From: Burkholderiales bacterium
Lineage (GTDB): Bacteria; Pseudomonadota; Gammaproteobacteria; Burkholderiales; Usitatibacteraceae
Reading direction: 5' to 3'
NCBI GenBank assembly: GCA_019634955.1
Contig: JAHCAK010000003.1
Location: 1-64,000 of the forward strand
DNA length: 64,000 nt
Part shown: positions 1 through 64,000 of the stretch, in pieces
How positions within the stretch are numbered: position 1 is the first letter of the stretch
Layout of the letters: every line of letters begins with the position of its first letter
Made by a program: the position numbers and the translations under genes
The notes under the pieces: model-generated
The model's input: the letters and a program-made list of their open reading frames with translations, nothing else
The model's database searches: none
What the model was told of the DNA's origin: nothing

Positions 1-32
1 GTGAGGAGGATGGGATCGTTGCCGAGGATCAT
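1..32 (-). CDS. phnW: 2-aminoethylphosphonate:pyruvate transaminase, first 10 codons only
   Basis: The window begins inside the first codons of a minus-strand gene. Reading down from position 32 gives M-I-L-G-N-D-P-I-L-L, which resembles the NDPILLTPGP start common in PhnW proteins. GGAG lies six bases before the ATG. The gene follows the adh stop by 27 bases, in the same operon. PhnW would transfer the amino group of 2-aminoethylphosphonate to pyruvate, giving phosphonoacetaldehyde and alanine. That is the one step otherwise missing from this phosphonate cluster. The identification rests on ten residues plus context, so the sequence to the left must confirm it. Confidence 0.72.
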   Translation of the reverse strand, partial: MILGNDPILL

Positions 33-59
33 GGCGGTCTCCAGTCGGTCGATGACGGC

Positions 60-1166
60 TCAGGGCACGATCGCGGCCCGGAGCACCCGCCGCTCCGCGG
101 CGTCCTGCATGGCCTTTCCGGCCTCGTCGAGGCGGTACTTGCCGTCGACCAGCTCGTGGAAGGGGAAGCGGTCCCGGTTGGCGTGCACGAAGTCGAGCGC
201 CTCCACGAGGTTCCTCGGGTGATAGTTGTGCACGCCGGTGAGCGTCACCATCCTGCGCAGCAGCAGGTTCGCGTCGATCGTCACGCCGGAGCCGGGGTTC
301 ACGACGCCCGCGAGCGCGTAGCGCCCGCCCGTGCGCAGGAACGCGATCCCGGCGGGGATCACCTCCGGGTAGCCGCACACCTCCAGCACCGCATCGGCCC
401 CGTCGGGCGGGCAGGCGGCCCGGACGGCCTTCACCAGCTCGGCCTCGGGCACGGCCGAGGGATCGAGGGCGAGGTCGACGCCGAAGCGCGACGCGAGCTC
501 GCGGCGGGAGGCGACGGTGTCCAGCCCGATCACGCGCCGCGCGCCCCTCGCCTTGGCGATGGCGGCGCCATAGAGCCCAAGGAGGCCCAGGCCCTGCACC
601 ACCACGGCGTCGCCCATGCGGATGCCGGCACGCTCGGTCACGCACATCATCGTGGCCACGCCGCAGTTGATGGGCGTGGCCTCCTCGTCGGTGAGCGCCT
701 CGGGGAGCTTGAGGATCCAGGACTGCGGCAGCACGTAGCAGTACTCGCCGAAGCCGCCGTGGTGGTGCGGGTCGGTGGCGGCCGCCATGTGCCCGTACTT
801 GTCGACGCCGGGCGATTTCTGGGGCAGGTCCAGCACCTCGGTGAAGTAGTTCGGGCCCGGGATGAAGTACTCGCTCCAGGTGATGCGGTCTCCGGGCGCG
901 AGCGGCTCGCCGCGCATGTCGTGCGTGATCCCCGCGCCCAGCTCGACGATCGTGCCGATGATCTCGTGCCCCAGCACGCCGGGGCACGGGTTGGGGCGGT
1001 GGCCCAGGTAGGAGTGGACGTCCGAGCGGCAGATCGTCGACATGCGGATCCTGACCAGCACCTCGCCGGCGCGCGGCGCGCGCACCGGGAAGAGGCGGAT
1101 CTCGAACGGGCGGTTCGGCGCCTCGTACACCGCGAGGCGCCCCATGAGGCCGTGCGGGATCGCCAT
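60..1166 (-). CDS. Phosphonate-cluster-associated zinc-type alcohol dehydrogenase
   Basis: This 368-aa medium-chain dehydrogenase belongs to the group found beside phosphonate genes. Catalytic-zinc residues C46, D49, H67-E68 and probably C168 are present. The nucleotide-binding GxGxxG stretch is at about 192-197. The lobe that normally holds a structural zinc (around residues 97-130, LPQK...KYGH) contains no cysteines, whereas relatives usually have a CxxCxxC run there. It lies 4 bases after phnA and just before phnW. The substrate is not known from sequence; a role with phosphonoacetaldehyde or a hydroxyalkylphosphonate would be inference. Confidence 0.85.
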   Translation of the reverse strand: MAIPHGLMGRLAVYEAPNRPFEIRLFPVRAPRAGEVLVRIRMSTICRSDVHSYLGHRPNPCPGVLGHEIIGTIVELGAGITHDMRGEPLAPGDRITWSEYFIPGPNYFTEVLDLPQKSPGVDKYGHMAAATDPHHHGGFGEYCYVLPQSWILKLPEALTDEEATPINCGVATMMCVTERAGIRMGDAVVVQGLGLLGLYGAAIAKARGARRVIGLDTVASRRELASRFGVDLALDPSAVPEAELVKAVRAACPPDGADAVLEVCGYPEVIPAGIAFLRTGGRYALAGVVNPGSGVTIDANLLLRRMVTLTGVHNYHPRNLVEALDFVHANRDRFPFHELVDGKYRLDEAGKAMQDAAERRVLRAAIVP

Positions 1167-1170
1167 GGGC

Positions 1171-2430
1171 TCAGGCCACGCCGTTCAGCGCGAAGTCGAA
1201 CAGCTGCCAGCTCTTGAGCACCGAGGCGCCACCCCGGAGCTTGTACTCGTCGTTCAGCGGCCGGTTGATGATGATCGGCACGCGCGCCTCCGAGACGCCG
1301 CCGTGCGTGCGCAGGCGGTGCCCCTCGAGCCCGGAGAGGTCGTGGTCCTTCTCCGAGGCGCCCACGCAGACATCGGCGGCGGCGACCACCACCACGTCGC
1401 CCTCGCGGTCGGCGGGCAGGTCGAAGGCGCGGCAGGCGCTTTCCTTGTCGAGGACCTGCGCCAGGCCGGGAAGCCCGCGGATCGCCTCGATCACCTGCGG
1501 CGGCGTGGCCTTGCCGCGGCACCACACCCGCACGAACCCGCCCAGCGCACCGTGGTGCGCGACGAAGGCGTCCGTGATCGGGCAGATCACCTTCGTGTCG
1601 CCCTTGCCGAACCGGGCGTCGAGGATGTCCTGCAGCCAGATCACGTTGGGCTTGCCCTCCGGCGTGGACTTGTCGTTCATGCCGTGGTCGGCGGTGAGCG
1701 CGACGGTGGCGCCCAGCTCCGCCAGCCGGCCGAAGCGGCGGTCCAGCTCCTGGTAGAAGCGGCGCGCCTCGGCCTCGTGCGGCGCGTACTTGTGCTGCAC
1801 GTAGTCGGTGAGCGACAGGAAGAGCAGGTCGCGGTGGCCGGCCTCGAGCAGCTTGATGCCCGCGTCCAGCACGAAGAGCGAGAGCTCCATCGAGTACATG
1901 CCGGGCTGCGGCTGGCCCACGAAGGCGGCCGCGTTCTCGATGCCGTGCTCGGCGAGCGTGGTCGAGCCCGCCCTTTCGGAAGAGAAGCACACGTTGCCGC
2001 GCGAGACGTCCAGCCCCTTGCCGAGCTGCTTCCTCAGCTTGTCCTTGGCGGTGATGGCCACCACCTTCGCGCCTGCGTCGGCGAAGCCCTTGAGCACCGT
2101 GTCGCCGCGCAGCAGTTCCGGGCCGGTCATCACCACCGCCTCGCCCGTGGCCGTGTCGAGGTAGAAGTTCCCCGAGATGCCATGCCGCGAGGCCGGCGTG
2201 CCGGTGACGATCGACATGTTGTTGGGGCAGGTGAACGAGGGCACGGTTCCCTCGGCCACGACGGCGAAGCCTTCCTGCATGAAACGCGCGATGTTGGGGA
2301 TCGCCCCCTCGCGCAGGAACTGCTGGATGTAGGCGGGGTCGCCGCCGTCGATGATCACCACGGCCACCGGCCGGCCGGGCCAGCGGTATCGCGTGCCGTT
2401 CACGACGACGGGGGGTCTTTCCTGGGGCAT
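1171..2430 (-). CDS. phnA: Phosphonoacetate hydrolase
   Basis: This 419-aa alkaline-phosphatase-superfamily enzyme hydrolyses the C-P bond of phosphonoacetate to acetate and phosphate, using two zinc ions. The expected metal ligands and nucleophile are present in order: D28 in IIDGGD, T67 in the SFTCPNN motif, D209, H213, D248-H249 in ADHG, and H376 in RTHGG. This pattern matches PhnA rather than a general nucleotide pyrophosphatase. It lies between phnE (34-base gap) and the dehydrogenase gene on the minus strand. It completes the PhnW-PhnY-PhnA degradation route, with PhnY encoded divergently. Confidence 0.95.
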   Translation of the reverse strand: MPQERPPVVVNGTRYRWPGRPVAVVIIDGGDPAYIQQFLREGAIPNIARFMQEGFAVVAEGTVPSFTCPNNMSIVTGTPASRHGISGNFYLDTATGEAVVMTGPELLRGDTVLKGFADAGAKVVAITAKDKLRKQLGKGLDVSRGNVCFSSERAGSTTLAEHGIENAAAFVGQPQPGMYSMELSLFVLDAGIKLLEAGHRDLLFLSLTDYVQHKYAPHEAEARRFYQELDRRFGRLAELGATVALTADHGMNDKSTPEGKPNVIWLQDILDARFGKGDTKVICPITDAFVAHHGALGGFVRVWCRGKATPPQVIEAIRGLPGLAQVLDKESACRAFDLPADREGDVVVVAAADVCVGASEKDHDLSGLEGHRLRTHGGVSEARVPIIINRPLNDEYKLRGGASVLKSWQLFDFALNGVA

Positions 2431-2464
2431 GCTGCTTCTCTCCTGTGCGAGGCGCGCGGGCGCC

Positions 2465-3271
2465 TCAGATGAACATCTTGCGGAAGCGCGCCGAGACGAT
2501 GTCGATGGTGCTCACGAAGGTGATGATGATGAGCATCACGGCGCAGGTCTGCGCGTACTCGAAGCCGCGGATCACCTCGTAGAGGATGACGCCGATGCCG
2601 CCCGCGCCCACCATCCCCACGACCGAGGCGGAGCGGACGTTCGACTCGAAGCGGTAGAGCGAGTAGGAGATCCAGAGGGGCATCACCTGCGGGATCACGC
2701 CGTAGACGACCTCCTCGATCGCGGAGGCGCCCGTGGCGCGAACGCCCTCGACGGGGCGCGGGTCGATGGCCTCCACCGCCTCGGCGAAGAGTTTCGCGAG
2801 CGTCCCCGTCGTGTGCACCCAGAGCGCCATCACGCCGGCGAAGGGGCCCAGGCCGACCGCCACGATGAAGAGCATCGCGAAGACCATCTCGTTGATGGCG
2901 CGGCAGCAGTCCATGAGGCGCCGCACGGGCTGGTACACCCACACCGGCACGATGTTGGCCGAGGAGAGCAGCCCGAAGGGCACCGCGCAGACCACGGCGA
3001 GGACGGTGCCCCACACCGCGATGTGCAGCGTCACCACCATCTCGCGCAGGTAGCTCTTCCACTCCCGGAAGTCCGGCGGGAAGAACTCCGAGAGGAAGGT
3101 GGCCATGTTCCCCGAGTCGCGCACGAGGTCGAGCGGGCGCACGTCGGCGCCCTTCCACGCCCACGCGAGCACGAGCGCGAACGCCGCCCAGCCGATGGCC
3201 TGGGCGAGCGTTCGCTTCCCGGACCCCGGGGGCGTGAGCGCCCCCGGCGGGATGGCGGGAACGGCCGTCAC
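2465..3271 (-). CDS. phnE: Phosphonate ABC transporter permease
   Basis: This 268-aa inner-membrane permease carries phosphonate across the membrane in a PhnCDE complex. It has an N-terminal membrane segment near residues 17-37 and several more hydrophobic helices. The C-terminal half holds the typical ABC-permease cytoplasmic loop region (VEGVRATGA, about residues 163-171), followed by a GAGGIG motif. The GTG start at 3271 is chosen because it overlaps the phnD stop in a GTGA junction and gives the normal family length. The reading frame stays open further upstream, but that part only shadows phnD. Confidence 0.93.
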
Positions 3272-4227
3272 TTGGCCTGCTTCGCGAGCGCGGCGAGCTT
3301 CGCGTCGATCTCCTTCAGCTTCGCGGCCTTCGCCTCGGCGGAGAGCGTGGTGTCGCCGGCGGCCTTGGCGCGGTCCTTGGCCAGCTCGAGCTGGCGGATG
3401 GGAACGAGCTGCGCGTCGGTGGACTCGCGGAAGCCCGCGATCTGCTGCATCCCCTTGAGGATCTCCTTCTCGCGCGCGTCCTTGCCGTAACCCACGACGA
3501 AGTCCTTGATCTTCTTCTTCGTCTCGGCCGGGAGGTCCTTGCGCCAGACCAGCGGGTCGCGCGGGATGAGGGGCGAGGTCCAGAGGATCTTCACCAGCTC
3601 GCGCTTGGCCGGGTCCTTGAGCTTGAGCTTGTCGAGCTCCTCGCTGTTGTTGGTGGCGACGTCGACCTGCTTGTTGAGGACGGCCAGCAGGTTCACGCCG
3701 TGGGAGGCGGGGCGCACGACCTTGAACACGTCCTTCGCCTCCAGCCCGCGCTGCGTGAAGACGTAGTAGCCGGGCACGAGCGTGCCGGAGGTGGACTGCG
3801 GGTCGCCCGCGCCGAAGCTCAGCTCCTTGCCGCGCTTGAACATGTCGTCCAGCGAATTGAGCGGGCTGTCCTTGTGCGTGATGATGTAGCTGTAGTAGCC
3901 GGGCGTGCCGTGCAGGTCGATGAACTGCGCGAAGACCTCGCCGTTGGCGCGGTCCACGGCCTCGATGGCGCTCTTGTTGCCGTACCACGCCACCTGCACC
4001 TTCCCGAAGCGCTGCGCCTCGATGATGCCCGTGTAGTCGGTGGAGAAGAAGGCGTTCACCTTGAGGCCCGTCTGCTTGCGCATGTCCTCGAAGAACGGAT
4101 CCCAGAGCGACTTGATGGCCGCGCTCTTGTCTGTGGAAATGACGCCGAAGTTGATTTCCTGGGCGAGGGCGGTGCCGGCGATCAGCGCGGCGGCGAGGGT
4201 TGCTGCCGCTCGTTTGGCGAGGTTCAT
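3268..4227 (-). CDS. phnD: Phosphonate ABC transporter periplasmic binding protein
   Basis: This 319-aa protein has a signal peptide (cleavage expected after ALA near residue 22) and a mature domain starting [10 protein letters not shown]. PhnD proteins bind 2-aminoethylphosphonate and related phosphonates in the periplasm and deliver them to PhnE. Family features are the N-terminal FG.ISTD segment, the [19 protein letters not shown] region (about 74-92) and the STSGTLVPG loop (about 145-153). The gene lies between phnC (40-base gap) and phnE (4-base overlap). GGAG lies upstream of its ATG. Confidence 0.95.
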
Positions 4228-4267
4228 GGGTTCTCCTTGCGGGGGATGGAAGGGCGTTCGGGTCGTT

Positions 4268-5125
4268 TCAGGCCGATGCCGCCGCCGGGGCGAGAGCCTC
4301 GGCGACCACCGGGTCGTTCATCACGGCGTCGATCGTCTCGGTGCCGTCCAGCATCTCCTCGACCGCGGCGCCGTAGAGCCTGCGCAGCATGCCGGCCTCC
4401 AGGTCCGCCGACGGCCCGTCGTAGACCACCTCGCCCAGGCGCAGCGCCACCGTGCGCTCGCAGTAGCGGCGCGCGAACTGCACCTGGTGCAGCGACACGA
4501 GCACGGTGATGCCCTGCTCGCGGTTGATGCGGGCCAGGATCTCCATCACGTTTCTCGCGCTCTCGGGGTCCAGCGAGGCGATGGGCTCGTCGGCGAGGAT
4601 GATGCGGGCGCGCTGGACGAGCGCACGGGCGATGGCCACGCGCTGCTGCTGCCCGCCGGAGAGAGTGCTGGCGCGCTGCCAGGCCAGGCCTTCGATGCCG
4701 ACGGCGCGCATCGCGTGCCAGGCCTCGGCCTTCTCGGCCTGCGTGAAGCGGCCGATGAGGCTGCGCCACGCGGGGATGCGCGGCAGCTGGCCCATGAGGA
4801 CGTTGGTCATCACGGTGAGGCGGCCCACGAGGTTGAATTGCTGGAACACGAAGCCCACGTCGGCGCGCAGGTCGCGGATGCCGCGCGCGACGCGCCCGCC
4901 GGACTGCATGACCTTTTCGCCCACGCGCACGTCGCCGGAGCCGGCATCGCCGGCGACGAAGCCGGAGATGTGGCGCAGGAGCGTCGACTTGCCGGACCCC
5001 GAGGCGCCGATGAGCGCGACCATCTCGCCGGGCCCCAATTCCAGCTTCACGCCGGACAGCGCCTTGTGCGCCCCGCCGAAGGACTTGCTCAGCCCCGCGA
5101 CGGACAAAGCCGCGCCGTTCGCCAT
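4268..5125 (-). CDS. phnC: Phosphonate ABC transporter ATP-binding protein
   Basis: This 285-aa ABC ATPase powers PhnDE. The Walker A motif GASGSGKST is at 40-48, the signature LSGGQ at 155-159 and Walker B (IILADEP) at 175-181, followed by a switch histidine in SLHQV. It is the first gene of the minus-strand phn operon. It faces phnR across a 110-base divergent promoter holding a Pho box and a palindromic operator. The C-terminus is slightly longer than usual and ends in a low-complexity alanine tail. Confidence 0.95.
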   Translation of the reverse strand: MANGAALSVAGLSKSFGGAHKALSGVKLELGPGEMVALIGASGSGKSTLLRHISGFVAGDAGSGDVRVGEKVMQSGGRVARGIRDLRADVGFVFQQFNLVGRLTVMTNVLMGQLPRIPAWRSLIGRFTQAEKAEAWHAMRAVGIEGLAWQRASTLSGGQQQRVAIARALVQRARIILADEPIASLDPESARNVMEILARINREQGITVLVSLHQVQFARRYCERTVALRLGEVVYDGPSADLEAGMLRRLYGAAVEEMLDGTETIDAVMNDPVVAEALAPAAASA

Positions 5126-5156
5126 CGTATCTGCACTCCTCCGTTCGTTTCGCCGT

Positions 5157-5190
5157 CTGACATGGGGCTGTCACCGGCGAAGGTTATGCT
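5157..5190 (+). promoter_or_regulatory. Pho box with spaced -10 element, phnR-phnY promoter
   Basis: Two 7-base direct repeats, CTGACAT (5157-5163) and CTGTCAC (5168-5174), are separated by GGGG. This matches the PhoB box layout of two CTGTCAT repeats with a 4-base spacer, with two mismatches in 14. TATGCT at 5185-5190 follows ten bases after the box, the spacing usual for PhoB-activated promoters reading to the right. The box is also 32-49 bases upstream of the phnC start, so it may serve both directions. Phosphate-starvation control is an inference. Confidence 0.65.
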
Positions 5191-5197
5191 TCGTTTG

Positions 5198-5221
5198 TTG
5201 CAGATTGTTGACAATCTACAA
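5198..5221. promoter_or_regulatory. Palindromic operator candidate for PhnR
   Basis: The perfect arms AGATTGT (5202-5208) and ACAATCT (5211-5217) are separated by TG. They extend outward with one mismatch as TTGC and ACAA. The core TTGTTGACAA resembles the TTGT-N-ACAA operators of FadR/FCD-type GntR regulators. The site covers the predicted transcription start of phnR and ends 14 bases before its ATG, a position suited to autorepression and control of the divergent phnC operon. Confidence 0.65.
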
Positions 5222-5235
5222 ACCGGAGGGTTCTA

Positions 5236-6018
5236 ATGTCAAGCATGGCGACCGTTATCCTGCCCTCGCCACATGACAACATGACAACAGCCGCCCCGAC
5301 CGGCCCCTCCTCCGCGATCGACCTGCTGCGCAGGCACTCCCTCACTTCCCTCGTGCAGCAGGAGCTGGAGCGCCGCATCCTCGCCGGCGACATCCTGCCC
5401 GGCGACAAGCTCAACGAGGCCGACGTGGCCGCCGAGCTGAACGTCTCCCGCGGCCCGGTGCGCGAGGCGTTCCGGGCCCTCGAGCAGGCCGGGCTCGTGC
5501 GCACCGAGAAGAACCGCGGCGTCTTCGTCCGCCAGGTGTCGCTGGAGGAAGCCGACGAGATCTACGAGCTGCGCGCGGGCTTGGACGAGCTGATCGGGCG
5601 CCTGGCCGCCGAGCGCGCTTCCGACGGCCAGGTCGCGGAGCTGCGCGCCCTGGTGGTGCAGATGCAGGAGGCGGCCTCCGCCAAGGACGTGGACGCCTAC
5701 TACCCCCTCAACATCCGCTTCCACGACCGCCTCGCGCAGCTCGCCGGCAACGGCACGCTGCTGGCGGCCTACCGGCGCCTCATCAACGAGCTGCACCTCT
5801 ACCGTCGGCGCACGCTCGCGCTGGGCCACGACGCCTTCCCCAAGTCGACGCGCCAGCACGCCGACATCGTCGAGGCCATCGCCGCCCGCGACGCGACGCT
5901 CGCCGGGGAACTGCTGTACCAGCACGCCATGAAGAGCCGCTCCCGCCTGCACGAGGCGCTGGAGCAGGTCGACCTCCAGCCGCCCCCTGCCCTCGTCCGG
6001 GAGACATCCAAGCCATGA
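5236..6018 (+). CDS. phnR: GntR-family (FCD) phosphonate-utilisation regulator
   Basis: This 260-aa regulator has an N-terminal winged helix-turn-helix (about residues 35-103, with [19 protein letters not shown]) and a C-terminal all-helical FCD ligand-binding domain (about 110-230). The FCD domain contains metal-site residues such as those in NIRFHDRL and the later QHADIVEAI. Start 5236 is supported by GGAGG at 5225-5229; the first 30 residues are poorly conserved linker. Its last 4 bases overlap phnY. It resembles the regulator of 2-aminoethylphosphonate genes in Burkholderia-type bacteria. Repression relieved by a phosphonate intermediate is likely but not shown. Confidence 0.9.
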
Positions 6019-7472
6019 GCGCCGTCGCCAAGCCCGCCCGCAGTCCCCGTTTCCGCGCCGAGGCCATGCGCATCGGCGGCGAGCGCGTGTCGACGGATCG
6101 CGTGATCGAGGTCCTGAACCCCTGGTCCGGCGAGGTCGTGGGCACCGTGCCGCGCGCGAGCGTCGAGGACGTGCGCCGCGCCTTCGCCATCGCCCGCCCC
6201 TACCGGCCGAAGCTCTCCCGGTACGAGCGCTCCTCGCTCCTGCTCAAGGCCGCCTCCCTCCTGCGCGGGCGCGTCGAAGAGGCCTCCGACCTCATCACGC
6301 TGGAATCCGGCCTGTGCAAGAAGGACTCGGTCTACGAGGTGGGCCGCGTCTGCGACGTGCTCACCTTCGCCGGGATGGAGGCGCTGCGCGACGACGGGCA
6401 GTCCTTCTCCTGCGACCTCACGCCGCACGGCAAGAGCCGCCGCGTCTTCACGCGCCGCGACCCGCTGCTGGGCGTGATCTCCGCCATCACGCCGTTCAAC
6501 CACCCGATGAACCAGGTGGCCCACAAGGTCGCGCCGTCGGTGGCGACGAACAACCGCATGGTGCTCAAGCCCACGGAGAAGACGCCGCTCTCGGCGCTCT
6601 ACCTCGCCGACCTGCTCTACGAGGCGGGGCTGCCGCCGGAGATGCTGCAGGTGGTCACGGGCGACCCGCGCGAGATCGCCGACGAGCTGCTCACCAACGA
6701 GCACATCGACCTCATCACCTTCACCGGCGGCGTGCCCATCGGCAAGTACATCGCGCAGAAGGCCGGCTACCGGCGCGTGGTCCTGGAGCTGGGCGGCAAC
6801 GACCCCGTGATCGTGATGGAGGACGCCGACGTCGAGGAGGCCGCGACGCTCGCCGCCCAGGGCTCGTACAAGAACAGCGGCCAGCGCTGCACGGCCGTCA
6901 AGCGAATGCTCGTGCACGAGAAGGTGGCCGACCGCTTCGTGGAGCTCCTGGTGGAGAAGACCCGGGCGTGGACCTACGGCGACCCCATGGACCCGAAGGT
7001 CGAGATGGGCACCGTGATCGACGAGGAGGCGGCCGTCCTCTTCGAGTCGCGCGTGAACGAGGCCGTCGCCCAGGGCGCGCGCCTGCTCGCGGGCAACGTG
7101 CGCCGCGGCGCGCTCTACTCGCCCACGGTGCTCGACCGCGTGACGCCGGGCATGACGGTGGTGCGGCAGGAGACCTTCGGGCCCGTCTCGCCCGTCATCC
7201 GCTTCTCCTCCCTCGACGAGGCGATCGCGCTCTCCAACGGCACCGCCTACGGGCTCTCCTCGGGCGTCTTCACCAACCGCCTGGACTACATCGCGCGCTT
7301 CGTGGCGGAGCTGAACGTGGGAACCGTCAACGTCCGCGAGGTGCCCGGCTACCGGATCGAGCTCACGCCCTTCGGCGGCATCAAGGATTCCGGGCTGGGC
7401 TACAAGGAGGGCGTGCAGGAAGCCATGAAGAGCTTCACCAACGTGAAGACCTTCAGCCTCCCGGCCTTCTAG
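6015..7472 (+). CDS. phnY: Phosphonoacetaldehyde dehydrogenase
   Basis: This 485-aa aldehyde dehydrogenase oxidises phosphonoacetaldehyde to phosphonoacetate with NAD. The ALDH hallmarks are ITPFNHP (near 157-163), a conserved lysine in VLKPTEKTP, the glutamate of LELGGND, and the catalytic cysteine in [11 protein letters not shown] (near residue 295). Its ATG overlaps the phnR stop (ATGA). Placement with phnA, phnCDE and the phnW start marks it as PhnY rather than a generic succinate-semialdehyde dehydrogenase. Confidence 0.93.
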
Positions 7473-7474
7473 GA

Positions 7475-7492
7475 CCGTCACGAAACTGTCAT
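7475..7492 (+). promoter_or_regulatory. Pho box upstream of Na/Pi cotransporter
   Basis: CCGTCAC (7475-7481), a GAAA spacer and CTGTCAT (7486-7492) form a 7-4-7 PhoB-type direct repeat; the second half matches the consensus exactly. It starts two bases after the phnY stop and about 93 bases before the next start codon. I do not see a convincing -10 at the expected 10-base distance; CATAAT at 7490-7495 overlaps the box. Phosphate control is therefore probable but the promoter is not defined. Confidence 0.6.
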
Positions 7493-7584
7493 AATCTCGG
7501 CTCGCGGCCCACCGGCGGGCCGCCGAAGCGAGGTGACCTTTCCCGCGGGCGTCCGCGCCCTTCCGGGAGTCGCAAACGACCGCA

Positions 7585-9285
7585 GTGCAGACGCTCCTCA
7601 ACCTCTTCGCCAGCGTGGCCCTCCTCGTGTGGGGCACGCACATCGTCCGCACCGGCATCCTGCGGGTCTACGGCGCGAACCTGCGCCGCGTCCTGTCGAA
7701 GAGCGTCTCCAGCCGCGGCTCGGCCTTCGCCGCGGGCCTCGGCGTCACGAGCCTCGTGCAGTCCTCGAGCGCGACGGCGCTCATCACCAGTTCCTTCGTC
7801 TCGCAGAACCTGATCGGGCTCGCGCCGGCGCTCGCCATCATGCTGGGCGCGGACGTCGGCACCGCCCTGATGGCGCAGGTCTTCTCGCTGGACCTCTCGT
7901 GGCTCTCGCCGGTGGCCATCTTCTTCGGCGTGGTGTTCTTCCTGTCGCGCAAGAACACGAAGGCCGGCCAGCTCGGGCGCGTGTCCATCGGCCTGGGCCT
8001 CATCATCCTCGCGCTGCAGCTCATCCAGGAGGCGACCAGGCCCATCGTCACCTCCGCCGGCACCAAGGTGCTCTTCGGCTCCCTCTCCGGCGACCCGATG
8101 CTCGACATGCTGATCGGCGCCGTGTTCACGCTTTTCTCGTGGTCGAGCCTCGCCGTGGTGCTCCTCACCGCCACGCTCGCCGCGGCCCACGTGATCTCCG
8201 TGCCGGTGGCGATGTGCCTCGTGCTGGGCGCGAACCTCGGCAGCGGCGTGATCGGGCTGGTGGCGACCCTGGGCACGCCGGGCGCCGGGCGGCGCGTGGC
8301 GCTGGGGAACCTCTTCTTCAAGCTGGCCGGCTGCGTGGTCTTCTCGCTCGCGCTGCCGCTGGTGCTGCAGGGCATCGCCCAGCTCGACGAGGATCCGCGC
8401 CGCCAGGTGCTGCACTTCCACGTGATCTTCAACGTGGCGCTGGCGGCGGGCTTCCTCTTCCTCACCGACGCCATCGCCCGCCAGGTCGAGCGCTTCTTCC
8501 CGCTGGCCACCGGGACCGCCGGCCCGCAGGCCGCCGAGCCGCGCCACCTCGACAGCGGGGCGCTGGAGACCCCCACCCTCGCGCTCGCCAACGCCGCCCG
8601 CGAGACGCTTCGCATCGGCGACACCATCGAGCAGATGCTGAACGGCCTGATCGAGGTGATCCGCACCAACGACGAGAAGCGGGTCGAGGAGCTGATCCGC
8701 CTCGACGACGACGTCGACCGGCTCTACACCGCGGTCAAGCTCTACCTCACCCAGATCAGCCGCGAGGCGCTCGACGAGCGCGACGGCCGCCGCTGGGCCG
8801 AGATCATCTCGCTCACCATCAACCTCGAGCACGTGGGCGACGTGATCGAGCGAATCCTCGGCGACATCAAGGACAAGAAGATCGCCCACCGGCTCTCGTT
8901 CTCCGACGCCGGCATGCGCGAGCTCGAGGACCTGCACGCCAAGCTCGTGGCGAACCTGCGCCTCGGGCTCTCGGTCTTCCTCACCGGGGACGTGAAGACG
9001 GCGCAGATGCTCCTCGCCGAGAAGGAGAAGTTCCGCGACCTCGAGCGCTCCTACGCCGCGCAGCACCTCGACCGGCTGGCCGACCAGTCCGTGCAGTCCA
9101 TCGAGACCAGCTCGCTGCACCTGGACATCATCAGCGACATGCGCCGCATCAACTCCTTCTTCTGCTCGACCGCCTACCCGATCCTCGAGCAGGCGGGGCA
9201 GCTCCGGAAGAGCCGGCTGCGCCCCGCCGCGGCCGATGCGACGGGTGCATTCGCCAAGGGCGAGCTCGCCGCCCGCCCGAAGTAG
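7585..9285 (+). CDS. Na/Pi cotransporter family protein with PhoU-like C-terminus
   Basis: This 566-aa protein starts with GTG. Residues 1 to about 300 form a hydrophobic Na/Pi cotransporter domain with two inverted QSSSA-type repeats (VQSSSATALITS near 52-63, and a second FSWSSLAVVL copy near 175-185). Residues from about 340 to 540 form an all-helical PhoU-like domain with acidic metal-type motifs. Such proteins move phosphate with sodium, in either direction. Its place directly after phnY and behind a Pho box fits phosphate released by phosphonate breakdown. Confidence 0.88.
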   Translation: MQTLLNLFASVALLVWGTHIVRTGILRVYGANLRRVLSKSVSSRGSAFAAGLGVTSLVQSSSATALITSSFVSQNLIGLAPALAIMLGADVGTALMAQVFSLDLSWLSPVAIFFGVVFFLSRKNTKAGQLGRVSIGLGLIILALQLIQEATRPIVTSAGTKVLFGSLSGDPMLDMLIGAVFTLFSWSSLAVVLLTATLAAAHVISVPVAMCLVLGANLGSGVIGLVATLGTPGAGRRVALGNLFFKLAGCVVFSLALPLVLQGIAQLDEDPRRQVLHFHVIFNVALAAGFLFLTDAIARQVERFFPLATGTAGPQAAEPRHLDSGALETPTLALANAARETLRIGDTIEQMLNGLIEVIRTNDEKRVEELIRLDDDVDRLYTAVKLYLTQISREALDERDGRRWAEIISLTINLEHVGDVIERILGDIKDKKIAHRLSFSDAGMRELEDLHAKLVANLRLGLSVFLTGDVKTAQMLLAEKEKFRDLERSYAAQHLDRLADQSVQSIETSSLHLDIISDMRRINSFFCSTAYPILEQAGQLRKSRLRPAAADATGAFAKGELAARPK

Positions 9286-9293
9286 GCGCTGCC

Positions 9294-11138
9294 CTAGGCG
9301 CCGCCTGGGGCCGAGCGGCGCGCCGCCACCCACTGCATCGCGCCGACCCCCAGCAGCAGCGCGAGCCCGACCGAGTCGGTGACGATCCCGGGCTTGATGA
9401 GCAGGATCGCGCCCGTGGCGAGCGCCAGCCGCTGCCACAGGGCGAGCGGCGCGAGGAGGTAGCCGTAGAGCGCGGCGGCGAGGCACATCACCCCCACCGT
9501 CGCCGTCGCGGCCGCCAGCGCGATGGTCTGCCACTCGCCGATGGCCAGCAGCGCCGGCTCGAAGACGAACATGAAGGGCACGATGAAGCCCGCCGCGGCG
9601 ATGCGCACCGACTCGAACCCGGCGCGCCACATGTTCGCCTTCGCGAGCGCCGCCGCCGCGAAGACGGCGAGCGCCACCGGCGGGGTGATCGCCGAGAGCA
9701 CGGCGAAGTAGAGCGCGAACATGTGCGCGGCGGGCGTGACCACCCCCAGCTTGATGAGCGCCGGCACGAGGAGCGACACCATCACGATGTAGGCGGGCGT
9801 GGTGGGCATCCCCATGCCGAGCACGATCCCTGCGACCGCCGTGAGGACGAGCGCGAGGATGAGGCTGTTCTGCGCCAGCGCGATCACGATCTGGGTAAAG
9901 GTGATGCCCAGACCCGTGAGCGAGATGACGCCGATCACGATGCCGGCGCAGGCGCAGGCCATGGCCACGGCGAGCGCGTCGCGCGCGCCGCCCTCGAGGG
10001 CCTCCACCACCGTGCGCCAGGTGATGCCGGCCCGCGTGCTGGCGCGCATGAGGGCGATGGGGAGCGTCGCGATCGTGCCCACGAGAGCGCACAGCGGCGC
10101 GCTGTAGCTCATGCCCATGCCCGCCAGCACCAGCAGGATCGGGATGAAGAGGTGGCCGCGCTCGCGCATGACCTGCCCCAGGCGCGGCAGCTCCGAGCGC
10201 GGCACGCCCTTCAGGCCCACGCGCTTCGCCTCGAAGTGCACGGCGAAGAAGAGCGCCACGTAGAAGAGCAGCGCCGGGATCCAGGCCCAGACCGTCACCT
10301 GGAAGTAGCTCACCGCGAGGTACTCGGCCATCACGAAGGCCGCCGCCCCCATGATGGGCGGCATGATCTGCCCGCCCGTCGAGGCGCTCGCCTCCACGGC
10401 CGCGGCGAAGGGCGGGCGGAAGCCCGTCTTCTTCATGAGGGGGATGGTGATGGGGCCGTCGACCATCACGTTGGCAACCGCGCTTCCCGAGATCGTCCCG
10501 AAGAGGCTCGAGCTCACGATGGAGACCTTGCCCGGCCCGCCCGCGGTGTGCCCGGTGAGGGAGAGCGCGAAGTCCATGAAGAGCCGGCCCGTGCCGCTCC
10601 GCTCCATGAAGGCGCCGAAGAGCACGAAGACGATCACGTACGAGGCCGAGACGCCCAGCGTCGAGCCGAAGATGCCGTCGGTCGAGAGGTACATCTGCTC
10701 GAGCAGCACCTGCATCTTGATGCCGGACCCGAACACCGCGTAGGCGAGGAAGGCGAGCGCCGTGAGCGGCAGCGCCCAGCCGATCACGCGCCGGGTCGCG
10801 TCGAGCACCAGCACCACCGTCACCACCGCCATCGCCTTGTCCCAGGCGGTGAGGTCGTCGATGTAGATGATGCGGTTCACGATGTACTGGTAGTTCGCGA
10901 AGATGTAGCCGATCGCGACCGCCGAGAGGGCGACGAGGGCGAGGTCCAGCCAGAGCAGGCGCCGGGGTCCCTCGCGGCCCCCGGCAGGGTAGAGCAGGAA
11001 GACGAGCACGAGCGCGAAGAGCAGGTGCGTGCCCCGGAAGATCATCGCCTCCGGCGGCGGCGATGCCGAGAACCACATGTGGTAGAGCGACATCGCGATC
11101 GCGATGCCGCCCGCCGCCCAGCGGATGGCCCTGCCCAT
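9294..11138 (-). CDS. TRAP transporter fused permease (TAXI type)
   Basis: This 614-aa membrane protein fuses the small (DctQ-like) and large (DctM-like) permease parts of a TRAP transporter, as is usual for TAXI systems. It is strongly hydrophobic throughout. It has the SGSAVANVMVDGPIT segment (about 210-224) and the GMGMPTTPAYI motif (about 447-457) typical of fused TRAP permeases. It would import an organic acid or amino acid using an ion gradient. It lies 25 bases after its binding-protein gene. The substrate cannot be read from sequence. Confidence 0.93.
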   Translation of the reverse strand: MGRAIRWAAGGIAIAMSLYHMWFSASPPPEAMIFRGTHLLFALVLVFLLYPAGGREGPRRLLWLDLALVALSAVAIGYIFANYQYIVNRIIYIDDLTAWDKAMAVVTVVLVLDATRRVIGWALPLTALAFLAYAVFGSGIKMQVLLEQMYLSTDGIFGSTLGVSASYVIVFVLFGAFMERSGTGRLFMDFALSLTGHTAGGPGKVSIVSSSLFGTISGSAVANVMVDGPITIPLMKKTGFRPPFAAAVEASASTGGQIMPPIMGAAAFVMAEYLAVSYFQVTVWAWIPALLFYVALFFAVHFEAKRVGLKGVPRSELPRLGQVMRERGHLFIPILLVLAGMGMSYSAPLCALVGTIATLPIALMRASTRAGITWRTVVEALEGGARDALAVAMACACAGIVIGVISLTGLGITFTQIVIALAQNSLILALVLTAVAGIVLGMGMPTTPAYIVMVSLLVPALIKLGVVTPAAHMFALYFAVLSAITPPVALAVFAAAALAKANMWRAGFESVRIAAAGFIVPFMFVFEPALLAIGEWQTIALAAATATVGVMCLAAALYGYLLAPLALWQRLALATGAILLIKPGIVTDSVGLALLLGVGAMQWVAARRSAPGGA

Positions 11139-11163
11139 GGCCGCGCGCGCGCCCGGCGCGGGG

Positions 11164-12102
11164 CTACATCGCGCCGACTTCCTTGTAGAACTTCACCGCG
11201 CCGGGGTGGAAGGGCACGCCGATGTCCTCCGCCATCGCCTTCGGCGTGAGGCTCGCCATGGCCTTGTTGATGGCCGCCATGTCGGGGACGTTGGCGGCCA
11301 TCGCCTTGGCCATCTGGTAGACCGTGTTCTCGGGCAGGCTGCACGAGACCACGAGGTGCGCCGAGTACACGATCGCGGGCACGTCCTGGTCCTGCTTCGG
11401 ATAGGTGCCCCCCTTGATGGCGCCCTTCGTGTAGCCGGGGTTCATCTTGCGCATCGCCGCCACGATCTCGTCGGTCACCGGCACCATCTTGATGTCGCGC
11501 CCGGCAGCCACGTCCATGATCGAGGAGGCCGGGATCGTCGTGCCCAGGGTGAAGACCTGCGCGTGGCCGTCCTTCAGCAGCGCCGCGGCGTCGGTGTAGC
11601 TGTTCACGAAGCTCACCTTGGCGCTCTGGTAGGAGAGGCCCACGGCCTGCAGGATCTGCTGCGAGATGAGTTCGGCCGTGTTGCCCTTGGGCTGCACGGC
11701 GATCGACTTGCCCTTGAGGTCGGCGATGGAATTGATGCCGCTGCCGGCCAGCGCCACCACCTGGAAGTACTGCGGGTAGAGGTTCGCGAGCTGGCAGGCC
11801 TTCTCGACCTTCTTCGGGAAGGGCGCGCGGCCGTGCACCCCGTCCACCGAGGTGATGCTGTTGCCGAAGCCGACGTCGGCCTTGCCCTCGTCCACGCCGC
11901 GGACGTTGGCGATGCCGGCGCCCGGCATGGTCTGCACCTGCAGGCCGGGAATGGCCTTCTCCCACATGTTCTTGAGCGCGCCGCCGAGCGGCACCCACAC
12001 GCCGCCCTGCGGGCCGGTCATGAGGCGGATGGTCTGCGCCTGCGCGGCGCCGGCGGCGAGGGCCGCGGCGACGGCCACGGCAAGGGACAGCTTGCGGGTC
12101 AT
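11164..12102 (-). CDS. TAXI-family TRAP transporter substrate-binding protein
   Basis: This 312-aa exported protein has a signal peptide ending AAQAQ near residue 23. The mature part carries the TAXI signature region (RLMTGPQGGVWVPLGGAL, near 26-43) and the DVGFGNSIT segment. It binds a substrate in the periplasm for the fused permease encoded next. The ATG is preceded by GGAG. Glutamate/glutamine-like or dicarboxylate substrates are known for the family; none can be assigned here. Confidence 0.93.
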   Translation of the reverse strand: MTRKLSLAVAVAAALAAGAAQAQTIRLMTGPQGGVWVPLGGALKNMWEKAIPGLQVQTMPGAGIANVRGVDEGKADVGFGNSITSVDGVHGRAPFPKKVEKACQLANLYPQYFQVVALAGSGINSIADLKGKSIAVQPKGNTAELISQQILQAVGLSYQSAKVSFVNSYTDAAALLKDGHAQVFTLGTTIPASSIMDVAAGRDIKMVPVTDEIVAAMRKMNPGYTKGAIKGGTYPKQDQDVPAIVYSAHLVVSCSLPENTVYQMAKAMAANVPDMAAINKAMASLTPKAMAEDIGVPFHPGAVKFYKEVGAM

Positions 12103-12213
12103 GGGATCTCCTCCGGTTGTCGGTTGGCCGCCCCGGTTGTGCCCCGGGGCTCGCCGGCGGAGTATCGCACGGCCCCCCCGCCGCGCGCATTGCTGCGCTG
12201 CACCGAGGCCGCC

Positions 12214-13827
12214 TCAGGCGGCCGCGCCCCGCCACCGGGCGATCTCGGAGAGCAGGCCCTCGGGGCGCTCGACCACGACCTCCGGCTCGCCGTCGAGCAC
12301 GCGGCCGCCGTCGGCGTCCAGGCAGATCGTCTCGCCCTCGCGCAGCGCCGCGCCGCCGAAGGTCACGGTGCGCGCCTTCTCGTCGATGCGCAGCGCGGTG
12401 CATCCGACCAGGCACACCTTGCCCATGTGCCTCGCCACGACCGCCGCGTGGGAAGTGCGCCCGCCGCGCGCGGTGAGAACGCCCACCGAGGCGGCGATGC
12501 CGGCGATGTCCTCGGTGCTGGTGTCGGCGCGCACGAGGATGGCCGGGCGGCCGGCGGCCTTGAGCCGCTCGCAGGCGGCAGCGTCCAGCGCGATGGCGCC
12601 CACGGCGATGCCGATGCCCGCCGGCACCGCGCGGGCGAGCGCCACCTCGCCCTCCTCGGCGACTCGGCGGCGCTCGATGGCCGCGAGGTCGAGCCCGTCG
12701 AGGCGCGCGAGCGCCTGGACGGGGGTCGCGATCGCCTCGCGGACCTGCTCGACGGCGATGCGAAGCGCCGCCCACGGCGTGCGCTTGGCCGTGCGCGCCT
12801 GCAGGAGATAGAGGCGCCCGTCCTGGACGGTGAACTCGAACTCCTGCGCGTCGCCGAAGGCGCCCTCGAGCGCGTGGCGAAGCTCCTCCAGGCGCTGCGC
12901 GACCTCCGGGAGGGCGAGCGGCAGGCGCGCGGTGTCGGTGACGGCGTGGCGCCCCGAGACCACGTCCTCGCCCTGCGCGTTGAAGAGGAAGTCGAGGTAG
13001 AGGCGGTTCTCGCCCGTGGCCGGATCGCGCGTGAAGCCCACGCCGGAACCGGAGGTCCCGCCAGCGTTGCCGAAGACCATGCGCTGGACGGTGACCGCCG
13101 TGCCCATCGCGTCGTCTATGCCGTGCAGCCGCCGGTACTCGCTCGCGCGGGCCGAGCGCCACGAGTCGAGCACCGCCACCGCCGCCGCCTCGAGCTGCTC
13201 GCGCGGATCCTGCGGGAAGGGCGAGCCGACGATCTCGGCGTAGGCCTCGAGGCTCTCCGCCGCCAGCGCCGCGAGGCTCTCGAAATCCAGCTCGCGCTCG
13301 CTCCTCGCCCCCGCCTTCGCGAGCGCCGCCTCGGCCAGGGTCTCGAAAGGCGCGGGGTCGGCCCCGTGCACGACCTGCGCGTACTGCTGCACGAGGCGCC
13401 GGTAGGAGTCCCAGGCGAGGCGCGGGTTGCCCGTGAGGCGCAGGAGCCCGCGCACGGCGCGGTCGCACAGGCCGACGTTGAGCACGGTGTCCATCATGCC
13501 GGGCATCGACACCGGCGCGCCGGAGCGCACGGAGACGAGCAGCGGGCGGCGCTCGCCGCCGAAGGCGAGCCCGCAACCCTGCTCGAGGCGGCGCATCCAC
13601 TCCGCGAGCGCGTCGCGAAGCGCGCCGCGCGCGGCGCCGGGGTCGCGCTGGTGGAGCGCGCACCAGCCGGTGCCGAGCACGAAGGCCTGCGGCACCGGCA
13701 GGCCGGCCGCGGCCATGCGCTGCAGGTTGAAGGCCTTGGAGCCCATCTGCGCCGGCTCGCCCGCGGCCGGCGCCGCCTTGGCGAGCGCGATGCCGAAGAC
13801 GGGCGGCAGGCTCGCGGGGGCGTTCAC
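12214..13827 (-). CDS. PPDK-like protein lacking the PEP/pyruvate barrel
   Basis: This 537-aa protein has the nucleotide-binding half of pyruvate phosphate dikinase: MGSKAFNLQRM at 28-38, SVRSGAPVSMPGMMDT at 99-114, GGTSGSGVGFTRDP at 256-269 and LLQARTAKRT at 341-350. It also has the swivelling phosphohistidine domain with H460 in TARGGRTSHAAV. It ends about 75 residues later, without the C-terminal PEP-binding barrel found in complete enzymes of about 880 aa. The GTG start at 13827 overlaps the upstream stop (GTGA). It could phosphorylate H460 and pass phosphate to another partner. The true acceptor is unknown. Confidence 0.8.
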   Translation of the reverse strand: MNAPASLPPVFGIALAKAAPAAGEPAQMGSKAFNLQRMAAAGLPVPQAFVLGTGWCALHQRDPGAARGALRDALAEWMRRLEQGCGLAFGGERRPLLVSVRSGAPVSMPGMMDTVLNVGLCDRAVRGLLRLTGNPRLAWDSYRRLVQQYAQVVHGADPAPFETLAEAALAKAGARSERELDFESLAALAAESLEAYAEIVGSPFPQDPREQLEAAAVAVLDSWRSARASEYRRLHGIDDAMGTAVTVQRMVFGNAGGTSGSGVGFTRDPATGENRLYLDFLFNAQGEDVVSGRHAVTDTARLPLALPEVAQRLEELRHALEGAFGDAQEFEFTVQDGRLYLLQARTAKRTPWAALRIAVEQVREAIATPVQALARLDGLDLAAIERRRVAEEGEVALARAVPAGIGIAVGAIALDAAACERLKAAGRPAILVRADTSTEDIAGIAASVGVLTARGGRTSHAAVVARHMGKVCLVGCTALRIDEKARTVTFGGAALREGETICLDADGGRVLDGEPEVVVERPEGLLSEIARWRGAAA

Positions 13828-15767
13828 AGCACCACCAGCTCGCCCAGCACCGCCTCGCGCAGCTTGAGCGCGGAGTGCATGAGCGCGTCCGTCGCGGCCT
13901 CGAGGTTGCGCGCGCACTCGATGTAGCCGTAGAGGCCGCCGTAGGCGCCGGGGAGGGACGGCACGAGGGCCTTCACGGCGCGGTGCACCTCGTCGCTGCG
14001 CCGCTCGAGGGTCATGATGCGGTGCACGGCCTCGAGGAAGTCCTGGGTGTCCTCGCGGGGGCTGCCGCGGTGCAGCGTGCGCGCGGTCTCCACGGCCTTG
14101 AGGTACTCCTGCGTCCCCTCCACGGCGAGCGCCGCCAGCGGCCGCAGCGACTGGCACATCGCCTCGCCCTCCGCGCCGCGCGGCACGAGGGCCAGGTGGA
14201 AGGCCGCCTCCTCCAGCTCGTCGACGATGTCGTCGGCGGCCTCGATGAGGGCGCGGTAGGACTGGGCGCGCTCCGACTGGCGGGACTGCGCGCGCGCGGC
14301 GTTCACCAGCTCGTCGGCGCGGTGCTCCCAGGTCTTGGCGCGCTGGGCGTTCCTCGCGACCGCCTCCCCGCCCTCCTCGGAGGCGGCGCTCACGAGGGCG
14401 TCGCGCGTGCCGGCGGCGATCTCGTGGGCGAAGGCGGCGTGCTCGGCCGCGATGTCGAGCACGCTCTCCTGCGCCGAGCGGAAGTAGCTCACCAGCTCCG
14501 CGCGCACCTCGTCGCGCACCAGCCCCTCGGAGCGGCCGCCCGCCAGGCCCTGGGCGCAGGTGCGCATCACGTAGCGCATGAAGCTCACCGCCGCGCTGCG
14601 CCCCAGCACGTCGTCGAGGCGCGCGCCGAAGGAGGCGGGCGCGCGCGAGACGAACGCGAGCGAGTCGAAGATCATCTGCTCGCCGCCGGCGCGCAGGAAG
14701 GCCATGTGGCCGTGGTCGTTGTCGGCGGCCCACTTGAGGAGCTCCATCACCTCCTTCTTCGGCAGCAGCAGGCGCAGGCGTTTCCTCGCGCGGTTCCAGT
14801 CGATGAGGAAGACGAGGCGCGAGCCGAGGAAGGCGAGGTACTCCTCGAGCTCGGCGGCGCCGGCCGCGGCGTAGGTGCCGATGCACAGGTGGTAGACCCC
14901 GTCCTCCATCGTGCGGTCGGTGCGCGAGAGCGTGTCCTCCCAGTCCACGCGCCAGCGGTCGAAGAGGCCCTGGAAGAAGAGCAGCCGCTGCATGTGCACG
15001 TCGGTGTAGGTGAGCGTCACGCGCGCGCCCTCCACGTGCACCACGAGGACGTGGGCGTCGGTCGTGCCGATGTCGTTCTGGATCACCAGCCGCGCGCCCG
15101 AGCGCGTCGCGGTCGTCCCGAGCCCGGGGTGGTCGAACTTGAGGCCGGCGGTGCGGTTCACGCCGCGCATGAAGGCCGCCACCAGCGCGCGGTCGCCGGC
15201 CGCCATGCCGTAGGCGTGGGCGCCGTCGATCGTCTCCGAGGCGATGCGCGCCTGCAGGGCATTGAGCGCCTTGTGCATGTCCATGACGAGGCGGTGCACC
15301 GTGTCCTCGCCCTCGCGGCCGCCGCCGGTCAGCGCCGCGATCTGCGCCGCGGCGATGCCGTCGTCCTCGTCGCACCAGGGCGCGGCGGAGAGCCGCTCGC
15401 GGCGCGCGGCGAAGGCGGCCGCGTCCTGCCCGGCGGCCTCCAGCGGCGCGAGCATGGCGTCGACCTCGGCGTGCAGCCGCGCGCACAGGCGGTCGACCCC
15501 GGGCATGTAGTAGCGGCCCTCGCCCACGGCGGTGGCGGCGCCGGCGACCTCGTCGAAGCCGGCCGCGGCGAGCCCCGCGGCCTCGCGCTCGGCGCGCAGC
15601 TCCGGCGCCGGCCCGCCGGGATGGTCGGCGTGGCCCTGCGCCACCTGCAGAACGGTGAAGAGATACTTGGCGCGGTCGTTGGCGGCCAGCGCCTCGTTGA
15701 GGAGCGCCGGCAGCCGCAGGCCCTCCTCTCCCAGCGCTTCGACGATGCGCGACTTTTCCATGTTCAT
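13824..15767 (-). CDS. Large uncharacterised protein with PhoU-like C-terminal domain
   Basis: This 647-aa soluble protein is of unknown function. The N-terminal two thirds has no family I recognise. The last 210 or so residues resemble PhoU/DUF47 helical bundles, with acidic repeats such as WEHRADELV, EAADDIVDELEE, ERRSDEVHRAV and ARNLEAATDAL. ATG 15767 is chosen because GGGGAG lies 11 bases upstream; GTG 15776 and ATG 15761 are alternatives. It is translationally coupled to the truncated PPDK-like gene, so the two probably act together, perhaps in phosphate or phosphoryl-transfer control. Confidence 0.7.
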   Translation of the reverse strand: MNMEKSRIVEALGEEGLRLPALLNEALAANDRAKYLFTVLQVAQGHADHPGGPAPELRAEREAAGLAAAGFDEVAGAATAVGEGRYYMPGVDRLCARLHAEVDAMLAPLEAAGQDAAAFAARRERLSAAPWCDEDDGIAAAQIAALTGGGREGEDTVHRLVMDMHKALNALQARIASETIDGAHAYGMAAGDRALVAAFMRGVNRTAGLKFDHPGLGTTATRSGARLVIQNDIGTTDAHVLVVHVEGARVTLTYTDVHMQRLLFFQGLFDRWRVDWEDTLSRTDRTMEDGVYHLCIGTYAAAGAAELEEYLAFLGSRLVFLIDWNRARKRLRLLLPKKEVMELLKWAADNDHGHMAFLRAGGEQMIFDSLAFVSRAPASFGARLDDVLGRSAAVSFMRYVMRTCAQGLAGGRSEGLVRDEVRAELVSYFRSAQESVLDIAAEHAAFAHEIAAGTRDALVSAASEEGGEAVARNAQRAKTWEHRADELVNAARAQSRQSERAQSYRALIEAADDIVDELEEAAFHLALVPRGAEGEAMCQSLRPLAALAVEGTQEYLKAVETARTLHRGSPREDTQDFLEAVHRIMTLERRSDEVHRAVKALVPSLPGAYGGLYGYIECARNLEAATDALMHSALKLREAVLGELVVL

Positions 15768-15920
15768 GGCGTTCACGGCTCCCCGCCCGGAGGATGCGCC
15801 GCGAACGTGACACCCGGATGGCAAGCCCGGTGCGGGCGCCAGCCCTCATCCCTAGGCTCCTCCCGGCGGGGGCGCCCCCCCTTGCGCCCGATCAAGCACC
15901 CGACGCGATATAGTTTCGCG

Positions 15921-16733
15921 ATGGAACCCCTCAAGATCGGGATTTCGGCACGGTTGCTCTACCCCGACCCGCGCCGCTTCTTCCTGCCCACGAAGAGCGT
16001 GCAGTACCTGGAGCAGTCGGTGGCGAGCTGGGTCATGTCGGGCGAGGTGCTCGCCTTCATGGTGCCGGCGCTGAGCCTCGCCGCGCCGCACCTGCCGGCG
16101 AAGATCGCGAAGAAGGACTATGTCGACGCCCTGGACGGGCTCGTCCTGCAGGGCGGTGCCGACATCGCCCCGGAGACCTACGGGGAGAAGCCGCTCAACC
16201 CGGAGTGGTCCGGCGACGGCGTGCGCGACGGCTACGAGATCCGCCTCTTCCGCGAGTTCGTCCGCCAGGGCAAGCCGGTGTTCGGCATCTGCCGCGGCTG
16301 CCAGCTCATCAACGTGGCCCTCGGCGGCACGCTCTACCAGGACATCCAGACGCAGGTGGGCGGGGCGCTGCAGCACCGCTGCGACCAGCGCTACGAGGAC
16401 AACTTCCACGCCATGCGGCTCGCCGAGGGCGGGTGGCTCGCGCGCCTGTATCCGAAGGCGTCCGTCACCCGCATCAACACGATCCACCACCAGGCCGTGA
16501 AGACGCTGGGCCGGGACCTCGTGATCGAGGCGGTGAGCGACCCCGACGGCATCGTCGAGGCGATCCGCTGGAACGGCCCCAGCTACGTGGCGGGCGTCCA
16601 GTGGCACCCCGAGTTCATGGATCCCGCCGACGCCGAGCTCCTCGACGGCAAGCCCCTGCTCAAGTCCTTCATCGAGGCCTGCCGCCACCGCAAGAAGACC
16701 GGCAAGCCTTCCCCCGCCCTGGAGACTGACTGA
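15921..16733 (+). CDS. Class I glutamine amidotransferase / gamma-glutamyl-GABA hydrolase family protein
   Basis: This 270-aa cytosolic hydrolase is of the PuuD-like group. The nucleophile cysteine lies in GKPVFGICRGCQ (near residue 121). The catalytic His-Glu pair is in VAGVQWHPEFM (near 228). Such enzymes cleave gamma-glutamyl bonds, for example in polyamine breakdown. No other polyamine genes are nearby, so the substrate is open. A TATAGT element (15909-15914) lies seven bases before the ATG, without a clear -35. The downstream small gene overlaps its stop by one base. Confidence 0.87.
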   Translation: MEPLKIGISARLLYPDPRRFFLPTKSVQYLEQSVASWVMSGEVLAFMVPALSLAAPHLPAKIAKKDYVDALDGLVLQGGADIAPETYGEKPLNPEWSGDGVRDGYEIRLFREFVRQGKPVFGICRGCQLINVALGGTLYQDIQTQVGGALQHRCDQRYEDNFHAMRLAEGGWLARLYPKASVTRINTIHHQAVKTLGRDLVIEAVSDPDGIVEAIRWNGPSYVAGVQWHPEFMDPADAELLDGKPLLKSFIEACRHRKKTGKPSPALETD

Positions 16734-17212
16734 TGCGCCCCGCACCCGCCGCCCTCGCCCTCGCCCTCGCCTTCGCCGCCGTGCCCGCCGCCGCCTTCGA
16801 CGGCGAGCCGCCGCAGGAGGAGCGCCGCGACTACCGCGACGGCTACCGGCGCGGCTACGACGACGGGTTCGCGAGCGGCTACCGCAAGGGGCTGGAGGAC
16901 GCGCGCCGCGGCGCGGCCCCGGCCGCCCCGCCGCCTCCCCCGGCCGCGGCCCCCGTCCCGCGGCCCACCGGCCCCATCACGGTGTCGACCGCCTACTACG
17001 GCACCTCCTCGAAGAGCTGCGACGCCACCCGCTGGGTCGCGCGCCGCGCCAACGGCCGCCGCACGGCCACCATCGAGGTCTCCAACGAGATGTGCGGCGA
17101 TCCCGCGCGCGGCGACCGCAAGCAGCTCGAGGTCACCTACGTGTGCGGCAGCATCGCCAAGACCGCCTCGGGCTACGAGCACCGCTCCGTCTACCTCGAC
17201 TGCACCAACTGA
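16733..17212 (+). CDS. Exported small protein with five tandem YxxG repeats
   Basis: This 159-aa protein is of unknown function. Residues 1-21 are a signal peptide. Residues 34-53 hold five consecutive tetrapeptides: YRDG, YRRG, YDDG, FASG and YRKG. A proline/alanine-rich linker follows (about 60-80). The C-terminal domain has four cysteines (SKSCDAT, EMCGDP, TYVCGS, LDCTN) that could form two disulfides. Its ATG overlaps the preceding stop (TGATG), so it is likely co-expressed with the amidotransferase. It is probably periplasmic. Confidence 0.75.
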   Translation: MRPAPAALALALAFAAVPAAAFDGEPPQEERRDYRDGYRRGYDDGFASGYRKGLEDARRGAAPAAPPPPPAAAPVPRPTGPITVSTAYYGTSSKSCDATRWVARRANGRRTATIEVSNEMCGDPARGDRKQLEVTYVCGSIAKTASGYEHRSVYLDCTN

Positions 17213-17222
17213 CCGCCGCGCC

Positions 17223-17903
17223 GTGGAGACCGAACTCGCCACGGTGGCCACGACCGCGCTGGTGACGCTCGCGGCGCTGCTGCCGATCACCAACCCGCCG
17301 GGAAACGCGCCCATCTTCCTCGCGCTCACCGAGGGCATGGCCGAGGACGCGCGCCGCGCCATGGCCCGGCGCGTGGGCCTCGCCTGCCTGGGGCTGCTCG
17401 TCGCGGGCGCCTTCGCCGGCAAGCACGTCCTCGCCTTCTTCGACATCTCGCTGCCCGTGGTGCGCGTGGCCGGCGGGCTGCTGGTCGCGGCCACCGCGTG
17501 GCGGCTGCTCGCCGCCGAGGAGGGCGCGGGCGCCGACTCCCCCGGCGCCTCGCGGCAAACCTCGGCGCAGGCGGTGGCCGGGCGCGCGTTCTACCCCCTC
17601 GCCTTCCCGATCACCGTGGGGCCCGGCTCCATCTCGATCGCCATCACGCTCGGGGCGAGCCTGCCCAAGCGCGGCGTGCCGCTGCTCACCACCTCCCTGG
17701 GGCTGCTGCTGGGCATCTGGGCCGCCTCGCTCGCCATCTGGCTCGCCTATCGCTACGCTTCGCACATGGTGCGCGTGCTGGGGCCGTCGGGGACGGCCGT
17801 GTTCCTGCGGCTCTCCGCCTTCATCCTGCTCTGCATCGGCGTGCAGATCTGCTGGGACGGCCTGGCCGAGCTCCTCGCGCCGTGGCGCGCCGCGCCGCGG
17901 TGA
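17223..17903 (+). CDS. MarC family integral membrane protein
   Basis: This 226-aa protein has about six hydrophobic segments. It carries the family motifs LLPITNPPGNAPIFLAL (near 20-36), AFPITVGPGSISIAI (near 127-141) and a C-terminal AFILLCIGVQICWDGL helix. MarC proteins are inner-membrane proteins whose transport role is unproven; the old link to multiple antibiotic resistance is not supported. The start is GTG at 17223, ten bases after the preceding stop. Confidence 0.9.
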   Translation: METELATVATTALVTLAALLPITNPPGNAPIFLALTEGMAEDARRAMARRVGLACLGLLVAGAFAGKHVLAFFDISLPVVRVAGGLLVAATAWRLLAAEEGAGADSPGASRQTSAQAVAGRAFYPLAFPITVGPGSISIAITLGASLPKRGVPLLTTSLGLLLGIWAASLAIWLAYRYASHMVRVLGPSGTAVFLRLSAFILLCIGVQICWDGLAELLAPWRAAPR

Positions 17904-17919
17904 CGGGAGGCAACGCGCC

Positions 17920-18654
17920 ATGATGCTCAAGGACAAGGTGGCGGTGGTCACGGGTGGCGCGGGCGCCTTGGGGCTTGCCGCGGCGCGCGCGCTGCTGGAG
18001 GACGGCGCCCGCGTGGCGCTCGTCGACCTGGACGCGCTTCGCCTGGACACGCTCTCGCGCTTCGTGCGCGGCGACCGCATCGTGGTCGCCGCCGACGTGA
18101 CGGACGCCACGGCCGTGCGCGCCGCCCACGAGCGCATCCGCTCGGAGCTGGGCCCCGTCGACATCCTCGTGAACGCGGCGGGCGCCTCCGGCGGTTCCCC
18201 GCTCGCCTCCACCGACGACTCGGCCTGGCGGCGCGTGCTGGGCGCGGCGATCGACGGCTCGTTCCACTGGTCGCGGGCCGCCTTCCCGGAGATGGCCGCG
18301 CGCGGCTGGGGGCGCATCGTCTGCGTCGGCGGCCACGAGGCGGCCGGCGCCCCGCGCGGCGCGGCGGAGGCCGCGGCCTCGGGGGCCATCGCCTCCCTCA
18401 CCCAGGCCCTCGCGCGCGAAGGCGCCGGCCGCGGCGTCACCGCCAACGCCATCGCCCCGGCGTACGTGCGCTCGGCGAGCGTCACCGAGCACCTCACGGA
18501 AGCGCAGCGCCGGCAGGCGCTCGCCGCCATCCCCGCGGGGCGCTTCGGCGAGCCGGAGGAGTTCGCCCACGCGGTGCGCTTCCTCGTCTCGCCGCTGGCC
18601 GGGTTCGTCACCGGGGAGGTGATCCACCTCGACGGCGGGCTGCATCTCGGGTAG
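17920..18654 (+). CDS. SDR-fold protein with a fully degenerate catalytic tetrad
   Basis: This 244-aa Rossmann protein has a normal dinucleotide-binding TGGAGALG (11-18), D36 after the second strand, an NAAG motif (85-88) and a typical C-terminal GEVIHLDGG. Aligning the hallmarks shows all four catalytic positions changed: Asn to A110, Ser to G137/G138, Tyr to E150 and Lys to S154. The text reads GAAEAAASGAIASLTQALA where YxxxK is expected. It is unlikely to be a classical oxidoreductase; it may bind a nucleotide or act as a regulatory subunit. It follows marC by 16 bases. Confidence 0.85.
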   Translation: MMLKDKVAVVTGGAGALGLAAARALLEDGARVALVDLDALRLDTLSRFVRGDRIVVAADVTDATAVRAAHERIRSELGPVDILVNAAGASGGSPLASTDDSAWRRVLGAAIDGSFHWSRAAFPEMAARGWGRIVCVGGHEAAGAPRGAAEAAASGAIASLTQALAREGAGRGVTANAIAPAYVRSASVTEHLTEAQRRQALAAIPAGRFGEPEEFAHAVRFLVSPLAGFVTGEVIHLDGGLHLG

Positions 18655-18672
18655 TGGGGCCGGGGTATTCAT

Positions 18673-18742
18673 CACGGAGGGCACGGAGAACGGCCTCCAC
18701 GAGGTTCGATGCCCGCCGCGGGATTGCTCCGTGCCCTCCGTG
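18673..18742. repeat. 16-bp perfect inverted repeat in intergenic region
   Basis: CACGGAGGGCACGGAG (18673-18688) and its exact reverse complement (18727-18742) flank a 38-base loop. Each arm contains CACGGAG twice. The motif resembles dispersed CACGGAGG-type intergenic repeats seen in many proteobacteria. It starts 18 bases after the SDR stop, so it could fold in the transcript end, but no T-tract follows. Confidence 0.7.
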
Positions 18743-18796
18743 TTGGAAACCACCGTCAGTTGCCGCGCCCGATTCACCGCGCGAAGCCGCGATTTC

Positions 18797-18838
18797 TTGA
18801 TCTTCTTTAAATCCGCGGCCGCCTCGCGCGAGTACGCT
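18797..18838 (+). promoter_or_regulatory. Weak Crp/Fnr-type box and -10 upstream of hemerythrin gene
   Basis: TTGAT-CTTC-TTTAA (18797-18810) has one perfect and one degenerate half of the TTGAT-N4-ATCAA site. TACGCT at 18833-18838 begins 29.5 bp from the box centre, the same distance as in the stronger site at 20579. That puts the box at -41.5 from a start near 18845. The degenerate half-site keeps confidence low. Confidence 0.35.
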
Positions 18839-18861
18839 GCCCTCTCCTATCCGGAGGGTGG

Positions 18862-19440
18862 ATGCCCGTGGCGGAGTCGGAACCAGGCGGCGGCGTCCCG
18901 TCGCCGCGCGAGTCTCTCGGCCGGTGCCATCGCTGCGTGGCCGGGATGCTGGGCCGCCTCGAGGCACTGGTGGCCGAGGTCGCCGCGCCCGGCGCGGGCG
19001 GGGCCGCCGCGTCCGACCGCGCGCGCGAGCTGGTCGCCGAGATCGACGAGGCCCTGAAGGTCCACGTGGACGACGAGGAGGCCGACATCTTCCCCGCCCT
19101 GCTCGCCGCCAGCGACTCGCCGGCGCGCCGCGCGCAGGCCTTCGAGCTGGTGTCCTCGCTGCTCGTGGAGCACCGTGAGCTCGCGGAGCTGTGGCACGCG
19201 CTGCGGATCCCGCTGCTGGCGATCGGCGCCGGCGTGACCGTCGCCTTCCCCGCCGGCACCGCGGCGGACTTCCTCGTGCGCCTGCGCGCCCACCTCGACC
19301 GCGAGGACGTCGAGCTCGCGGAGATGATGGGCGTCCTCGACCCCTCCCGCTCCCGCGAGATCGCCGTCTCCATCGCCCACCGCCACGACGAGGCCTGCCC
19401 GCGCGTGCGCGACTGCCCCCTGAATCGCTCCCGGCCCTGA
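18862..19440 (+). CDS. Hemerythrin-domain protein
   Basis: This 192-aa helical protein has spaced metal-ligand residues of a hemerythrin-like di-iron site: H23, H68 with E72 in HVDDEEADIFPAL, H104, possibly H112, and H144 with nearby acids in RAHLDREDVELAEM. Such proteins bind oxygen, nitric oxide or iron, and some repair or protect Fe-S clusters under nitrosative stress. CGGAGGG at 18852-18858 supports the start. It lies beside a respiratory cluster and behind a weak Crp/Fnr-type box, which would fit an NO-related role; this is inference. Confidence 0.82.
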   Translation: MPVAESEPGGGVPSPRESLGRCHRCVAGMLGRLEALVAEVAAPGAGGAAASDRARELVAEIDEALKVHVDDEEADIFPALLAASDSPARRAQAFELVSSLLVEHRELAELWHALRIPLLAIGAGVTVAFPAGTAADFLVRLRAHLDREDVELAEMMGVLDPSRSREIAVSIAHRHDEACPRVRDCPLNRSRP

Positions 19441-19447
19441 CCGGGCC
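19433..19447. terminator. Short hairpin between convergent genes
   Basis: GGCCC (19433-19437) and GGGCC (19443-19447) pair around TGACC. The hairpin overlaps the hemerythrin stop codon and faces the ctaA 3' end. There is no T-tract, so termination is only possible, not certain. Confidence 0.3.
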
Positions 19448-19453
19448 GCGGCG

Positions 19454-20524
19454 TCAGCGCAGCGCCCGGGCGAGCCAGAGCGCGGCGGTGAGGACCACGA
19501 CCGCGCCGCCCTGGTGCGCCGCGCCGAGCCCGACGGGGACCACCATCAGCAGCGTGAGGACCCCGAGGACGACCTGCCCGAGCGTCGCCGCGGCGAGGAC
19601 CCACGCGGCCGTGCGCGCCTCCGGCGGGCACGCGCGGTCGGCGAGGACGCGCCAGGCGAGCAGCCAGGCGAAGGCGAGCACCACGAGCGCGAGCGTGCGG
19701 TGCACGAACTGCACCGTGGCCATGTTGTAGCCGAAGTTGCGCCACCACGGCTCGATGAGGAGGATCTCGGCCGGCACCCACTGCCCGTTCATGAGCGGCC
19801 AGGTGTTGTAGGCGAAGCCGGCGCGGATGCCCGCGACCAGCCCCCCGGTGAGCGCCATGGCGAAGACGAGCGCGGCGAACGCGAGCCCGGCCCGGCGCAG
19901 CCCCGCCGGCGCGCCCGAGGGGGCGGGCCGCAGGACCTGGTGCGCGACCCAGAACATCGCGGCGTGGATGAGGAGCGCCAGGCCCAGGTGCGCGGTGAGG
20001 CGGAACTGGCTCACCTGCGGATCGTCGACCAGCCCGCTCTTCACCATGTACCAGCCCATGGCCCCCTGCAGCCCCCCCAGCACGAAGATGCCGCCGAGCT
20101 TCGCGGCGAGCGGGCCGTCCAGCCGCCCGCGCGCCCAGAACCAGGCGAACGGCACGAAGTAGGCCACGCCGATGAGGCGCCCCAGCAGCCGGTGGAAGTA
20201 CTCCCACCAGAAGATGGACTTGAAGCCCTCGACGTCCATGTCGTGGTTGCGCAGCTTGAACTCGGGGGTGAGCTTGTACTTCTCGAACTGCGCGGCCCAG
20301 TCCGCGTCGTCGAGCGGCGGGATCGTGCCGATGAAGGGCTGCCACTCGACGATGGACAGGCCCGAGTGGGTGAGGCGCGTGACCCCGCCCACGACGACCA
20401 TGGCGAAGACGAGGGCGCAGCAGGCGAGCAGCCACGCGGCGACCGGCCGGCGGCCGGCGGCGGCCGCGGAAGGGGCGGTTCCCGCCCCGGGGGAAGCGAC
20501 GAGGGAGGCGTTCACGGGGGTCAT
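19454..20524 (-). CDS. ctaA: Heme A synthase (COX15/CtaA)
   Basis: This 356-aa membrane protein oxidises the C8 methyl of heme O to make heme A. It has about eight hydrophobic helices and the expected paired heme-ligand histidines: YFHRLLGR (near 109), AHLGLALLIH (near 179-186), FVHRTLAL (near 275) and AAHQGG (near 337). It also has the N-terminal VGGVTRLTHSGLSIVEW motif. It is transcribed away from the oxidase-like cluster and shares the 153-base divergent region holding a Crp/Fnr-type palindrome. Its presence implies that at least one heme-copper enzyme in the cell uses heme A. Confidence 0.93.
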   Translation of the reverse strand: MTPVNASLVASPGAGTAPSAAAAGRRPVAAWLLACCALVFAMVVVGGVTRLTHSGLSIVEWQPFIGTIPPLDDADWAAQFEKYKLTPEFKLRNHDMDVEGFKSIFWWEYFHRLLGRLIGVAYFVPFAWFWARGRLDGPLAAKLGGIFVLGGLQGAMGWYMVKSGLVDDPQVSQFRLTAHLGLALLIHAAMFWVAHQVLRPAPSGAPAGLRRAGLAFAALVFAMALTGGLVAGIRAGFAYNTWPLMNGQWVPAEILLIEPWWRNFGYNMATVQFVHRTLALVVLAFAWLLAWRVLADRACPPEARTAAWVLAAATLGQVVLGVLTLLMVVPVGLGAAHQGGAVVVLTAALWLARALR

Positions 20525-20578
20525 GGTAGCGGCCGCGGGCGCGCCCGGGCGCGCGTTCGCGGCCCAAAGCGGCTTTTC

Positions 20579-20620
20579 TTGAACGGGTTCAATTTTTTCA
20601 TTCTACCGCCTGCCTAGCAT
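20579..20620 (+). promoter_or_regulatory. Crp/Fnr-family palindrome and -10 for the respiratory cluster
   Basis: TTGAAC (20579-20584), GG and GTTCAA (20587-20592) form a perfect 14-bp palindrome with the geometry of FNR/DNR sites (TTGAT-N4-ATCAA). TAGCAT at 20615-20620 is a -10 candidate. A start seven bases later (20627) places the palindrome centre at exactly -41.5, the class II activation position. The likely regulator is the DNR-like protein encoded at 31221. The downstream gene has a strong GAGGAGG ribosome site. Confidence 0.68.
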
Positions 20621-20677
20621 ACCCCCACACGAGCCGGACCCCGCCCGGCGTGCGTCCCCACACAAGAGGAGGAAAAC

Positions 20678-20860
20678 ATGAGCCAGGACCCCGCCCAGGC
20701 AGCGCCGGCAGACGACGACGTGGGCGACGAGCCCGTCCCGATGATGCAGCAGCTGTGCGACAACCCGTTCCTGCTCCTGTTCCTCGGCGTCGCGATGCCC
20801 ACCGTCCTGTACATCGTCTGGGGCGTGATGGAGATCGTCGGCATTCCGATCTCGAAGTGA
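20678..20860 (+). CDS. 60-aa single-helix membrane protein, probable accessory subunit
   Basis: This protein has a charged N-terminus (residues 1-25) and one hydrophobic helix (about 31-54) containing NPFLLLFLGVAMPTVLYIVW. A strong GAGGAGG site lies six bases upstream. It is the first gene of the oxidase-like operon, 22 bases before the CuA subunit. Several B-family heme-copper enzymes carry a one-helix extra subunit, for example subunit IIa of Thermus ba3. A similar structural role is plausible but unproven. Confidence 0.78.
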   Translation: MSQDPAQAAPADDDVGDEPVPMMQQLCDNPFLLLFLGVAMPTVLYIVWGVMEIVGIPISK

Positions 20861-20882
20861 CCCCTTCCCCCCGGAGACCGAC

Positions 20883-21437
20883 ATGACCGCCATCCACTCC
20901 CCCGCCCAGCGCGTCTGGTGGAAGCAGCCCCTGGACCGCGTCGAAGGCACCTGGATCGTCATCGCCTTCGTCTGGTGCCTGGTGATGTTCTTCATGATGC
21001 CGTACTGGCACATCTACGGTAAGCAGAACCTCTCCAACGAGGCCTACCGCACCACGCCCGAGGCCTACGTGGCGAAGACCCAGGCCATGGTGGACAAGTA
21101 CACCGTGCGCACCGCCACCGAGCAGAACATCCCGGTCGTGCACCCGGTGCCCGGCAGCGACGTCTACCTCATCGCCCGGCTCTGGAACTTCTGGCCCATC
21201 CTCGAGCTGGAGGAGGGCCAGACCTACAAGCTGCACATCATGTCGACCGACTGGCTGCACGGCTTCTCGCTGCAGCCCGAGAACATCAACGTGCAGATCC
21301 ACCCGGGCTACGAGCACGTGATGACCATCACGCCCACCAAGGAAGGCACGTACTCGATCATCTGCAACGAGTACTGCGGGATCAACCACCACACGATGGC
21401 GAGCAAGCTCTACGTCGTGAAGCCGAAGAAGAGCTAG
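20883..21437 (+). CDS. Heme-copper enzyme subunit II with CuA site
   Basis: This 184-aa protein has one N-terminal membrane helix (about 24-41) and a periplasmic cupredoxin domain. The CuA ligands are complete: H126 in DWLHGF, then C161-x3-C165-x3-H169-x2-M172 in CNEYCGINHHTM. The short length and single anchor helix match B-family (ba3-like) enzymes rather than aa3 oxidases. It would accept electrons from a soluble cytochrome c or cupredoxin and pass them to subunit I. It lies 12 bases before the subunit I gene. Confidence 0.92.
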   Translation: MTAIHSPAQRVWWKQPLDRVEGTWIVIAFVWCLVMFFMMPYWHIYGKQNLSNEAYRTTPEAYVAKTQAMVDKYTVRTATEQNIPVVHPVPGSDVYLIARLWNFWPILELEEGQTYKLHIMSTDWLHGFSLQPENINVQIHPGYEHVMTITPTKEGTYSIICNEYCGINHHTMASKLYVVKPKKS

Positions 21438-21449
21438 GGGGAGAGCGCC

Positions 21450-23171
21450 ATGGCCGTCAACCGCAATTTCCGCACCTGCCCGTCCACCGGCCTCGTCTAC
21501 CACGAGCCGGCCGAGAAGCTCATCCGCTGGAACGCCGTCGCGGGGGTGGTCTCGCTCCTCGTGGGCGGGGTCCTCGCGCTCCTGGTCACGCTCACGCGCT
21601 GGCCCGCGGTGAAGCTGCTGCCGCCCGACTGGTTCTACCTCGCGCTCACCGCGCACGGGCTGGACATGCTCGTCTTCTGGATCATCTTCTTCGAGATCGC
21701 GGTGCTCTACTTCGCGGCCTCGACGCTGCTCAAGTGCCGGCTGGCCACGCCCAAGGTCGCCTGGGCCGCCTTCTGGCTCATGATCGTCGGCGCGCTCATG
21801 AACAACTTCGCGGTGTTCAAGGGCGATTCCAGCGTCATGTTCACCTCCTACGTGCCGATGGGGGCCCACCCGCTGTTCTACCTCGGGCTCATCCTGTTCG
21901 CCGTCGGCGCGCTCATCGCCGTGTTCGTGTTCTTCGGCACGCTGGTCGTGGGCAAGGCCGAGAAGACCTACAACGGCTCGGTGCCGCTGGTGACCTTCGG
22001 CGCCATCACCGCGGCCATCATCGCCACCTTCACCATCGCCGCGGGCGCGATCATCCTCATCCCGACCTTCCTCTGGTCGGTGGGGCTGGTGAGCCACATC
22101 GACTCCCTCATGTACCGCACGGTGTGGTGGGGCTTCGGGCACTCCTCGCAGCAGATCAACGTCGCCGCCCACGTGTCGGTGTGGTACGCCATCGCCGCCA
22201 TCGTCTTCGGCGCCAAGCCGATGAGCGAGAAGGTGAGCCGCATGGCCTTCGTGCTCTACATCCTGTTCCTGCAGCTCGCGAGCGCGCACCACCTGCTCGC
22301 CGACCCGGGCCTCACCTCCAACTGGAAGATCTTCAACACCAGCTACGCCATGTACCTCGCCGTGCTCGCCTCCATGGTGCACGGGCTCACGGTGCCGGGC
22401 GCGATCGAGGTGGCCCAGCGCGAGAAGGGCTTCAACAAGGGCTTCTTCGAGTGGCTGCGCAAGGCCCCCTGGGGCAACCCCTGCTTCTCCGGGATGTTCA
22501 TCTCCCTCGTGGGCTTCGGCTTCCTGGGCGGCATCTCCGGGGTGATGATGGGCACCGAGCAGCTCAACCTCATCATCCACAACACCATCTACGTGCCGGG
22601 CCACTTCCATGCGACGGTCGTCGTGGGCACCACGCTCGCCTTCATGGCCCTCACCTACTTCCTCATCCCGACCCTCTTCCGCCGCGAGCTCATGTTCCCG
22701 GGGATGGCCAAGTGGCAGCCCTACGTCTACGGCCTGGGGATGTGCGCCTTCTCGGTCTTCATGATGGGCGCGGGGACGCTCGGCGTGCCGCGCCGGCACT
22801 GGGACATGGCCTTCTCGGGCGCGATCCTGCCGCACGAGTTCCCGGGCACGGCCTACCTGATGATGGGCATCATGGCCGTCTCGGGCATCGCCGCGGTCGT
22901 GGGCGGCGCGATGTACCTGCTGATCACCGTGGGCTCGGTGTTCTTCGGCAGGAAGATCGAGACGCCCGGCTTCAAGCGCGTGCCGGTGCGCGAAGGCATG
23001 GCCCCCCCGCCGGCTCCCGTGGCGGTGGCGCCGGCCGGGCACGGCGCGATCGGCCTGGGCGGGTTCGTCGCCCCCGGCACCTTCGTCCTGGCGATGATCT
23101 TCCTCGTGTCGTTCGTCCTCTACTACTTCGTCAACTGGAAGTACCTGTCGACCGTCTGGCCGATGAACTAG
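21450..23171 (+). CDS. B-family heme-copper subunit I lacking the active-site tyrosine
   Basis: This 573-aa polytopic protein has all six histidine ligands: H69 and H387 for the low-spin heme, H385 for the active-site heme, and H231, H280 and H281 for the second metal. The LADPG segment after the HH pair is B-family-like. Oxygen reductases of this type have GHPxVY with the tyrosine four residues after the first metal histidine. Here the sequence is GHSSQQ and position 235 is Gln. Nitric oxide reductases also lack this tyrosine. The enzyme may reduce NO or act unusually on oxygen. Its neighbours CtaB, Sco and a CuA subunit show it is a complete respiratory enzyme. Confidence 0.85.
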   Translation: MAVNRNFRTCPSTGLVYHEPAEKLIRWNAVAGVVSLLVGGVLALLVTLTRWPAVKLLPPDWFYLALTAHGLDMLVFWIIFFEIAVLYFAASTLLKCRLATPKVAWAAFWLMIVGALMNNFAVFKGDSSVMFTSYVPMGAHPLFYLGLILFAVGALIAVFVFFGTLVVGKAEKTYNGSVPLVTFGAITAAIIATFTIAAGAIILIPTFLWSVGLVSHIDSLMYRTVWWGFGHSSQQINVAAHVSVWYAIAAIVFGAKPMSEKVSRMAFVLYILFLQLASAHHLLADPGLTSNWKIFNTSYAMYLAVLASMVHGLTVPGAIEVAQREKGFNKGFFEWLRKAPWGNPCFSGMFISLVGFGFLGGISGVMMGTEQLNLIIHNTIYVPGHFHATVVVGTTLAFMALTYFLIPTLFRRELMFPGMAKWQPYVYGLGMCAFSVFMMGAGTLGVPRRHWDMAFSGAILPHEFPGTAYLMMGIMAVSGIAAVVGGAMYLLITVGSVFFGRKIETPGFKRVPVREGMAPPPAPVAVAPAGHGAIGLGGFVAPGTFVLAMIFLVSFVLYYFVNWKYLSTVWPMN

Positions 23172-23193
23172 CCGCACGGGACCGGAGACCGCG

Positions 23194-24093
23194 ATGAACG
23201 AGGTTGTCGCCCCCGCCGGCTCGCTCGCCGGCCACGCAAGGCTCTTCTTCGACCTGTTCAAGCTGCGCATCGGGTTCGCGATCGGGCTCACCGCGCTCGC
23301 GGGGGCCCTCGCGGTCCCCGGGGCGGCGGTCTCCGCCGTGCAGGTGGCGGTGCTGGTGGCGTGCGTCGTCGCGGCCTCCGCCTCGGCCGGCGCGTTCAAC
23401 CAGTACGTGGAGCGCGACATCGACGCGCGCATGGCGCGCACGCGGCGCCGCGCCTTCGTCACCGGGCGGCTCGTCCACGGGCCGTTCTGGCTGGGTGTGA
23501 TCGGCCTCATGCTCGCGCTCGCGGTCTGCGCCGCCGCGGTCGCCGTGAACCCGCTCTCGGCCCTGTTCGTCTTCCTCGGGGCGTTCTTCTACGGGGTCGT
23601 CTACACGGTGATCCTCAAGCGCCGCACCTGGCTCAACATCGTGATCGGCGGGCTCGCCGGCAGCTTCGCCGTTCTCGCGGGCGCCACGGGCGTGGCCCCG
23701 GGCGAGATCGGCCCCGTGGCCCTGTCGCTCGCGTGGGTCCTGTTCCTCTGGACGCCGCCGCACTTCTGGAGCCTCGCCATCGCCTGCCACGACGACTACC
23801 GCGCCGCGGGCGTGCCGATGCTGCCGGTGGTGGTGGGCGACGCCCGCGCCGCGCGCGCCGTGCTCGGCGGCACGGTGGCGCTGGTCGCCTCCTCGTTCCT
23901 GCCGCTCGCCTTCGGGCTGGGCCCCCTTTACGCCGCCGGCGCCGCCGTCGGGGGCTTCCTCTTCGTCCGCGCGGCCTCGCGGCTGGCGGCCGCGCCTTCG
24001 CGCGAGACCGCCCTCGCGAGCTTCCACGCCTCGCTCGCCCAGCTCACGCTCCTCCTCGCCGGGGTGATCGCGGACGCGGCGTGGCGGGGCTAG
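23194..24093 (+). CDS. ctaB: Protoheme IX farnesyltransferase (heme O synthase)
   Basis: This 299-aa UbiA-type prenyltransferase adds a farnesyl chain to heme B to form heme O, the precursor used by CtaA. It has the first acidic motif region NQYVERDIDARMARTRRRA (about 68-86) and a second segment FLWTPPHFWSLAIACHDDYR (about 184-203), within about eight membrane helices. It lies 22 bases after subunit I, so its heme product probably serves that enzyme. The Sco gene begins immediately after. Confidence 0.94.
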   Translation: MNEVVAPAGSLAGHARLFFDLFKLRIGFAIGLTALAGALAVPGAAVSAVQVAVLVACVVAASASAGAFNQYVERDIDARMARTRRRAFVTGRLVHGPFWLGVIGLMLALAVCAAAVAVNPLSALFVFLGAFFYGVVYTVILKRRTWLNIVIGGLAGSFAVLAGATGVAPGEIGPVALSLAWVLFLWTPPHFWSLAIACHDDYRAAGVPMLPVVVGDARAARAVLGGTVALVASSFLPLAFGLGPLYAAGAAVGGFLFVRAASRLAAAPSRETALASFHASLAQLTLLLAGVIADAAWRG

Positions 24094-24098
24094 CCCCC

Positions 24099-24929
24099 GT
24101 GGGCACCGGGTGCCGAACGCGCTGGCTGCCGACGGCGGCCGCGCTCGCCTTCGGGGTCGTCCTCGGTTCCGTGCAGGCGCGAGCGGAAACCGAGGGCGCC
24201 ACCCTGGAGGCGGGCGCGGCGCTCGAGCGCAGCCAGCGCGCCCTCGGTACCGCCGTGGGCGACCACGCCTTCCGCGCGGCCGACGGCAGGCCGCTGCGCC
24301 TCGCGGAGCTGCGCGGCCGCCCCGTCCTGGTGAACTTCGTCTACACCGGCTGCTCGCAGGTCTGCCCCACGACGACGCGCTTCCTCGCCCGCGCCGTGAA
24401 CGAGGCCGACCGCACCCTCGGCCCCGGCCGCTACGCCGTGGCGACCATCGGCTTCAACTACCCTTACGACACGCCCGAGGCGATGCGGGCCTTCGCGAAG
24501 CAGCAGGGCATCGAACGCGCGGACTGGCACTTCCTCAGCCCCGAGGCCGGCACCATCGAGGCCGTGACGCGCGAGCTGGGCTTCAGCTTCGCCGCCTCCG
24601 CGGGCGGCTTCGACCACCTCACCCAGGTGACGATCCTCGACGCGGGCGGGCGCGTGGCCGCCCAGGTCTACGGCGAGGACTTCGCGGTGCCCATGCTGGT
24701 CGACCCCCTGAAGGCGCTGCTCACCGGCGCGCCGCTGCCCGAGATCACCCTCGGCAGCGTGGTCGAGCGCGTGCGGCTGCTCTGCACGGTGTACGACCCG
24801 CGCACCGGGCGCTACCGCCTCGACTACCGCATCGTGCTCGAGATCCTTACCGGCAGCTCCATCGTGATCGCGGTCCTCGCCTACCTCCTGCGGGAATGGG
24901 TGCGCAGCCGGCGCCTGCGCGCGGGCTGA
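24099..24929 (+). CDS. SCO1/SenC copper chaperone with C-terminal membrane anchor
   Basis: This 276-aa thioredoxin-fold protein delivers copper to the CuA site. The copper ligands are C85 and C89 in GCSQVCPTT and H173 in GFDHLTQ. Residues 1-29 look like a signal sequence. A C-terminal hydrophobic helix (about 245-264) followed by basic residues should anchor it in the inner membrane. GTG 24099 is preferred because it begins five bases after the ctaB stop; GTG 24081 in the same frame is an alternative. Its place after subunits II and I supports a CuA assembly role. Confidence 0.88.
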   Translation: MGTGCRTRWLPTAAALAFGVVLGSVQARAETEGATLEAGAALERSQRALGTAVGDHAFRAADGRPLRLAELRGRPVLVNFVYTGCSQVCPTTTRFLARAVNEADRTLGPGRYAVATIGFNYPYDTPEAMRAFAKQQGIERADWHFLSPEAGTIEAVTRELGFSFAASAGGFDHLTQVTILDAGGRVAAQVYGEDFAVPMLVDPLKALLTGAPLPEITLGSVVERVRLLCTVYDPRTGRYRLDYRIVLEILTGSSIVIAVLAYLLREWVRSRRLRAG

Positions 24930-24939
24930 GGGGCGCGCC

Positions 24940-26877
24940 GTGCTTCGCCTCCTCCAGCGGTTCCTGCAGCGCCTGTTCCTGCTGGCCGAGCGCGCCGCCA
25001 ACGCCGTCTTCGGCGAGCGGCTGAACCCCCTCTACCACCTCGGGGCGCTCAGCTACTGGCTCTTCTGGGTCGTGGTCGCCACCGGGCTCTACCTCTACGC
25101 GTTCTTCGACACCAGCGTGACCGGGGCGTACGCCTCCGTCGAGCGGCTCACCCACGACCAGAAGTGGGCCGGCGGCATCATGAGGAGCCTGCACCGCTAT
25201 GCCTCCGACGGAATGGTGCTCACGATGGCGCTGCACCTCCTGCGCCACTTCGCGTTCGACCGCCACCGGGGGTTCCGCTGGTTCTCCTGGGTGAGCGGCG
25301 TGGTCGTGCTGTGGCTCGTGTACGCCTCCGGCATCAACGGCTACATGCTGCCCTGGGACCAGCTCGCGCAGTTCACCGTCACCGCCACGGCCGAGTGGTT
25401 CGACGCGCTGCCCGTGTTCAACGGGCTGCTCATCCGCAACTTCCTCACCGAGGAGAGCGTGAACGACCGCTTCTTCTCGCTGCTGTCCTTCCTGCACATC
25501 GGCCTGCCCCTGGGCGTGCTCGCGCTGCTCTGGATCCACACGCATCGCGTCCCGCAGGCGAAGACGACGCCGCCGCGCCCGCTCATGGCGGCGCTGGGCG
25601 CCGCGCTCGTGGCCCTGTCGGTCGTGAAGCCGGCCCTCAGCCAGGCGCCGGCGAACCTCGCCATGACCGCGACCTCCATCGGGTTCGACTGGTTCTACCT
25701 GCCCACCTACGCCCTGCTCTACGAGTGGTCGCCGGCCTCGCTCTGGGCCCTCACGGGCGGGCTCACGCTGCTCGCGGCGCTCGCGCCGTGGCTGCCGCCC
25801 AAGTTCGGCCGTCGCGCGCGGCGCAGCTTCCACGTGCTGGCCAACCCCGACAACCGCATCGTCGCGATGAAGGAGGACGAGACGCTGCTCGACGGCTGCC
25901 TGCGCGAGGGCCTGCCCATGCCCTTCGACTGCCGCAACGGCGGCTGCGGCGTGTGCAAGTGCACGGTGGAGCACGGCGAGGTGGCGCTGGGCCCCTACCA
26001 GGAAAGCGCGCTCACGGCCGGGGAGCGCCGCGCCGGCCGCGTGCTCGCCTGCGTCGCGAAGCCCCTCTCCGACGTGGAGATCACCTACGAGCCCGCCGGC
26101 GACGCCGCGCGGCCCGTGCAGGTGCACGAGGCGCGCGTGGCCGCCATGGACCGCCTCGCGCCCGACGTGATGCGCGTGCGCCTCGAGCTCCCGGGGGGCG
26201 AGCGGATGGCCTTCTACGCCGGCCAGTACATCAACATCCTGCTGGACGACGGGCAGAAGCGCGCCTTCTCCTTCGCGACGCCCCCGCACGAGGAGGGCCC
26301 CATCGAGCTGCACATCCGCCTCGTGGAGGGCGGGCGCTTCACCACCCACGTCTTCACCGCGATGAAGGTCGGCGACCGCGTCCGCTTCGAGGGGCCGGTG
26401 GGCTCCTTCTTCCTGCGCGAGGAGGGCGACAAGCCCGTGATCTTCGTGGCCGGCGCCACCGGCTTCGCGCCGGTGAAGAGCATGCTCGAGCACGCCTTCC
26501 ACGCCGGGATCTCGCGCCGGATGGTCCTCTACTGGGGCACGCGCACGCTGGCCGACATGTACCTGCGCGAGCTTCCGGAGCGCTGGGCGAAGGAGCACGC
26601 CAACTTCAGCTTCGTGCCCGTGCTCTCCGACCCGCGCCCCGAGGACGGGTGGCAGGGCCGCACGGGGCTCGTGCACGAGGCGATCCTCGCCGACTACCCC
26701 GACCTCGCCGGGCACCGCATCTACGCCTGCGGCTCGGTGGCGATGGTGCAGGCCGCGCAGCCCGCCTTCGCGCGGCAGGGGCTGTCGCCCGACGACTGCT
26801 TCTCCGACGCCTTCAGCCTCGCCCCGCGCATCCACGCCGAGGAAGCCGACCTCGTGCGGCTGGGAGGCCGGCCATGA
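24940..26877 (+). CDS. Cytochrome b / [2Fe-2S] ferredoxin / FAD-NAD(P) reductase fusion
   Basis: This 645-aa three-part fusion starts at GTG. Residues 1-290 are a compact cytochrome b with heme ligands H85, H99, H186 and H200, paired 14 apart, and a D250-W-F-Y-L motif resembling the quinol-site PEWY. Residues 293-388 are a plant-type ferredoxin with C331-x4-C336-x2-C339-x31-C371. Residues 393-640 are a ferredoxin-reductase module with the FAD motif RAFSFA (441-446), the nucleotide motif GATGFAP (505-511) and YACGS (595-599). It could move electrons between NAD(P)H and the quinone pool through the membrane. The direction is unknown. It overlaps the next gene by 4 bases. Confidence 0.88.
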   Translation: MLRLLQRFLQRLFLLAERAANAVFGERLNPLYHLGALSYWLFWVVVATGLYLYAFFDTSVTGAYASVERLTHDQKWAGGIMRSLHRYASDGMVLTMALHLLRHFAFDRHRGFRWFSWVSGVVVLWLVYASGINGYMLPWDQLAQFTVTATAEWFDALPVFNGLLIRNFLTEESVNDRFFSLLSFLHIGLPLGVLALLWIHTHRVPQAKTTPPRPLMAALGAALVALSVVKPALSQAPANLAMTATSIGFDWFYLPTYALLYEWSPASLWALTGGLTLLAALAPWLPPKFGRRARRSFHVLANPDNRIVAMKEDETLLDGCLREGLPMPFDCRNGGCGVCKCTVEHGEVALGPYQESALTAGERRAGRVLACVAKPLSDVEITYEPAGDAARPVQVHEARVAAMDRLAPDVMRVRLELPGGERMAFYAGQYINILLDDGQKRAFSFATPPHEEGPIELHIRLVEGGRFTTHVFTAMKVGDRVRFEGPVGSFFLREEGDKPVIFVAGATGFAPVKSMLEHAFHAGISRRMVLYWGTRTLADMYLRELPERWAKEHANFSFVPVLSDPRPEDGWQGRTGLVHEAILADYPDLAGHRIYACGSVAMVQAAQPAFARQGLSPDDCFSDAFSLAPRIHAEEADLVRLGGRP

Positions 26878-27374
26878 ACCGCCCGCTCGCCTGGGGCCTG
26901 CAGGCCGTCCTCTACGGCGCCTTCGCGGCGTTCCTCGGCTACTTCTCGACCTCGCCCGCCTTCGCGCCGCTGCCCCCGGACCACGCGCTGATCCGCCTGT
27001 CGCTCAATCACGCCGGCCAGCGCAAGTTCCCCTGCCGGACGCGCACCGCCGAGGAACTCGCCAAGCTCGCGCCCAACATGCGCGCCGCCGAGGACTGCCC
27101 GCGCGAGCGCGCCCCGGTGCGGGTGTCGGTGGAGCTCGACGGGCGCAGCGTGGCCGACATCGAGGCGAGGCCCGCGGGCCTTTCGCGCGACGGCGCCTCC
27201 GTCGCCTACCGGCGCATCCCCGTGCCCGCGGGCACGCACCGCCTGCGCGTGGCCCTGGCCGACGACGCGGCGGGCACCTTCGACCGCGTCCGCGAGGAAG
27301 CGGTGAGCCTGCCGCCCGGGCGCGTGCTGGTGATCGATTTCGAGCCCGGCAAGGGCGGGATCGTGCTGCGCTAG
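26874..27374 (+). CDS. Uncharacterised exported or membrane-anchored protein
   Basis: This 166-aa protein has an N-terminal hydrophobic segment (about 7-25), either an uncleaved anchor or a signal. The rest resembles a small beta-rich domain with two cysteines (FPCRTR near 43 and EDCPRE near 66). The ATG overlaps the stop of the cytochrome b/reductase fusion. I do not recognise the family. Its fixed place between the two cytochrome b fusions suggests a periplasmic partner or assembly factor for them. Confidence 0.72.
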   Translation: MNRPLAWGLQAVLYGAFAAFLGYFSTSPAFAPLPPDHALIRLSLNHAGQRKFPCRTRTAEELAKLAPNMRAAEDCPRERAPVRVSVELDGRSVADIEARPAGLSRDGASVAYRRIPVPAGTHRLRVALADDAAGTFDRVREEAVSLPPGRVLVIDFEPGKGGIVLR

Positions 27375-27399
27375 GCGCGGCCGACGACCGAGGCGCCCG

Positions 27400-28986
27400 A
27401 TGGCCGCCCCCGCGATCGCCCTCCCCGCCCCCGGCCGCGCCGCCGCCGCCGTGGAGCGCGTCGACGCGCTCTTCGACGCCGCCTTCGGACAGGGGCTCAA
27501 TCCCCTGCGCCACCTCGGCGCCCTCGGCTACCACTTCCTGTGGATCTGCTGCGCCTCCGGCATCTGGATCTACGTGGGCTTCGACACCAGCGCCACGGGG
27601 GCCTGGGCCAGCCTCGACGCGATGGATCGCGGCGAGTGGCCGCTGGGCGCCTTCGCCCGCGCGCTGCACCGCTACAGCGCCGACGCCCTGGTGGTCGTGA
27701 CGCTGCTGCACCTCGCGCGCGAGGCCGCCCGGCGGCACTACGCCGCGTTCCGGCGCTTCGCCTGGCTCACGGGCCTCTTCGCCCTCGCGCTCCTGTTCCT
27801 CGCCGGCATCAACGGCTACTGGCTCGCCTGGGACCAGCTCGCGCAGTGGAGCCTCACCGCCACAATCGAGTGGCTCGACGCGCTGCCTGTCTTCGACGGG
27901 TCGCTCGCGCGCAACGTGATCGACGACGGGCAGGTGAACGACCGCTTCTTCTCGCTGCTCATCTTCGTGCACATCGGCCTGCCCCTCGCCCTGCTCGGCG
28001 CGCTCTGGGCGCACGTCCAGCGCGTGAGCCCGGCGCGCACGGCCCCGCCGCGGGCCCTCGGCTGGGGCACGGCCGCCATGCTCGCGGCGCTGTGCCTCGC
28101 CAAGCCCGTGGCGCTCATGCCCGCGGCGGATCTCGCCTTCCTCCCGGCGCGCATCCCCCTCGACTGGTTCTACCTGTTCCCCCACGTCGCCATGGCATCG
28201 CTGGGGCCGGCCGGCCTCTGGGCCGCAACGGCGGCGTTCTTCGCCGCCCTCGCGGCGCTTCCCTGGGCCACCCGCGTGCCGCGCGCGCCGGCCGCCCGCG
28301 TGAACCTCGCCAACTGCAACGGCTGCGCGCGCTGCTTCGCCGACTGCCCCTACGACGCCGTGGTGATGGTCGCGCGCACCGACGGCCGGCACCACCCGCG
28401 GCAGGCGCAAGTCGACCCGATGCTGTGCGCCGGCTGCGGCATCTGCACCGGCGCCTGCCCCTCCTCGACGCCCTTCCGCCGCGGCGAGACGCTCGCCACC
28501 GGTATCGACATGCCGCAGGCCGCCATCGGCGAGCTGCGCGCGCGGCTCGAGTCGCGCACCGCCGCGCTCACGGGCACTCCCCGCGTGGTGGTGCTGGGCT
28601 GCCGCTGGTCCGCGCCGGCGGCCACCCTCGAGGATGCCTCGACCGCCTGCGTGGAATTCCTCTGCGCAGCGATGGTGCCGCCCTCGTTCGTGGAGTACGC
28701 CCTGCGCGCCGGCGCCGACGGCGTGCTCCTCGCCGGCTGCCGCGAAGGCGATTGCGAATTCCGCACCGGCACCGCCCTCGCGGCCGAGCGGCTCGCCGGC
28801 GCGCGCAAGCCCGCCCTTCGGCCAAGCGTGCCGCGCGAGCGCGTGCGCCAGGTCCACGCCGGCATCACCGACGCCGCCGCGCTTCGCGCCGCGCTCGACG
28901 ACTTCCGCGCCGCGCTCGCCCGCCTGGGCCCGCGCGCGGCCGACCATCCCCATCCGCCCAAACGCCAGGAGTCGCGCCATGGCTAG
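27400..28986 (+). CDS. Cytochrome b / 2[4Fe-4S] / MvhD-like fusion
   Basis: This 528-aa fusion starts with the same cytochrome b type: ligands H90, H104, H191 and H205, and D255-W-F-Y-L. Two [4Fe-4S] motifs follow, C306-x2-C309-x2-C312-x3-C316 and C343-x2-C346-x2-C349-x3-C353. Residues 395-500 match the MvhD iron-sulfur subunit family, with C401, C417, C422, C447 and C452 in GCREGDCEFRTG. MvhD proteins link hydrogenases or dehydrogenases to heterodisulfide reductases. Fusion to cytochrome b suggests exchange of electrons between a low-potential partner and the quinone pool. It is a domain-shuffled paralogue of the fusion at 24940. Confidence 0.87.
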   Translation: MAAPAIALPAPGRAAAAVERVDALFDAAFGQGLNPLRHLGALGYHFLWICCASGIWIYVGFDTSATGAWASLDAMDRGEWPLGAFARALHRYSADALVVVTLLHLAREAARRHYAAFRRFAWLTGLFALALLFLAGINGYWLAWDQLAQWSLTATIEWLDALPVFDGSLARNVIDDGQVNDRFFSLLIFVHIGLPLALLGALWAHVQRVSPARTAPPRALGWGTAAMLAALCLAKPVALMPAADLAFLPARIPLDWFYLFPHVAMASLGPAGLWAATAAFFAALAALPWATRVPRAPAARVNLANCNGCARCFADCPYDAVVMVARTDGRHHPRQAQVDPMLCAGCGICTGACPSSTPFRRGETLATGIDMPQAAIGELRARLESRTAALTGTPRVVVLGCRWSAPAATLEDASTACVEFLCAAMVPPSFVEYALRAGADGVLLAGCREGDCEFRTGTALAAERLAGARKPALRPSVPRERVRQVHAGITDAAALRAALDDFRAALARLGPRAADHPHPPKRQESRHG

Positions 28987-30397
28987 CCTGCAAACCGCCA
29001 ACCCGTCCGCCGCCCTGCCCGCCGCCCGCCGCGCGGCCGGCACCTCCTTCATCCTGCCGGTCGAGCGCGACGCCTCGGCGCGCCTCGCCACCGGCTGGCT
29101 CGTCCTCGGCGTGGCCGCGCTCGTGGGCTCGGGGCTCTTCTCGGTGCTGCTCGTGCTCGCGCGCACCCCCGGGCTCAAGGAGCTCTTCCCGGTCGCGAAC
29201 TTCTTCCAGGTGGCGCTGGTGGCGCACGTGGACCTCTCCGTGCTGGTGTGGTTCCTCGCCTTCGCCGGCGTGCTGTGGAGCCTCGCCTGCGACGGCCGCG
29301 CCCTCGTGCTGGGATGGGCCTCGCTCGCCCTCACGGCCGCGGGCACGCTCGCCCTGTGCGTGGCCCCGCTGCTTCGCGACGCCGTGCCGGTGCTCGCCAA
29401 CTACATTCCCGTGATCGACAACACGGCGTTCCTCGCCGGGCTCGGCGCCATCGGCGCGGGCGTGGCCCTCGCGGTGGCCCGCACGTTCGTGGCCACCCGG
29501 TCGTCGGGCGGCGTGCTCGACGGGGCCTCGGCGCTGCGCTGGGGCATCGTCGGCTCGGCGGTGGCCACGGCCGTGGCGCTCGCCGCCTTCGGGTGGTCGT
29601 GGCTGGAGATCTCGCCGCACCTCGAGCGCAAGACCTACTTCGAGCTGCTCTTCTGGGGCGGCGGCCACGTCCTGCAGTTCACCTGGACGCTCCTCATGCT
29701 GGCCGGCTGGCTGTGGCTCGCCTCGGCCCTCGGGCTCGCCGTGCCGCTCTCCCCGCGCGTGGCGCTCCTCGTCTTCACGATCGCGCTCGCCTCCGTGTTC
29801 GTGACCCCGGCGATCTACCTGTCCCACCCCGTGGCCTCGGTCGAGCACCACAAGCTGCAGACCTGGCTCATGCGCTTCGGCGGCGGGCTCGCCATCCCGC
29901 CCATCCTGCTCGCGCTGCTGTGGTCGATGCGGGGCCTGCGCGCGCTCGACGCGGAGCGCCGCCCGATCTTCGGCGCGCTGGCCGCCTCCATCGGCCTCTT
30001 CGCCGCCGGCGGCCTCATCGGCTTCGCCATCAACGGGCCCAACGTGCGCATCCCGGCTCACTACCACGGCTGCATCGTCGGCGTGACGCTCGCCTTCATG
30101 GGGCTCACCTACCACCTGCTGCCGAGGCTCGGCTTCGCCACGCCGCGCTCGCGGCTGGCGGCATGGCAGCCCTGGCTCTACGGCGGCGGCCAGCTCATGC
30201 ACATCGTGGGCCTGGTGTGGTCGGGCGGCTACGGCGTCGAGCGCAAGGTGGCCGGCGCGGCGCAGGTGCTGCGCACGCCGCAGGAAGTGGCCGGCATGGG
30301 GCTCATGGGCCTGGGCGGCCTCGTCGCCATCCTCGGCGGCCTCGCTTTCGTGGTGGTGGTGATCGGGGCCATGCGCCGGCAGGAGGCCCGCGGGTGA
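28979..30397 (+). CDS. Second heme-copper subunit I-like protein, also without tyrosine
   Basis: This 472-aa polytopic protein carries all six histidines: H83, H230 in FWGGGH, H290-H291, and H361 and H363 in PAHYHG. The residue four after H230 is F234, not Tyr. I also see no tyrosine at the helix VII position used by cbb3 oxidases. Both subunit I proteins here have a tyrosine ten residues before the HH pair (Y280 here, Y270 in the other). There is no CuA partner; it is flanked by the cytochrome b/MvhD fusion (8-base overlap) and a polytopic protein (GTGA overlap). A quinol- or ferredoxin-linked NO reductase is possible. Confidence 0.82.
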   Translation: MASLQTANPSAALPAARRAAGTSFILPVERDASARLATGWLVLGVAALVGSGLFSVLLVLARTPGLKELFPVANFFQVALVAHVDLSVLVWFLAFAGVLWSLACDGRALVLGWASLALTAAGTLALCVAPLLRDAVPVLANYIPVIDNTAFLAGLGAIGAGVALAVARTFVATRSSGGVLDGASALRWGIVGSAVATAVALAAFGWSWLEISPHLERKTYFELLFWGGGHVLQFTWTLLMLAGWLWLASALGLAVPLSPRVALLVFTIALASVFVTPAIYLSHPVASVEHHKLQTWLMRFGGGLAIPPILLALLWSMRGLRALDAERRPIFGALAASIGLFAAGGLIGFAINGPNVRIPAHYHGCIVGVTLAFMGLTYHLLPRLGFATPRSRLAAWQPWLYGGGQLMHIVGLVWSGGYGVERKVAGAAQVLRTPQEVAGMGLMGLGGLVAILGGLAFVVVVIGAMRRQEARG

Positions 30398-31203
30398 GGC
30401 AGCCGGACCGTCACGCGCGGTCGCTTGCCGCCACCGCGGCGGCCTGCGCCGCCCTCGTGCTCGTGGTCGTGGCCTCCAGCGCGTGGCTGCGGCTCGCCGC
30501 GCCCGCCTGCCCGCCCGGCGGCTGCGAGGGATTCGCCCTGGCCGACGCCGTGCGGCTCGCGCACCGGATCGCCGCGATGGGCGTCACCGTGGCCGCCCTC
30601 GTCCTCGTCGCGCTGGCGTGGAAGCCGCCGGCGCGGTGGGGGATGCGCGCCGCCGCGGTGCTCGTGCTGCTGCTGGTGGCCGCCCTGGCGATCGTGGGGC
30701 GCCGCTCCGCCGGCGCGGCGCCACCGGCCGTCCTGCTCGCCAACCTGCTGGGTGGGCTCACCCTGCTGGGCCTGGCCGTCGGCCTCGCGACGGCCGCCCG
30801 CGCCGGGCCCGGGCCCGTGCGGGGCGCCCCCCTCGTGGCCGCGACGATCCTCGCCGCCGCGATCGCCACCGGCGCCTTGCTCGCCACCGCCGCACCGGCC
30901 GATCCGGCGGCGCTCGCCCTCGCGCACCGCGGCCTGGCGTGGGCCGCGCTCGTCGCCTGGGGGCTGCTCGCCCTCGGCACCGGGCGGCCGCGCGGGGAGC
31001 GCCTGGCGGCAGGCACGGTCGCGGCCCTGCTCGCCACCGAGGCGGTGCTCGCCATCGCCGCGCCGGCGAGCCCGTCCCTGCGCTGGCTGCACAACCTCCT
31101 CTCGACGGCGGCGATGTGCGCGGCCATCGCCTGCGCAGCCGGCTGCGGGGCGCCGTCGCCACGGGCCGCGGACGGGCCGCGCGAGGCGCTCGCGAGGCCC
31201 TGA
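30394..31203 (+). CDS. Polytopic membrane protein, weakly CtaA/COX15-like
   Basis: This 269-aa protein starts with GTG overlapping the previous stop (GTGA). It has about eight hydrophobic segments. WLRLAAPACPPGGC followed by LAHRIAAMG is reminiscent of the VRLxGxGLxCPDWPxC and histidine region of heme A synthases. A late histidine pair, LAHRGLAW and RWLHNLLS, could also bind heme. The match is too weak to call an enzyme. It may handle heme for, or be a subunit of, the second heme-copper protein. Confidence 0.6.
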   Translation: MRQPDRHARSLAATAAACAALVLVVVASSAWLRLAAPACPPGGCEGFALADAVRLAHRIAAMGVTVAALVLVALAWKPPARWGMRAAAVLVLLLVAALAIVGRRSAGAAPPAVLLANLLGGLTLLGLAVGLATAARAGPGPVRGAPLVAATILAAAIATGALLATAAPADPAALALAHRGLAWAALVAWGLLALGTGRPRGERLAAGTVAALLATEAVLAIAAPASPSLRWLHNLLSTAAMCAAIACAAGCGAPSPRAADGPREALARP

Positions 31204-31220
31204 GCGCCGGCCGGGGTATC

Positions 31221-31967
31221 ATGGGCGAAACATCCGCCCAAGACCCCGCCGTCATGCAACCCGGAGAAGCTCGGCCCCGCGGACCGGACATCCCGGTCGA
31301 GCAGTTCCTCGTCAACCTTCCGCTCTTCAGCGACCTCACGCCCGAGGAGATCAAGCGCATCGCCGCCGGCACGCGCCGCATCTACGCGACCAAGGGCGAT
31401 GCGCTCTTCTCGCGGGGCGAGCGCTGCGAGGGCTTCCACGTGGTGCTGTACGGGCAGGTGAAGCTCTTCGTCACCTCGCCCCAGGGCTCCGAGAAGGTGA
31501 TCGAGATCATGGGCCCCGGCATCTCCTTCGGCGAGGCGATCCTCTTCATGGACATCCCCTACGTCGTGTCGGCGCAGGCCCTCAAGGACTCGCTCCTGCT
31601 GCACGTGTCGAAGGCCGTCGTCTTCGAGGAGATCGAGCGCGACCCGCGCCTCGCCCGGCGCCTGCTCGCCGGGATGTCGCGCAAGCTCCACCAGCTCATC
31701 CGCGACGTCGAGGCCTACTCCCTGCGCTCGGGGCTGGAGCGCGTGATCGGCTACCTGCTTCGCGACGACGCGCTCGACCAGGGCGCGGCCAACGCGGCGA
31801 GCGTGACGCTGCCGGCCAACAAGATGATCGTGGCCTCGCGGCTGAACCTCACGCCCGAGTACTTCTCGCGCATCCTGCACGAGCTGGCCGACGCCGGCCT
31901 CATCGTCATGGAAGGCCGGTCGGTGACGGTGCCCGACGTCGAGCGGCTTCGCACCTACACCGGCTGA
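31221..31967 (+). CDS. Crp/Fnr-family regulator, DNR-like
   Basis: This 248-aa regulator has a cyclic-nucleotide-type sensory domain (about 30-150) and a winged helix-turn-helix (about 175-240, RLNLTPEYFSRILHELADAG). No N-terminal cysteine cluster is present, so it is not an oxygen-sensing FNR. The segments EAILFMDIPYVVSAQAL and MSRKLHQLIRDVEAYSL strongly resemble DNR proteins, which sense NO through heme. ATG 31221 is used, with GGGG seven bases before; ATG 31254 is an alternative. It is the probable reader of the palindrome at 20579. Confidence 0.85.
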   Translation: MGETSAQDPAVMQPGEARPRGPDIPVEQFLVNLPLFSDLTPEEIKRIAAGTRRIYATKGDALFSRGERCEGFHVVLYGQVKLFVTSPQGSEKVIEIMGPGISFGEAILFMDIPYVVSAQALKDSLLLHVSKAVVFEEIERDPRLARRLLAGMSRKLHQLIRDVEAYSLRSGLERVIGYLLRDDALDQGAANAASVTLPANKMIVASRLNLTPEYFSRILHELADAGLIVMEGRSVTVPDVERLRTYTG

Positions 31968-31975
31968 GGCGGGCC

Positions 31976-33145
31976 ATGGGAGCGCGCGCCACCTCCACCC
32001 GCAGGAAGCCCGCGCGCGCCGCCGCGAGGCCGCTCGCGCCCGAGGTCGACGCCTGGCTCAAGGCCGCCGCCCTCGACGTGGCCGACGACGGCATCGTGAT
32101 CTCGGACGCCACGACCCCCGACGCGCCCATCGTCTACGTGAGCCCGTCCTTCGAGCGGCTGGTGGGCTACCCGGCCGAGGAGATCCTCGGGACCAACTGC
32201 CGCATGGTGCAGGGGCCCGGCACCGACCGCGAGACGGTGAAGCAGATCGCGATCGCGCTGCAGGAGGGCCGCGTCTTCCAGGGCGAGATCCTCAACTACC
32301 GCAAGGACGGCACGCCGTTCTGGAACTTCCTGCGCATCGCGCCCATCCGCGACGACTCGGGAAGGGTCACCCACCACGTGGGGACGCAGTCGGACGTGAC
32401 CGAGCTGCACCAGGCGCGCGAGCGCGAGCAGGAGCTGGTGGACGCGGTGGCGCACGCCTCGCGCGTGCGCACGGTCGCCGCGCTGGGCGCCTCCCTCGCG
32501 CACGAGGTGAACCAGCCGCTCGCGGCCATCGTCGCCAACGCGGAGGCGGCGCTGCGCTACCTCGAGTCCTGCAACACCGGCGAGATCCGCGAGGCCCTCA
32601 CCGCCATCCGCGACGACGCGCGGCGCGCGGGCGAGATCATCCTGCGGGCGCACCGCCTCGTGCGCAAGCAGCCCGTGGCGCCCGAGCCGGTGGACGCCGC
32701 GCGCGTCGCCCGCGAGGTGCTCGCCTTCACGCGCGTGCGGCTGCGCCACGCCGGCGTCGAGGCGCGCCTCGACTGCGCGGCGGCGCTGCCGCGCGTGCTG
32801 GCCGACCCGGTGCAGCTCTACCAGGCGCTCCTGAACCTCGTGGTGAACGCGATCGACGCGATGGAAGGCAACCCGCCCGAGGCGCCGCGCACGCTCGCGA
32901 TCGCCGCCGAAGGCGAGGACGGCGGCGTGCGCATCCGCGTGACCGACTCGGGGCATGGCGCCGACGACGAGACGCTCGCGCGCATGGCGCAGACCTTCCA
33001 CACCACCAAGGCGCGCGGCACCGGCCTCGGCCTGCTCGTCACGCGCTCGCTCGTGGAGGCGCACGGCGGCCGGCTCGACGTGGCCCGCAACGCCGGCCGC
33101 GGCCTCACCTTCACCATCCACCTGCCGGGAGAGACACCGACATGA
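31976..33145 (+). CDS. LOV-domain sensor histidine kinase
   Basis: This 389-aa protein has an N-terminal PAS domain (about 30-145) with every LOV hallmark: GTNCRMVQ with the photoactive cysteine C75, N107 in LNYRKDG, N117 in FWN and Q138 in VGTQSDVT. LOV domains bind flavin and form a cysteine adduct in blue light. The kinase half has the phospho-acceptor H176 in LAHEVNQPLAAI, an N-box LNLVVNAIDAM, and G-boxes DSGHG and GTGLGLLV, as in FixL-type kinases. It overlaps the FixJ-type regulator by 4 bases. Some LOV-like folds sense redox instead of light. Confidence 0.88.
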   Translation: MGARATSTRRKPARAAARPLAPEVDAWLKAAALDVADDGIVISDATTPDAPIVYVSPSFERLVGYPAEEILGTNCRMVQGPGTDRETVKQIAIALQEGRVFQGEILNYRKDGTPFWNFLRIAPIRDDSGRVTHHVGTQSDVTELHQAREREQELVDAVAHASRVRTVAALGASLAHEVNQPLAAIVANAEAALRYLESCNTGEIREALTAIRDDARRAGEIILRAHRLVRKQPVAPEPVDAARVAREVLAFTRVRLRHAGVEARLDCAAALPRVLADPVQLYQALLNLVVNAIDAMEGNPPEAPRTLAIAAEGEDGGVRIRVTDSGHGADDETLARMAQTFHTTKARGTGLGLLVTRSLVEAHGGRLDVARNAGRGLTFTIHLPGETPT

Positions 33146-33795
33146 TCGCCGCCGAAGGCGTGAGCCTCTGCATCGTCGACGACGACCCCTCCGTGCGTTC
33201 GTCCCTCACCCGGCTCATGCGCGCCGAGGGCATCGAGCCGATGGCCTTCGCCACGGCCGAGGATTTCCTGGAGCACCTGCCCAACCTCCCCGGCCCGTGC
33301 TGCGCCCTGCTCGACATCGGCCTGCCGGGAAAGAGCGGCCTCGAGCTGCACGCGCGCATCACGGCCGTGCGGCCGGAGATCGCGGTGGTCTTCCTCACGG
33401 GCCACGGCGACGTGCCCGGCGCCGTCACCTCGATGAAGCGCGGCGCGGTGGACTTCCTCCTGAAGCCGGTGGAGGCGGCCACGCTACTCGCGGCGCTCAC
33501 GCGGGCGATCGAGCGCGCCCGGGCGGCCTCGGCCGAGAAGGCCACGAAGCGCGACCTCGCCCTCCACTACGGGAGCCTCACGCCGCGCGAGCGCGAGGTG
33601 CTCACCCACGTGATCGCCGGCAAGCGCAACAAGGTGATCGCCGCCGAGATCGGCACCACGGAGAAGACCGTCAAGGTGCACCGCGGGCGCATCATGGAGA
33701 AGATGAAGGTGCGCTCCGTGGCCGAGCTGGTCCGCGCCGCGGACAGGCTGGGCATCCGGCCCACGCCCTCCCCGCCGCGCGGCAAGCCGTCATGA
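33142..33795 (+). CDS. FixJ-family response regulator
   Basis: This 217-aa protein has a receiver domain with D58 as phospho-acceptor (ALLDIGLPG), acidic pocket D13-D14-D15, T86 and K108. A LuxR-type helix-turn-helix follows (about 140-205, LTPREREVLTHVIAGKRNKVIA). ATGA-type overlap with the LOV kinase upstream and with the HD-GYP gene downstream marks a single signalling unit. It is the likely phosphorylation partner of the LOV kinase. Its targets are not visible from sequence. Confidence 0.93.
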   Translation: MIAAEGVSLCIVDDDPSVRSSLTRLMRAEGIEPMAFATAEDFLEHLPNLPGPCCALLDIGLPGKSGLELHARITAVRPEIAVVFLTGHGDVPGAVTSMKRGAVDFLLKPVEAATLLAALTRAIERARAASAEKATKRDLALHYGSLTPREREVLTHVIAGKRNKVIAAEIGTTEKTVKVHRGRIMEKMKVRSVAELVRAADRLGIRPTPSPPRGKPS

Positions 33796-34925
33796 CCGAC
33801 CCCGCCCACGCCGACGCCCTGCACGCCCTCAATGCGGACGGGCCGCTGCGCGCGCGCATCCGCGAGATCCACTGGGCGGTGCGCTCGTTCCTGCCGTTCG
33901 TGGCCCGCGTGGCGGTGGCCCTCTACGACCCGAAGACCACCTACCTCAAGACCTTCGTGCACTCCAGCGACGGCGACGACCCGCTGCCGCACTACCAGGC
34001 GCCGCTGGGCGAGGTGCCCTCCCTCAAGCGCCTGCTCGACGAGAAGCGCCCGCGCGTGATCCAGAGCATGCTCACCTTCGAGACGCCGGAGAGCGAGCAT
34101 GCGCGGCGCCTCGGGCGGGCGGGCTACGCCGCGAGCTACACGATGCCGGTCTTCTCGAACGGCACCTTCCTCGGCTTCGTGTTCTTCAATTCCCGCCAGT
34201 CCGACGTCTTCACCGAGACGGCGCTCGCGCAGCTCGACATCTTCGGCCACCTCGTGTCGCTGCTGGTGATCCAGGAGCTCGCCGCGGTGCGCACGCTCTC
34301 GGCCGCGCTCGAGGGCGCGCGCCACCTCGTGCACGCGCGCGACGCGGAGACGGGGAGCCACCTCGACCGGATGTCGCGCTACGCGCGCCTCATCGCGCGC
34401 GCGCTCGCCGACACCCACGGGCTGGACGACGAGACCATCGAGCGCATCCACGCCTACGCGCCGATGCACGACATCGGCAAGATCGGCATCCCCGACGCGA
34501 TCCTGCTGAAGCCCGAGGGCCTCACTGACGGCGAGATGGAGGTGATGCGCACGCACGCCAACCGCGGCCAGGTGCTCCTCGACGACCTGCTCACGAACTT
34601 CGGGCTGGGCACGCTCACCGGGATCGACATCCTGAGGAACATCGCGCTCTTCCACCACGAGCGCATCGACGGGAAGGGCTACCCCTACGGGCTCGCGGGC
34701 GACGCGATCCCGCTCGAGGCGCGCATCGTCGCCGTGGCCGACGTGTTCGATGCCCTCACGAGCCGGCGCCCCTACAAGGAGGCCTACGCGAACGACGTGG
34801 CCTTCACGATGCTCGAGCAGCTGGCCGGCACGCACCTGGACCGCGACTGCGTGCTCGCCCTCCTCGGCCAGCCCGGCGAGGTGGCCGAGATCCAGCGCCA
34901 GTTCCGCGAGGACCCGTTCGGCTGA
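33792..34925 (+). CDS. GAF/HD-GYP domain protein, probable c-di-GMP phosphodiesterase
   Basis: This 377-aa protein has an N-terminal GAF-like sensory region (about 25-160) and a C-terminal HD-GYP domain. The metal-site motifs are HDIGKIGIP (near 226-234), HHERIDGKGYP (near 288-298) with an intact GYP, and a late DVFDALTSRRPYK. HD-GYP enzymes break down cyclic di-GMP. Its ATG overlaps the response-regulator stop. With two diguanylate cyclases at 47096-49373, the window encodes both making and breaking of this messenger. Confidence 0.92.
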   Translation: MTDPAHADALHALNADGPLRARIREIHWAVRSFLPFVARVAVALYDPKTTYLKTFVHSSDGDDPLPHYQAPLGEVPSLKRLLDEKRPRVIQSMLTFETPESEHARRLGRAGYAASYTMPVFSNGTFLGFVFFNSRQSDVFTETALAQLDIFGHLVSLLVIQELAAVRTLSAALEGARHLVHARDAETGSHLDRMSRYARLIARALADTHGLDDETIERIHAYAPMHDIGKIGIPDAILLKPEGLTDGEMEVMRTHANRGQVLLDDLLTNFGLGTLTGIDILRNIALFHHERIDGKGYPYGLAGDAIPLEARIVAVADVFDALTSRRPYKEAYANDVAFTMLEQLAGTHLDRDCVLALLGQPGEVAEIQRQFREDPFG

Positions 34926-34927
34926 GC

Positions 34928-36223
34928 CTAGCGGGCCGCCGCGCGCAGGAGGCGATCCATGCGCGCGGCGATGCCGTCCGCCGCTTCCGGCGCGAGGCGC
35001 GCGCCGTCGTGGACCACGTTGAGCGCGAGCCGCCCGCCCCAGGTGCCGGCCGCGACGAAGAGCGGCTGGTGCGCCATCGGGCAGAGCGCGAACGACACCT
35101 CGTCGACCGTCACGCCGCCGGCGGCGGGCATCGCGTCCACGCGCCCCACGTTGCTCAGCACGAACGCGGTGGGCATGCGGCGCATCCACGCGGCGAAGCC
35201 CGCCACGGCCTCCGGTGTCGCCGGCAGCGTCTCGGCGGGGGCGGCGAGGTGGTAGAACAGGTGGCCGCATCCTTCGGCGAGTTGGCGGCGCAGGTCGCCG
35301 GTGAGGCGCGCGGCCAGCGCGCCGAGGCCCTCCACGCCTGCGACCTCCGCCAGCGTCGACAGCAGCGTCACGCAGAAGGCGGGAGTGGCGTCGTCCAGTG
35401 GCACGCGCAGGCTCCCGCGCAGGTCCACCGGGCTGGTGAGCATGAGGACGGGCGTGCCCTCCGCCGCGAAGAGATCCCGCGCGGCGATGAGCTCCGCCGC
35501 CCCGATGAGCCCGTGCACGCTGGCGCCTTCGCGCCGCGCGCGGCGGGCGAGCCCCTCGACCACGGCTTCCTCGAAGCGCAGGGCGATGATCCGGGGACGG
35601 ACTTCGCCGCTTTCCCGCGAGTGGCCCGGCACGGCCGCGGCGCGCAGGGGCTCGGCGCGCAGGGCCTCCTTCCAGGCCTGCGCCTTCGCGAGCCCGGCCT
35701 CTTTCGAGAGCGCATCGGGGAAGAGCGACACCGGCGATGGCGCGGGCAGGGCGGGGCTTGCGGGCGCGCGCGCGCCGCGGGCGTCGTCGAGCAGCTCGCG
35801 CATGAGGCGGAAGCCCGATCGGCCGTCGCCGATGGCGTGGTGGAAGACGAGCGCGAGCGCCCAGCGCCCGCCATCGAGGTCGTAGAGGTGCGCGCGCACG
35901 AGCGGCGCGTCGCCGGCGGCAAAGGTCGCGGCGAGGCTTCTCGCGACGGCCGCGCGGCAATCGGCGCCCCCCGCCTCGCGCGTGAGCGTGACGCGGGCGC
36001 CGGGCCGGGGCGCGAACCGCAGGCCCCCGCCGGCGACGGGAACGATGGCGACGCGCAGGGCCGGGTGCGTGCCTTGCGCGGTGGCGAGCGCGGCGGCCAC
36101 CCGCGCCGTCGGCAGGCTGCCGCCTCCCTCCGCGATCACCGCGAAGTTCATCGACGAGCAGCGGTCGAGGAACCAGAAGAACGCTTCGGCGCGGTCGAGC
36201 GGCCGGTCGAGATCGGAAGCCAT
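34928..36223 (-). CDS. PapA-like / condensation-domain acyltransferase
   Basis: This 431-aa protein is of the CoA-dependent acyltransferase superfamily. The catalytic HHxxxDG motif is HHAIGDG at 128-134. The second-half solvent-channel motif region SPVDLRG (near 268) is similar to the DFGxG-like loop of condensation domains. Such enzymes transfer an acyl group to an alcohol or amine, as in wax esters or acylated polyketides. No carrier or biosynthetic cluster is adjacent, so the substrate is open. It converges on the HD-GYP gene with a 2-base gap. Confidence 0.78.
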   Translation of the reverse strand: MASDLDRPLDRAEAFFWFLDRCSSMNFAVIAEGGGSLPTARVAAALATAQGTHPALRVAIVPVAGGGLRFAPRPGARVTLTREAGGADCRAAVARSLAATFAAGDAPLVRAHLYDLDGGRWALALVFHHAIGDGRSGFRLMRELLDDARGARAPASPALPAPSPVSLFPDALSKEAGLAKAQAWKEALRAEPLRAAAVPGHSRESGEVRPRIIALRFEEAVVEGLARRARREGASVHGLIGAAELIAARDLFAAEGTPVLMLTSPVDLRGSLRVPLDDATPAFCVTLLSTLAEVAGVEGLGALAARLTGDLRRQLAEGCGHLFYHLAAPAETLPATPEAVAGFAAWMRRMPTAFVLSNVGRVDAMPAAGGVTVDEVSFALCPMAHQPLFVAAGTWGGRLALNVVHDGARLAPEAADGIAARMDRLLRAAAR

Positions 36224-36341
36224 GGACGGGACCCGGGTCGGATCGGCCCAGTGTGCCCCGTCACGCGCGCCGGGAAATGACGGCGCGCAATTCCCTACCG
36301 GTTATGCGGTCTTTCGTTGACAGGCACCGCCGGTTGCGTCG

Positions 36342-36680
36342 ATGATCACGCTCATGGAAGGTGTATCCAATATTCCTGTTATTGACGCCGACGGCTACCT
36401 CGTCGACCCGCGCGAGTGGACGGAGGACTGGGCCATCGCGACGGCGCGCGGCATGGGCATCGAGCTGGGCCCGGACCACTGGGACGCGATCCGCTTCATG
36501 CGCGCGTGGTGGGAGGAGCACCAGGTCGCCGCCGACGCCCGTTTCGTGATCCGCCACCTGATGGAGCGCCTGGGGCCGGACTCGCGCAACCGCCTCTTCG
36601 AGCTCTTCCCCTACGGCTACCCCGGGCAGGCCTGCAAGATCGCAGGCATGAAGCGCCCGCGCGCCTGGAGCACCGGCTGA
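36342..36680 (+). CDS. DsrC/TusE-family protein lacking the penultimate cysteine
   Basis: This 112-aa protein has the family fold motifs DADGYLVDPREWTEDWA (15-31) and FVIRHLMERLG (68-78). Its C-terminal arm reads PGQACKIAGMKRPRAWSTG. Only one arm cysteine, C98, is present. The near-terminal cysteine that carries sulfur in TusE and DsrC is replaced by the RAWSTG end. It therefore cannot act as a normal sulfur-relay carrier. ATG 36342 has no clear ribosome site; ATG 36354 gives MEGVSNIP. TTGACA at 36317-36322 may be a -35. Confidence 0.85.
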   Translation: MITLMEGVSNIPVIDADGYLVDPREWTEDWAIATARGMGIELGPDHWDAIRFMRAWWEEHQVAADARFVIRHLMERLGPDSRNRLFELFPYGYPGQACKIAGMKRPRAWSTG

Positions 36681-36726
36681 CCGGTTCCGTAGACCGGTTC
36701 CGCAGACCGGTTCCGCGGAACCGGTC
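36679..36726. repeat. Three 13-bp tandem repeats ending in a perfect hairpin
   Basis: GACCGGTTCCGTA (36679), GACCGGTTCCGCA (36692) and GACCGGTTCCGCG (36705) are head-to-tail copies differing only in the last bases. The first overlaps the stop of the DsrC-like gene. The third pairs with GGAACCGGTC (36717-36726) across a GC centre to make a perfect 10-bp stem. It lies between convergent genes, so it may end transcription, although no T-tract is seen. Confidence 0.75.
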
Positions 36727-36741
36727 CATGGATTGCCCGGC

Positions 36742-36966
36742 TCAGCCCTTGAGGCAGGCCGACATGAAGGCCTTGCGCTCCTCGCCCTTCAGGGACTTCT
36801 CCTTGGCCGTCGCGTTGCAGCGGCGCATCTTGTCCTGCTGCGTCTCGCCGGCCGGCGCGGCCTTGGCGGCCGCGGGCTTGGGCGTGCCCTCCGCGGCGAA
36901 GGCGGGGAAGGCGGGAAGGAGGGAAACGACGGCACAGGCCACGGCAAAGCGCATCTGGGTTCTCAC
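36742..36966 (-). CDS. psiF: PsiF repeat protein
   Basis: This 74-aa exported protein has a signal peptide (cleaved near AFA-AEG) and a single PsiF repeat: MRRCNATAKEKSLKGEERKAF followed by MSACLK. The repeat has the two conserved cysteines. PsiF is phosphate-starvation induced in Escherichia coli; its function is unknown. The GTG start at 36966 has GAGGTG just upstream; ATG 36954 is a possible internal start. I do not see a convincing Pho box here. Confidence 0.88.
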   Translation of the reverse strand: MRTQMRFAVACAVVSLLPAFPAFAAEGTPKPAAAKAAPAGETQQDKMRRCNATAKEKSLKGEERKAFMSACLKG

Positions 36967-36998
36967 GGGTCACCTCGCGATCTCGGTTCGTTGACGGA

Positions 36999-37015
36999 GA
37001 GGCCCGGCGGGCCTC
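36999..37015 (-). terminator. Hairpin between the RCC1-repeat gene and psiF
   Basis: GAGGCCC (36999-37005) and GGGCCTC (37009-37015) pair around GGC. The site lies about 100 bases after the end of the RCC1-repeat gene and 33 bases before psiF. It lacks a T-tract, so it is a weak terminator candidate. Confidence 0.3.
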
Positions 37016-37113
37016 GGCTCATCCAGCGAGGCCATGAGACGCGATCCGCCCGCGCGATTCGAGCGGAAATCGATGACGGGATGCGCGCAAATTCCGGTTG
37101 CGGCCCGCCCTTG

Positions 37114-39513
37114 TCAGGGCCCGCCGGGAACGCGGTGGCCGAAGGGCTGCGGGACGATCGCGCGCACGCGCGTGGAACCCGAGATCGTCGCGGAGAAATT
37201 CCCGGTGCCGCCGGCGAACGCGAGGCTCGCCGTTCCCACGCGCGTGGCCGTGACCTGCGCGGGATCGAACGCGGTCGAGCCCCACCAGCCGCCCGAGGAT
37301 CGCGTCGTGTAGAGGTCGCCCGAGAAGCTCGACGCCCCGGAGAAGGCGACGCTGGGCAGCGCGACGAAGAGCGGCGTGCCGTCGCAGTCGTAGGTGAAGA
37401 GCACGCCGAACACGTTGTCGCCGTGTTGCGAGAGCGCGAGCCCCCAGCCCGACTCCGCCGCGTTCCACCAGATGTCGGTGAAGTCCGTTCCCCAAGCGGG
37501 CGAGGCGTTCCCGAACGGCTGCCGCGTCATCGTGCGCGACCAGCCCGTCCCGCCGATGTTGCCGCTGAAGCGCGCCCAGCCGGCCGGCAGGTCGGGCGGC
37601 GCGAAGTCGATCGTGGCCGTTCCCACGCGCGTCGTGCGCACGAGCGACGGGTCGAAGGCGGGCGCGCTGTAGCACGGCCCCGTGGTCGAGTAGACGTCGC
37701 CCGTGAAGAGGCGGCGGCCGGCCGAGAAGATTCCCCCGGGGATGACGAACCAGGTGGGCTTGCCCGAGGCGAGGTAGGTGTACCAGACGGCGAAGAGCTG
37801 GGACTCGTGGTCGGAGACCGTGAGGCCCCATCCCGATTCCGACGGGTTCCACCAGATGTCCGAGTAGTTCGGCAGGACGGTGGCCGAGGTGCCGGTGCCC
37901 GCTAGCGCGAGCGAGACCGACGGCGCGTAAGGCGAATCGGTCGTCACCGCGAGCGTGCCCCGGCGCTCTCCGGCGAGCGTCGGCGCAAAGCGCACCTGGA
38001 TGCGGCAATCCCCGTAGGCAGGCAGGCTCGCCCCGCACGCGCTGGCGGCGGAGAAGTTCCCCCAGACGGCGATCCCGCGGATCGCGAGCGCCTGGTCGGT
38101 AAGGTTGCGGAATTCCACCTCCTGCGCGGCCGAGCTTCCGCCGACGGGCTGCGTGCCGAACGCGAGCCCGTCGTCGAGCGTCGCGAGGCTGAGCCCGCCC
38201 GCCGTCGAGGGCTTGCCGATCGAGGTCCCCGTCCCCATGCCGCCGAGGAGCAGCGGCGCGTGCGGATCCATCGCCGAGAGCGTGGTGGGCGTGACCGGCG
38301 TTCCGCGGCCGAGCTGGCCGGAGTAGTTCGCGCCGAACGCGTCGAGGGCGCCGTCGCCGCGGACCACGATCGTGTGCGCGCCGCCCGCGACGATGGCGGC
38401 GGCGCCCTCGTGCGCGCTCGCCCGCGCCGGCGAACGCGCGCAGGGCGTGGCCGACCCGCCGCCGGGCTTCGCGCAGCTTTGCACGGAAGCGCGGCCGAGC
38501 TGGCCCGAGTTGTCCAGCCCCCAGGTCCACACCGCACCGTCGCCCTGCATCGCCAGGGAATGGCCGAATCCCGCGGCGACCTTCGTCACGCCGGCGAGCC
38601 CCGGCACCGCCACGGGCGTGCGGCGGTCCGATTGCGTGCCGTCGCCCAGCTGTCCGTACCGGTTCGCGCCCCACGCCCAGACGCTGCCATCCTGCCGAAG
38701 GGCGAGCGCGTGCCGGCCCCGCGCGGCGATCGCCGCGACGAGCGAGAGGGCTGCGGCCCGCACGGGCGTCCGCGCGCACGGCAGCGGAATGTCGTCGAGG
38801 GATCCGTATGGGTCGCGCCCCAGGCAGGTCGCGGGCGCCGCCTCGCCGATGCCGAGCTCGCCGTGGGCGTGATTGCCCCACGCCCACACCGTCCCGTCCG
38901 TGCGCCTCGCCAGGCTGAAGTCGGCGCCCGCCGCGACCTCGGCCACGGCCGAGAGCCCGGCCACGACCACGGGCGTTGCCGCAACGGCCGTCGTGCCGTT
39001 GCCGAGCTGGCCCATCGCGTTTTCGCCCCAGGCCCTCACCGTGCCGTCGCCCATGAGCACCAGCACGTGGCCACCGCCTGCCGCAACGCCTCGCGCCCCG
39101 GCGATGCCCGGCACGCGAACGGGCGTTTTCGCGCACGGCTCGTACCAGGGATCGGGCGAGACGAACGACGGCGAGGCGCAGGTGGCCGGCGCGCTGGAGA
39201 CCCCCAGAGCCGGGCCGTGGCCCCACGTCCACACGGAGCCGTCGGCCAGCAATGCCACCGAGACGCTCGCGCCCGCGGCGACCGCGACCACGCTCGCGAG
39301 CTCGCCCGCGCGCACCGGGATCGAGGAGCTCGTCGTCGAGCCGTTGCCCAGCTTGCCGACGTCGTTGTCTCCCCACGCCCAGGCCTGTGCGCTCGCGGTG
39401 ACGGCGACGTTGTGCCCCCATCCCGCCTCGAGCGTGGGCAGGGCGCCGGCCGGCAGTGCCGCGGCGGCCGCCGCCAGCGCGAGAAGGCCCTTCCGGATCG
39501 CGAAGGCCGTCAC
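37114..39513 (-). CDS. RCC1-repeat exported protein with HYDIN-like and two ESGWG modules
   Basis: This 799-aa protein starts with GTG and a signal sequence (residues 1-25). Residues from about 27 to 420 form RCC1-type propeller repeats, each with a WAWG or WTWG core and GQLGxG turn. Residues of about 440-540 resemble a HYDIN/choice-of-anchor immunoglobulin-like domain (VEFRNLTDQALAI, CRIQVRFAPT). Two copies of an uncharacterised module follow (about 545-665 and 676-795), starting DIWWNPSESGWGL and DIWWNAAESGWGL. The same module occurs twice in the protein at 42531. It is probably surface or periplasmic. GTGA overlap links it to the patatin gene. Confidence 0.82.
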   Translation of the reverse strand: MTAFAIRKGLLALAAAAAALPAGALPTLEAGWGHNVAVTASAQAWAWGDNDVGKLGNGSTTSSSIPVRAGELASVVAVAAGASVSVALLADGSVWTWGHGPALGVSSAPATCASPSFVSPDPWYEPCAKTPVRVPGIAGARGVAAGGGHVLVLMGDGTVRAWGENAMGQLGNGTTAVAATPVVVAGLSAVAEVAAGADFSLARRTDGTVWAWGNHAHGELGIGEAAPATCLGRDPYGSLDDIPLPCARTPVRAAALSLVAAIAARGRHALALRQDGSVWAWGANRYGQLGDGTQSDRRTPVAVPGLAGVTKVAAGFGHSLAMQGDGAVWTWGLDNSGQLGRASVQSCAKPGGGSATPCARSPARASAHEGAAAIVAGGAHTIVVRGDGALDAFGANYSGQLGRGTPVTPTTLSAMDPHAPLLLGGMGTGTSIGKPSTAGGLSLATLDDGLAFGTQPVGGSSAAQEVEFRNLTDQALAIRGIAVWGNFSAASACGASLPAYGDCRIQVRFAPTLAGERRGTLAVTTDSPYAPSVSLALAGTGTSATVLPNYSDIWWNPSESGWGLTVSDHESQLFAVWYTYLASGKPTWFVIPGGIFSAGRRLFTGDVYSTTGPCYSAPAFDPSLVRTTRVGTATIDFAPPDLPAGWARFSGNIGGTGWSRTMTRQPFGNASPAWGTDFTDIWWNAAESGWGLALSQHGDNVFGVLFTYDCDGTPLFVALPSVAFSGASSFSGDLYTTRSSGGWWGSTAFDPAQVTATRVGTASLAFAGGTGNFSATISGSTRVRAIVPQPFGHRVPGGP

Positions 39514-40430
39514 CGCGAACCCCCGCCCAGCAGTTCCGCGAGGTACGGCATGGCCCGCCCGGCCGCGCGCTCGCCCTCGGCGATCGCCACCTCGGCGCGG
39601 TGGTAGTCCATCGCCGCGATGCCCGAGAGGCGCGGCCGGATCATCACGTCGGCGGGCTCGCCGGCGAGGCGGCTCTGCGTGATGCGCACCTGCATGATGT
39701 TGAGGCTGGTCGAGAGGACCTCGAGGAGCGACGGCGCGTCGGCCCCCGCGTCTTCCGTGCCGTTGCGTCGCGAGGCGCGCAGCCGCGATAGCCAGGACGC
39801 GAACACGCCCTCCTCCTGCGCGGGTGGCGCGGGCACGGCCGCCTCCTCCACCCAGTGGCGGCGCCCGATGAGGTCCCAGTTGAGGTCCACGGCGATCACG
39901 ATGTCGGCGCCCATGGCGCGGCACAGGGACACGGGCACCGGGTTCACCAGGCCGCCGTCGACGAGCAGGCGCCCTTCGCGCTCCACCGGCGTGAAGAGGC
40001 CCGGGAGCGCGATCGACGCACGCACGGCGTCTATCACCGGCCCCTCCCGCAGCCAGATCTCGCGGCCGCTCGCGAGCTCCGTGGCCACGCAGCCGAAGGG
40101 CCTCGCCAGCGCCGCGATCCCCTCGTCGCGGAAATGCGAGCGGAAGAAGTCGACCAGCTTGCCGCCCGTGATGAGGCCGCCGGCCATGCGCAGGTCGATC
40201 ATCCCCACGACGGCCTGCCACTTCAGGCCCTTCACCCAGTCGTGCAGCCGGTCGGTCTCCCCGGCGGCGTGGGCCGCGCCCACCAGCGCGCCGATGGAGG
40301 TGCCGCAGACGATGTCGGCGACCACACCCTCGCGCTCGAGGGCCCGGATCACGCCGATGTGCGACCAGCCGCGCGCGGACCCGCTGCCGAGCGCGAGGCC
40401 GATGCGGGGCTTGCGGTGGCTGGTGGGCAC
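39510..40430 (-). CDS. rssA: Patatin-like phospholipase, RssA-like
   Basis: This 306-aa serine hydrolase has an oxyanion loop GSGSARGWSHIG (15-26), the nucleophile S45 in GTSIG and the partner D158 in VDGGLVNPVPV. These are the Ser-Asp dyad features of bacterial patatins in the RssA/YchK group. It may act on membrane lipids; the physiological role is unknown. The start is GTG. It is followed by the RCC1-repeat gene in a GTGA overlap. Confidence 0.88.
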   Translation of the reverse strand: MPTSHRKPRIGLALGSGSARGWSHIGVIRALEREGVVADIVCGTSIGALVGAAHAAGETDRLHDWVKGLKWQAVVGMIDLRMAGGLITGGKLVDFFRSHFRDEGIAALARPFGCVATELASGREIWLREGPVIDAVRASIALPGLFTPVEREGRLLVDGGLVNPVPVSLCRAMGADIVIAVDLNWDLIGRRHWVEEAAVPAPPAQEEGVFASWLSRLRASRRNGTEDAGADAPSLLEVLSTSLNIMQVRITQSRLAGEPADVMIRPRLSGIAAMDYHRAEVAIAEGERAAGRAMPYLAELLGGGSR

Positions 40431-40521
40431 GGGCGTCCTTCGGGCGGATGGTCATCGCCACCATACCACCGGCCGGGCAAGCGCCCATGCGGCGCCCGGT
40501 GACCTGGGTCAAGCGACCATG

Positions 40522-40548
40522 AAAAAGGGGGCTCCGCGGAGCCCCCTT
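40522..40548 (-). terminator. Intrinsic terminator of the rhodanese gene
   Basis: A perfect 24-base palindrome (40525-40548) has arms AAGGGGGCTCCG and CGGAGCCCCCTT. On the minus strand it is followed by a run of T (complement of the A-run 40522-40526). It begins 20 bases after the rhodanese stop. Confidence 0.88.
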
Positions 40549-40567
40549 CGGGTGAGACGCGACGGCG

Positions 40568-41494
40568 TCAGTCGAGCTTCACCTTCGCCTCGACGCCTTC
40601 GCCCTTGAGCATCGTGTACTCCACCATCGAGCCGTCGTACACCTTGGCCTGCTTGTTGCCGAGGATCTCGCTGGAGGCGAACCAGCCGACCGAGGCCCAG
40701 TGCCCGGTGTTGCAGAAGTTGACCTGCTCGCCGGTGGTGGGCACGCCCGCGTACGCGTAGAGCTTCTCCAGCTGCGCCTTGCTGCGGAACTCGCCGCCGC
40801 CGTTCTTCGTGAGCCACTGGTTGGGCAGGTTCTTCGAGCCGGCGATCGTGCCGCTCACGGGCGCCTTGGGGTGCTTCGCGATGCCGACGAACTGGTCCTC
40901 GGGGCGGTTGTCGACGAGGAGCGTGCCGGCCGCGCGCGCCTTCTTCACGTCGTCCATCGTGACGAGCATCTCCTTGCGCAGGTTCACCTTGAAGGTCTTC
41001 GGCGCCGCCTTCTCGAGGCCCTGCTTCATCGGCGCCTTCTCGTTCTCCGAGTACTTGGCGATGCCGCCGTCGAGGATGGAGACCTTGTCGTGGCCCAGCA
41101 CCTTGAAGGTCCAGTAGACGCGCGTGGCCTGCCCGACATCCAGGGCGGTGTTGCCCTGCGGCACGAGGACGACGTGGGTGTCGTTGTCGATGCCGAGCTT
41201 CGTGCCGATCATCTGGGCGAGGGGGCCGAGGTCCGCCGGCAGCATGTCGGGCACCTTGTCGCCCTTGCGCTCGGCGCGCCAGCCGTCCTTGCCGTAGTTG
41301 GTGTTGATGGCGCCGGGGATGTGGCCGTCGGCGTAGTCCTTGGAGGACTGGAAGTCGACGAACACGACGCCGGGCTTGCCGATGTTGGCGATCGCCCAGG
41401 CGGCGTCCACCAGGGGCTCGACGGCGAAAGCCGCGCCCGCGAGGCCCAGGGTGGCCGCGAGGCTCGCGGCGAGGCGGATGAACCAGGTTTTCAT
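40568..41494 (-). CDS. Exported two-domain rhodanese (sulfurtransferase)
   Basis: This 308-aa protein has a signal peptide (cleavage after AFA near residue 24). The N-terminal rhodanese domain (about 28-155) lacks a catalytic cysteine. The C-terminal domain (about 175-300) has C261 in NFCNTGHWAS, the persulfide-carrying position. It would move sulfur from thiosulfate or a related donor to an acceptor in the periplasm. The C-x-T-G-H-W-A loop is a recognised exported sulfurtransferase variant. It is a stand-alone gene with its own terminator. Confidence 0.88.
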   Translation of the reverse strand: MKTWFIRLAASLAATLGLAGAAFAVEPLVDAAWAIANIGKPGVVFVDFQSSKDYADGHIPGAINTNYGKDGWRAERKGDKVPDMLPADLGPLAQMIGTKLGIDNDTHVVLVPQGNTALDVGQATRVYWTFKVLGHDKVSILDGGIAKYSENEKAPMKQGLEKAAPKTFKVNLRKEMLVTMDDVKKARAAGTLLVDNRPEDQFVGIAKHPKAPVSGTIAGSKNLPNQWLTKNGGGEFRSKAQLEKLYAYAGVPTTGEQVNFCNTGHWASVGWFASSEILGNKQAKVYDGSMVEYTMLKGEGVEAKVKLD

Positions 41495-41606
41495 GCGGGA
41501 CTCCTGTACGTGGGTTGGGGGGTATGCCGGTCGCTTTTCCGACGAAGCTTACCGCCGGGAAGGACCTCCGGACTGCGAATGATCAAATGCCGCGCCGGTA
41601 CTGCCC

Positions 41607-42401
41607 TCACCGGTGCCGAAGGTCCAATGCCACGCGGACGGTGTCCCTGTCCCCGGGGTCATGGTGCGAGGCGAAGCCCAGCTGGTGGGCGAGGTGCAGC
41701 ATCGCCGAATTGGCCGCGAGCACGAAGCCCTCCATCGCCTCGAGGCCGCGGGCGCGCGCGACCTCGACCAGGTGCCCCATGAGAATGCCGGCCAGTCCCG
41801 AGTGGTGCCAGCCGTCGTCGATCGCGATCGCGAACTCGCAGTTCCTGCCGGCCGGGTCCACGACGTAGCGGACCACGCCGACGATGGCGGGCGTGCCGCC
41901 GGGGTCCACGACGGCGACGAGCGCCACGTGGCGCACCTGGTCGACCTCGGTGAGGTAGGCGAGCTTCGCGGGCGAGAGCTCCCGCACCGTGGCCATGAAC
42001 CGCCCGTACCGCGACTCGCTGGAGAGCCGCCGCACGAAGTCGGCTTCCAGGGGCTTGTCGTCGGCGCGCATGGGGCGGACCTCCACTTCCGTGCCGTGGA
42101 CAAGGTGGCGCGCGTCGGGAAGTTCCGCTGATGCGGGTGCCGTCGGAGATCCCGGGTGCTCCACGCGCGGCGCGAGGTAGCCCACGATCGCCTCCAGCGT
42201 CTCGAGGCGCCCGTAGTCGGCCTCCGGGATCGCGATGCCCAACCGCTCGCCCAGCGCGGCGACGACGTTCAGCCAGTCCAGCGAGTCGAGGTCGACCTGC
42301 TCGCGCAAGGGGCGGTCGGCCGCGAGGCGCGAGACGTCCGTGCCCGGCGCGGCGGCGGCGATGGCGGCCTCGACGGCGGCGCGAAGGGAGGCGGGATCCA
42401 C
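41607..42401 (-). CDS. Acyl-carrier-protein / GNAT acetyltransferase fusion
   Basis: This 264-aa protein starts with GTG. Residues 1-80 are an acyl-carrier-like domain with the phosphopantetheine motif D39-S40-L41 in VDLDSLDWLN. Residues from about 105 to 262 are a GNAT acetyltransferase domain with an acetyl-CoA-binding loop (HHSGLAGILMGHLVEVARARG). Fusion of a carrier domain to a GNAT is uncommon. It suggests transfer of an acyl group held on its own carrier, or of one loaded by a separate enzyme. Neighbours give no pathway. Confidence 0.8.
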   Translation of the reverse strand: MDPASLRAAVEAAIAAAAPGTDVSRLAADRPLREQVDLDSLDWLNVVAALGERLGIAIPEADYGRLETLEAIVGYLAPRVEHPGSPTAPASAELPDARHLVHGTEVEVRPMRADDKPLEADFVRRLSSESRYGRFMATVRELSPAKLAYLTEVDQVRHVALVAVVDPGGTPAIVGVVRYVVDPAGRNCEFAIAIDDGWHHSGLAGILMGHLVEVARARGLEAMEGFVLAANSAMLHLAHQLGFASHHDPGDRDTVRVALDLRHR

Positions 42402-42530
42402 GGGTCGGCTCGGGGGCTGGCTACCCCGCCATCGTACCGGTTGCTCGCGGCGAAGCCTGTGCTACATTTTCGCCGCGAAGGCGGGGGCCGACACCCGCCC
42501 ATCGAGCGCCGTGACCCCGACAGGATCGCC

Positions 42531-44057
42531 ATGACGACGATGAACCGTCTCGCCGCCGCCTTCGCTTGCCTTGCCGCCCTCGCCACCCTCGCCTCGCCCG
42601 CGCTCGCCGCGACGACCACGACCGTGGTGGACGTCCCTTTCGGCGCCGACGGCGACAGCCAGCGGTTCCTCTTCGTCGCCCCTGATGCGCCCAAGGCCAT
42701 CGTCGTCTCGGTGCCTGGCGGCGACGGCATCATGGGGATCCAGGACGACGGCACGATGACCACGCGGGTGGCCGCGTGCACCCCCGTCTCTCGCGTGCGC
42801 CAGGCGCTCGCGGACCGCGGCTATGCGGTCGCGCTGGTCGACGCCACGCGCAACGGCACGGTGCGCAACGCCGCCGGCATCCTCGAGGCCATCCGCTGGG
42901 CGCGCGCGCGCCACGCCGTCCCCGTGTGGGTAGTGGGCGGCAGCGCCGCCACGGTCGCGGTCACGAACATGGGAGCGACCCTCCCGCCGGATATTCCCGG
43001 CGGCATCATCTACAACTCGCCGGACAGGCCCAACGCGCAGGTGGCGCAGGTGCGCCGCCACGCGCAGGTCGTCTACCACACGCTCGACACGCTCGCGTTC
43101 GGAAACCTCATGTACAACGCGCTCACCGGCGCCGTGGTGCGCGAGCGCGTCGCCCTCTCGGGCGGGACCAACGCCAACTGTACCTACCACGGATTCAACG
43201 GCCTCGACGCCGCCTACCTCGACACCACCACGACATTCATGGACAAGTACACGGCGGCCACGCTCGCGACCGCCACGCCCAACGTGCAGGGGCTCTGGTG
43301 GAAGTCCCCGGCCGGCTCGGAATCGGGATGGGGCGTGAACCTCACGCAGCAGGGCGACATCCTCTTCGCCACCTGGTTCACCTACGACACGGACGGGCGC
43401 GGCCTGTGGCTCGTGATGCCCGCGGGCGCCAAGGGCGCGGGCAACTCCTGGTCCGGCACGCTCTACCGCACGACCGGCCCTGCCTTCAACGCCGTGCCGT
43501 TCAACCCCGCGCAGGTCGTGGCCACCGAGGTCGGCACCGCCACCTTCACCTTCACCGACGGCGACAACGGCACTTTCGCGTGGGTGGTGAACGGCGTGTC
43601 GCAGTCCAAGCCCATCACGCGGCAGGTGTTCTCGCCCACGCAGCCGGCCTGCGCCGTGGGCGGCGCGGCGGGATCGAGCCCCAACTACCGCGCGTTGTGG
43701 TGGACGCCGGGCGGTGCCGAGTCGGGCTGGGGGCTCAACGTCGACCACCAGGGCGACATCCTCTTCGCCACCTGGTTCACCTACGACGCCGACGGGCGGG
43801 GGCTCTGGCTCGTGGCGCCCGCGCTCGTGCGGACGGGCAGCGGCTACGCCGGCGCGCTCTACCGCACCACGGGCCCAGCCTTCAGCGCCAACCCCTGGAA
43901 CGGCGGCGCCGTGGTCGCGACGGAAGTAGGCACCGCGTCGCTCGCCTTCGCCGACGCGGACACCGGCACCTTCACCTACACCTACGCGGGCGTCACGCAA
44001 TCCAAGCCCATCACGCGGCAGGCGTTCGCGACACCGGCGACGGTGTGCAGGAACTGA
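42531..44057 (+). CDS. Exported hydrolase-like protein with two ESGWG modules
   Basis: This 508-aa protein has a signal peptide (ends PALA near residue 27). Residues 30-245 look like an alpha/beta hydrolase-type domain, with a VVGGSAAT nucleophile-elbow-like segment (S139). Residues 254-368 and 389-502 are two copies of a module beginning LWWxxPxxxESGWGxN, continuing QGDILFATWFTYD and ending KPITRQxF. The same module ends the RCC1-repeat protein at 37114. Module function is unknown; the tryptophan-rich core suggests binding of a ligand or surface. Start 42531 fits the signal peptide. Confidence 0.8.
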   Translation: MTTMNRLAAAFACLAALATLASPALAATTTTVVDVPFGADGDSQRFLFVAPDAPKAIVVSVPGGDGIMGIQDDGTMTTRVAACTPVSRVRQALADRGYAVALVDATRNGTVRNAAGILEAIRWARARHAVPVWVVGGSAATVAVTNMGATLPPDIPGGIIYNSPDRPNAQVAQVRRHAQVVYHTLDTLAFGNLMYNALTGAVVRERVALSGGTNANCTYHGFNGLDAAYLDTTTTFMDKYTAATLATATPNVQGLWWKSPAGSESGWGVNLTQQGDILFATWFTYDTDGRGLWLVMPAGAKGAGNSWSGTLYRTTGPAFNAVPFNPAQVVATEVGTATFTFTDGDNGTFAWVVNGVSQSKPITRQVFSPTQPACAVGGAAGSSPNYRALWWTPGGAESGWGLNVDHQGDILFATWFTYDADGRGLWLVAPALVRTGSGYAGALYRTTGPAFSANPWNGGAVVATEVGTASLAFADADTGTFTYTYAGVTQSKPITRQAFATPATVCRN

Positions 44058-44099
44058 CGGGGCGCGATCGCTCTCCGCGCCGCCTGCGGCGACCGCGGT

Positions 44100-44570
44100 C
44101 TAGTGGCAGCTTTCGGGAAGGCTCGCCGCCGCTTCCCGCATCAGCGCGCCGAACTCCGCGCCCCGCATGTGGACGAGGGTCTCGTGGTCGCCGGCCTCGA
44201 AGTAGACGTCGGCCCGCCTGCCGAGGCCCTCATCCCAGATTGTGCGGATGCCGTAGGCGGCGCCGACCGGCGGGACGGCGCCCGGCCGGCAATCGGCGAA
44301 GAGTCCGCCAAGACGGGCCTCGCTCACCAGCGCGAAGTCGTCGGACAGGGCCTCTCCGAGATCCTCGACATCCAGGTGGTGGTTCGCGGGGAGCACGGCC
44401 ATCAGGTAACCCCCCCGGCCCTCGAGGACGACCGCCTTCGCCACGCGATCCGGGGGTACGTGCGCACGGTGCGCCGCTTCCATGCACGACCCGCTGGGTT
44501 CGTGGGACACGCAGTCCCAAGGGAGTTGCCGGTCCGCGATGTACTTCTGCAGCCGGTTGGCGATCGACAT
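44100..44570 (-). CDS. YbaK/EbsC-type aminoacyl-tRNA deacylase domain protein
   Basis: This 156-aa protein is of the YbaK/ProX editing family, which removes wrongly attached amino acids from tRNA. The family lysine lies in RVAKAVVLEG (near 43-52). A GAVPPVGAAYGI loop is present near 97-108. ATG 44570 is chosen because AAGGAGG lies seven bases upstream; the frame runs 13 codons further. It converges on the 42531 gene with a 42-base gap. Confidence 0.85.
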   Translation of the reverse strand: MSIANRLQKYIADRQLPWDCVSHEPSGSCMEAAHRAHVPPDRVAKAVVLEGRGGYLMAVLPANHHLDVEDLGEALSDDFALVSEARLGGLFADCRPGAVPPVGAAYGIRTIWDEGLGRRADVYFEAGDHETLVHMRGAEFGALMREAAASLPESCH

Positions 44571-44717
44571 GACAACCTCCTTTCGTGGAGATCCATCCCG
44601 ACGGTCCATCGTCGCGCCACGGCGCGGGCCGCGTGTTGACTGCCATCAACGCTTCTCCACGGCCGGCGGGCGCGGGGGATATCTGGCAGACTTTCCCGGT
44701 TCCCCGGAGGATTCCGC

Positions 44718-45029
44718 ATGATCACCGCCATCGCCACGTTCCGCCTGCCGAAGCGACTCGCCGTCGACGAGGCCCGCGCCATCTTCCAGGGCACGGCGCC
44801 GCGCTACCAGTCGCAGCCCGGGCTCATCCGCAAGTACTACGTGCTCTCCGAGGACGGCATGACCGTCGGCGGCATCTACCTCTGGGAGTCGCGCGCGGCG
44901 GCCGACGCCCTCTACACCGACGAGTGGCGCGCGTTCGTCACCGGGAAGTACGGCGTGGCGCCCGATCTCGCCTACTGGGAGACCCCGGTCGTCGTCGACA
45001 ACCCGACGCAGCGGATCGTCGTCGCGTGA
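44718..45029 (+). CDS. YdhR-like dimeric alpha/beta-barrel protein
   Basis: This 103-aa protein has a ferredoxin-like monooxygenase fold: an N-terminal beta strand MITAIATFRLP, RYQSQPGLIRKYYVLSEDG and GGIYLWESRAAADALY. These are typical of YdhR-type small monooxygenase-like proteins. GGAGG precedes the ATG. It overlaps the thioesterase gene in a GTGA junction. The reaction, if any, is unknown. Confidence 0.8.
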   Translation: MITAIATFRLPKRLAVDEARAIFQGTAPRYQSQPGLIRKYYVLSEDGMTVGGIYLWESRAAADALYTDEWRAFVTGKYGVAPDLAYWETPVVVDNPTQRIVVA

Positions 45030-45502
45030 GCCGGCCCGCGGAAGCGGTTGCCGCGTTCCAGGACCGCTACCCGGAGAAGTTCAGCCACTGCTACGGCTGC
45101 GGCCGCAGCAACCCGCACGGCCACCACCTGAAGAGCTTCTGGGACGGCGAGGAAACGGTCGCGCGCTTCACCGTCCGCCCGGAATTCAGCGGCGGCGTGC
45201 CCGGCCACGCCTACGGCGGCATGGTCGCTTCCCTGCTGGATTGCCACGGCACGGCCTCGGCCGCCGCCTTCGCCTACCGCGCGGCCGGCCGCGAGATGGG
45301 CGACGGCGGCGAGTTCATGCGCTTCGTCACCGCGTCGCTGAAGGTGGAGTACCTGCGCCCCACGCCCGTCGGGGTGGAGCTCGAGATCCGCGGCCGGCTG
45401 GAATCGGTCGTCGGCCGCAAGGTGCAGGTGTCGCTGTCGCTCCTCGCCGGCGGCAAGCCGTGCGCGCGCGGCGAGATGCTCGCCGTGCAGTTCCGGGAAT
45501 AG
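45026..45502 (+). CDS. PaaI-type hotdog thioesterase
   Basis: This 158-aa hotdog-fold protein starts at a GTG overlapping the previous stop. It has a short N-terminal CYGCG segment (near residues 21-25) often seen in this thioesterase group. The catalytic loop HAYGGMVASLLDCHGTA (about 58-74) follows, then core strands SLKVEYLRPTPVG. It probably hydrolyses acyl-CoA esters. Pairing with the YdhR-like gene suggests a shared, unidentified pathway. Confidence 0.83.
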   Translation: MSRPAEAVAAFQDRYPEKFSHCYGCGRSNPHGHHLKSFWDGEETVARFTVRPEFSGGVPGHAYGGMVASLLDCHGTASAAAFAYRAAGREMGDGGEFMRFVTASLKVEYLRPTPVGVELEIRGRLESVVGRKVQVSLSLLAGGKPCARGEMLAVQFRE

Positions 45503-45506
45503 CGCC

Positions 45507-46055
45507 TCAGGAATCCATGCCGTAGCGGTGCGGGGCGAGCTTCCCGGGCTCCGCGTCCTCGTCCTCGAGGTCGACGGCAGCCGACGCCGGAAGCTTCGCA
45601 AGGATGTCCTTCACCATCCGGACGTGCTCGGCCTCCTCTTCCCGCAGCTCCTCGAAGAGCGCCTTCACCTCGGGGTGCTCCACGTGGCGAAGGGCCCGGT
45701 CGTAGAAGTCGAAAGCCTTCTCCTCGGCGGCGAGCGCCACCTGGTAGGCGCTGCGCGTCGACATGTTCCAGCGGGTCGCGCCGACGTCCGGCGCCTCCAC
45801 GTCGAAGATGTCGTCCAGCCTCACGCGGGGGGGTGTGGCGCCGAAGAGGGCCAGCCGGCGCTCGGTGAGCTGCTCGCCGTGCTTGTTCTCGTTCACGGCC
45901 ATCGATTCGAAGACCGCGCCGGCGTCGTCGTCGGCACGGCTGCCGAGGCGCTCGGCGAACTGCGCGTAGCGCTTGTAGGCCTCGACCTCGATCAGGGTGG
46001 CGAGGTCGAGGGCGTCCATCAGGGAGAGCGTGGCGAAATCGAGTCGGGTGGGCAT
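45507..46055 (-). CDS. Ferritin-like / rubrerythrin-family di-iron protein
   Basis: This 182-aa four-helix protein has ferritin-like metal motifs: E24-E-type IEVEAYKRYAQF, ENKHGEQ with ExxH, EEKAFDFYDRA, and EEEAEHVRMVKD with a second ExxH. These fit a di-iron centre. There is no C-terminal rubredoxin domain. Possible roles are iron handling or peroxide defence. It converges on the thioesterase gene with a 4-base gap. Confidence 0.82.
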   Translation of the reverse strand: MPTRLDFATLSLMDALDLATLIEVEAYKRYAQFAERLGSRADDDAGAVFESMAVNENKHGEQLTERRLALFGATPPRVRLDDIFDVEAPDVGATRWNMSTRSAYQVALAAEEKAFDFYDRALRHVEHPEVKALFEELREEEAEHVRMVKDILAKLPASAAVDLEDEDAEPGKLAPHRYGMDS

Positions 46056-46132
46056 GGGAACCTCTCGCGGTGATGGAAAGACGGTAGCACCGCGCCGAGC
46101 GCGCGGTCAAAGGCCAGGCCACCACGGGGAAA

Positions 46133-46426
46133 CTAGGCGTGCAGCGCCTCGATCGCCGATTTCGGGTCCGATGCCACGATCTTCAGGAGCGCACGCGCCG
46201 GTCCCGTCGGCCGGGTTCGGCGCTGCTCCCAGTTCTGCAGCGTGCGGAGGTTCACGCCGATCAACTTCGCGAACTGCGACTGGCTGATCCGCGCAGCCTC
46301 GCGAATCGCCCGGACATCGGGCTCCTCGAGTTCCGTCACCTTGACGCCACGAACAGGCTTTCCGGCCATGTGGCGCTTCATCTCGCGCACGCCCTTGATC
46401 AACTGATCGAAGTGCTCCTTATCCAT
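46133..46426 (-). CDS. Helix-turn-helix antitoxin (NadS/HigA-like)
   Basis: This 97-aa DNA-binding protein has an HTH at about 52-75 (ISQSQFAKLIGVNLRTLQNWE). Its layout matches NadS-type antitoxins that pair with RelE/HigB toxins. Its start overlaps the toxin stop by 8 bases. It should neutralise the toxin and repress the shared promoter by binding the 15-bp palindrome upstream. Confidence 0.88.
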   Translation of the reverse strand: MDKEHFDQLIKGVREMKRHMAGKPVRGVKVTELEEPDVRAIREAARISQSQFAKLIGVNLRTLQNWEQRRTRPTGPARALLKIVASDPKSAIEALHA

Positions 46427-46739
46427 TCTTCAAATCCCTCGTCAGATCCGCGAGCACCTTCACCTGACGCGGGGTCAGATCTTCGCGCTCGCTCTTCACG
46501 TATCCAAAAACCAGATAGATCTGGCTCCCGGACACCTTCCAGTAGTAGATGATCCGGGAGCCACCGCGCTTGCCACGGCCTTGCGCGGCCCAACGCACCT
46601 TGCGCAACCCACCGCCTCCCGGGATCAGGTCCCCGGCCTCGGGCGAGACAAGCAGGAAACTCTGGAATGCCCTGAGGTCCTCGTCGGTCCAGTGCTCCCG
46701 TCGAAATTCCGAAAAAGGAGTCAGCTCGACGAAAACCAT
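46419..46739 (-). CDS. RelE/HigB-family toxin
   Basis: This 106-aa protein has the RelE-type fold segments LIPGGGGLRKVRWA, RGKRGGSRIIYYWKV and IYLVFGYVKSEREDLTPRQ, with the basic residues that contact RNA on the ribosome. It is encoded upstream of its antitoxin, as in higBA. ATG 46739 is chosen because the promoter -10 lies only seven bases before it. The message would then have almost no leader. Confidence 0.87.
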   Translation of the reverse strand: MVFVELTPFSEFRREHWTDEDLRAFQSFLLVSPEAGDLIPGGGGLRKVRWAAQGRGKRGGSRIIYYWKVSGSQIYLVFGYVKSEREDLTPRQVKVLADLTRDLKNG

Positions 46740-46745
46740 GGCGCG

Positions 46746-46789
46746 ACTATACGCTGCCAGCGCATACGCGGCAAGCGTATGCGCTGGCA
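46746..46789 (-). promoter_or_regulatory. Toxin-antitoxin promoter inside a 15-bp palindrome
   Basis: On the minus strand TTGCCG (46769-46774) and TATAGT (46746-46751) are spaced exactly 17 bp. The perfect inverted repeat TGCCAGCGCATACGC (46755-46769) and its complement (46775-46789) flank GGCAA and cover the -35 and spacer. A repressor bound here would block polymerase. The predicted start falls at or next to the toxin ATG. Confidence 0.8.
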
Positions 46790-46802
46790 TGACCTCCCAA
46801 TG

Positions 46803-46830
46803 AAAAGGGGCCAGTCTCTCGACTGGCCCC
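46803..46830 (-). terminator. Intrinsic terminator after tRNA-Arg
   Basis: GGGGCCAGTC (46807-46816) pairs perfectly with GACTGGCCCC (46821-46830) around TCTC. On the minus strand TTTT follows (46803-46806). It starts ten bases past the tRNA 3' end. Confidence 0.9.
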
Positions 46831-46840
46831 TTCTTCCAAC

Positions 46841-46917
46841 TGGCGCGCCCGGCAGGATTCGAACCCACGACCCCCTGGTTCGTAGCCAGGTACTCTATCC
46901 AACTGAGCTACGGGCGC
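46841..46917 (-). tRNA. tRNA-Arg (anticodon ACG)
   Basis: This 77-base tRNA on the minus strand has an encoded CCA end. The acceptor stem GCGCCCG (46917-46911) pairs with CGGGCGC. The D-arm contains AGCTCAGTTGGATAGAG. The anticodon stem CTGGC/ACCAG-type loop reads CTACGAA, anticodon ACG. The T-arm contains GGTTCGAATCC. ACG is read as ICG after deamination and decodes CGU, CGC and CGA, the main arginine codons in this GC-rich genome. Confidence 0.96.
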
Positions 46918-46927
46918 GAAGTCGGCA

Positions 46928-46955
46928 ATTATAGCAAAGGGCGGCCGTCCGGCAA
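46928..46955 (-). promoter_or_regulatory. tRNA-Arg promoter
   Basis: On the minus strand TTGCCG (46950-46955) and a perfect TATAAT (46928-46933) are separated by 16 bp. The -10 ends ten bases before the tRNA 5' end. The rest of the 178-base gap up to 47095 shows no further gene. Confidence 0.85.
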
Positions 46956-47095
46956 AATCCCGCCCGGGCTGGCGCTTCCCCGGCATTGCACCTGCAACCG
47001 GAGGGCCCTGAGGCACGGGTTTCCTGCTAGTTTCCACCTTCGAGCCGAAGGACGCCCCGGGCGAAGGACCCACCGGCGCCGGCCAACAGGGAATC

Positions 47096-48247
47096 GTGGC
47101 AGCCATCGCACAAGACGCACCGCAGGAAGGCACCGATCCGATCGCCCTGCGCGACCGGGTCCGCGCGGACCGCCTGCAGCTCCTCTACTGGCAGTCCTTC
47201 CCCGCCCTCTTCGTGAGCGTCGCGGTGGCGGGCCTCCTCGCCTTGCTGCTGTGGCCGGCCGCGCGGCACGAGGCGGTCGTGCTGTGGATGAGCCTCGTCG
47301 TCGGCACCTCGGCGGCGCGCCTCGCGCTCTTCGCCGCCTACCGCGTGAAGGCGCCGTCGGGCGCGGCGCTCCTCGCCTGGGAGCGGCCCTACCTCACGAC
47401 CCTCGCGGCGGCGACGCTGGCGTGGGGCTTCGGGGCGGTCTGGATCATGCCCAAGGACTCCTTCCTGCACCAGGCGATCACGCTCGTGATCCTGGTGGGC
47501 ATGGCCGGGGGCGCGCTTTCGGTGTACTCGGCGGTCCGGTGGCTCGCGCTCGCCACCATCGGCGTGCTGCTGCTGCCGGCCTCGGCCTGGCTGATCGCCT
47601 TCGAGGGGCGGCCCGGGCTCTACCTTGGGCTTGCGGTGCTCCTCTTCTGCCTCTCGGCGATCCGTGCCACGCGCGTGCTCTCGCAGGCGATGGAGCAGAA
47701 TTTCGTGCTGACCTACGAGCTGCGCGAGGCCAAGGAGGCCGCCGAGCGCATGGCCGGCACCGACGCGCTCTCGGGCCTTTCGAACCGCCGCGCCTTCCTC
47801 GATGCGGCGCAGGCGCCCGCGCACTACTGCCGCCGCAACGCGCTGCCGATGTCGGCGATCGTGCTCGACCTCGACCACTTCAAGCGCATCAACGACACGC
47901 ATGGCCACGTCGCCGGCGACATAGCCATCCACCACGCCGGCAACCTCATCCGCACCAGCCTGCGCCGCTCGGACCTGTGCTGCCGCTGGGGCGGGGAGGA
48001 GTTCGTGATCCTGCTGCCCGACACGCCGCTCGCGGAAGCCGCCCGCGTGGCCGAAAAGCTTCGCGCGGCAATCGAGGCGTTCCCCGTGCCGCTCCCCGCC
48101 GCCGACGTCCCGGTCACGGCGAGCCTCGGCGTGGCCGAGGGGCCCGAGGAGGTCGAGGCCCTGATCGACCGCGCCGATGCCGCGCTCTACCGCGCCAAGC
48201 GCGAGGGCCGCAACCGCGTGGCCTGCGCCGAGTCGCCGCAGCCGTAG
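47096..48247 (+). CDS. Membrane diguanylate cyclase (first of tandem pair)
   Basis: This 383-aa protein starts with GTG. Residues of about 30-205 contain five or six membrane helices of no named sensory family. The GGDEF domain (about 218-375) has an intact RWGGEEF active site, metal-binding VLDLDHFKRIND and an inhibitory-site RRSD five residues before the active site. It should make cyclic di-GMP from GTP, with product feedback. It is about half identical by eye to the next gene and ends seven bases before it. Confidence 0.9.
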   Translation: MAAIAQDAPQEGTDPIALRDRVRADRLQLLYWQSFPALFVSVAVAGLLALLLWPAARHEAVVLWMSLVVGTSAARLALFAAYRVKAPSGAALLAWERPYLTTLAAATLAWGFGAVWIMPKDSFLHQAITLVILVGMAGGALSVYSAVRWLALATIGVLLLPASAWLIAFEGRPGLYLGLAVLLFCLSAIRATRVLSQAMEQNFVLTYELREAKEAAERMAGTDALSGLSNRRAFLDAAQAPAHYCRRNALPMSAIVLDLDHFKRINDTHGHVAGDIAIHHAGNLIRTSLRRSDLCCRWGGEEFVILLPDTPLAEAARVAEKLRAAIEAFPVPLPAADVPVTASLGVAEGPEEVEALIDRADAALYRAKREGRNRVACAESPQP

Positions 48248-48254
48248 CCGCCCG

Positions 48255-49373
48255 ATGGACCCCGTCCGCGCCGACCGCATCCGCCTGCTCTACGGGTCGT
48301 CCTTCCCGGCCGTGTTCATGAGCCTCGCCGCCGGCTCCATCCTCGCGGCGTTGCTGTGGCCCGCCGCGGACCGCGCGGCCGTGGTCGCGTGGCTGGCGCT
48401 CCTCGCCGTCGCCTCCGCGGCCCGCGTCGCGCTCTTCGTCGCCTACCGGGCGCGGGCGCCGAAGGACGGGCCGGGCCTGCTCGCCTGGGAGAGGCCCTAT
48501 GTGTGGACGCTCCTCGCCTCATCGGCCACCTGGGGACTCGGAGCCGCGTGGATCATGCCGAAGGGCTCGCTCCTGCACCAGGCGCTCACGATCTTCGTGC
48601 TGGTCGGCATGGCGGGCGCGGCGCTCGCGGCCTACTCGGCCATCCGCGAGCTGGTGGTCGCCACCCTCGTGCTGGTGCTCGCGCCCGCCACGCTCCTGCT
48701 CTTCGCGAGCCCTGACGCGAGCGCGAACCTCGTCGGCGTGGGCGTGCTGCTCTTCCTGCTTTCGTCGTTTCGCGCCTCGCGCGTGATCTCCGACACGCTG
48801 CAGCAGAACTTCCAGATGACGCACGCGCTGCGCGAGGCCGCCGCGTCCGCCGAGCGCATCGCCAGCATCGACGCGCTCACGGGCCTCACCAACCGCCGCT
48901 CGTTCGAGGAGCGGGCCGAGTCACCCTTCCAGTTCTGCCAACGCAACGCCTTGCCCATCGCCGCCGTCGTGATCGACCTGGACCACTTCAAGCAGATCAA
49001 CGACACGCGCGGCCACGGCGTGGGCGACGAGGCCATCCGCCATTGCGCCAGGCTCATCCAGTCGGGCCTGCGGCGCTCGGACCTCTGCTGCCGCTGGGGG
49101 GGCGAGGAGTTCGTGGTGCTGCTGCCGGGCACCTCCCTCGCGCAGGCCGAGGTCGTGGCCGAGGACATCCGCGCCACCATCGCGCAGACGCCCGTGCCAA
49201 CCGATGAAGGCCCCCTGCGCGTGACGGCGAGCCTGGGCGTGGCCGAGGGCGGCGAGACGCTGGAAGCGCTCATCCACCAAGCCGACCTGGCCCTCTACCG
49301 CGCCAAGCGCGAGGGGCGCAACCGCGTGGCCTGCGACCGGGCACCGGCGCCCGCCGAGGCCGAAACAGCCTAG
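48255..49373 (+). CDS. Membrane diguanylate cyclase (second of tandem pair)
   Basis: This 372-aa paralogue of the preceding gene has the same order: about six N-terminal membrane helices (15-195) and a GGDEF domain (about 210-365) with VIDLDHFKQIND, RWGGEEF and an RRSD inhibitory site. The pair arose by tandem duplication and differs mostly in the membrane part, so they may sense different cues. Its stop overlaps the convergent CBS gene stop in a shared CTAG. Confidence 0.9.
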   Translation: MDPVRADRIRLLYGSSFPAVFMSLAAGSILAALLWPAADRAAVVAWLALLAVASAARVALFVAYRARAPKDGPGLLAWERPYVWTLLASSATWGLGAAWIMPKGSLLHQALTIFVLVGMAGAALAAYSAIRELVVATLVLVLAPATLLLFASPDASANLVGVGVLLFLLSSFRASRVISDTLQQNFQMTHALREAAASAERIASIDALTGLTNRRSFEERAESPFQFCQRNALPIAAVVIDLDHFKQINDTRGHGVGDEAIRHCARLIQSGLRRSDLCCRWGGEEFVVLLPGTSLAQAEVVAEDIRATIAQTPVPTDEGPLRVTASLGVAEGGETLEALIHQADLALYRAKREGRNRVACDRAPAPAEAETA

Positions 49374-49849
49374 CCCTGCTTCAGCGTCTCCACCGCGTCC
49401 ATGGCGCGGGTGCGGATCTCGCCGCGGCGCCCTTCGTGGGCGATGGGCTCGTCCGGCAGGATGAGCCAGCGCATCAGGTCGCGGATCGAGACCACGCCGG
49501 CGGGCTTGCCGCCATCCGACACCAGCATGTGGCGGTAGCCGTGCTCGACCATGATGCGCAGCGTCTCGACGATGGATTCGGACGCGGGCACCTGGCGGAC
49601 CTCCGGTGACATGACAGCGGACATCGCGGTCGTCTTCGGGTCGCGCCCCTGCCGCACCACGCGGCGCATCAGGTCGCGTTCGGTGAAGATCCCGGCCATG
49701 CGGCCGCCGGCATCGCGCACGAGCACGGAGCCCAGCCCCTTCTCGTCCATCAGCGCCACGGCTTCCGAGACGGTCGCGGTGGAAGCCACGGAAAACAGGC
49801 TGGCACTCGGCTTGCCCTTGAGGACATCGCCCACGGGACGGTCGATCAT
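49370..49849 (-). CDS. Two-CBS-domain protein
   Basis: This 159-aa cytosolic protein is built of two CBS domains (about 10-70 and 75-130), with FTERDLMRRVV and VSIRDLMRWL as the repeat ends. CBS pairs bind adenine nucleotides and usually regulate a partner. GGAGGAG upstream of ATG 49849 supports this start over longer options. No partner domain is fused, and neighbours give no clear target. Confidence 0.87.
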   Translation of the reverse strand: MIDRPVGDVLKGKPSASLFSVASTATVSEAVALMDEKGLGSVLVRDAGGRMAGIFTERDLMRRVVRQGRDPKTTAMSAVMSPEVRQVPASESIVETLRIMVEHGYRHMLVSDGGKPAGVVSIRDLMRWLILPDEPIAHEGRRGEIRTRAMDAVETLKQG

Positions 49850-49935
49850 TTCTTTTTCTCCTCCTGGAACCGGAAACGGGTGCGACCATCCTACGCCGGG
49901 AGGCCCGCCTCGGGGAGCCTCCGGAGCCGCCCGCC

Positions 49936-50853
49936 ATGCGAGATTCCGCACCCATTGACCGACGCAATGCCCTGCAGGCCCTCGCCGCGCTCGCCGGCGC
50001 GGCGCTCCTGCCCGCCACCGCCGCCCCGGCGCCGGTGCTGGAGCGGCCCATCCCCGCCACGGGCGAGCGCATCCCGGCCATCGGCATGGGAACCTGGCTC
50101 ACCTTCGACGTGGCGCCCGGCGCCGATCGCGACGCGCGCCTCGCCGTGCTGCGCGAGTTCTTCGCCGGCGGGGGCACGCTTCTCGATTCGTCGCCCATGT
50201 ACGGCTACGCGGAGGCCGCCCTCGGGGAGCTCGTCCCGAAGGCCCGGCCGGCGCGCGTGTTCAACGCGACCAAGGTGTGGACGCCCACCCGCTTCCTGGG
50301 CGTGAGGCAGATGGAGGAGTCCTTCGCCCACTGGGGCGTGCGCCGCTTCGACCTCATGCAGGTGCACAACATGCTGGACTGGGAGACGCACCTCGCCACG
50401 CTCAAGGAGTGGAAGGCCGCCGGCCGCATCCGCTACCTCGGCATCACCACCTCGCACGGGCGCCGCCACGACGCGCTGGAAGCCGCCATGAAGCGCGAGC
50501 GCTTCGACTTCGTCCAGTTCAGCTACTCCTTCGCCGACCGCGACGCCGAGAAGCGCCTCCTGCCGCTGGCGCAGGACCGCGGCGCGGCCGTCATCGTGAA
50601 CCGCCCCTTCGACGGGGGCGGCCTCTTCGGCGCCGTGAAGGGCAAGCCGCTGCCGGGCTGGGCGCGCGACATCGACTGCGCCAACTGGGCGCAGGTGTTC
50701 CTCAAGTTCGTGGTCTCGCACCCGGCCGTCACCTGCGCCATCCCCGCGACGACGAGCCCCGCCCACATGCGCGAGGACACCGGCGCGCTCCAGGGCCGCC
50801 TGCCGGACGCCGCCCTGCGGCGACGCATGGCGGCCGATTTCGACCGGCTCTAG
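49936..50853 (+). CDS. Tat-exported aldo/keto reductase
   Basis: This 305-aa protein begins with a twin-arginine signal (DRRNALQALAALAGAALLPA, residues 8-27). The mature part is an aldo/keto reductase barrel with D83 and Y88 in DSSPMYGYAE, K112 in ATKVW and H143 in MQVHN forming the catalytic tetrad. Tat export implies that it folds with its nicotinamide cofactor before crossing the membrane. The substrate is unknown. Its stop shares a CTAG with the convergent small gene. Confidence 0.87.
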   Translation: MRDSAPIDRRNALQALAALAGAALLPATAAPAPVLERPIPATGERIPAIGMGTWLTFDVAPGADRDARLAVLREFFAGGGTLLDSSPMYGYAEAALGELVPKARPARVFNATKVWTPTRFLGVRQMEESFAHWGVRRFDLMQVHNMLDWETHLATLKEWKAAGRIRYLGITTSHGRRHDALEAAMKRERFDFVQFSYSFADRDAEKRLLPLAQDRGAAVIVNRPFDGGGLFGAVKGKPLPGWARDIDCANWAQVFLKFVVSHPAVTCAIPATTSPAHMREDTGALQGRLPDAALRRRMAADFDRL

Positions 50854-51128
50854 GCACCCGGGGGAAGCGCGCTTCCGCAAGGAGGCGCGGGATATCCCAA
50901 GGGGCACGCATCCGCGTGCCCTTTCCATTCGCCGGCCGCGCGCCGGCAAGTCTCGCGAACCAGCGCGCCGCATTGCGGGTGCGCGGCGACAGCGGCCAGG
51001 TGCCTGCCGACCATGCGCGCAAGCCGCGGGCAGGGCGAGGCCGCGTGCCGGCTCATGAGGTAGAGGGTGGCCGCGAGCAGGCAATCCACGCCCGCCTCGG
51101 CGGCCTCAGTGAACGGATGCCGGTCCAT
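50850..51128 (-). CDS. Small uncharacterised protein, paralogue of the upstream gene
   Basis: This 92-aa protein is of unknown function. Its core (CLLAATLYLMSRHA, LARMVGRHLAAVAAHP, ETCRRAAGEW) aligns clearly with the 81-aa protein encoded just upstream. That similarity is the main evidence that both are real genes. Its start overlaps the upstream gene by 23 bases. It is the third gene of the hemP operon candidate, so an iron-related role is possible. Confidence 0.7.
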   Translation of the reverse strand: MDRHPFTEAAEAGVDCLLAATLYLMSRHAASPCPRLARMVGRHLAAVAAHPQCGALVRETCRRAAGEWKGHADACPLGYPAPPCGSALPPGA

Positions 51129-51351
51129 GCCCGCCTGCCGTCGCCGCGAGCCGCTCCTCCCACTGCGCCGCGAGGCGCCGGCACACGGTGCGCATTTCGG
51201 CCGATAGCGCCGGGTGGCCGGCGAGCTTCTCGAGGTTGGCGACGATGCGGCGCACGAAGACCGGCGCCTCGCCGGAGTGGGGGCAACTCATGAGGCAGAG
51301 GGTGCCGGCCAGCAGGGCCTGGGGTTCGAGGAAGTCGGGCAGTTCGCGCAT
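51106..51351 (-). CDS. Small uncharacterised protein downstream of hemP
   Basis: This 81-aa protein is of unknown function, with LLAGTLCLMSCPHS, VRRIVANLEKLAGHP and CRRLAAQWEERLA. It is paralogous to the next gene. ATG 51351 has GGAGG five bases upstream. It begins 20 bases after the hemP stop and is probably co-transcribed with it from the Fur-like promoter region. Confidence 0.75.
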   Translation of the reverse strand: MRELPDFLEPQALLAGTLCLMSCPHSGEAPVFVRRIVANLEKLAGHPALSAEMRTVCRRLAAQWEERLAATAGGHGPASVH

Positions 51352-51371
51352 GGGGCCTCCGGGTCTCGGGA

Positions 51372-51563
51372 TCACTTGGTGAGGATGAGCTTGCCCAGCC
51401 TCGTGCGGCGCAGCGAGTAGGTCTCGCCCTCGTGCTCGATGAGCACGAGGCTGGCGTCGCCGAACAGGGCGCGGCTGGCGATCCGGACGGGGCCCGCGGC
51501 GGGGGCGCCGGCGGGTGCCGGGGCCTCGCGGTCCTGCGTCGGAAGGGGCTTGCGGTCGCTCAA
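51372..51563 (-). CDS. hemP: Hemin uptake protein HemP family
   Basis: This 63-aa protein ends with the family signature: RIASRALFGDASLVLIEHEG, then YSLRRTRLGKLILTK. HemP is a small protein linked to heme or iron uptake; in some betaproteobacteria it activates heme-receptor genes. TTG 51563 is chosen, giving MSDRKPLPTQ and the usual family length. The frame stays open upstream but crosses the Fur-like box. It is divergent from the siderophore receptor. Confidence 0.88.
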   Translation of the reverse strand: MSDRKPLPTQDREAPAPAGAPAAGPVRIASRALFGDASLVLIEHEGETYSLRRTRLGKLILTK

Positions 51564-51600
51564 GGCTTGATTTCCGGGTGAGTCGTGGGTATTATCGTAT

Positions 51601-51615
51601 TGCGAATGGTTCGCA
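51601..51615. promoter_or_regulatory. Fur-like box between hemP and the siderophore receptor
   Basis: TGCGAA and TTCGCA flank TGG as a perfect inverted repeat (51601-51615), set in the only AT-rich stretch nearby. It matches the GCGAAT/ATTCGC-like Fur sites of betaproteobacteria better than the enterobacterial consensus. Placed between two divergent iron genes, it probably makes both iron-repressed. Confidence 0.65.
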
Positions 51616-51700
51616 TTTGCAAGCAATTCCGCACCCCTGCCAGCCAGCGGTCCTCCGCGAGCCAGCTCCATCCGCCAGCGCTCACTCGAGGAGAACACCC

Positions 51701-53953
51701 TTGGCCAAGTCCCGCCCTTCCGGTCGCCCGCCCGCGGCCGCCGCCACCCCGAAATCCCCCCGCGTCCTGCCCCTAGGCGCCCTGCTCCTTGCCAGTTCGA
51801 TGGGCGCGGTGGCCCAGGCGCCCGCCGATTCCGGCACGAGCCTTCCGCCCGTCACCGTCAAGGAGCAGCCCGAGCCCGAGGAGACGAAAGCCAAGTCGAC
51901 GCTGCGCGCGAAGGAGACGACCACGGCCAAGGGCAGGCAGGCCCTGCGCGACGTGCCGCAGTCCGTGACCGTGCTCACCGAGATGCTCATCGACGACCGC
52001 AACCTCGACGACTTCCGCGAGGTGCTGAAGACGGTCGCCGGCGTCTCCTTCCTCGCCGGCGAGACCGGCGAGGAGGACATCCGCCTGCGCGGCTTCTCGC
52101 TGGGGCAGGCGGGCGACATCTACGCGGACGGCCTGAAGGACGCGCCCCTCGTCGAGCGCGACACCTTCAACCTCGACCGCATCGAGGTCCTCAAGGGTTC
52201 CGCGTCCATGCTCTTCGGCAAGGGCTCCACGGGCGGCGTGGTGAACCAGGTCTCCAAGCAGCCGTTCCTCGTCACGCGCCAGGAGGTGGACCTCACCCTG
52301 GGCAGCGGCCGGGAAGCGCGCCTCACGGGCGACTTCAACGTGCGCACGGGCGAGGACGCCGCGCTTCGCGTGAACGTCCTCGGCCACCACGCCGACAACC
52401 ACGGCGCGAAGGTGGAGAAGAAGGGCATCGCCCCGACGTTCCGCTGGGGCATCGGCCTCAGGGACGAGTTCTCGCTCGGCGCCTATTACCTCGACACCGA
52501 CGGCCGCCCGCTCTACAACCACCCGTGGTTCCTGGTGAACGGCCGCCTGAGGCCCTCGCTGCCGGCGGAGAACTACTACGGCCTCGCGAGCGACTACCTG
52601 CGCACGGAAACCGCCTACGCGACCGCCTCGCACGTCCACCGCTTCGACGCGCGGACGGCGCTGAAGACCACGCTGCGCCACGGCCGCTACGAGCGCGACC
52701 TCTGGTCGAGCGTGATCGGCTTCGTGCCTGCCGCCCAGCAGCCCGGCGGCGTCGCCGTGACGCCCGACACGATCAACGCCGACACGCTGCTCCAGCGAAC
52801 GCCCAAGGGACGCAAGGCCGAGACCGACCTCACGCAGCTCCAAAGCGAGCTCACCGCGGCGCTCGGCCGCCACTCGCTCATCGCGGGCATCGACCTCTCC
52901 TTCGAGGACGCGAAGCGCGCCAACAACTTCGCCGGCGCGCAGAGCGGGCTGCGCACCACCGTGGGCACGCCCAACGACGGCGACTCGCGCGACGACACGC
53001 GCGGCGCGCCGAACTGGAACACTTTCGAGGCCGACAGCGCGGGGCTCTTCCTGCAGGACACGGTGAGCGTCACCGATACGCTCAAGGCGGTGGCGGGCCT
53101 CCGCTACGACCGCTTCAAGGCCTCCTACGTGACGGCCGCGACGACCGCGCCCAACGGCACCGTCACCCCGTCGACCACCTTCGACACGACCGAGGGCCTG
53201 TGGAGCCCGCGCGTGGGCCTGCTCTTCCAGCCCGACGCGAACACCTCGTGGTACGCCTCGTGGGGAACCTCGTACAACACCTCGGGGGACACCTACCAGT
53301 TCACGCCGGGCAACCCGAACCTGCGCGACGCAAACACGCCGCCCGAGAAGAGCCGCAACTTCGAGTTGGGCGGCAAGTTCGAGCTCTTCGCCAACAACCT
53401 CTCGCTGGCAATCGCCGCGTTCCGCTCGGAGAAATACAACGAGAGGAACACCGACCCCGACACGGCGGCCGCGCAGAACCTCCTCTCGGGCAAGCGCCAC
53501 GCCTCGGGCCTCGAGATCAACGTGGCCGGGCGGATCACGCCGCGGTGGGAGGTGTTCTACAACCACACCTGGATCCCCAGCGCGAAGATCGACCGCAGCA
53601 ACGTCGCGCTCAACGCCGCCGGCACCGGCGCGCAGGTGCAGGGCGACCGGCCGGGCCTCACGCCGAAGCACAGCGCGAGCCTGTGGACCACGTACCGCGT
53701 CTCGTCGAAGGTGCGCCTGGGCCTGGGCCTCAACCACCGCGGCGAGCAGAACCCCGAGGGCGCGCGCCACGTCCTCGCGCCCGCGTTCACCACTGCCGAC
53801 GCCATGGCCGAGTACCTGGTGAACGACGACCTGTCGCTCAAGCTGAACGTGACCAACCTCGGCGACAGGCTCTACGCCGACTCCCTCTACCGCGGCTTCT
53901 ACGCGCCGGGCGCGCCGCGCGCGGTGCAGCTCTCGCTGAAGGCCGCGTTCTGA
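51701..53953 (+). CDS. TonB-dependent siderophore receptor (Fiu-like)
   Basis: This 750-aa outer-membrane receptor starts at TTG, supported by GAGGAG at 51688-51693. A long N-terminal signal region ends AVAQA near residue 47. The plug domain has [17 protein letters not shown] and [20 protein letters not shown], then [20 protein letters not shown]. The C-terminal barrel ends in aromatic F (QLSLKAAF). The sequence type and the adjacent piuC suggest a catecholate siderophore receptor. It is the first gene of the piuC-tonB-exbBD set and energised by it. Confidence 0.92.
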
Positions 53954-53978
53954 AACCCGCACGCCTGCCCCCGACGCC

Positions 53979-54665
53979 ATGCTCATCCACCTGAAGAACG
54001 TCCTCACTCCCGAGGAACTCCGGCAGGCACGCGCCCTGCTGGGCGACGACGCGCCGTGGGTGGATGGCCGCACGAGCGCCGGCGGGCAGGCGGTCGCGCA
54101 GAAGGCGAACCGCCAGCTCGCGCAGGAGAGCGCCCAGGCCGCGAATCTGCAGGCCCTCGTGCTCGCGGCGGTGCGACGCGACCCGGTGTTCTTTTCGGCC
54201 GCCCTCCCGCGGCGCATCTTCAACCCCCTCTTCAACCGCTACGACCCCGAGGCGCCGCGCTACGGCCCGCACGTCGACGGGGCCGTGCTGCACTCGCGGG
54301 CGACGCAGGAGTGGGTCCGCACCGACATCTCCTGCACGCTCTTCCTCGCCGACCCGGCCGAGTACGATGGCGGCGAGCTCTCGGTGCAGGACACCTTCGG
54401 CAGTCGGCGCGTGAAGCTCCCCGCGGGCGACGCCGTGCTCTATCCCGGCACGAGCGTGCACGAGGTCACCCCCGTCACGCGCGGGGCGCGCCTCGCGAGC
54501 TTCTTCTGGATCGAGAGCATGGTGCGCAGCGACGAGCGGCGCCGCCTGCTCTTCGACCTCGACATGAACCTGCTCAAGCTGCGCGAGCGCCACGGCGAGA
54601 CCGCCGAGGCCACCGCGCTCACGGGCATCTACCACAACCTGCTGCGGCAATGGGCAAGCACCTGA
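53979..54665 (+). CDS. piuC: PKHD-type Fe(II)/2-oxoglutarate hydroxylase PiuC
   Basis: This 228-aa dioxygenase has the iron-binding H-x-D in YGPHVDGAV (near 97-99), the distal His in TSVHEVTPV (near 160) and the 2-oxoglutarate Arg in TRGARLAS (near 170). PiuC/YbiX genes usually sit beside Fiu-type catecholate receptors and are iron-repressed. The substrate is not settled. It lies 25 bases after the receptor and overlaps the next gene by 16 bases. Confidence 0.93.
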
Positions 54666-55741
54666 ACCTCCCCCCGGGCCTCGTGACGCTCGCCGACCAT
54701 CGCGAGCACGCGCGCCGCTCGCTCGACGCGCGCACCTGGGCGTACTTCGACGGGGGCGCCGCCGACGAGATCACGCTGCGCGCCAACCGCGCGGCGTGGG
54801 AGGCGATCCGGCTGCGCCCGCGCGTGCTGGCGGATCTCTCCGGCTTCGACCCGGGCACCGCGCTGCTCGGCCGCGCGATGGCCGCGCCCGTCCTCGTGGC
54901 GCCCATGGCGCACCAGGGCCTCGCGCACCCGGACGCGGAACGCGGCACGGCGCTGGCCGCCGCCGCCCTCGGCGTGGGCCTGGTGCTCGCGACGCAGAGC
55001 GGCACGCCGCTCGAGGAAGTGGCGCGCGCGAGCCTGCCCGAGCCCGACCGCGGGCCGCTCTGGTTCCAGCTCTACTGGCTGGGCAACCGCGCCTGGGTGC
55101 GCGAGCTGGTCGACCGCGCGCGGCGGGCCGGCTACGAGGCCATCGTCCTCACGGTGGATGCACCCGTGCAGGGCGTGCGCGACGCCGAGCGTCGTGCGGG
55201 CTTCACCTTGCCGCCCGGCCTCGAGAGCCCGCACGCCCCCCCGGTCGCGAAAGGCGCGAGGCTCGCGGCGCTGCTCCAGCAGGCCGCGACCTGGGACGAC
55301 GTCGCGTGGCTCGCGTCCGAGTCGACGCTCCCGGTGCTCCTCAAGGGCATCACCCACCCGGCCGACGCCGCGCTCGCTCTCGAGGCCGGCGCGGCCGGCA
55401 TCATCGTTTCCAACCACGGCGGCCGCGTGCTCGACACCCTGCCCGCGACTGCCGCCGTGCTGCCGGAGATCGCCGCCGCGGTGGATGGCCGCGTCCCGGT
55501 GCTGGTCGACGGCGGCATCCGGCGCGGCACCGACGTCGTGAAGGCGCTCGCCCTCGGCGCGGATGCGGTCCTCGTCGGCCGGCCCGTGCTGCACGGGCTG
55601 GCGAACGCGGGCGCAGCCGGCGTGGCCCACGTGCTGCGCCTGCTGCTGGACGAGTTCATGGCCGCCATGGCGCTGTGCGGCAAGCGCCGCGTGGCCGGCC
55701 TGCGCGATGCGGGGCTCGTGGAGGCGCCGTCGCGGCCATGA
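54650..55741 (+). CDS. FMN-dependent alpha-hydroxy-acid oxidase
   Basis: This 363-aa TIM-barrel flavoenzyme oxidises 2-hydroxy acids such as lactate or glycolate. Family features are the N-terminal [13 protein letters not shown] (32-44), [14 protein letters not shown], the K in VLLKGI, the catalytic histidine and arginine in [12 protein letters not shown] (near 262-273), and the FMN phosphate site [22 protein letters not shown]. It is unexpectedly placed inside an iron-uptake operon, overlapping piuC by 16 bases and tonB by 4. Its oxidase or dehydrogenase mode cannot be told from sequence. Confidence 0.88.
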
Positions 55742-56403
55742 AGGCGAAGACCCGCAACACCCTTATCAGCGGCGCCGTCGTCGCAGCACACGCCGGCGTG
55801 CTCGTGGCGCTCGCGGCCGGGGCGCAACCGCTTCGGGACGAGGTGATCATCCCGGCGATGGTCGTCGCCGAGTCGGTGGACCTCGCCGCGCCCGCACCGC
55901 GCCCGGAGGCGCCCGAGCCGGCGCCGAAGCCCGCGCCGCGCGAGGTGAAGCACGAGCCGGCCCCGCGCAAGCCCGCACCCGAGCCTTCCCCGCTGCCGGT
56001 CGCCGCGCCATCGCCGGAACCCCTGCCCGCGGCCCCGGCGGCGGAGCGGGAAAGCTCCCCGCCCTCCCCCGCGCGACGCGAGGTCGCGGCCGCGCCCGCC
56101 GCGCCACCCGCCCCGCCGAAGGTGGAGCTGCCGAGCGCGAGCGCCGCCTATCTCGAGAACCCGCCGCCGGAGTACCCGCGGGCGAGCCGCCGCCTCGGCG
56201 AGCAGGGACGCGTGGTGCTGCGCGTGCTGATCGGCGCCGACGGCGCCGCGGCGCAGGCCGAGATCCGCGCCTCGAGCGGCTTCGAGCGGCTCGACCAGGC
56301 GGCGCTGCGCGCCGTGCTGCGCTGGAAGTACGTCCCCGGCCGGCGCGGCGGCACGCCCGAGGCCATGTGGTTCAACGTTCCCGTCCAATTCGTCCTGGAG
56401 TAG
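55738..56403 (+). CDS. tonB: TonB energy transducer
   Basis: This 221-aa protein has an N-terminal membrane helix (about 10-28), a long proline/alanine-rich periplasmic spacer (about 50-130) and a C-terminal TonB domain. The domain contains NPPPEYPRASRRLGEQGRVV, SSGFERLDQAALRAV and WKYVPGRR. It couples ExbB/ExbD proton flow to the receptor encoded upstream. The ATGA overlap with the flavoenzyme gene and the immediate exbB downstream show one operon. Confidence 0.92.
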   Translation: MKAKTRNTLISGAVVAAHAGVLVALAAGAQPLRDEVIIPAMVVAESVDLAAPAPRPEAPEPAPKPAPREVKHEPAPRKPAPEPSPLPVAAPSPEPLPAAPAAERESSPPSPARREVAAAPAAPPAPPKVELPSASAAYLENPPPEYPRASRRLGEQGRVVLRVLIGADGAAAQAEIRASSGFERLDQAALRAVLRWKYVPGRRGGTPEAMWFNVPVQFVLE

Positions 56404-56405
56404 CC

Positions 56406-57152
56406 ATGCACACCCCCTTCGGCCTTTCCCACGTCTGGCATCAAGGCGACCTGATCACGCGCACCGTCGTGATCGTGCTCCTCGTCATGTCCGTGGTCTC
56501 GTGGATCGTGATCGCCATCAAGGCGCTGGACCTGCGCCGCCATCGCGCACAGGCGCGCGGTTGCGAGGGCTTCTGGCACAGCGCCGACTTCGCCGACGGC
56601 CTGGCGAAACTGGAGGGAGCGACGCGCGCCGCGGAGGACAATCCCTTCCGGGCGATCGCCATGGAGGGGCGCGACGCCACCCACCACATCCTGCACCTCG
56701 ACGGCGGCACGCCGGGACAGCTCCACGACAGCCTCGACGTGAGCGACTGGGTGACGCGCTCGCTCAGGAACGCCATCGACGACTTCACGGCGCGGCTGCA
56801 ATCGGGGCTGGGCATCCTCGCCTCCGTCGGCGCGACCGCCCCCTTCGTGGGGCTCTTCGGCACGGTGTGGGGCATCTACCACGCGCTGCTGGGCATCGGC
56901 GAGGCAGGCACCGCCACGATCGACAAGGTGGCCGGGCCCATCGGGGAAGCGCTCATCATGACGGCGCTGGGCCTCGCGGTCGCCATCCCCGCCGTGCTGG
57001 GCTACAACGCGCTCGTGCGCGGCAACAAGGGCGTGCTGCACAAGCTCAACCGCTTCGCCCACGACCTGCACGCCTACTTCGTCACCGGCGCGCGCGTCTC
57101 CGAGGCCGGGCCGCGGCGCGCGCCGCTCGCGGCCGTGGCTGCGCGGGCCTGA
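56406..57152 (+). CDS. exbB: ExbB/MotA-TolQ family proton channel
   Basis: This 248-aa protein has a first membrane helix (about 19-41) and two later ones (about 133-160 and 178-200). They include the conserved SVGATAPFVGLFGTVWGIYHA and EALIMTALGLAVAIPAVLGYN. These carry the proton path of ExbB. It works with ExbD and TonB encoded next to it. The N-terminal periplasmic part is short, as in ExbB of betaproteobacteria. Confidence 0.94.
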   Translation: MHTPFGLSHVWHQGDLITRTVVIVLLVMSVVSWIVIAIKALDLRRHRAQARGCEGFWHSADFADGLAKLEGATRAAEDNPFRAIAMEGRDATHHILHLDGGTPGQLHDSLDVSDWVTRSLRNAIDDFTARLQSGLGILASVGATAPFVGLFGTVWGIYHALLGIGEAGTATIDKVAGPIGEALIMTALGLAVAIPAVLGYNALVRGNKGVLHKLNRFAHDLHAYFVTGARVSEAGPRRAPLAAVAARA

Positions 57153-57162
57153 GGAGCGACCC

Positions 57163-57594
57163 ATGGCATTCGGCGACACCGAAGTCCAGGGCGAGGACGT
57201 GCTCAGCGAGATCAACATGATCCCGCTCATCGACGTGATGCTGGTCCTGCTCATCGTCTTCATCATCACGGTGCCCGTGATCAACCACGCCGTGCGGCTG
57301 GACCTGCCGCAGGCCGCGGCGCAGCGCACGCCCGACACGCCGCAGGTCGTTCGCGTGTCGGTGGACGCGCAGGGCGGATACCACTGGAACGAACAGGCCG
57401 TCTCCGACGAGGCGCTGCGCGCGCGCCTCGGCCAGGCCGCCGCCGGGGACTCGCAGCCGGAGCTGCACATCCGCGGCGACCGCTCGGTGCGCTACGAGCG
57501 CGTGGCGCAGGTGTTGGCGCAGGCGCAGTCGGCGGGCCTGCGCAGGATCGCGTTCGTGACCGACCCGAAGGCCGGCTCGGCGGCCATGCCCTAG
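57163..57594 (+). CDS. exbD: ExbD/TolR family protein
   Basis: This 143-aa protein has one membrane helix (about 20-40, NMIPLIDVMLVLLIVFII) carrying the essential D25 in PLIDV, followed by a periplasmic domain. It completes the TonB-ExbB-ExbD motor. It lies 10 bases after exbB and shares a hairpin with the convergent thioredoxin-like gene at its stop. Confidence 0.93.
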   Translation: MAFGDTEVQGEDVLSEINMIPLIDVMLVLLIVFIITVPVINHAVRLDLPQAAAQRTPDTPQVVRVSVDAQGGYHWNEQAVSDEALRARLGQAAAGDSQPELHIRGDRSVRYERVAQVLAQAQSAGLRRIAFVTDPKAGSAAMP

Positions 57595-57612
57595 CGCGGC
57601 GCCTGCGCGCTA
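57592..57612. terminator. Hairpin spanning both convergent stop codons
   Basis: TAGCGCG (57592-57598) and CGCGCTA (57606-57612) pair around GCGCCTG. Each arm contains the stop codon of one gene: exbD on the plus strand and the thioredoxin-like gene on the minus strand. The symmetry suits a two-way terminator, but T-tracts are absent. Confidence 0.45.
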
Positions 57613-58662
57613 CTTCATCAGCTCGACCTTCTCGCCGCGGGCGCGGCGCGCGGCCGCCCGCGCCTCGATGAAGCGCTGGAACTCGGGCTCGCGCCGGTAC
57701 GCCCCCGAGGCCACGTAGTCGAGGCTGGAGGCGAGGTGGAAGGGACGCAGGTAGCCGTCGACGCGGAAGACCTCGCGGCCCTCGCCATCGAAGAAGACGA
57801 GGCTCGGCGTGTAGGCGATGCCGAGCGCGCGGGCCCAGTCGCGCAGGGTGGTGGCCTCGCCCGCCGGCGTGGTCACGGCCTCGCGCGAAGCGATGTCCAC
57901 GCGCGCGGCGCGGAACGCCGGCAGCAGGGCGGCGACCTCGGGCCGCGCGAAGCCCTCGCCGTGCAGCTCGTCGCAGGCCGCGCAGACCTTCTGCTCGAAG
58001 AGGACCATCAGCGGCGTCTCCGCACGGCCGGCGAGGTCGAGCGGCGGCGCCATGAGCCACGGCTGCGCGTGCAGCTTGCCGCTCGCGCGCGCGGGCTTGC
58101 GCGAGGCGAGGTACTCGGTGAACGAGGCGCCCGCCCCGGAGCCCGCCCGCGCGAAATCCAGGGCAACGTCGAACTCGTGCGGCGGCCGGTAGCCGTTCAG
58201 CCGCAGCGCGGTGGCGCCCTTCTCGTCCAGCACGACGAGCGTGGGCGTGAACTGCACGCGCAGCGCCTTGGCGAAGGCCTTCTCGGTCGTGGCCTTGCCC
58301 TCCAGGTCGGTCACCTCGCGGTCGCCCCAGATGTTCAGCGCGATCACGTCGAAATGCCGGCGCGTCTTCTCCGCGAGCGCCTTGTCGCCGAAATTTTCCA
58401 GCAGGAGCTTCGCGCAGTAAGGGCAGCCATCCTGGTAGAAGTAGACCATCACGCGGCGCCCGGCCTTCGCGGCCTCGGCCACGTCGTCCTTCAGGTCGAG
58501 GAAGGTCTCCTTGAACCACTTCGGCGGCTCGTGGTAGCCGGGGTGGACCAGGCCGGGGGCGAGGGCGGGCGCGTCGGCGGCCGCCGCGGGCAACGCCGTG
58601 GCCAATGCCGCGGCGAAGGCGACGGCCGCGAGGAAGGGAGACCGGGAGGCGGCGAAGTCCAT
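57610..58662 (-). CDS. Exported protein with two thioredoxin-like domains
   Basis: This 350-aa protein has a signal peptide (ends AAAADA near residue 30). The first thioredoxin domain (about 45-175) has the active site CPYC in FYQDGCPYCAKLLL, similar to SoxW-like periplasmic thioredoxins. The second (about 210-330) has CAAC in FEQKVCAACDELH. Both retain the cis-proline regions TPTLVV and TPSLVF. It could reduce or oxidise disulfides in the periplasm, for example for cytochrome or Sco maturation. ATG 58662 is chosen to place the signal peptide at the start. Confidence 0.85.
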   Translation of the reverse strand: MDFAASRSPFLAAVAFAAALATALPAAAADAPALAPGLVHPGYHEPPKWFKETFLDLKDDVAEAAKAGRRVMVYFYQDGCPYCAKLLLENFGDKALAEKTRRHFDVIALNIWGDREVTDLEGKATTEKAFAKALRVQFTPTLVVLDEKGATALRLNGYRPPHEFDVALDFARAGSGAGASFTEYLASRKPARASGKLHAQPWLMAPPLDLAGRAETPLMVLFEQKVCAACDELHGEGFARPEVAALLPAFRAARVDIASREAVTTPAGEATTLRDWARALGIAYTPSLVFFDGEGREVFRVDGYLRPFHLASSLDYVASGAYRREPEFQRFIEARAAARRARGEKVELMK

Positions 58663-58763
58663 GCGCGAGATTCTCCCGTGCCGAAGGCAATCGTCAACCA
58701 TCGCGCTTGCGCCGGGCGCCCCTTGCCGCCATCCTTCCCGTTCCCGCACGCCCCTTCCCGCCC

Positions 58764-60470
58764 ATGCTCCGCCTGCCCGTCCTTCTTGCCGCCCTCGTCG
58801 TTTCCGCCTGCAGTCTTTCCCCCGGACATCGCGCGCCCGCCCCGGACGCGCTTGCCGGTTATCGGCAGGCCGTGGTCACTGCGCACCCGCTCGCGACGAA
58901 GGCGGGGCTGGCGATGCTCGAGCGCGGCGGCTCGCCCGTGGACGCCGCCATCGCCGCGCAGATGGTGCTCGGGCTCGTCGAGCCGCAGTCCTCGGGCATC
59001 GGCGGCGGCAGCCTCGTGCTGCACTGGGACGCGGCCACGGCGCGGCTCTCCTCCTACGACGGGCTGGCAGCCGCCCCGGCGCGTGCCACCGCCAGCCTTC
59101 GCACCGACACCGACGGCAAGCTGCTGCCGTCGGAGCCCTCGCAGCGCGGCGGCCGCACGGTCGGCGTACCGGGCACGGTGGCGGTCCTCGCGATGGCCCA
59201 CCGGCGGCACGGCAAGCTCGCGTGGGGCGATCTCTTCGGCCCGGCGATCGATATCGCGGAGCGCGGCTTTCCGATGCCGCGCTACCTGCACGGCATCCTC
59301 TCGGCGCCGGGCGCCGCGAAGGACCTCGCCGAGCTTCGCGAGCTCTACTTCGCCGCCGATGGCAGCCCCCTTCCCGTGGGCGCGACGGTGCGCAACCCCG
59401 CGTACGCGAAGACCATGCGACGGCTGGCGCTGGGCGGGCCCGAGGGGTTCCTCGACGGCGGCGGCGCGCGCGCGATCGTGGAGGCGGCGCAACGCGGCTT
59501 CCGCCCCTCGCTCATGACCGAGGACGACCTGCGCGACTACCGCGCCGTCGAGCGCGACCCCGTCTGCGCGCCCTTCCTCGCCTATCGCGTATGCACGATG
59601 GCGCCGCCTTCCTTCGGCGGGCTCGTCGTCCTGCAGGTGCTGCAGATGGTCGAGGCGCGCGCGGGCGGCCGGTTCGACTTCGACGATGCGGCCTTCGCGC
59701 ACCTGTATGCCGAGGCCGGCAAGCTCGCGCAGGCCGACCGCCGCCAGCACGTGGGCGACCCGGACTTCGTCGCCGTGCCGGTGGCGGCCCTTGCCTCGCC
59801 CGCCTACGCGCGCTCGCGCGCGGCCGCCATCGACGACGCGCGGGCCGCGAAGGAAGTCCTGCCCGGCCTGCCGCTGCCGCGTGCCGTCGCCCTCGCCCCC
59901 GACGGGAGCGACCCGGTGGCAGCCACCAGCCAGATCGCGATCGTGGATCGCGACGGCAATGCGCTGTCGATCACGACCACCACCAACCTCAACTTCGGGT
60001 CGCGGCTCCTCGTCGACGGCTTCATGCTCAACAACGCGCTGACCAACTTCTCCGCCGCTCCCCGGCCGGGCACGACCATCGCCAACCAGATGGCGCCGCG
60101 CAAGCGGCCCGTGACGTCGATGGCCCCCACGATCGTCTTCGATCGCGACGGCCGGCCCGTCGTCGTGGGCGGGTCGGCCGGCGGCGGGCCGATCGTCGAC
60201 TACATCGCCTCGAGCCTCATCGAGATGCTGGCCAACGGCCGCACGCCGGCCGAGGCGCTTGCGCGGGGCCATCTCAGCACCGCGGCGCCCGGCAAGGTGC
60301 AGCTCGAGAAGGGCACGGCCGCCACCCGGCTCGCGCCAGCGCTGGCGGCGCGCGGCCACGCCGTCGAAGAAGTGCCGCTCGTGAGCGGCCTCGGGTTCCT
60401 GAAGCGCACCGCCTCGGGGTGGATCGGCGCCGCCGACCCGCGCCGCGACGGCGTGGCCCTGGGGAACTGA
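58764..60470 (+). CDS. ggt: Gamma-glutamyltransferase, lipoprotein form
   Basis: This 568-aa protein of the Ntn-hydrolase family breaks gamma-glutamyl bonds of glutathione in the periplasm. The N-terminus has a lipobox-like LVVSAC at 11-16, so it is probably membrane-attached. The large subunit begins near 34 (VTAHPLATKAG). The autocatalytic and catalytic threonine is T388, here in AATSQIAIVDRDG where TTHxSVVD is usual; Thr is kept but the following TH is SQ. GGSAGGG near 471-477 closes the active site. It is followed by the lyase-like gene after 4 bases. Confidence 0.88.
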   Translation: MLRLPVLLAALVVSACSLSPGHRAPAPDALAGYRQAVVTAHPLATKAGLAMLERGGSPVDAAIAAQMVLGLVEPQSSGIGGGSLVLHWDAATARLSSYDGLAAAPARATASLRTDTDGKLLPSEPSQRGGRTVGVPGTVAVLAMAHRRHGKLAWGDLFGPAIDIAERGFPMPRYLHGILSAPGAAKDLAELRELYFAADGSPLPVGATVRNPAYAKTMRRLALGGPEGFLDGGGARAIVEAAQRGFRPSLMTEDDLRDYRAVERDPVCAPFLAYRVCTMAPPSFGGLVVLQVLQMVEARAGGRFDFDDAAFAHLYAEAGKLAQADRRQHVGDPDFVAVPVAALASPAYARSRAAAIDDARAAKEVLPGLPLPRAVALAPDGSDPVAATSQIAIVDRDGNALSITTTTNLNFGSRLLVDGFMLNNALTNFSAAPRPGTTIANQMAPRKRPVTSMAPTIVFDRDGRPVVVGGSAGGGPIVDYIASSLIEMLANGRTPAEALARGHLSTAAPGKVQLEKGTAATRLAPALAARGHAVEEVPLVSGLGFLKRTASGWIGAADPRRDGVALGN

Positions 60471-60474
60471 CGCC

Positions 60475-61329
60475 GTGGGCAACCTCCGCCAGCGCCTGCA
60501 GTCCCGCGAGCTGCTCGTCGCCCCCGGCATCTTCGACATGGTGTCGCTGCGCCTCGCCAACACCTTCGGCTTCGAGGCGCTCTACATGACGGGCTACGGC
60601 ACCGTGGCCTCGCACCTGGGGCTGCCGGACGCGGGACTGGCCACCTACACGGACATGGTGGGCCGCGTGAAGGCCTTCGCCTCGCAGGCGACGGCGCCTC
60701 TCATCGCCGACGGCGACACGGGCTACGGGGGCCTGCTCAACGTGCGGCATACGGTGCGCGGCTACGAGGAGGCGGGCGCGAGCGCCATCCAGCTCGAGGA
60801 CCAGGAGTTCCCCAAGAAGTGCGGCCACACGCCGGGCCGGCGCGTGATCCCGATGGAGGAGATGGCGAGGAAGATCCGCGTGGCGGCGGAATCGCGCGCT
60901 TCGCGGGATTTCCTCGTCATCGCCCGCACGGACGCGCGCACGGCCCTGGGCCTGGACGAGGCGCTGCGCCGCGGCGAGGCTTACGCGAGAGCCGGCGCCG
61001 ACGTCCTCTTCATCGAGTCGCCCGAGAACGAGGAGGAAATGCGCGCCATCGGCCGCGCCTTCGACCTGCCGCTCGTGGCCAACATGGTGGAAAAGGGCCG
61101 CACGCCGGTGCTCGCGAAGGCGGATCTCGAATCGCTGGGCTTTCGCCTCGCGATCTTCCCCATCGCCGCCATGCTCGCCTCCGTGAAGGCGATGGCCGGC
61201 GTCTACGGCCACCTGAAGGCCACGGGCTCCACCGCCGGCTGCCCGCAGCCGCTGTACGATTTCGGCGACCTGTCGCTCCTCATGGGGTTCCAGGACGTCT
61301 GGGATTTCGACAAGAACCACGCGGACTGA
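60475..61329 (+). CDS. Isocitrate lyase / PEP mutase family C-C lyase
   Basis: This 284-aa TIM-barrel enzyme starts with GTG. It has metal-site residues in IADGDTGYG (77-85), IQLEDQEFPKKCGHTPGR with the KKCGH lyase loop (near 114-118), and RTDARTA. KKCGH marks carbon-carbon lyases such as methylisocitrate lyase or oxaloacetate-type enzymes, and argues against PEP mutase. The substrate is probably a 2-substituted malate or citrate. The gene pairs with a Bug-type binding protein 28 bases downstream, suggesting uptake and cleavage of an organic acid. Confidence 0.85.
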   Translation: MGNLRQRLQSRELLVAPGIFDMVSLRLANTFGFEALYMTGYGTVASHLGLPDAGLATYTDMVGRVKAFASQATAPLIADGDTGYGGLLNVRHTVRGYEEAGASAIQLEDQEFPKKCGHTPGRRVIPMEEMARKIRVAAESRASRDFLVIARTDARTALGLDEALRRGEAYARAGADVLFIESPENEEEMRAIGRAFDLPLVANMVEKGRTPVLAKADLESLGFRLAIFPIAAMLASVKAMAGVYGHLKATGSTAGCPQPLYDFGDLSLLMGFQDVWDFDKNHAD

Positions 61330-61357
61330 ACCCGCGAACGACCGGAGGAGAAGACCC

Positions 61358-62323
61358 ATGATCGCGAAACGCCTGCTCGCCACCTTCGCCGCCCTCGCCA
61401 TCCCGCTCGCGGGGCTGGCGCAGGGCTATCCCGACAAGCCCATCCGCCTCATCGTGCCCTTCGCGCCCGGCGGCGTGACCGACACCAGCGGCCGCGTCAT
61501 CGCGGAGGGACTCGGCCGCCGCCTCGGCCAGCAGGTCGTGGTGGAGAACAAGGCCGGCGCCTCGGGCAACATCGGCACGGCCTCGGTCGCCGCCGCCCCC
61601 GCCGACGGCTACACGCTCGTCCTCGCCTTCGACGGCACGATGGTCATCAACCCTCACGTCTTCGCGAAGATCCCCTTCGACACGCTCAAGGACTTCGCGC
61701 CCGTGGGCAAGATCGGGGACGCGACCCTCATCATCGTCTCGCACCCCTCGTTCCCGGGTAAGACGCTGAAGGAGCTCATCGACATCTCGAAGAAGGACCC
61801 GAAGGGCGTCTCCTACGGCACCTCGGGCGTGGGCGGCACGCCGCACATCGCGGGCGAGCTGCTCAACCTGCGCGCGGGCGCGAAGCTCGTGCACGTGCCG
61901 TACAAGGGCGGCGGGCAGGCCATGAGCGACGCGCTCGGCGGCAACGTCCCGCTCGTCTACACGGCGGTCGCGGGCGCGATCAAGCACGTGGAGGCCGGCA
62001 AGCTGCACGCCATCGCGGTTTCCTCGCGCACCCGTTCGCCGTCGCTGCCGAACACGCCCACCTTCATCGAGGCGGGCGTGCCGGACTTCGAGGCCTCGAG
62101 CTGGGTCGGCATCCTCGCGCCGGCCGGCACGCCGCGGCCCGTGATAGACCGGCTGAACAAGGAGCTGAACGCCCTCCTCACCTCGCCCGAGGTGGTCGAG
62201 CGCCTGGCCAAGCTCGGGATCGTCGCCACGCCCGGCACGCCGGAGCAGTTCGGCGAGCAGATGAAGGCGGACCTCGCGAAGTACGGCCCGGTCGTGAAGG
62301 CGGCCGGGATCAAGGCGGACTGA
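61358..62323 (+). CDS. Bug-family (TctC) tripartite tricarboxylate transporter binding protein
   Basis: This 321-aa exported protein has a signal peptide (cleaved after LAQG near residue 23). It has the family motifs YPDKPIRLIVPFAPGGVTD (24-42), the GASGNIG loop and GTPxxVIDRLNKEL near the end. Such proteins bind carboxylates or other acids in the periplasm. No TctA/TctB permease lies nearby, as is common for this expanded family in Burkholderiales. Confidence 0.92.
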   Translation: MIAKRLLATFAALAIPLAGLAQGYPDKPIRLIVPFAPGGVTDTSGRVIAEGLGRRLGQQVVVENKAGASGNIGTASVAAAPADGYTLVLAFDGTMVINPHVFAKIPFDTLKDFAPVGKIGDATLIIVSHPSFPGKTLKELIDISKKDPKGVSYGTSGVGGTPHIAGELLNLRAGAKLVHVPYKGGGQAMSDALGGNVPLVYTAVAGAIKHVEAGKLHAIAVSSRTRSPSLPNTPTFIEAGVPDFEASSWVGILAPAGTPRPVIDRLNKELNALLTSPEVVERLAKLGIVATPGTPEQFGEQMKADLAKYGPVVKAAGIKAD

Positions 62324-62329
62324 GGCCGC

Positions 62330-64000
62330 GTGCCGGGCGCCGCTCCCGGGAGCGCCGAAGCGAGGCGCCCGCTCCTGGTGGCGGGCGCCTTCGCCGCGGC
62401 GTTGCTTTGCTCGGCGCTGGTCGCCTGGCGCCTGGACCTGCACCAGGCCGAGGAGAACCGCGCGCGCACGCTGGACATGGCGGGCGACCACGCCCACGCG
62501 CTGCAGGCCGGCATCGAGCACAACCTCTCGGCGACCTTCGCCCTCGCGGCGATGATCCGCCAGGGCAACGGGGCGCTGCGCGACTTCGAGTCGCTGGCGG
62601 CCGAGATGCTGCCCTACTACCCCGGCGCGAGCGCGCTCCAGCTCGCCCCCGGCGGCGTGGTGACGCAGGTCCACCCCCTCAGGGGAAACGAGCAGGCGAT
62701 CGGCCACGACCTCCTGCGCGACCCCGCCCGCACGCGCGAGGCGTTCGCCGCGCGCGATAGCGGCGAACTCACGCTCGCGGGTCCGTTCCGCCTTGCGCAG
62801 GGGGGGCTCGGCGCCGCGGGCCGCCTGCCGGTGTTCCTGCCGGACGCCACGGGCAAGCTGGCGTTCTGGGGGTTCGCGATCGTCCTGATGCGCTTCCCGG
62901 ATGCGCTGGCGCCGGCGCGCCTGGACCACCTCGCGGACTTGGGCTACCGCTACGAGCTCTGGCGCCGCAATCCGGAGTCGGGCGAAAGGGAGGTCCTCGC
63001 CGTGTCCGCGGCCGGCCCGCCTTCCGATCCCGTCGAGCGCACGCTGGAGGTGCCCAACGCGACATGGACGCTCGCCGTGGCGCCCTTGGGCGGGTGGTCC
63101 AGCCCGGCGCGGCGCGCGGCGATGGCGGGCGCGGCGCTCGCGCTGAGCCTGCTGGTCGCCTACCTCGCCAGGCTGATGCTCGAGCTGCAGGCGCATCGCA
63201 GGGGGCTGGAGTCGCTCGTGGCGCGGCGCACGGCGGAGGTGAAGGCCCGCGAGGCGGACCTCGAGCGCGCGCAGGCGGTCGCCCGCATCGGCAGCTGGGT
63301 CACCACCGACGGCAGGACGTTCAAGGGCTCGCCCGAGGCCTACCGCATCTTCGGCATTCCCGGCGACGCCCCCGTCGACGTGGAGGCGATCATGGCGCGC
63401 ATCCACCCGGAGGACCGGGAGGGCGTCCTGCGCGCCCGCGAGCGGGTGCTGGGCGGAAGCCCGTGCGCCGTCGAGTTCCGGCTGGTCGCCGACGACGGCG
63501 TGCGCTGGGTGCACGGGCAGGCCGAGCGCGTCGACGGCGAGGACGGCGCCCCGCCGCGCATCGTGAGCACGATGCAGGACATCACCGAGCGCAAGCAGGT
63601 GGAGTCGGACCTGCGCCTCGCCGCCGCGGCCTTCGAGGCGAAGGAAGGGATGATCGTCACCGACGCGCGCGGCGTGATCCTGCGCATGAACCGCGCGTGC
63701 ACGGAGATCACCGGGTACAGCGCGGAGGAGGCCGTGGGCCAGACCCCGCGCCTGTTCAAGTCCGGCCGGCAGGACGAGGCGTTCTACCGCGCGATGTGGG
63801 ACAGCGTGAACCGCACCGGGTCGTGGCACGGCGAGATCTGGAACCGCCGCAAGAACGGCGAGATCTACCCCGAGAGCCTCAGGATCACCGCCGTGAGGAA
63901 CGAGGCGGGCGTGGTCACGAACTACATCGGCACGCTGGCCGACATCACGCAGCGCAAGCAGGCGGAGGCCGAGATCGAGCGCCTCGCCTTCTACGACGCG
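62330..64000 (+). CDS. CHASE-PAS-PAS membrane sensor, cut by the right edge
   Basis: This open frame starts at GTG 62330, six bases after the Bug stop, and runs to the last base (557 codons, no stop). Residues 17-35 are a membrane helix. About 55-250 form a CHASE-type periplasmic sensor (IEHNLSATFALAAMIRQGNG, IGHDLLRDPARTREAF, GPFRLAQGGLG). A second helix is near 262-280. A PAS domain (about 315-420) ends MQDITERKQ; a second PAS (about 425-545) ends LADITQRKQ. The last residues ERLAFYDA match the lead-in to a GGDEF domain, so a diguanylate cyclase output is likely beyond the edge. Confidence 0.82.
   Translation, partial: MPGAAPGSAEARRPLLVAGAFAAALLCSALVAWRLDLHQAEENRARTLDMAGDHAHALQAGIEHNLSATFALAAMIRQGNGALRDFESLAAEMLPYYPGASALQLAPGGVVTQVHPLRGNEQAIGHDLLRDPARTREAFAARDSGELTLAGPFRLAQGGLGAAGRLPVFLPDATGKLAFWGFAIVLMRFPDALAPARLDHLADLGYRYELWRRNPESGEREVLAVSAAGPPSDPVERTLEVPNATWTLAVAPLGGWSSPARRAAMAGAALALSLLVAYLARLMLELQAHRRGLESLVARRTAEVKAREADLERAQAVARIGSWVTTDGRTFKGSPEAYRIFGIPGDAPVDVEAIMARIHPEDREGVLRARERVLGGSPCAVEFRLVADDGVRWVHGQAERVDGEDGAPPRIVSTMQDITERKQVESDLRLAAAAFEAKEGMIVTDARGVILRMNRACTEITGYSAEEAVGQTPRLFKSGRQDEAFYRAMWDSVNRTGSWHGEIWNRRKNGEIYPESLRITAVRNEAGVVTNYIGTLADITQRKQAEAEIERLAFYDA

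Follow-up and report, generated by a model that had tools for sequence, protein, structure and literature searches.

The gene at positions 24,940 to 26,877 of the DNA analysed here encodes a single protein in which a b6-type cytochrome b is joined to a [2Fe-2S] ferredoxin and an FAD/NAD reductase. We lean towards the reading that this fusion serves nirS denitrifiers as an entry arm, oxidising NAD(P)H and bringing its electrons into an eNOR-type nitric oxide (NO) reductase module. The window, meaning the whole stretch of 64,000 nucleotides, comes from contig JAHCAK010000003.1 (assembly GCA_019634955.1) of a Burkholderiales bacterium of the family Usitatibacteraceae. An earlier note, made from the letters of this DNA, had described the protein as a single-protein path between NAD(P)H and quinone; the operon setting, on which our reading turns, was absent from it.

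Domain anatomy and conservation of the fusion

The reading frame opens on GTG, stays open throughout its 645 amino acids and closes on TGA. The domain-architecture search that the earlier note had proposed returned four Pfam domains in order, namely Cytochrome_B (residues 26-201, 9e-24), Fer2 (residues 302-375, 1e-14), FAD_binding_6 (residues 399-490, 5e-16) and NAD_binding_1 (residues 502-607, 1e-22), all above cut-off. The same note had raised the worry that a frameshift or an assembly error joined separate genes. Because full-length orthologues occur in dozens of independent assemblies, a chimaeric origin is ruled out for practical purposes, and the uninterrupted frame represents a single intact protein.

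Five hydrophobic segments and the haem-bearing helix 78-105 give the membrane part six helices. Positive charges lie at the N-terminus, in the 200-214 loop and at the start of the tail, and negative charges in the 130-180 and 234-266 loops. Together, the helix count and this charge distribution predict a cytoplasmic reductase, with the GYMLPWD and DWF segments, the counterparts of the b6/bc1 Qo region, on the periplasmic side. The four histidines H85, H99, H186 and H200 form the two pairs of a cytochrome b/b6 with two b haems, and the domain matches PF00033. From homology with bc1, H85 and H186 presumably ligate the p-side haem and H99 and H200 the n-side haem, which adjoins the ferredoxin. 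In profile searches the membrane part aligned with cytochrome b6 and, up to helix F, with the mitochondrial cytochrome b. With cytochrome b6 and the bc cytochromes b (6rqf, 1q90, 8smr) it shares the four haem ligands at bc/b6-like spacing, the GY-LPWD and DWF (PEWY-like) motifs and similarity through helix F. Unlike bc complexes, the fusion has D for E at the PEWY position, giving a DWF variant, and carries a ferredoxin-reductase tail. Neither a Rieske protein nor cytochrome c1/f was found among the operon genes scanned with Pfam, which separates the operon from those of bc1/b6f complexes. The b6-type membrane part likewise differs from the membrane domain of NOX/STEAP/FRE enzymes, which are comparable by analogy only.

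The AlphaFold2 model of the fusion was usable (mean pLDDT 79), and Foldseek searches with the tail matched GcoB, benzoate dioxygenase reductase (BenC) and NqrF. GcoB (5ogx) and BenC (1krh) have the same Fer2-FAD-NAD order and motifs, at 37% and 28% identity in the Foldseek alignments, but in the fusion the reductase is joined to a diheme membrane cytochrome b. NqrF carries a similar Fer2-FAD-NAD module, whereas NqrF itself has one transmembrane helix and no haem. Residues typical of the Fer2-FAD-NAD (class IB) reductases were invariant in a 50-sequence alignment: the cluster cysteines C331, C336, C339 and C371 (CX4CX2C...C), R441 and S444, and the NAD motifs G505/T507/G508 and C597/G598/S599.

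More broadly, the haem histidines, cluster cysteines, DWFYL and the flavin and NAD motifs were kept in an 81-sequence set as well as in the 50-sequence alignment. Within DWFYL (residues 250-254), D250 and W251 were invariant and F252-Y253-L254 stood at 90% or more (50-sequence alignment). The four histidines, the p-side acids D140 and D250, and W251 were present in 91 of 91 FNR-tailed and 91 of 91 FlpD-tailed cytochromes b. The earlier note had thus placed the haem ligands, the complete [2Fe-2S] site and the quinol-site-like motif correctly, and its assignment of an FNR-type reductase holds, given the two Pfam domains and the conserved motifs.

Full-length orthologues were 85-89% identical within the genus and 56-65% identical elsewhere in the order, across further genera and families; over the whole set of about 80 betaproteobacterial loci the range was 55-89%. 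We retrieved 80 fusion loci from GTDB contigs, with 219 matches in all. The 80 loci were titled Betaproteobacteria/Burkholderiales or member genera, except for one Lysobacter and two labelled Proteobacteria/Pseudomonadota only. The operon of the contig titled 'Lysobacter sp.' (L010, JAMPXV010000092.1) encodes proteins as much as 95% identical to those of the window, and this title is probably wrong.

Table 1. Coordinates of the fusion, its domains and key residues, and neighbouring genes in the window
Feature	Positions	Strand	Basis
Hemerythrin-like protein, adjoins ctaA	18937..19440	+	
ctaA haem A synthase, divergent from operon	19454..20524	-	Pfam
Putative eNOR subunit II: one TM helix and CuA cupredoxin (H126..C161xxxC165xxxH169..M172 conserved)	20883..21437	+	Pfam, conservation
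Putative eNOR-type NO reductase subunit I: B-family heme-copper fold, Gln235 for cross-linked Tyr	21450..23171	+	sequence comparison
ctaB/cyoE haem O synthase	23194..24093	+	Pfam
SCO copper chaperone	24099..24929	+	
Cytochrome b-[2Fe-2S] ferredoxin-FAD/NAD reductase fusion, 645 aa	24940..26877	+	Pfam, conservation, AlphaFold2, Foldseek
b6-type cytochrome b domain, six helices including DWF (PEWY-like) helix pair	24940..25800	+	Pfam, profile alignment
H85, p-side haem (bL) ligand	25192..25194	+	invariant in relatives
H99, n-side haem (bH) ligand	25234..25236	+	invariant in relatives
H186, p-side haem (bL) ligand	25495..25497	+	invariant in relatives
H200, n-side haem (bH) ligand	25537..25539	+	invariant in relatives
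DWFYL (residues 250-254), Qo/PEWY-like motif, predicted periplasmic side	25687..25701	+	D250, W251 invariant
[2Fe-2S] ferredoxin domain (C331, C336, C339, C371)	25843..26064	+	Pfam, alignment
FAD-binding domain (R441..S444 motif)	26134..26409	+	Pfam, alignment
NAD-binding domain (AGATGFAP, CGS motifs)	26443..26760	+	Pfam, alignment
Orphan: one TM helix and periplasmic beta-sandwich; overlaps fusion gene end by 4 bases	26874..27374	+	
Second cytochrome b, 2x[4Fe-4S] and FlpD/MvhD tail	27400..28986	+	47% identity to fusion's cytochrome b, paralogue
Degenerate heme-copper subunit I	28979..30397	+	haem ligands H83, H361, H363 kept
CRP/FNR-family regulator, 3' end of operon; often present in relatives too	31254..31967	+	

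Operon context and the link to nirS

In the window, the fusion is the fifth gene of an eight-gene run that reads CuA subunit II, heme-copper subunit I, ctaB, SCO, fusion, small periplasmic protein, FlpD-tailed cytochrome b and degenerate heme-copper subunit. The same genes recurred together across the retrieved loci, with order and strand rearranged in some. One carrier of the operon, Simplicispira lacusdiani CPCC 100842 (L088), is cultivable.

Subunit I belongs to the B family, and its best solved relatives are the ba3 oxidases. In a 61-sequence set, its six haem/CuB histidines (H69, H231, H280, H281, H385, H387) were conserved, and the cross-linked tyrosine was replaced by a conserved glutamine, Gln235. 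Glutamine at this position defines eNOR, for which characteristic residues have been listed, and sNOR has asparagine there (PMC8756737 and its table). An sNOR identity was rejected because glutamine is present (PMC8756737). A case has been made that the related sNOR reduces O2 (PMC6967387). An ordinary B-family O2 reductase is disfavoured, the cross-linked tyrosine being glutamine throughout the 61-sequence set. Directly upstream of subunit I lies the cupredoxin subunit II expected of eNOR, with its CuA ligands conserved; in both the glutamine and the CuA subunit the operon resembles published eNOR (PMC8756737). A homologue of subunit I on a Thermus plasmid (46%) lies a few genes from nirS. 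Considering Gln235, the intact CuA ligands and this Thermus homologue near nirS, we treat the gene, on sequence grounds, as subunit I of an eNOR-type NO reductase.

In each of the 41 loci that extend at least 7 kb to either side of the fusion, an eNOR subunit I was present. Among 61 related genomes, eNOR was found in 12; 11 of these had the fusion, and the twelfth (G038, L187) had the FlpD form only. nirS was present in 12 of 12 fusion-bearing genomes, one of the 12 genes being a contig-end fragment, compared with 9 of 49 other relatives (Fisher p=1.7e-7, which is indicative only because the genomes are related to one another). Within the host's family, the corresponding counts were 10/10 with the fusion and 1/18 without it. 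Additionally, nirS lay inside the fetched flanks of 30 of the 101 loci, which had been chosen regardless of nirS. A nirK association was dropped, as 8 of the 61 relatives exceeded the nirK cut-off and not one of them carried the fusion. The window's genome also has a qNOR-type gene and a cbb3 oxidase, so eNOR is not the sole NO reductase of the host; bc1 is encoded elsewhere in the host genome (L007).

The degenerate heme-copper subunit retains H230 and Q233, and mostly E289-H290. Its third CuB histidine, H291, was found in only 37 of 63 relatives and was R, Y, S or Q in the remaining 26; 8 rows first assigned to this subunit (HCO1b) proved to be eNOR subunit I and were discounted. It had no match among solved structures by sequence. 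The subunit thus looks CuB-less, and it may be purely electron-conducting or regulatory. The orphan gene overlapping the end of the fusion encodes a small protein with a near-invariant cysteine pair, both cysteines being lost in the L149 row. Its gene nearly always adjoins those for cytochrome b and is duplicated in some loci (L014, L025); the AlphaFold model of the protein (pLDDT 94) had no clear PDB relative. A role as a cupredoxin electron carrier was rejected, with no cupredoxin match and no convincing metal site.

Other neighbours were observed at the edges of these operons. Hemerythrin-like genes stand beside eNOR in Defluviimonas (L168, 12195-12599) as well as in the window, perhaps for NO/O2 handling. 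The membrane ORF at positions 30457-31203 resembles CtaA only weakly and over the C-terminal region of that protein, with an E-value (1.6e-4) that misses the cut-off; it may be related to haem A synthase at half the usual size. Farther along lies a PAS histidine kinase (31976-33145) whose PAS domain carries the motif GTNCRMVQ, resembling that of LOV blue-light receptors; next come a response regulator of the LuxR/FixJ type (33142-33795) and, after it, a GAF-HD protein (33792-34925). In Thermomicrobium roseum (L170), a single ORF at 11443-13311, directly after an eNOR-like subunit I, aligns to both ctaA and ctaB.

Two alternative tails on the cytochromes b

The second cytochrome b of the operon carries a tail that matches the ferredoxin-FlpD part of HdrA2, at its C-terminal end. 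This FlpD (MvhD) tail sits on a cytochrome b and not on the HdrA flavoprotein, and in the fusion it is replaced by Fer2-FNR. A tree built from 157 cytochrome b domains placed all 73 with an FNR tail in a single clade (SH-aLRT 99); its rooting is not secure. One odd-tailed row, L041_1, was placed among the FlpD forms. Seven FlpD rows that seemingly had no cluster cysteines were mis-assigned FNR-tailed ORFs and were discounted.

The FlpD-tailed type is widespread in other Pseudomonadota beside eNOR and nirS. Outside Burkholderiales, a single FlpD-tailed cytochrome b was found in L153, L156, L159-L165 and a Defluviimonas plasmid (L168), and two tandem FlpD-tailed copies in L149, L152 and L158. 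A plasmid collection held no full-length fusion, its only operon of this kind being the FlpD-form one of Defluviimonas. Some loci have one tail only, with the FNR form alone in L033 and L182 and the FlpD form alone in L187, L168 and L153-L165, and the two tails therefore look interchangeable.

The simplest account of these sequences is that the FNR tail arose once, among FlpD-tailed cytochromes b, when the cytochrome b would have exchanged its Fer4-FlpD entry module for Fer2-FNR. On this account both modules would have the same function, the exchange of electrons with haem bH. Proteins of the FlpD/MvhD type carry electrons between HdrA and units linked to FAD/NAD(H), hydrogenase or formate, so replacing such a tail with an NAD(P)H module complete in itself makes good chemical sense.

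Proposed electron route and its alternatives

The fusion is always located in an eNOR operon, and its probable role is therefore to supply nitric oxide breakdown with electrons from NAD(P)H. In the proposed route, NAD(P)H would reduce FAD in the cytoplasm, and electrons would pass singly from FAD to the [2Fe-2S] cluster and on to haem bH (H99/H200). They would then cross the membrane to haem bL (H85/H186) and reach CuA of eNOR subunit II, either directly or via a quinone in the D140/D250-W251 pocket, after which eNOR would reduce two NO to N2O. The FlpD-tailed paralogue may do the same job with a different cytoplasmic donor. Solved reductases of the GcoB, BenC and NqrF class run from NADH to FAD to [2Fe-2S]. 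This class, together with a high-potential acceptor enzyme in the same operon, favours the direction from NAD(P)H to haem, by analogy, and the earlier note's statement that nothing indicates direction was too pessimistic. Transfer from the n-side to the p-side speaks against an entry arm, since it would use up membrane potential instead of building it, unusual behaviour in respiration.

Conservation of the Qo-like acids points to a quinone partner, in which case electrons might be delivered to the quinone pool and not straight to eNOR. The fusion would then be a haem-containing NAD(P)H:quinone oxidoreductase that reduces ubiquinone in the DWF pocket or in another one close to haem bH, and eNOR would draw its electrons by the conventional route of quinone pool, bc1 and cytochrome c. 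D140, D250 and W251 are invariant in both types of cytochrome b, bc1 is encoded elsewhere in the genome and the reductase module is NqrF-like, all of which fit such an enzyme. It would be redundant with other NADH:quinone enzymes, however, and it leaves the confinement to eNOR operons and the periplasmic partner unexplained; we regard it as the less probable outcome, though one to be taken seriously. The single-protein NAD(P)H:quinone path of the earlier note survives to this extent, but as a description it is incomplete, the fusion being one member of a conserved eNOR-type operon.

The same pocket could work in the opposite sense, as a Rieske-free quinol bifurcation. Of the two electrons leaving the quinol at the Qo-like pocket, one would go to CuA/eNOR, with NO reduction as the driving force, and the second would travel via bL and bH to [2Fe-2S]/FAD and NAD(P)+, or to [4Fe-4S]/FlpD in the paralogue. 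The b6-type scaffold with its Qo motif and acid, the low-potential n-side tails of both paralogues, and an operon that has a high-potential acceptor and no Rieske gene are consistent with this scheme. Against this, the solved relatives of the reductase module all run from NADH to [2Fe-2S], NAD+ reduction would need very low haem potentials, and the hosts include apparent heterotrophs with no need of NAD+ reduction, which makes bifurcation rather improbable. Still less probable, in our judgement, is a transmembrane reductase for assembly or detoxification, acting on periplasmic Cu(II), thiol or Fe(III) like NOX/STEAP/FRE and helping CuA/CuB maturation together with SCO. The SCO neighbour, the NOX/STEAP-like wiring from NAD(P)H to the periplasm and the nearly invariant cysteine pair of the small periplasmic protein point that way. 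However, assembly should not require a pair of cytochrome b paralogues plus another heme-copper-like subunit, and the conserved quinone-type motif would have no explanation.

The domain families involved are all known, and the protein sequences are already in public databases. Published eNOR is described with two subunits and, in the literature searched, with no dedicated NAD(P)H-linked cytochrome b. The closest printed hint of such proteins is a Chloroflexi ORF, RME88945.1, listed with cytochrome b6, DMSOR_beta-like Fe-S and FlpD domains and with its function not discussed (PMC8756737, Table A3); it differs from the cytochromes b of the present operon in an extra c-type cytochrome domain. We found neither a cytochrome b-ferredoxin-FNR fusion nor a cytochrome b in an eNOR operon in the literature searched, which did not cover the main PNAS 2024 eNOR study, where either may be mentioned. 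That literature likewise gave no statement of the electron donor of the little-studied eNOR-type NO reductases. The biochemistry of eNOR is reportedly treated by Murali et al. 2024.

Herein, the fusion offers a specific and testable candidate for the electron donor route of eNOR. If the entry-arm reading is true, environmental denitrifiers would have a direct link from NAD(P)H to NO/N2O turnover that circumvents bc1 and cytochrome c. If bifurcation were true instead, the operon would make NAD(P)H, or reduced FlpD-linked carriers in the case of the paralogue. The family joins a b6-type cytochrome b without a Rieske partner to an entry module that appears to have been exchanged, 4Fe-4S/FlpD for 2Fe-2S/FNR, while the quinone-type pocket was kept, making it a good model for the rewiring of cytochrome b modules.

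Follow-up and report, generated by a model that had tools for sequence, protein, structure and literature searches.

HCO2, the 472-amino-acid product of an open reading frame in the window (i.e., the whole 64,000-nucleotide stretch analysed), has the fold and the haem-ligating histidines of a haem-copper subunit I and lacks the His-His pair of the CuB site. It belongs to a family of its own, whose loss of the CuB ligands is strongly supported by the aligned sequences, and its gene has a conserved place in the cluster of an eNOR. It is probably not an oxidase.

Results

HCO2 matches the Pfam family COX1 (PF00115) at 2.5e-15, and its predicted structure (AlphaFold; pLDDT 87.5, pTM 0.89) can be superposed on the haem-copper subunit I fold from residue 30 to residue 472 (Z about 28-31). 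The Pfam match, the twelve-helix subunit I fold and the haem-ligating histidines all place it within the haem-copper superfamily fold. A phmmer search of solved structures with the single sequence returned nothing useful. Comparison of the gene with those of the two closest relatives shows purifying selection, with dN 0.085-0.10 and dS 0.38-0.51.

Its active site was compared with 20 canonical subunits I of the A-type, family B, cbb3 and eNOR groups, including the source genome's CtaD, its two CcoN types and the cluster's own eNOR (HCO1), and with a broad set of 79 non-redundant members of the HCO2 family, sharing less than 70% mutual identity. In all 20 canonical proteins the helix VI histidine is followed, at a distance of 49-50 residues, by the CuB His-His pair; none of the 79 family members has the pair there. 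HCO2 has I279-Y280 at this position, where Ile and Tyr are usual across the family, and an L-INS-i alignment independently gives the same placement. The label heme-copper, given to the protein in the preliminary description, is therefore misleading as regards the copper. The EHH at 289-291 was considered as the missing pair and rejected, for it lies 59-61 residues past H230 instead of the universal 49-50 and its residues vary freely in the family; hhalign did put E289/H290 opposite the CuB pair, by way of a gapped stretch, and even so no conserved His pair stands there.

The haem ligands, on the other hand, are kept. H230, Q233, H361 and H363 are invariant in the broad set, M298 is kept in 78 of its 79 members and H83 in 77, and W226 and W244 are nearly invariant. 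H83, H361 and H363 align with haem ligands of haem-copper subunits I, the alignment assigning H83 and H363 to the low-spin haem and H361 to the second haem. Because the haem histidines are kept and the CuB pair is missing, HCO2 should, to judge from its sequence, hold two haems and no CuB, although a metal held by unexpected ligands is possible. One family member (L173 in Table 1) has its low-spin haem motif changed from HVD to YFD, which could be further decay or another function.

The residues that mark known catalytic classes are absent as well. H230 is followed by V-L-Q-F in the translation, as first described, so that Phe (F234) takes the +4 position; every one of 80 aligned close family members has this Phe, as do 67/79 of the broad set. 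HCO2 thus has neither the Tyr of families A and B at +4, nor the Glu of cNOR and qNOR, nor the Asn, Asp and Asn that mark the active sites of sNOR, gNOR and CuANOR, respectively (PMC8756737 Table A4), nor the Gln reported as diagnostic of eNOR (PMC8756737), which HCO1 does have. The helix VI histidine and CuB-binding His-His pair of O2 reductases are not found together in it. The absence of a Tyr at the helix VII position of cbb3 enzymes was correctly read too: aligned with the source genome's own CcoN, whose Tyr lies six residues before HH, HCO2 has V273.

In the more careful of two trees the HCO2 family forms a single clade (support 100/100), apart from eNOR, family B, A-type and cbb3, and a branch with 100/99 support sets it on the eNOR side of the remaining groups, eNOR being its nearest relative among those sampled. 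The quick tree had more members, with a qNOR whose branch was very long. Both place HCO2 outside the CcoN clade, in agreement with the earlier view that it is not a cbb3 oxidase, and each of the source genome's two CcoN-type genes has its own CcoO-like partner.

Each of the known relatives shares something with HCO2. The subunit I of eNOR (ba3-a1 type) shares its fold, its low-spin and high-spin haem histidines and its cluster, but keeps the CuB pair and Gln at +4, and HCO2 is about 100 aa shorter and has no CuA gene of its own at the source locus. The family B enzyme of Thermus thermophilus (ba3) has the highest identity to HCO2 among solved structures (20-21%) and matches its fold over the full length, yet HCO2 lacks the CuB pair and the +4 Tyr and stands in a separate clade. 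CcoN of cbb3 also has the common fold and no +4 Tyr, whereas HCO2 lacks the helix VII Tyr, the CuB pair and CcoO/CcoP, besides standing in another clade; and cNOR and qNOR share the fold, whereas HCO2 lacks their +4 Glu and the His pair for FeB. The assembly factors CtaA, CtaB, SCO, SURF1 and CtaG have gene neighbourhoods in common with HCO2 but are of other families, whereas HCO2 is folded like subunit I, their client.

The gene lies in an eNOR cluster (Table 1), its start overlapping the cytochrome b/Fe-S/MvhD gene and its end the CtaA-like gene by a few bases each, as the preliminary description had it. The same description found no CuA or cytochrome c subunit: this holds for the genes adjacent to HCO2, but a CuA subunit, belonging to the eNOR, is encoded in the same cluster. 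HCO1 is likely the first of the two tyrosine-less enzymes counted there. The two cytochrome b fusions suggest that a cluster of membrane enzymes receives electrons from the cytoplasm. The 166-aa protein, conserved beside HCO2 in eNOR clusters, has invariant Cys54 and Cys75; a Cox11/CtaG-like identity was considered for it and set aside, the beta-sandwich and single TM helix being confidently predicted but giving no clear match. A hypothetical protein of similar size has the same position in the Defluviimonas eNOR cluster (L117), which is also closed by a hemerythrin; in the window a hemerythrin-domain protein is encoded beside ctaA. HCO2 is followed in the window by a Crp-type regulator, a PAS kinase and a response regulator. 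Scanning the cluster for promoters and terminators gave nothing informative. The source genome also encodes NirS, a qNOR, an aa3 oxidase and two CcoN types.

Table 1. Genes of the eNOR cluster in the window, and HCO2 homologues at other loci.
Feature	Sequence	Positions	Strand	Remarks
Hemerythrin-domain protein	Window	18862-19440		Weak match to Fe-S repair (RIC) family
CtaA (haem A synthase)	Window	19454-20524	-	Divergent from eNOR genes
CuA subunit II of eNOR	Window	20883-21437	+	C-x3-C-x3-H-x2-M motif intact
HCO1, eNOR-type subunit I	Window	21450-23171	+	Gln at +4, HH at +49
CtaB (haem O synthase, UbiA family)	Window	23194-24093	+	
SCO-family protein	Window	24114-24929	+	
Cytochrome b fused to 2Fe-2S ferredoxin and FAD/NAD reductase	Window	24940-26877	+	
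166-aa protein, one TM helix and beta-sandwich	Window	26874-27374	+	No Pfam/NCBIfam match
Cytochrome b (N-terminal, b6-like) with two 4Fe-4S motifs and MvhD/FlpD domain	Window	27400-28986	+	Pfam, synteny
HCO2, CuB-less haem-copper-fold subunit I homologue	Window	28979-30397	+	472 aa
CtaA-like membrane protein	Window	30394-31203	+	Weak COX15-CtaA match, second half of model, below cut-off
Crp/Fnr-family regulator	Window	31221-31967	+	Closest to FtrB (below cut-off)
HCO2 family member	L173	1592-3007	-	HVD changed to YFD
TPR-fused HCO2 homologue	L176	5313-6971	-	
TPR-fused HCO2 homologue	L179	8121-10253	+	
TPR-fused HCO2 homologue	L210	7448-9367	-	

Far from being partnerless, as it had been called, HCO2 is a conserved member of an eNOR cluster at most of the 80 related loci that were compared by tblastn; because the same gene set recurs over these loci in species after species, it has to be regarded as a regular component. 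The order eNOR-CtaB-SCO-cytochrome b fusion-166-aa protein-HCO2 is conserved in beta- and gammaproteobacterial clusters, with two order variants of the cytochrome b fusions, and the CtaA-like gene stands at the 3′ side of HCO2 only in the closest relatives. Among 274 genomes of the class HCO2 is present in 30 and eNOR in 24, and the two occur together in 19 (Fisher 2e-17, with no correction for phylogeny). CtaA is found in 27 of the 30 HCO2 genomes versus 149 of the 244 others. However, eNOR is missing from 11 of the 30 genomes with HCO2, eight of these 11 being at least 95% complete, which points to a wider role of the family; five of the 24 eNOR genomes have no HCO2, and the eNOR clusters of Defluviimonas and Thermus do not include it.

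In the family at large, elsewhere in Pseudomonadota, a haem A synthase gene lies within 3 kb of HCO2 in 36 of 96 loci, mostly as the next gene, and SCO, CuA and CtaB genes lie within this distance in 20, 16 and 10 loci, respectively, whilst about half of the loci have none of the four. Three loci (L205, L228 and L255) have the order CuA-HCO2-CtaA with no eNOR, and L171 has HCO2-CuA; the CuA motifs are intact where checked. A branch with a C-terminal TPR domain adjoins genes of ResB, CcsA-type proteins and multihaem cytochromes c. No relative of HCO2 was found in the plasmid collection searched.

Discussion

The reading that we favour, tentatively and with a little less than even confidence, is that HCO2 is a haem-only accessory of true haem-copper enzymes, dealing with their electrons or their haem. 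A low-spin haem would be bound by H83 and H363 and a second haem by H361, and H230, once the helix VI ligand of CuB, could cap the latter. Because the His pair completing CuB is missing, such a protein should be unable to use the known binuclear mechanism on either O2 or NO. It may rather pass electrons, or hold and hand over haem, in the maturation or operation of haem A/O enzymes, and in the source cluster it would serve the eNOR. The cytochrome b/Fe-S fusion encoded just upstream would be its probable electron source; donation by this cytochrome b/MvhD protein, already proposed in the preliminary description, is possible and fits the synteny. A haem-bearing subunit I without CuB is physically plausible, since surf1 mutants form an aa3 oxidase that contains haem a3 yet has no CuB (PMC9145763).

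What argues for the accessory role is the gene neighbourhood, whose shared theme is how haem and copper enzymes are built and wired. Nevertheless, the genes of real haem A enzymes cluster with ctaA, ctaB and sco too, so HCO2 could be a client of these factors; the CuA gene directly adjoins it in L205, L228, L255 and L171, as in a two-subunit enzyme; and about half of the family loci, where these genes are absent within 3 kb, do not speak for such a role. The genomes that have only one of HCO2 and eNOR argue, moreover, against a factor strictly dedicated to eNOR. In a wider form, which we consider rather unlikely, a family spread over the Pseudomonadota would have turned a catalytic subunit into a biogenesis factor devoid of copper. 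It would work with haem A synthase and, in the TPR branch, with the CcsA/ResB cytochrome c machinery, and hand electrons or haem to new enzymes.

The main rival to the accessory reading makes HCO2 a terminal enzyme in its own right, whose new active site might, for example, act on NO or O2 with one haem and the residues H230, Q233 and Y280. Its electrons would come from CuA in some lineages and from the cytochrome b fusion in the source cluster, and the adjoining ctaA, ctaB and sco would serve its own maturation. In its favour are the near-invariance of H230, Q233, W226, W244 and M298, and the CuA-linked loci, of which L255, L228 and L205 could encode a possible two-subunit CuB-less enzyme; and as the source genome encodes NirS, NO would be produced in the cell. 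Even so we hold it unlikely, because the protein has neither the CuB pair, nor the Tyr, nor any of Glu, Asn, Asp or Gln at +4, most loci have no adjoining subunit II, and the source genome already has a qNOR, an eNOR, an aa3 and a cbb3 enzyme.

HCO2 could also be an electron-transfer subunit of the eNOR, that is, a dihaem membrane cytochrome through which the pair of CuA subunit and eNOR would be connected either with the quinol pool or with the cytochrome b/Fe-S fusion, and the conserved gene order, the overlapping genes and the position of eNOR as its nearest relative in the tree would all suit such a subunit. This is nonetheless doubtful, as HCO2 occurs without eNOR in the 11 genomes mentioned and eNOR without HCO2 in five, and as the Defluviimonas and Thermus clusters do not include it. 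A haem-based sensor of NO, O2 or redox state, whose second haem would bind the gas and signal to the adjoining regulators, is improbable: regulatory genes do follow HCO2 in the window, and at some loci two-component or GGDEF genes occur close to the TPR-fused relatives, but most family members have no output domain and the regulators are kept beside HCO2 mainly in its closest relatives.

Alphaproteobacterial ba3-a1/eNOR enzymes without the Tyr have already been described (PMC6431628; PMC8879329), and the eNORs examined in this work keep the CuB pair. A literature search for CuB-less homologues found none within a coverage that left out most subscription papers, including a PNAS survey of NOR diversity (2024), and the family has possibly been described elsewhere.

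By definition, haem-copper enzymes combine a haem with another metal. A large natural family in which the haem ligands persist and those of CuB are gone would show what role the scaffold can have without the second metal, and genome surveys probably count its members as oxidases. If the helper role is true, it touches the open question of how haem A is transferred from CtaA to subunit I. HCO2 also adds a component to the eNOR clusters of proteobacteria, a little-studied source of N2O.

Follow-up and report, generated by a model that had tools for sequence, protein, structure and literature searches.

A cytochrome b fused to an MvhD-type iron-sulfur module is encoded in proteobacterial eNOR operons and may serve their electron supply

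The window analyzed here is a stretch of 64,000 nucleotides; coordinates are positions within it, and residues and ligands are numbered on each protein. It carries eight genes between positions 20883 and 30397 that are separated by intergenic gaps of -8 to +25 bp (Table 1). In order, they encode a CuA subunit II, a heme-copper subunit I, a heme o synthase, an SCO protein, a cytochrome b with a FAD/NAD(P)H reductase tail (the FNR paralogue), a small protein, a cytochrome b with an iron-sulfur tail (the fusion), and a second heme-copper subunit. A short CtaA/COX15-like frame giving a weak partial profile match also occurs at 30430-31203, the full-length CtaA gene being the one at 19454.

Table 1. 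Features of the eNOR operon and its surroundings in the window
Feature	Position	Strand	Basis
Heme A synthase CtaA, transcribed away from the operon	19454..20524	-	
eNOR subunit II, CuA-type ligands C161, E163, C165, H169	20883..21437	+	
Heme-copper subunit I of eNOR type; H231-x3-Q235 replaces H-x3-Y	21450..23171	+	definition PMC8756737
Heme o synthase CtaB/CyoE	23194..24093	+	
SCO-type copper assembly protein, C-terminal hydrophobic helix	24111..24929	+	
FNR paralogue: same cytochrome b + [2Fe-2S] ferredoxin + FAD/NAD(P)H reductase	24940..26877	+	
Small protein with a single TM helix at the N-terminus, a beta-sandwich and two invariant Cys	26874..27374	+	
Fusion: cytochrome b (residues 18-295) + two [4Fe-4S] (306-353) + MvhD/FlpD (about 396-512)	27400..28986	+	
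Diverged Qo motif LDWF of the fusion (residues 254-257), at the bc1 PEWY position	28159..28170	+	profile alignment
Second heme-copper subunit I, divergent, with HVLQF and lacking Tyr	28979..30397	+	
Crp/Fnr-family protein, candidate operon regulator	31221..31967	+	

The fusion is encoded by an intact frame of 528 amino acids, in which a six-helix bc1-like cytochrome b is followed by two [4Fe-4S] motifs and then by an MvhD/FlpD domain. The leading Pfam families over cut-off are Cytochrome_B (residues 37-206), paired 4Fe-4S domains (299-356) and FlpD/MvhD (PF02662, residues 414-510, 62.2 bits for a cut-off of 22.3); the two C-x2-C-x2-C-x3-C motifs are formed by C306/309/312/316 and C343/346/349/353. 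These matches bear out the architecture that a preliminary description had read from the letters, as well as its identification of the 24940 product as a cytochrome b paralogue, to which Pfam assigns a cytochrome b, a plant-type [2Fe-2S] domain and a FAD/NAD(P) reductase. The best NCBIfam match for the tail of the fusion is HdrA2, whose C-terminal module (positions 570-774 of 777) aligns with residues 297-512; the tail likewise matches MvhD of the solved Hdr-Mvh complexes. Unlike HdrA and HdrA2, the tail has no FAD-binding core and is joined to a membrane cytochrome. An AlphaFold2 model built with 60 homologues (mean pLDDT 88.9, pTM 0.86) aligns over residues 18-295 with bc1 cytochrome b (Z 22-25, about 258 residues). 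Among the structural matches listed, all fall to this cytochrome half, and the fold of the tail therefore rests on sequence.

The neighboring genes point to an NO reductase. The eNOR family is defined by a glutamine in place of the cross-linked tyrosine of subunit I and by a cupredoxin subunit II (PMC8756737), and both subunits of the window satisfy this published residue definition. In an alignment with a ba3 oxidase, H-S-S-Q-Q of subunit I replaces the H-P-x-V-Y of oxidases, and Q235 is invariant in 30 sequences that include those of Thermus and Thermomicrobium. Since these residues match the definition, subunits I and II are predicted to have NO reductase activity. The second heme-copper subunit I, which accompanies eNOR in most betaproteobacterial loci, keeps H230, Q233 and F234 in 49/49 sequences with no tyrosine and has no NCBIfam match; its product is possibly another NO reductase-like enzyme. 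No Rieske protein or CxxCH protein is found among the proteins encoded by the operon. The small protein, which belongs to no Pfam family, was considered as a hidden Rieske protein or cytochrome and rejected, its model consisting of a TM helix and a beta-sandwich only; the best structural match (Z 10) is the luminal domain of HGSNAT, and none gives a convincing functional match.

Scanning named genomes yielded 192 confirmed relatives of the fusion, which establishes that the joining of cytochrome b to an Fe-S/MvhD tail is real and not due to chance. The relatives listed come from alpha-, beta- or gammaproteobacterial records or from unspecified proteobacterial ones, and the best 80 of the 192 were retained for named-locus analyses. 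The four heme histidines (H90, H104, H191 and H205) are invariant in 99/99 sequences. Nine of the twelve cluster cysteines are also invariant in these 99 sequences, and the other three (C343, C346 and C349) are Cys in 98/99, the remaining row having a gap or X. Neither of the two outcomes named in the preliminary description as telling against it, absence of the fusion from every relative or loss of the cysteines in close homologues, occurred: the fusion is widespread, and a substituted cluster cysteine is seen in 0 of 99 homologues. That description had counted five MvhD-type cysteines. Four of them (C401, C422, C447 and C452) are conserved in 99/99 sequences and are potential ligands of a [2Fe-2S] cluster; the fifth position (C417) holds Cys in 2/80 sequences and drops out. 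Selenocysteine was considered for an in-frame TGA in seven genomes of genus g365 and rejected, as this codon is an ordinary C-terminal stop.

The cytochrome half shares helices A-F, the four heme histidines, the cd and ef loops and the position of the Qo motif with bc1/b6f cytochrome b. It differs in having no helices G/H (the match to bc1 stops at helix F, near residue 295), in missing the long helix D-E segment, in carrying an Fe-S tail after helix F, and in being encoded in an operon without a Rieske protein or c-type cytochrome. It also has LDWF instead of PEWY/PVWY: in a profile alignment LDWF falls opposite PVWY in the bc1 cytochrome b encoded in the same genome. D255 is kept in 97/99 sequences and W256 in 99/99, and DWF occurs in 50/50 sequences of the FNR paralogue. 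In bc complexes PEWY marks the Qo motif, and both the cofactor potentials and the type of quinone are correlated with its second residue (PMC9162462). The diverged motif, as judged from its sequence, supports a putative link to quinone. A Qo-like site in an operon devoid of c-type cytochromes would be compatible with a quinol dehydrogenase subunit that supplies eNOR from the quinone pool, the Fe-S/MvhD tail being a redox or NO sensor or a regulatory dock. We consider this very unlikely: all twelve cluster cysteines are kept and the sister protein bears a catalytic NAD(P)H-reductase tail, both of which argue for electron transfer by the tail.

The fusion is closely linked to eNOR. The eNOR subunit I gene is visible in 69/80 named loci, always on the same strand as the fusion, the two starts being separated by 2.6-8.2 kb; in the remaining 11/80 the fusion starts less than 4.5 kb from the start of the available locus sequence. 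The small protein accompanies the fusion in 85/89 loci examined. In a class-level sample of 369 genomes, 34 carry eNOR, 34 the fusion and 33 both (33/35 of those holding either); in a phylum-level sample of 398 genomes the corresponding numbers are 30, 34 and 29 (29/35). The window's own genome is included in both samples, and because the sampled genomes are related the Fisher p values (about 1e-44 and 1e-37, respectively) are only descriptive. The discordant genomes show contig ends or, in all but one case, are at most 82% complete. eNOR is seen without the fusion in G291, where the contig stops 24 bases past the match, and in G453, where it stops about 1.2 kb past CtaB. The fusion is seen without eNOR in G242, G500, G516, G604 and G655 (completeness 69-82%) and in G524 (completeness 96%, contamination 6%). 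G431 has the fusion and the small protein away from eNOR and beside nirS, a gene also present in the window's genome.

Several further features of these loci were recorded. The majority of loci are metagenome-assembled. Hemerythrin and NnrS genes occur near the fusion in other loci, and a hemerythrin-family gene adjoins the small protein in L121:14526-14930 and L103:7263-7703; members of a cluster of such genes occur in 16 named loci. L157, L158 and L161 (genomes G579, G515 and G655) each carry the fusion twice in tandem, all ligands being kept, and G604, from the same family, has two adjacent fusion matches. One record titled Lysobacter sp. (L031, JAMPXV010000092.1) has an operon 69-95% identical to that of the apparently betaproteobacterial window and is probably a mislabelled MAG.

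This linkage bears on whether the protein could be an oxidoreductase that passes electrons from a low-potential donor to the general quinone pool, its tie to eNOR being regulatory and involving no complex. The Qo-like site and the presumably cytosolic Fe-S tail would suit such a role, the genome's bc1 cytochrome b could pass quinol electrons on, and in one genome group the fusion/small-protein pair and eNOR are on different contigs; a near-perfect co-occurrence and a shared operon with eNOR nevertheless exceed what a general quinone reductase would need, and we regard this role as unlikely. eNOR is the likely terminal acceptor for the fusion. Of four eNOR plasmid records (Defluviimonas, Thermus, Thermomicrobium and Haloarcula), the fusion is present in the proteobacterial one only. 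The loci of the Thermus, Thermomicrobium and Haloarcula plasmids have no cytochrome b near eNOR, unlike the eight-gene operon with cytochrome b modules described here, which indicates that eNOR in general does not need a cytochrome b.

Among loci showing eNOR, the FNR paralogue is present in 47/47 betaproteobacterial, 0/12 alphaproteobacterial and 1/10 other loci; as this set was gathered via the fusion, presence of the latter is by construction. One genome found via the FNR form (G022) has an eNOR locus with that form and no fusion match there. In a quick tree rooted on bc1 and computed without bootstrap, sequences of the FNR form branch from within those of the MvhD form, with an SH-aLRT value of 99 for the inclusive node, from which the MvhD tail is probably the older of the two. 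The distribution of the FNR form and the FNR-only eNOR locus of G022 suggest that cytosolic modules are interchangeable on one shared membrane cytochrome scaffold, on which one seems to have replaced the other. In a Nitrosomonadales MAG (L087:10001-11527), an MvhD-tailed protein groups with FNR-type cytochrome heads, as if a tail or a head had been exchanged once more.

MvhD normally bridges to heterodisulfide reductase-type complexes. An HdrABC/Flx partner was considered and rejected: the window's genome, which is 96% complete, has no HdrA and no second MvhD. The fusion gene is the only match to the FlpD profile in this genome, and the HdrA2 profile matches the fusion tail and short generic ferredoxin or FAD segments. 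The lack of an Hdr-type partner reported for the window thus extends to the genome. CCG domains are found at 11 places in it, and this domain is common in control genomes. A donor was also sought among the conserved neighbors of the fusion, in which the clustered unassigned frames are SCO-like, hemerythrin, CtaA-like, unannotated or out-of-frame, with no flavoprotein.

We propose that the fusion serves proteobacterial eNOR as a dedicated electron-transfer subunit, probably carrying electrons from a cytosolic donor to the periplasmic side, a reading in which we place about as much belief as doubt. It rests on the observed domain architecture, the conservation of cofactor ligands, the linkage to eNOR both in the operon and across genomes, and the diverged Qo motif. 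The Fe-S/MvhD tail would be cytosolic, since the TM helix that precedes it (F) ends on the heme bH side of the membrane, as given by helices B and D. Homology and the paralogue's NAD(P)H-binding tail lead one to expect that this side faces the cytosol. A soluble reduced carrier (a ferredoxin or an NAD(P)H-linked flavoprotein) may dock at the MvhD [2Fe-2S] cluster, from which electrons would pass through the two [4Fe-4S] clusters to heme bH (H104/H205) and heme bL (H90/H191). They would leave on the periplasmic side via the Qo-like site, where a bound quinone may act as a relay, and reach the CuA of eNOR, which would reduce 2 NO to N2O; the FNR paralogue would offer the same route with its NAD(P)H-reductase tail. 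The preliminary description had seen here a quinone-linked port for a low-potential soluble donor. A port for a cytosolic donor is still the leading reading and the Qo motif supports a putative link to quinone; what had been overlooked is the eNOR operon as the likely terminal acceptor.

The direction of flow deserves consideration. Flow toward the periplasm would be energetically easy, yet it would discharge the membrane potential, which makes a conduit look wasteful; the opposite course, from quinol to the cytosol, would be energy-conserving, yet it would need bifurcation. The protein could then work in reverse, with quinol being oxidized at the Qo-like site. One electron would go to the CuA of eNOR and NO, and the other would pass bL, then bH and the Fe-S chain, ending on ferredoxin in the MvhD form or on NAD(P)+ in the FNR form. 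The near-invariant Qo Asp and Trp of both paralogues, a cytochrome fold kept through helix F and a high-potential acceptor encoded alongside would fit such a machine, as would the helix D-E segment, which is short and outside the bc1 alignment, so that the Qi site may have been replaced by an Fe-S exit. With ubiquinone and an ordinary CuA potential, however, NAD+ and ferredoxin would hardly be within reach of the low branch, and there is no Rieske protein to accept the first electron. We therefore think bifurcation improbable, and give slightly less credence still to the specific proposal that a Rieske-free cytochrome b bifurcates quinol coupled to NO reduction and yields reductant from denitrification.

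A 2006 EBPR metagenome paper reportedly described in Accumulibacter a 'novel cytochrome' in which a b/b6 cytochrome is fused to NAD(P)/flavin domains. Its architecture would be like that of the paralogue at 24940, and its tail unlike that of the MvhD fusion. PMC2289847 makes passing mention of a novel cytochrome. The open literature covered here, a scope outside which recent work on NOR diversity lies, concerned MvhD together with cytochrome b, an NO reductase together with MvhD or cytochrome b6, and eNOR together with ferredoxin and cytochrome b; judged by titles, abstracts and selected passages, none of the papers listed describes the fusion, and the novelty of the association is accordingly provisional.

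Our findings bear on how electrons reach alternative NO reductases. The linkage between the fusion and eNOR suggests an undescribed route that feeds cytosolic electrons to an enzyme converting NO to N2O, with a methanogen-type Fe-S connector joined by a cytochrome b to an NO reductase. If true, this would be a direct cytosol-to-NO route that bypasses bc1 or, with bifurcation, a new quinone-bifurcating machine. Subunit I of eNOR often carries a cytochrome oxidase annotation, and the fusion together with the small anchored protein provides a marker for proteobacterial eNOR operons. The eNOR genes are present in many Alpha-, Beta- and Gammaproteobacteria, here often MAGs, and their hosts may make N2O.
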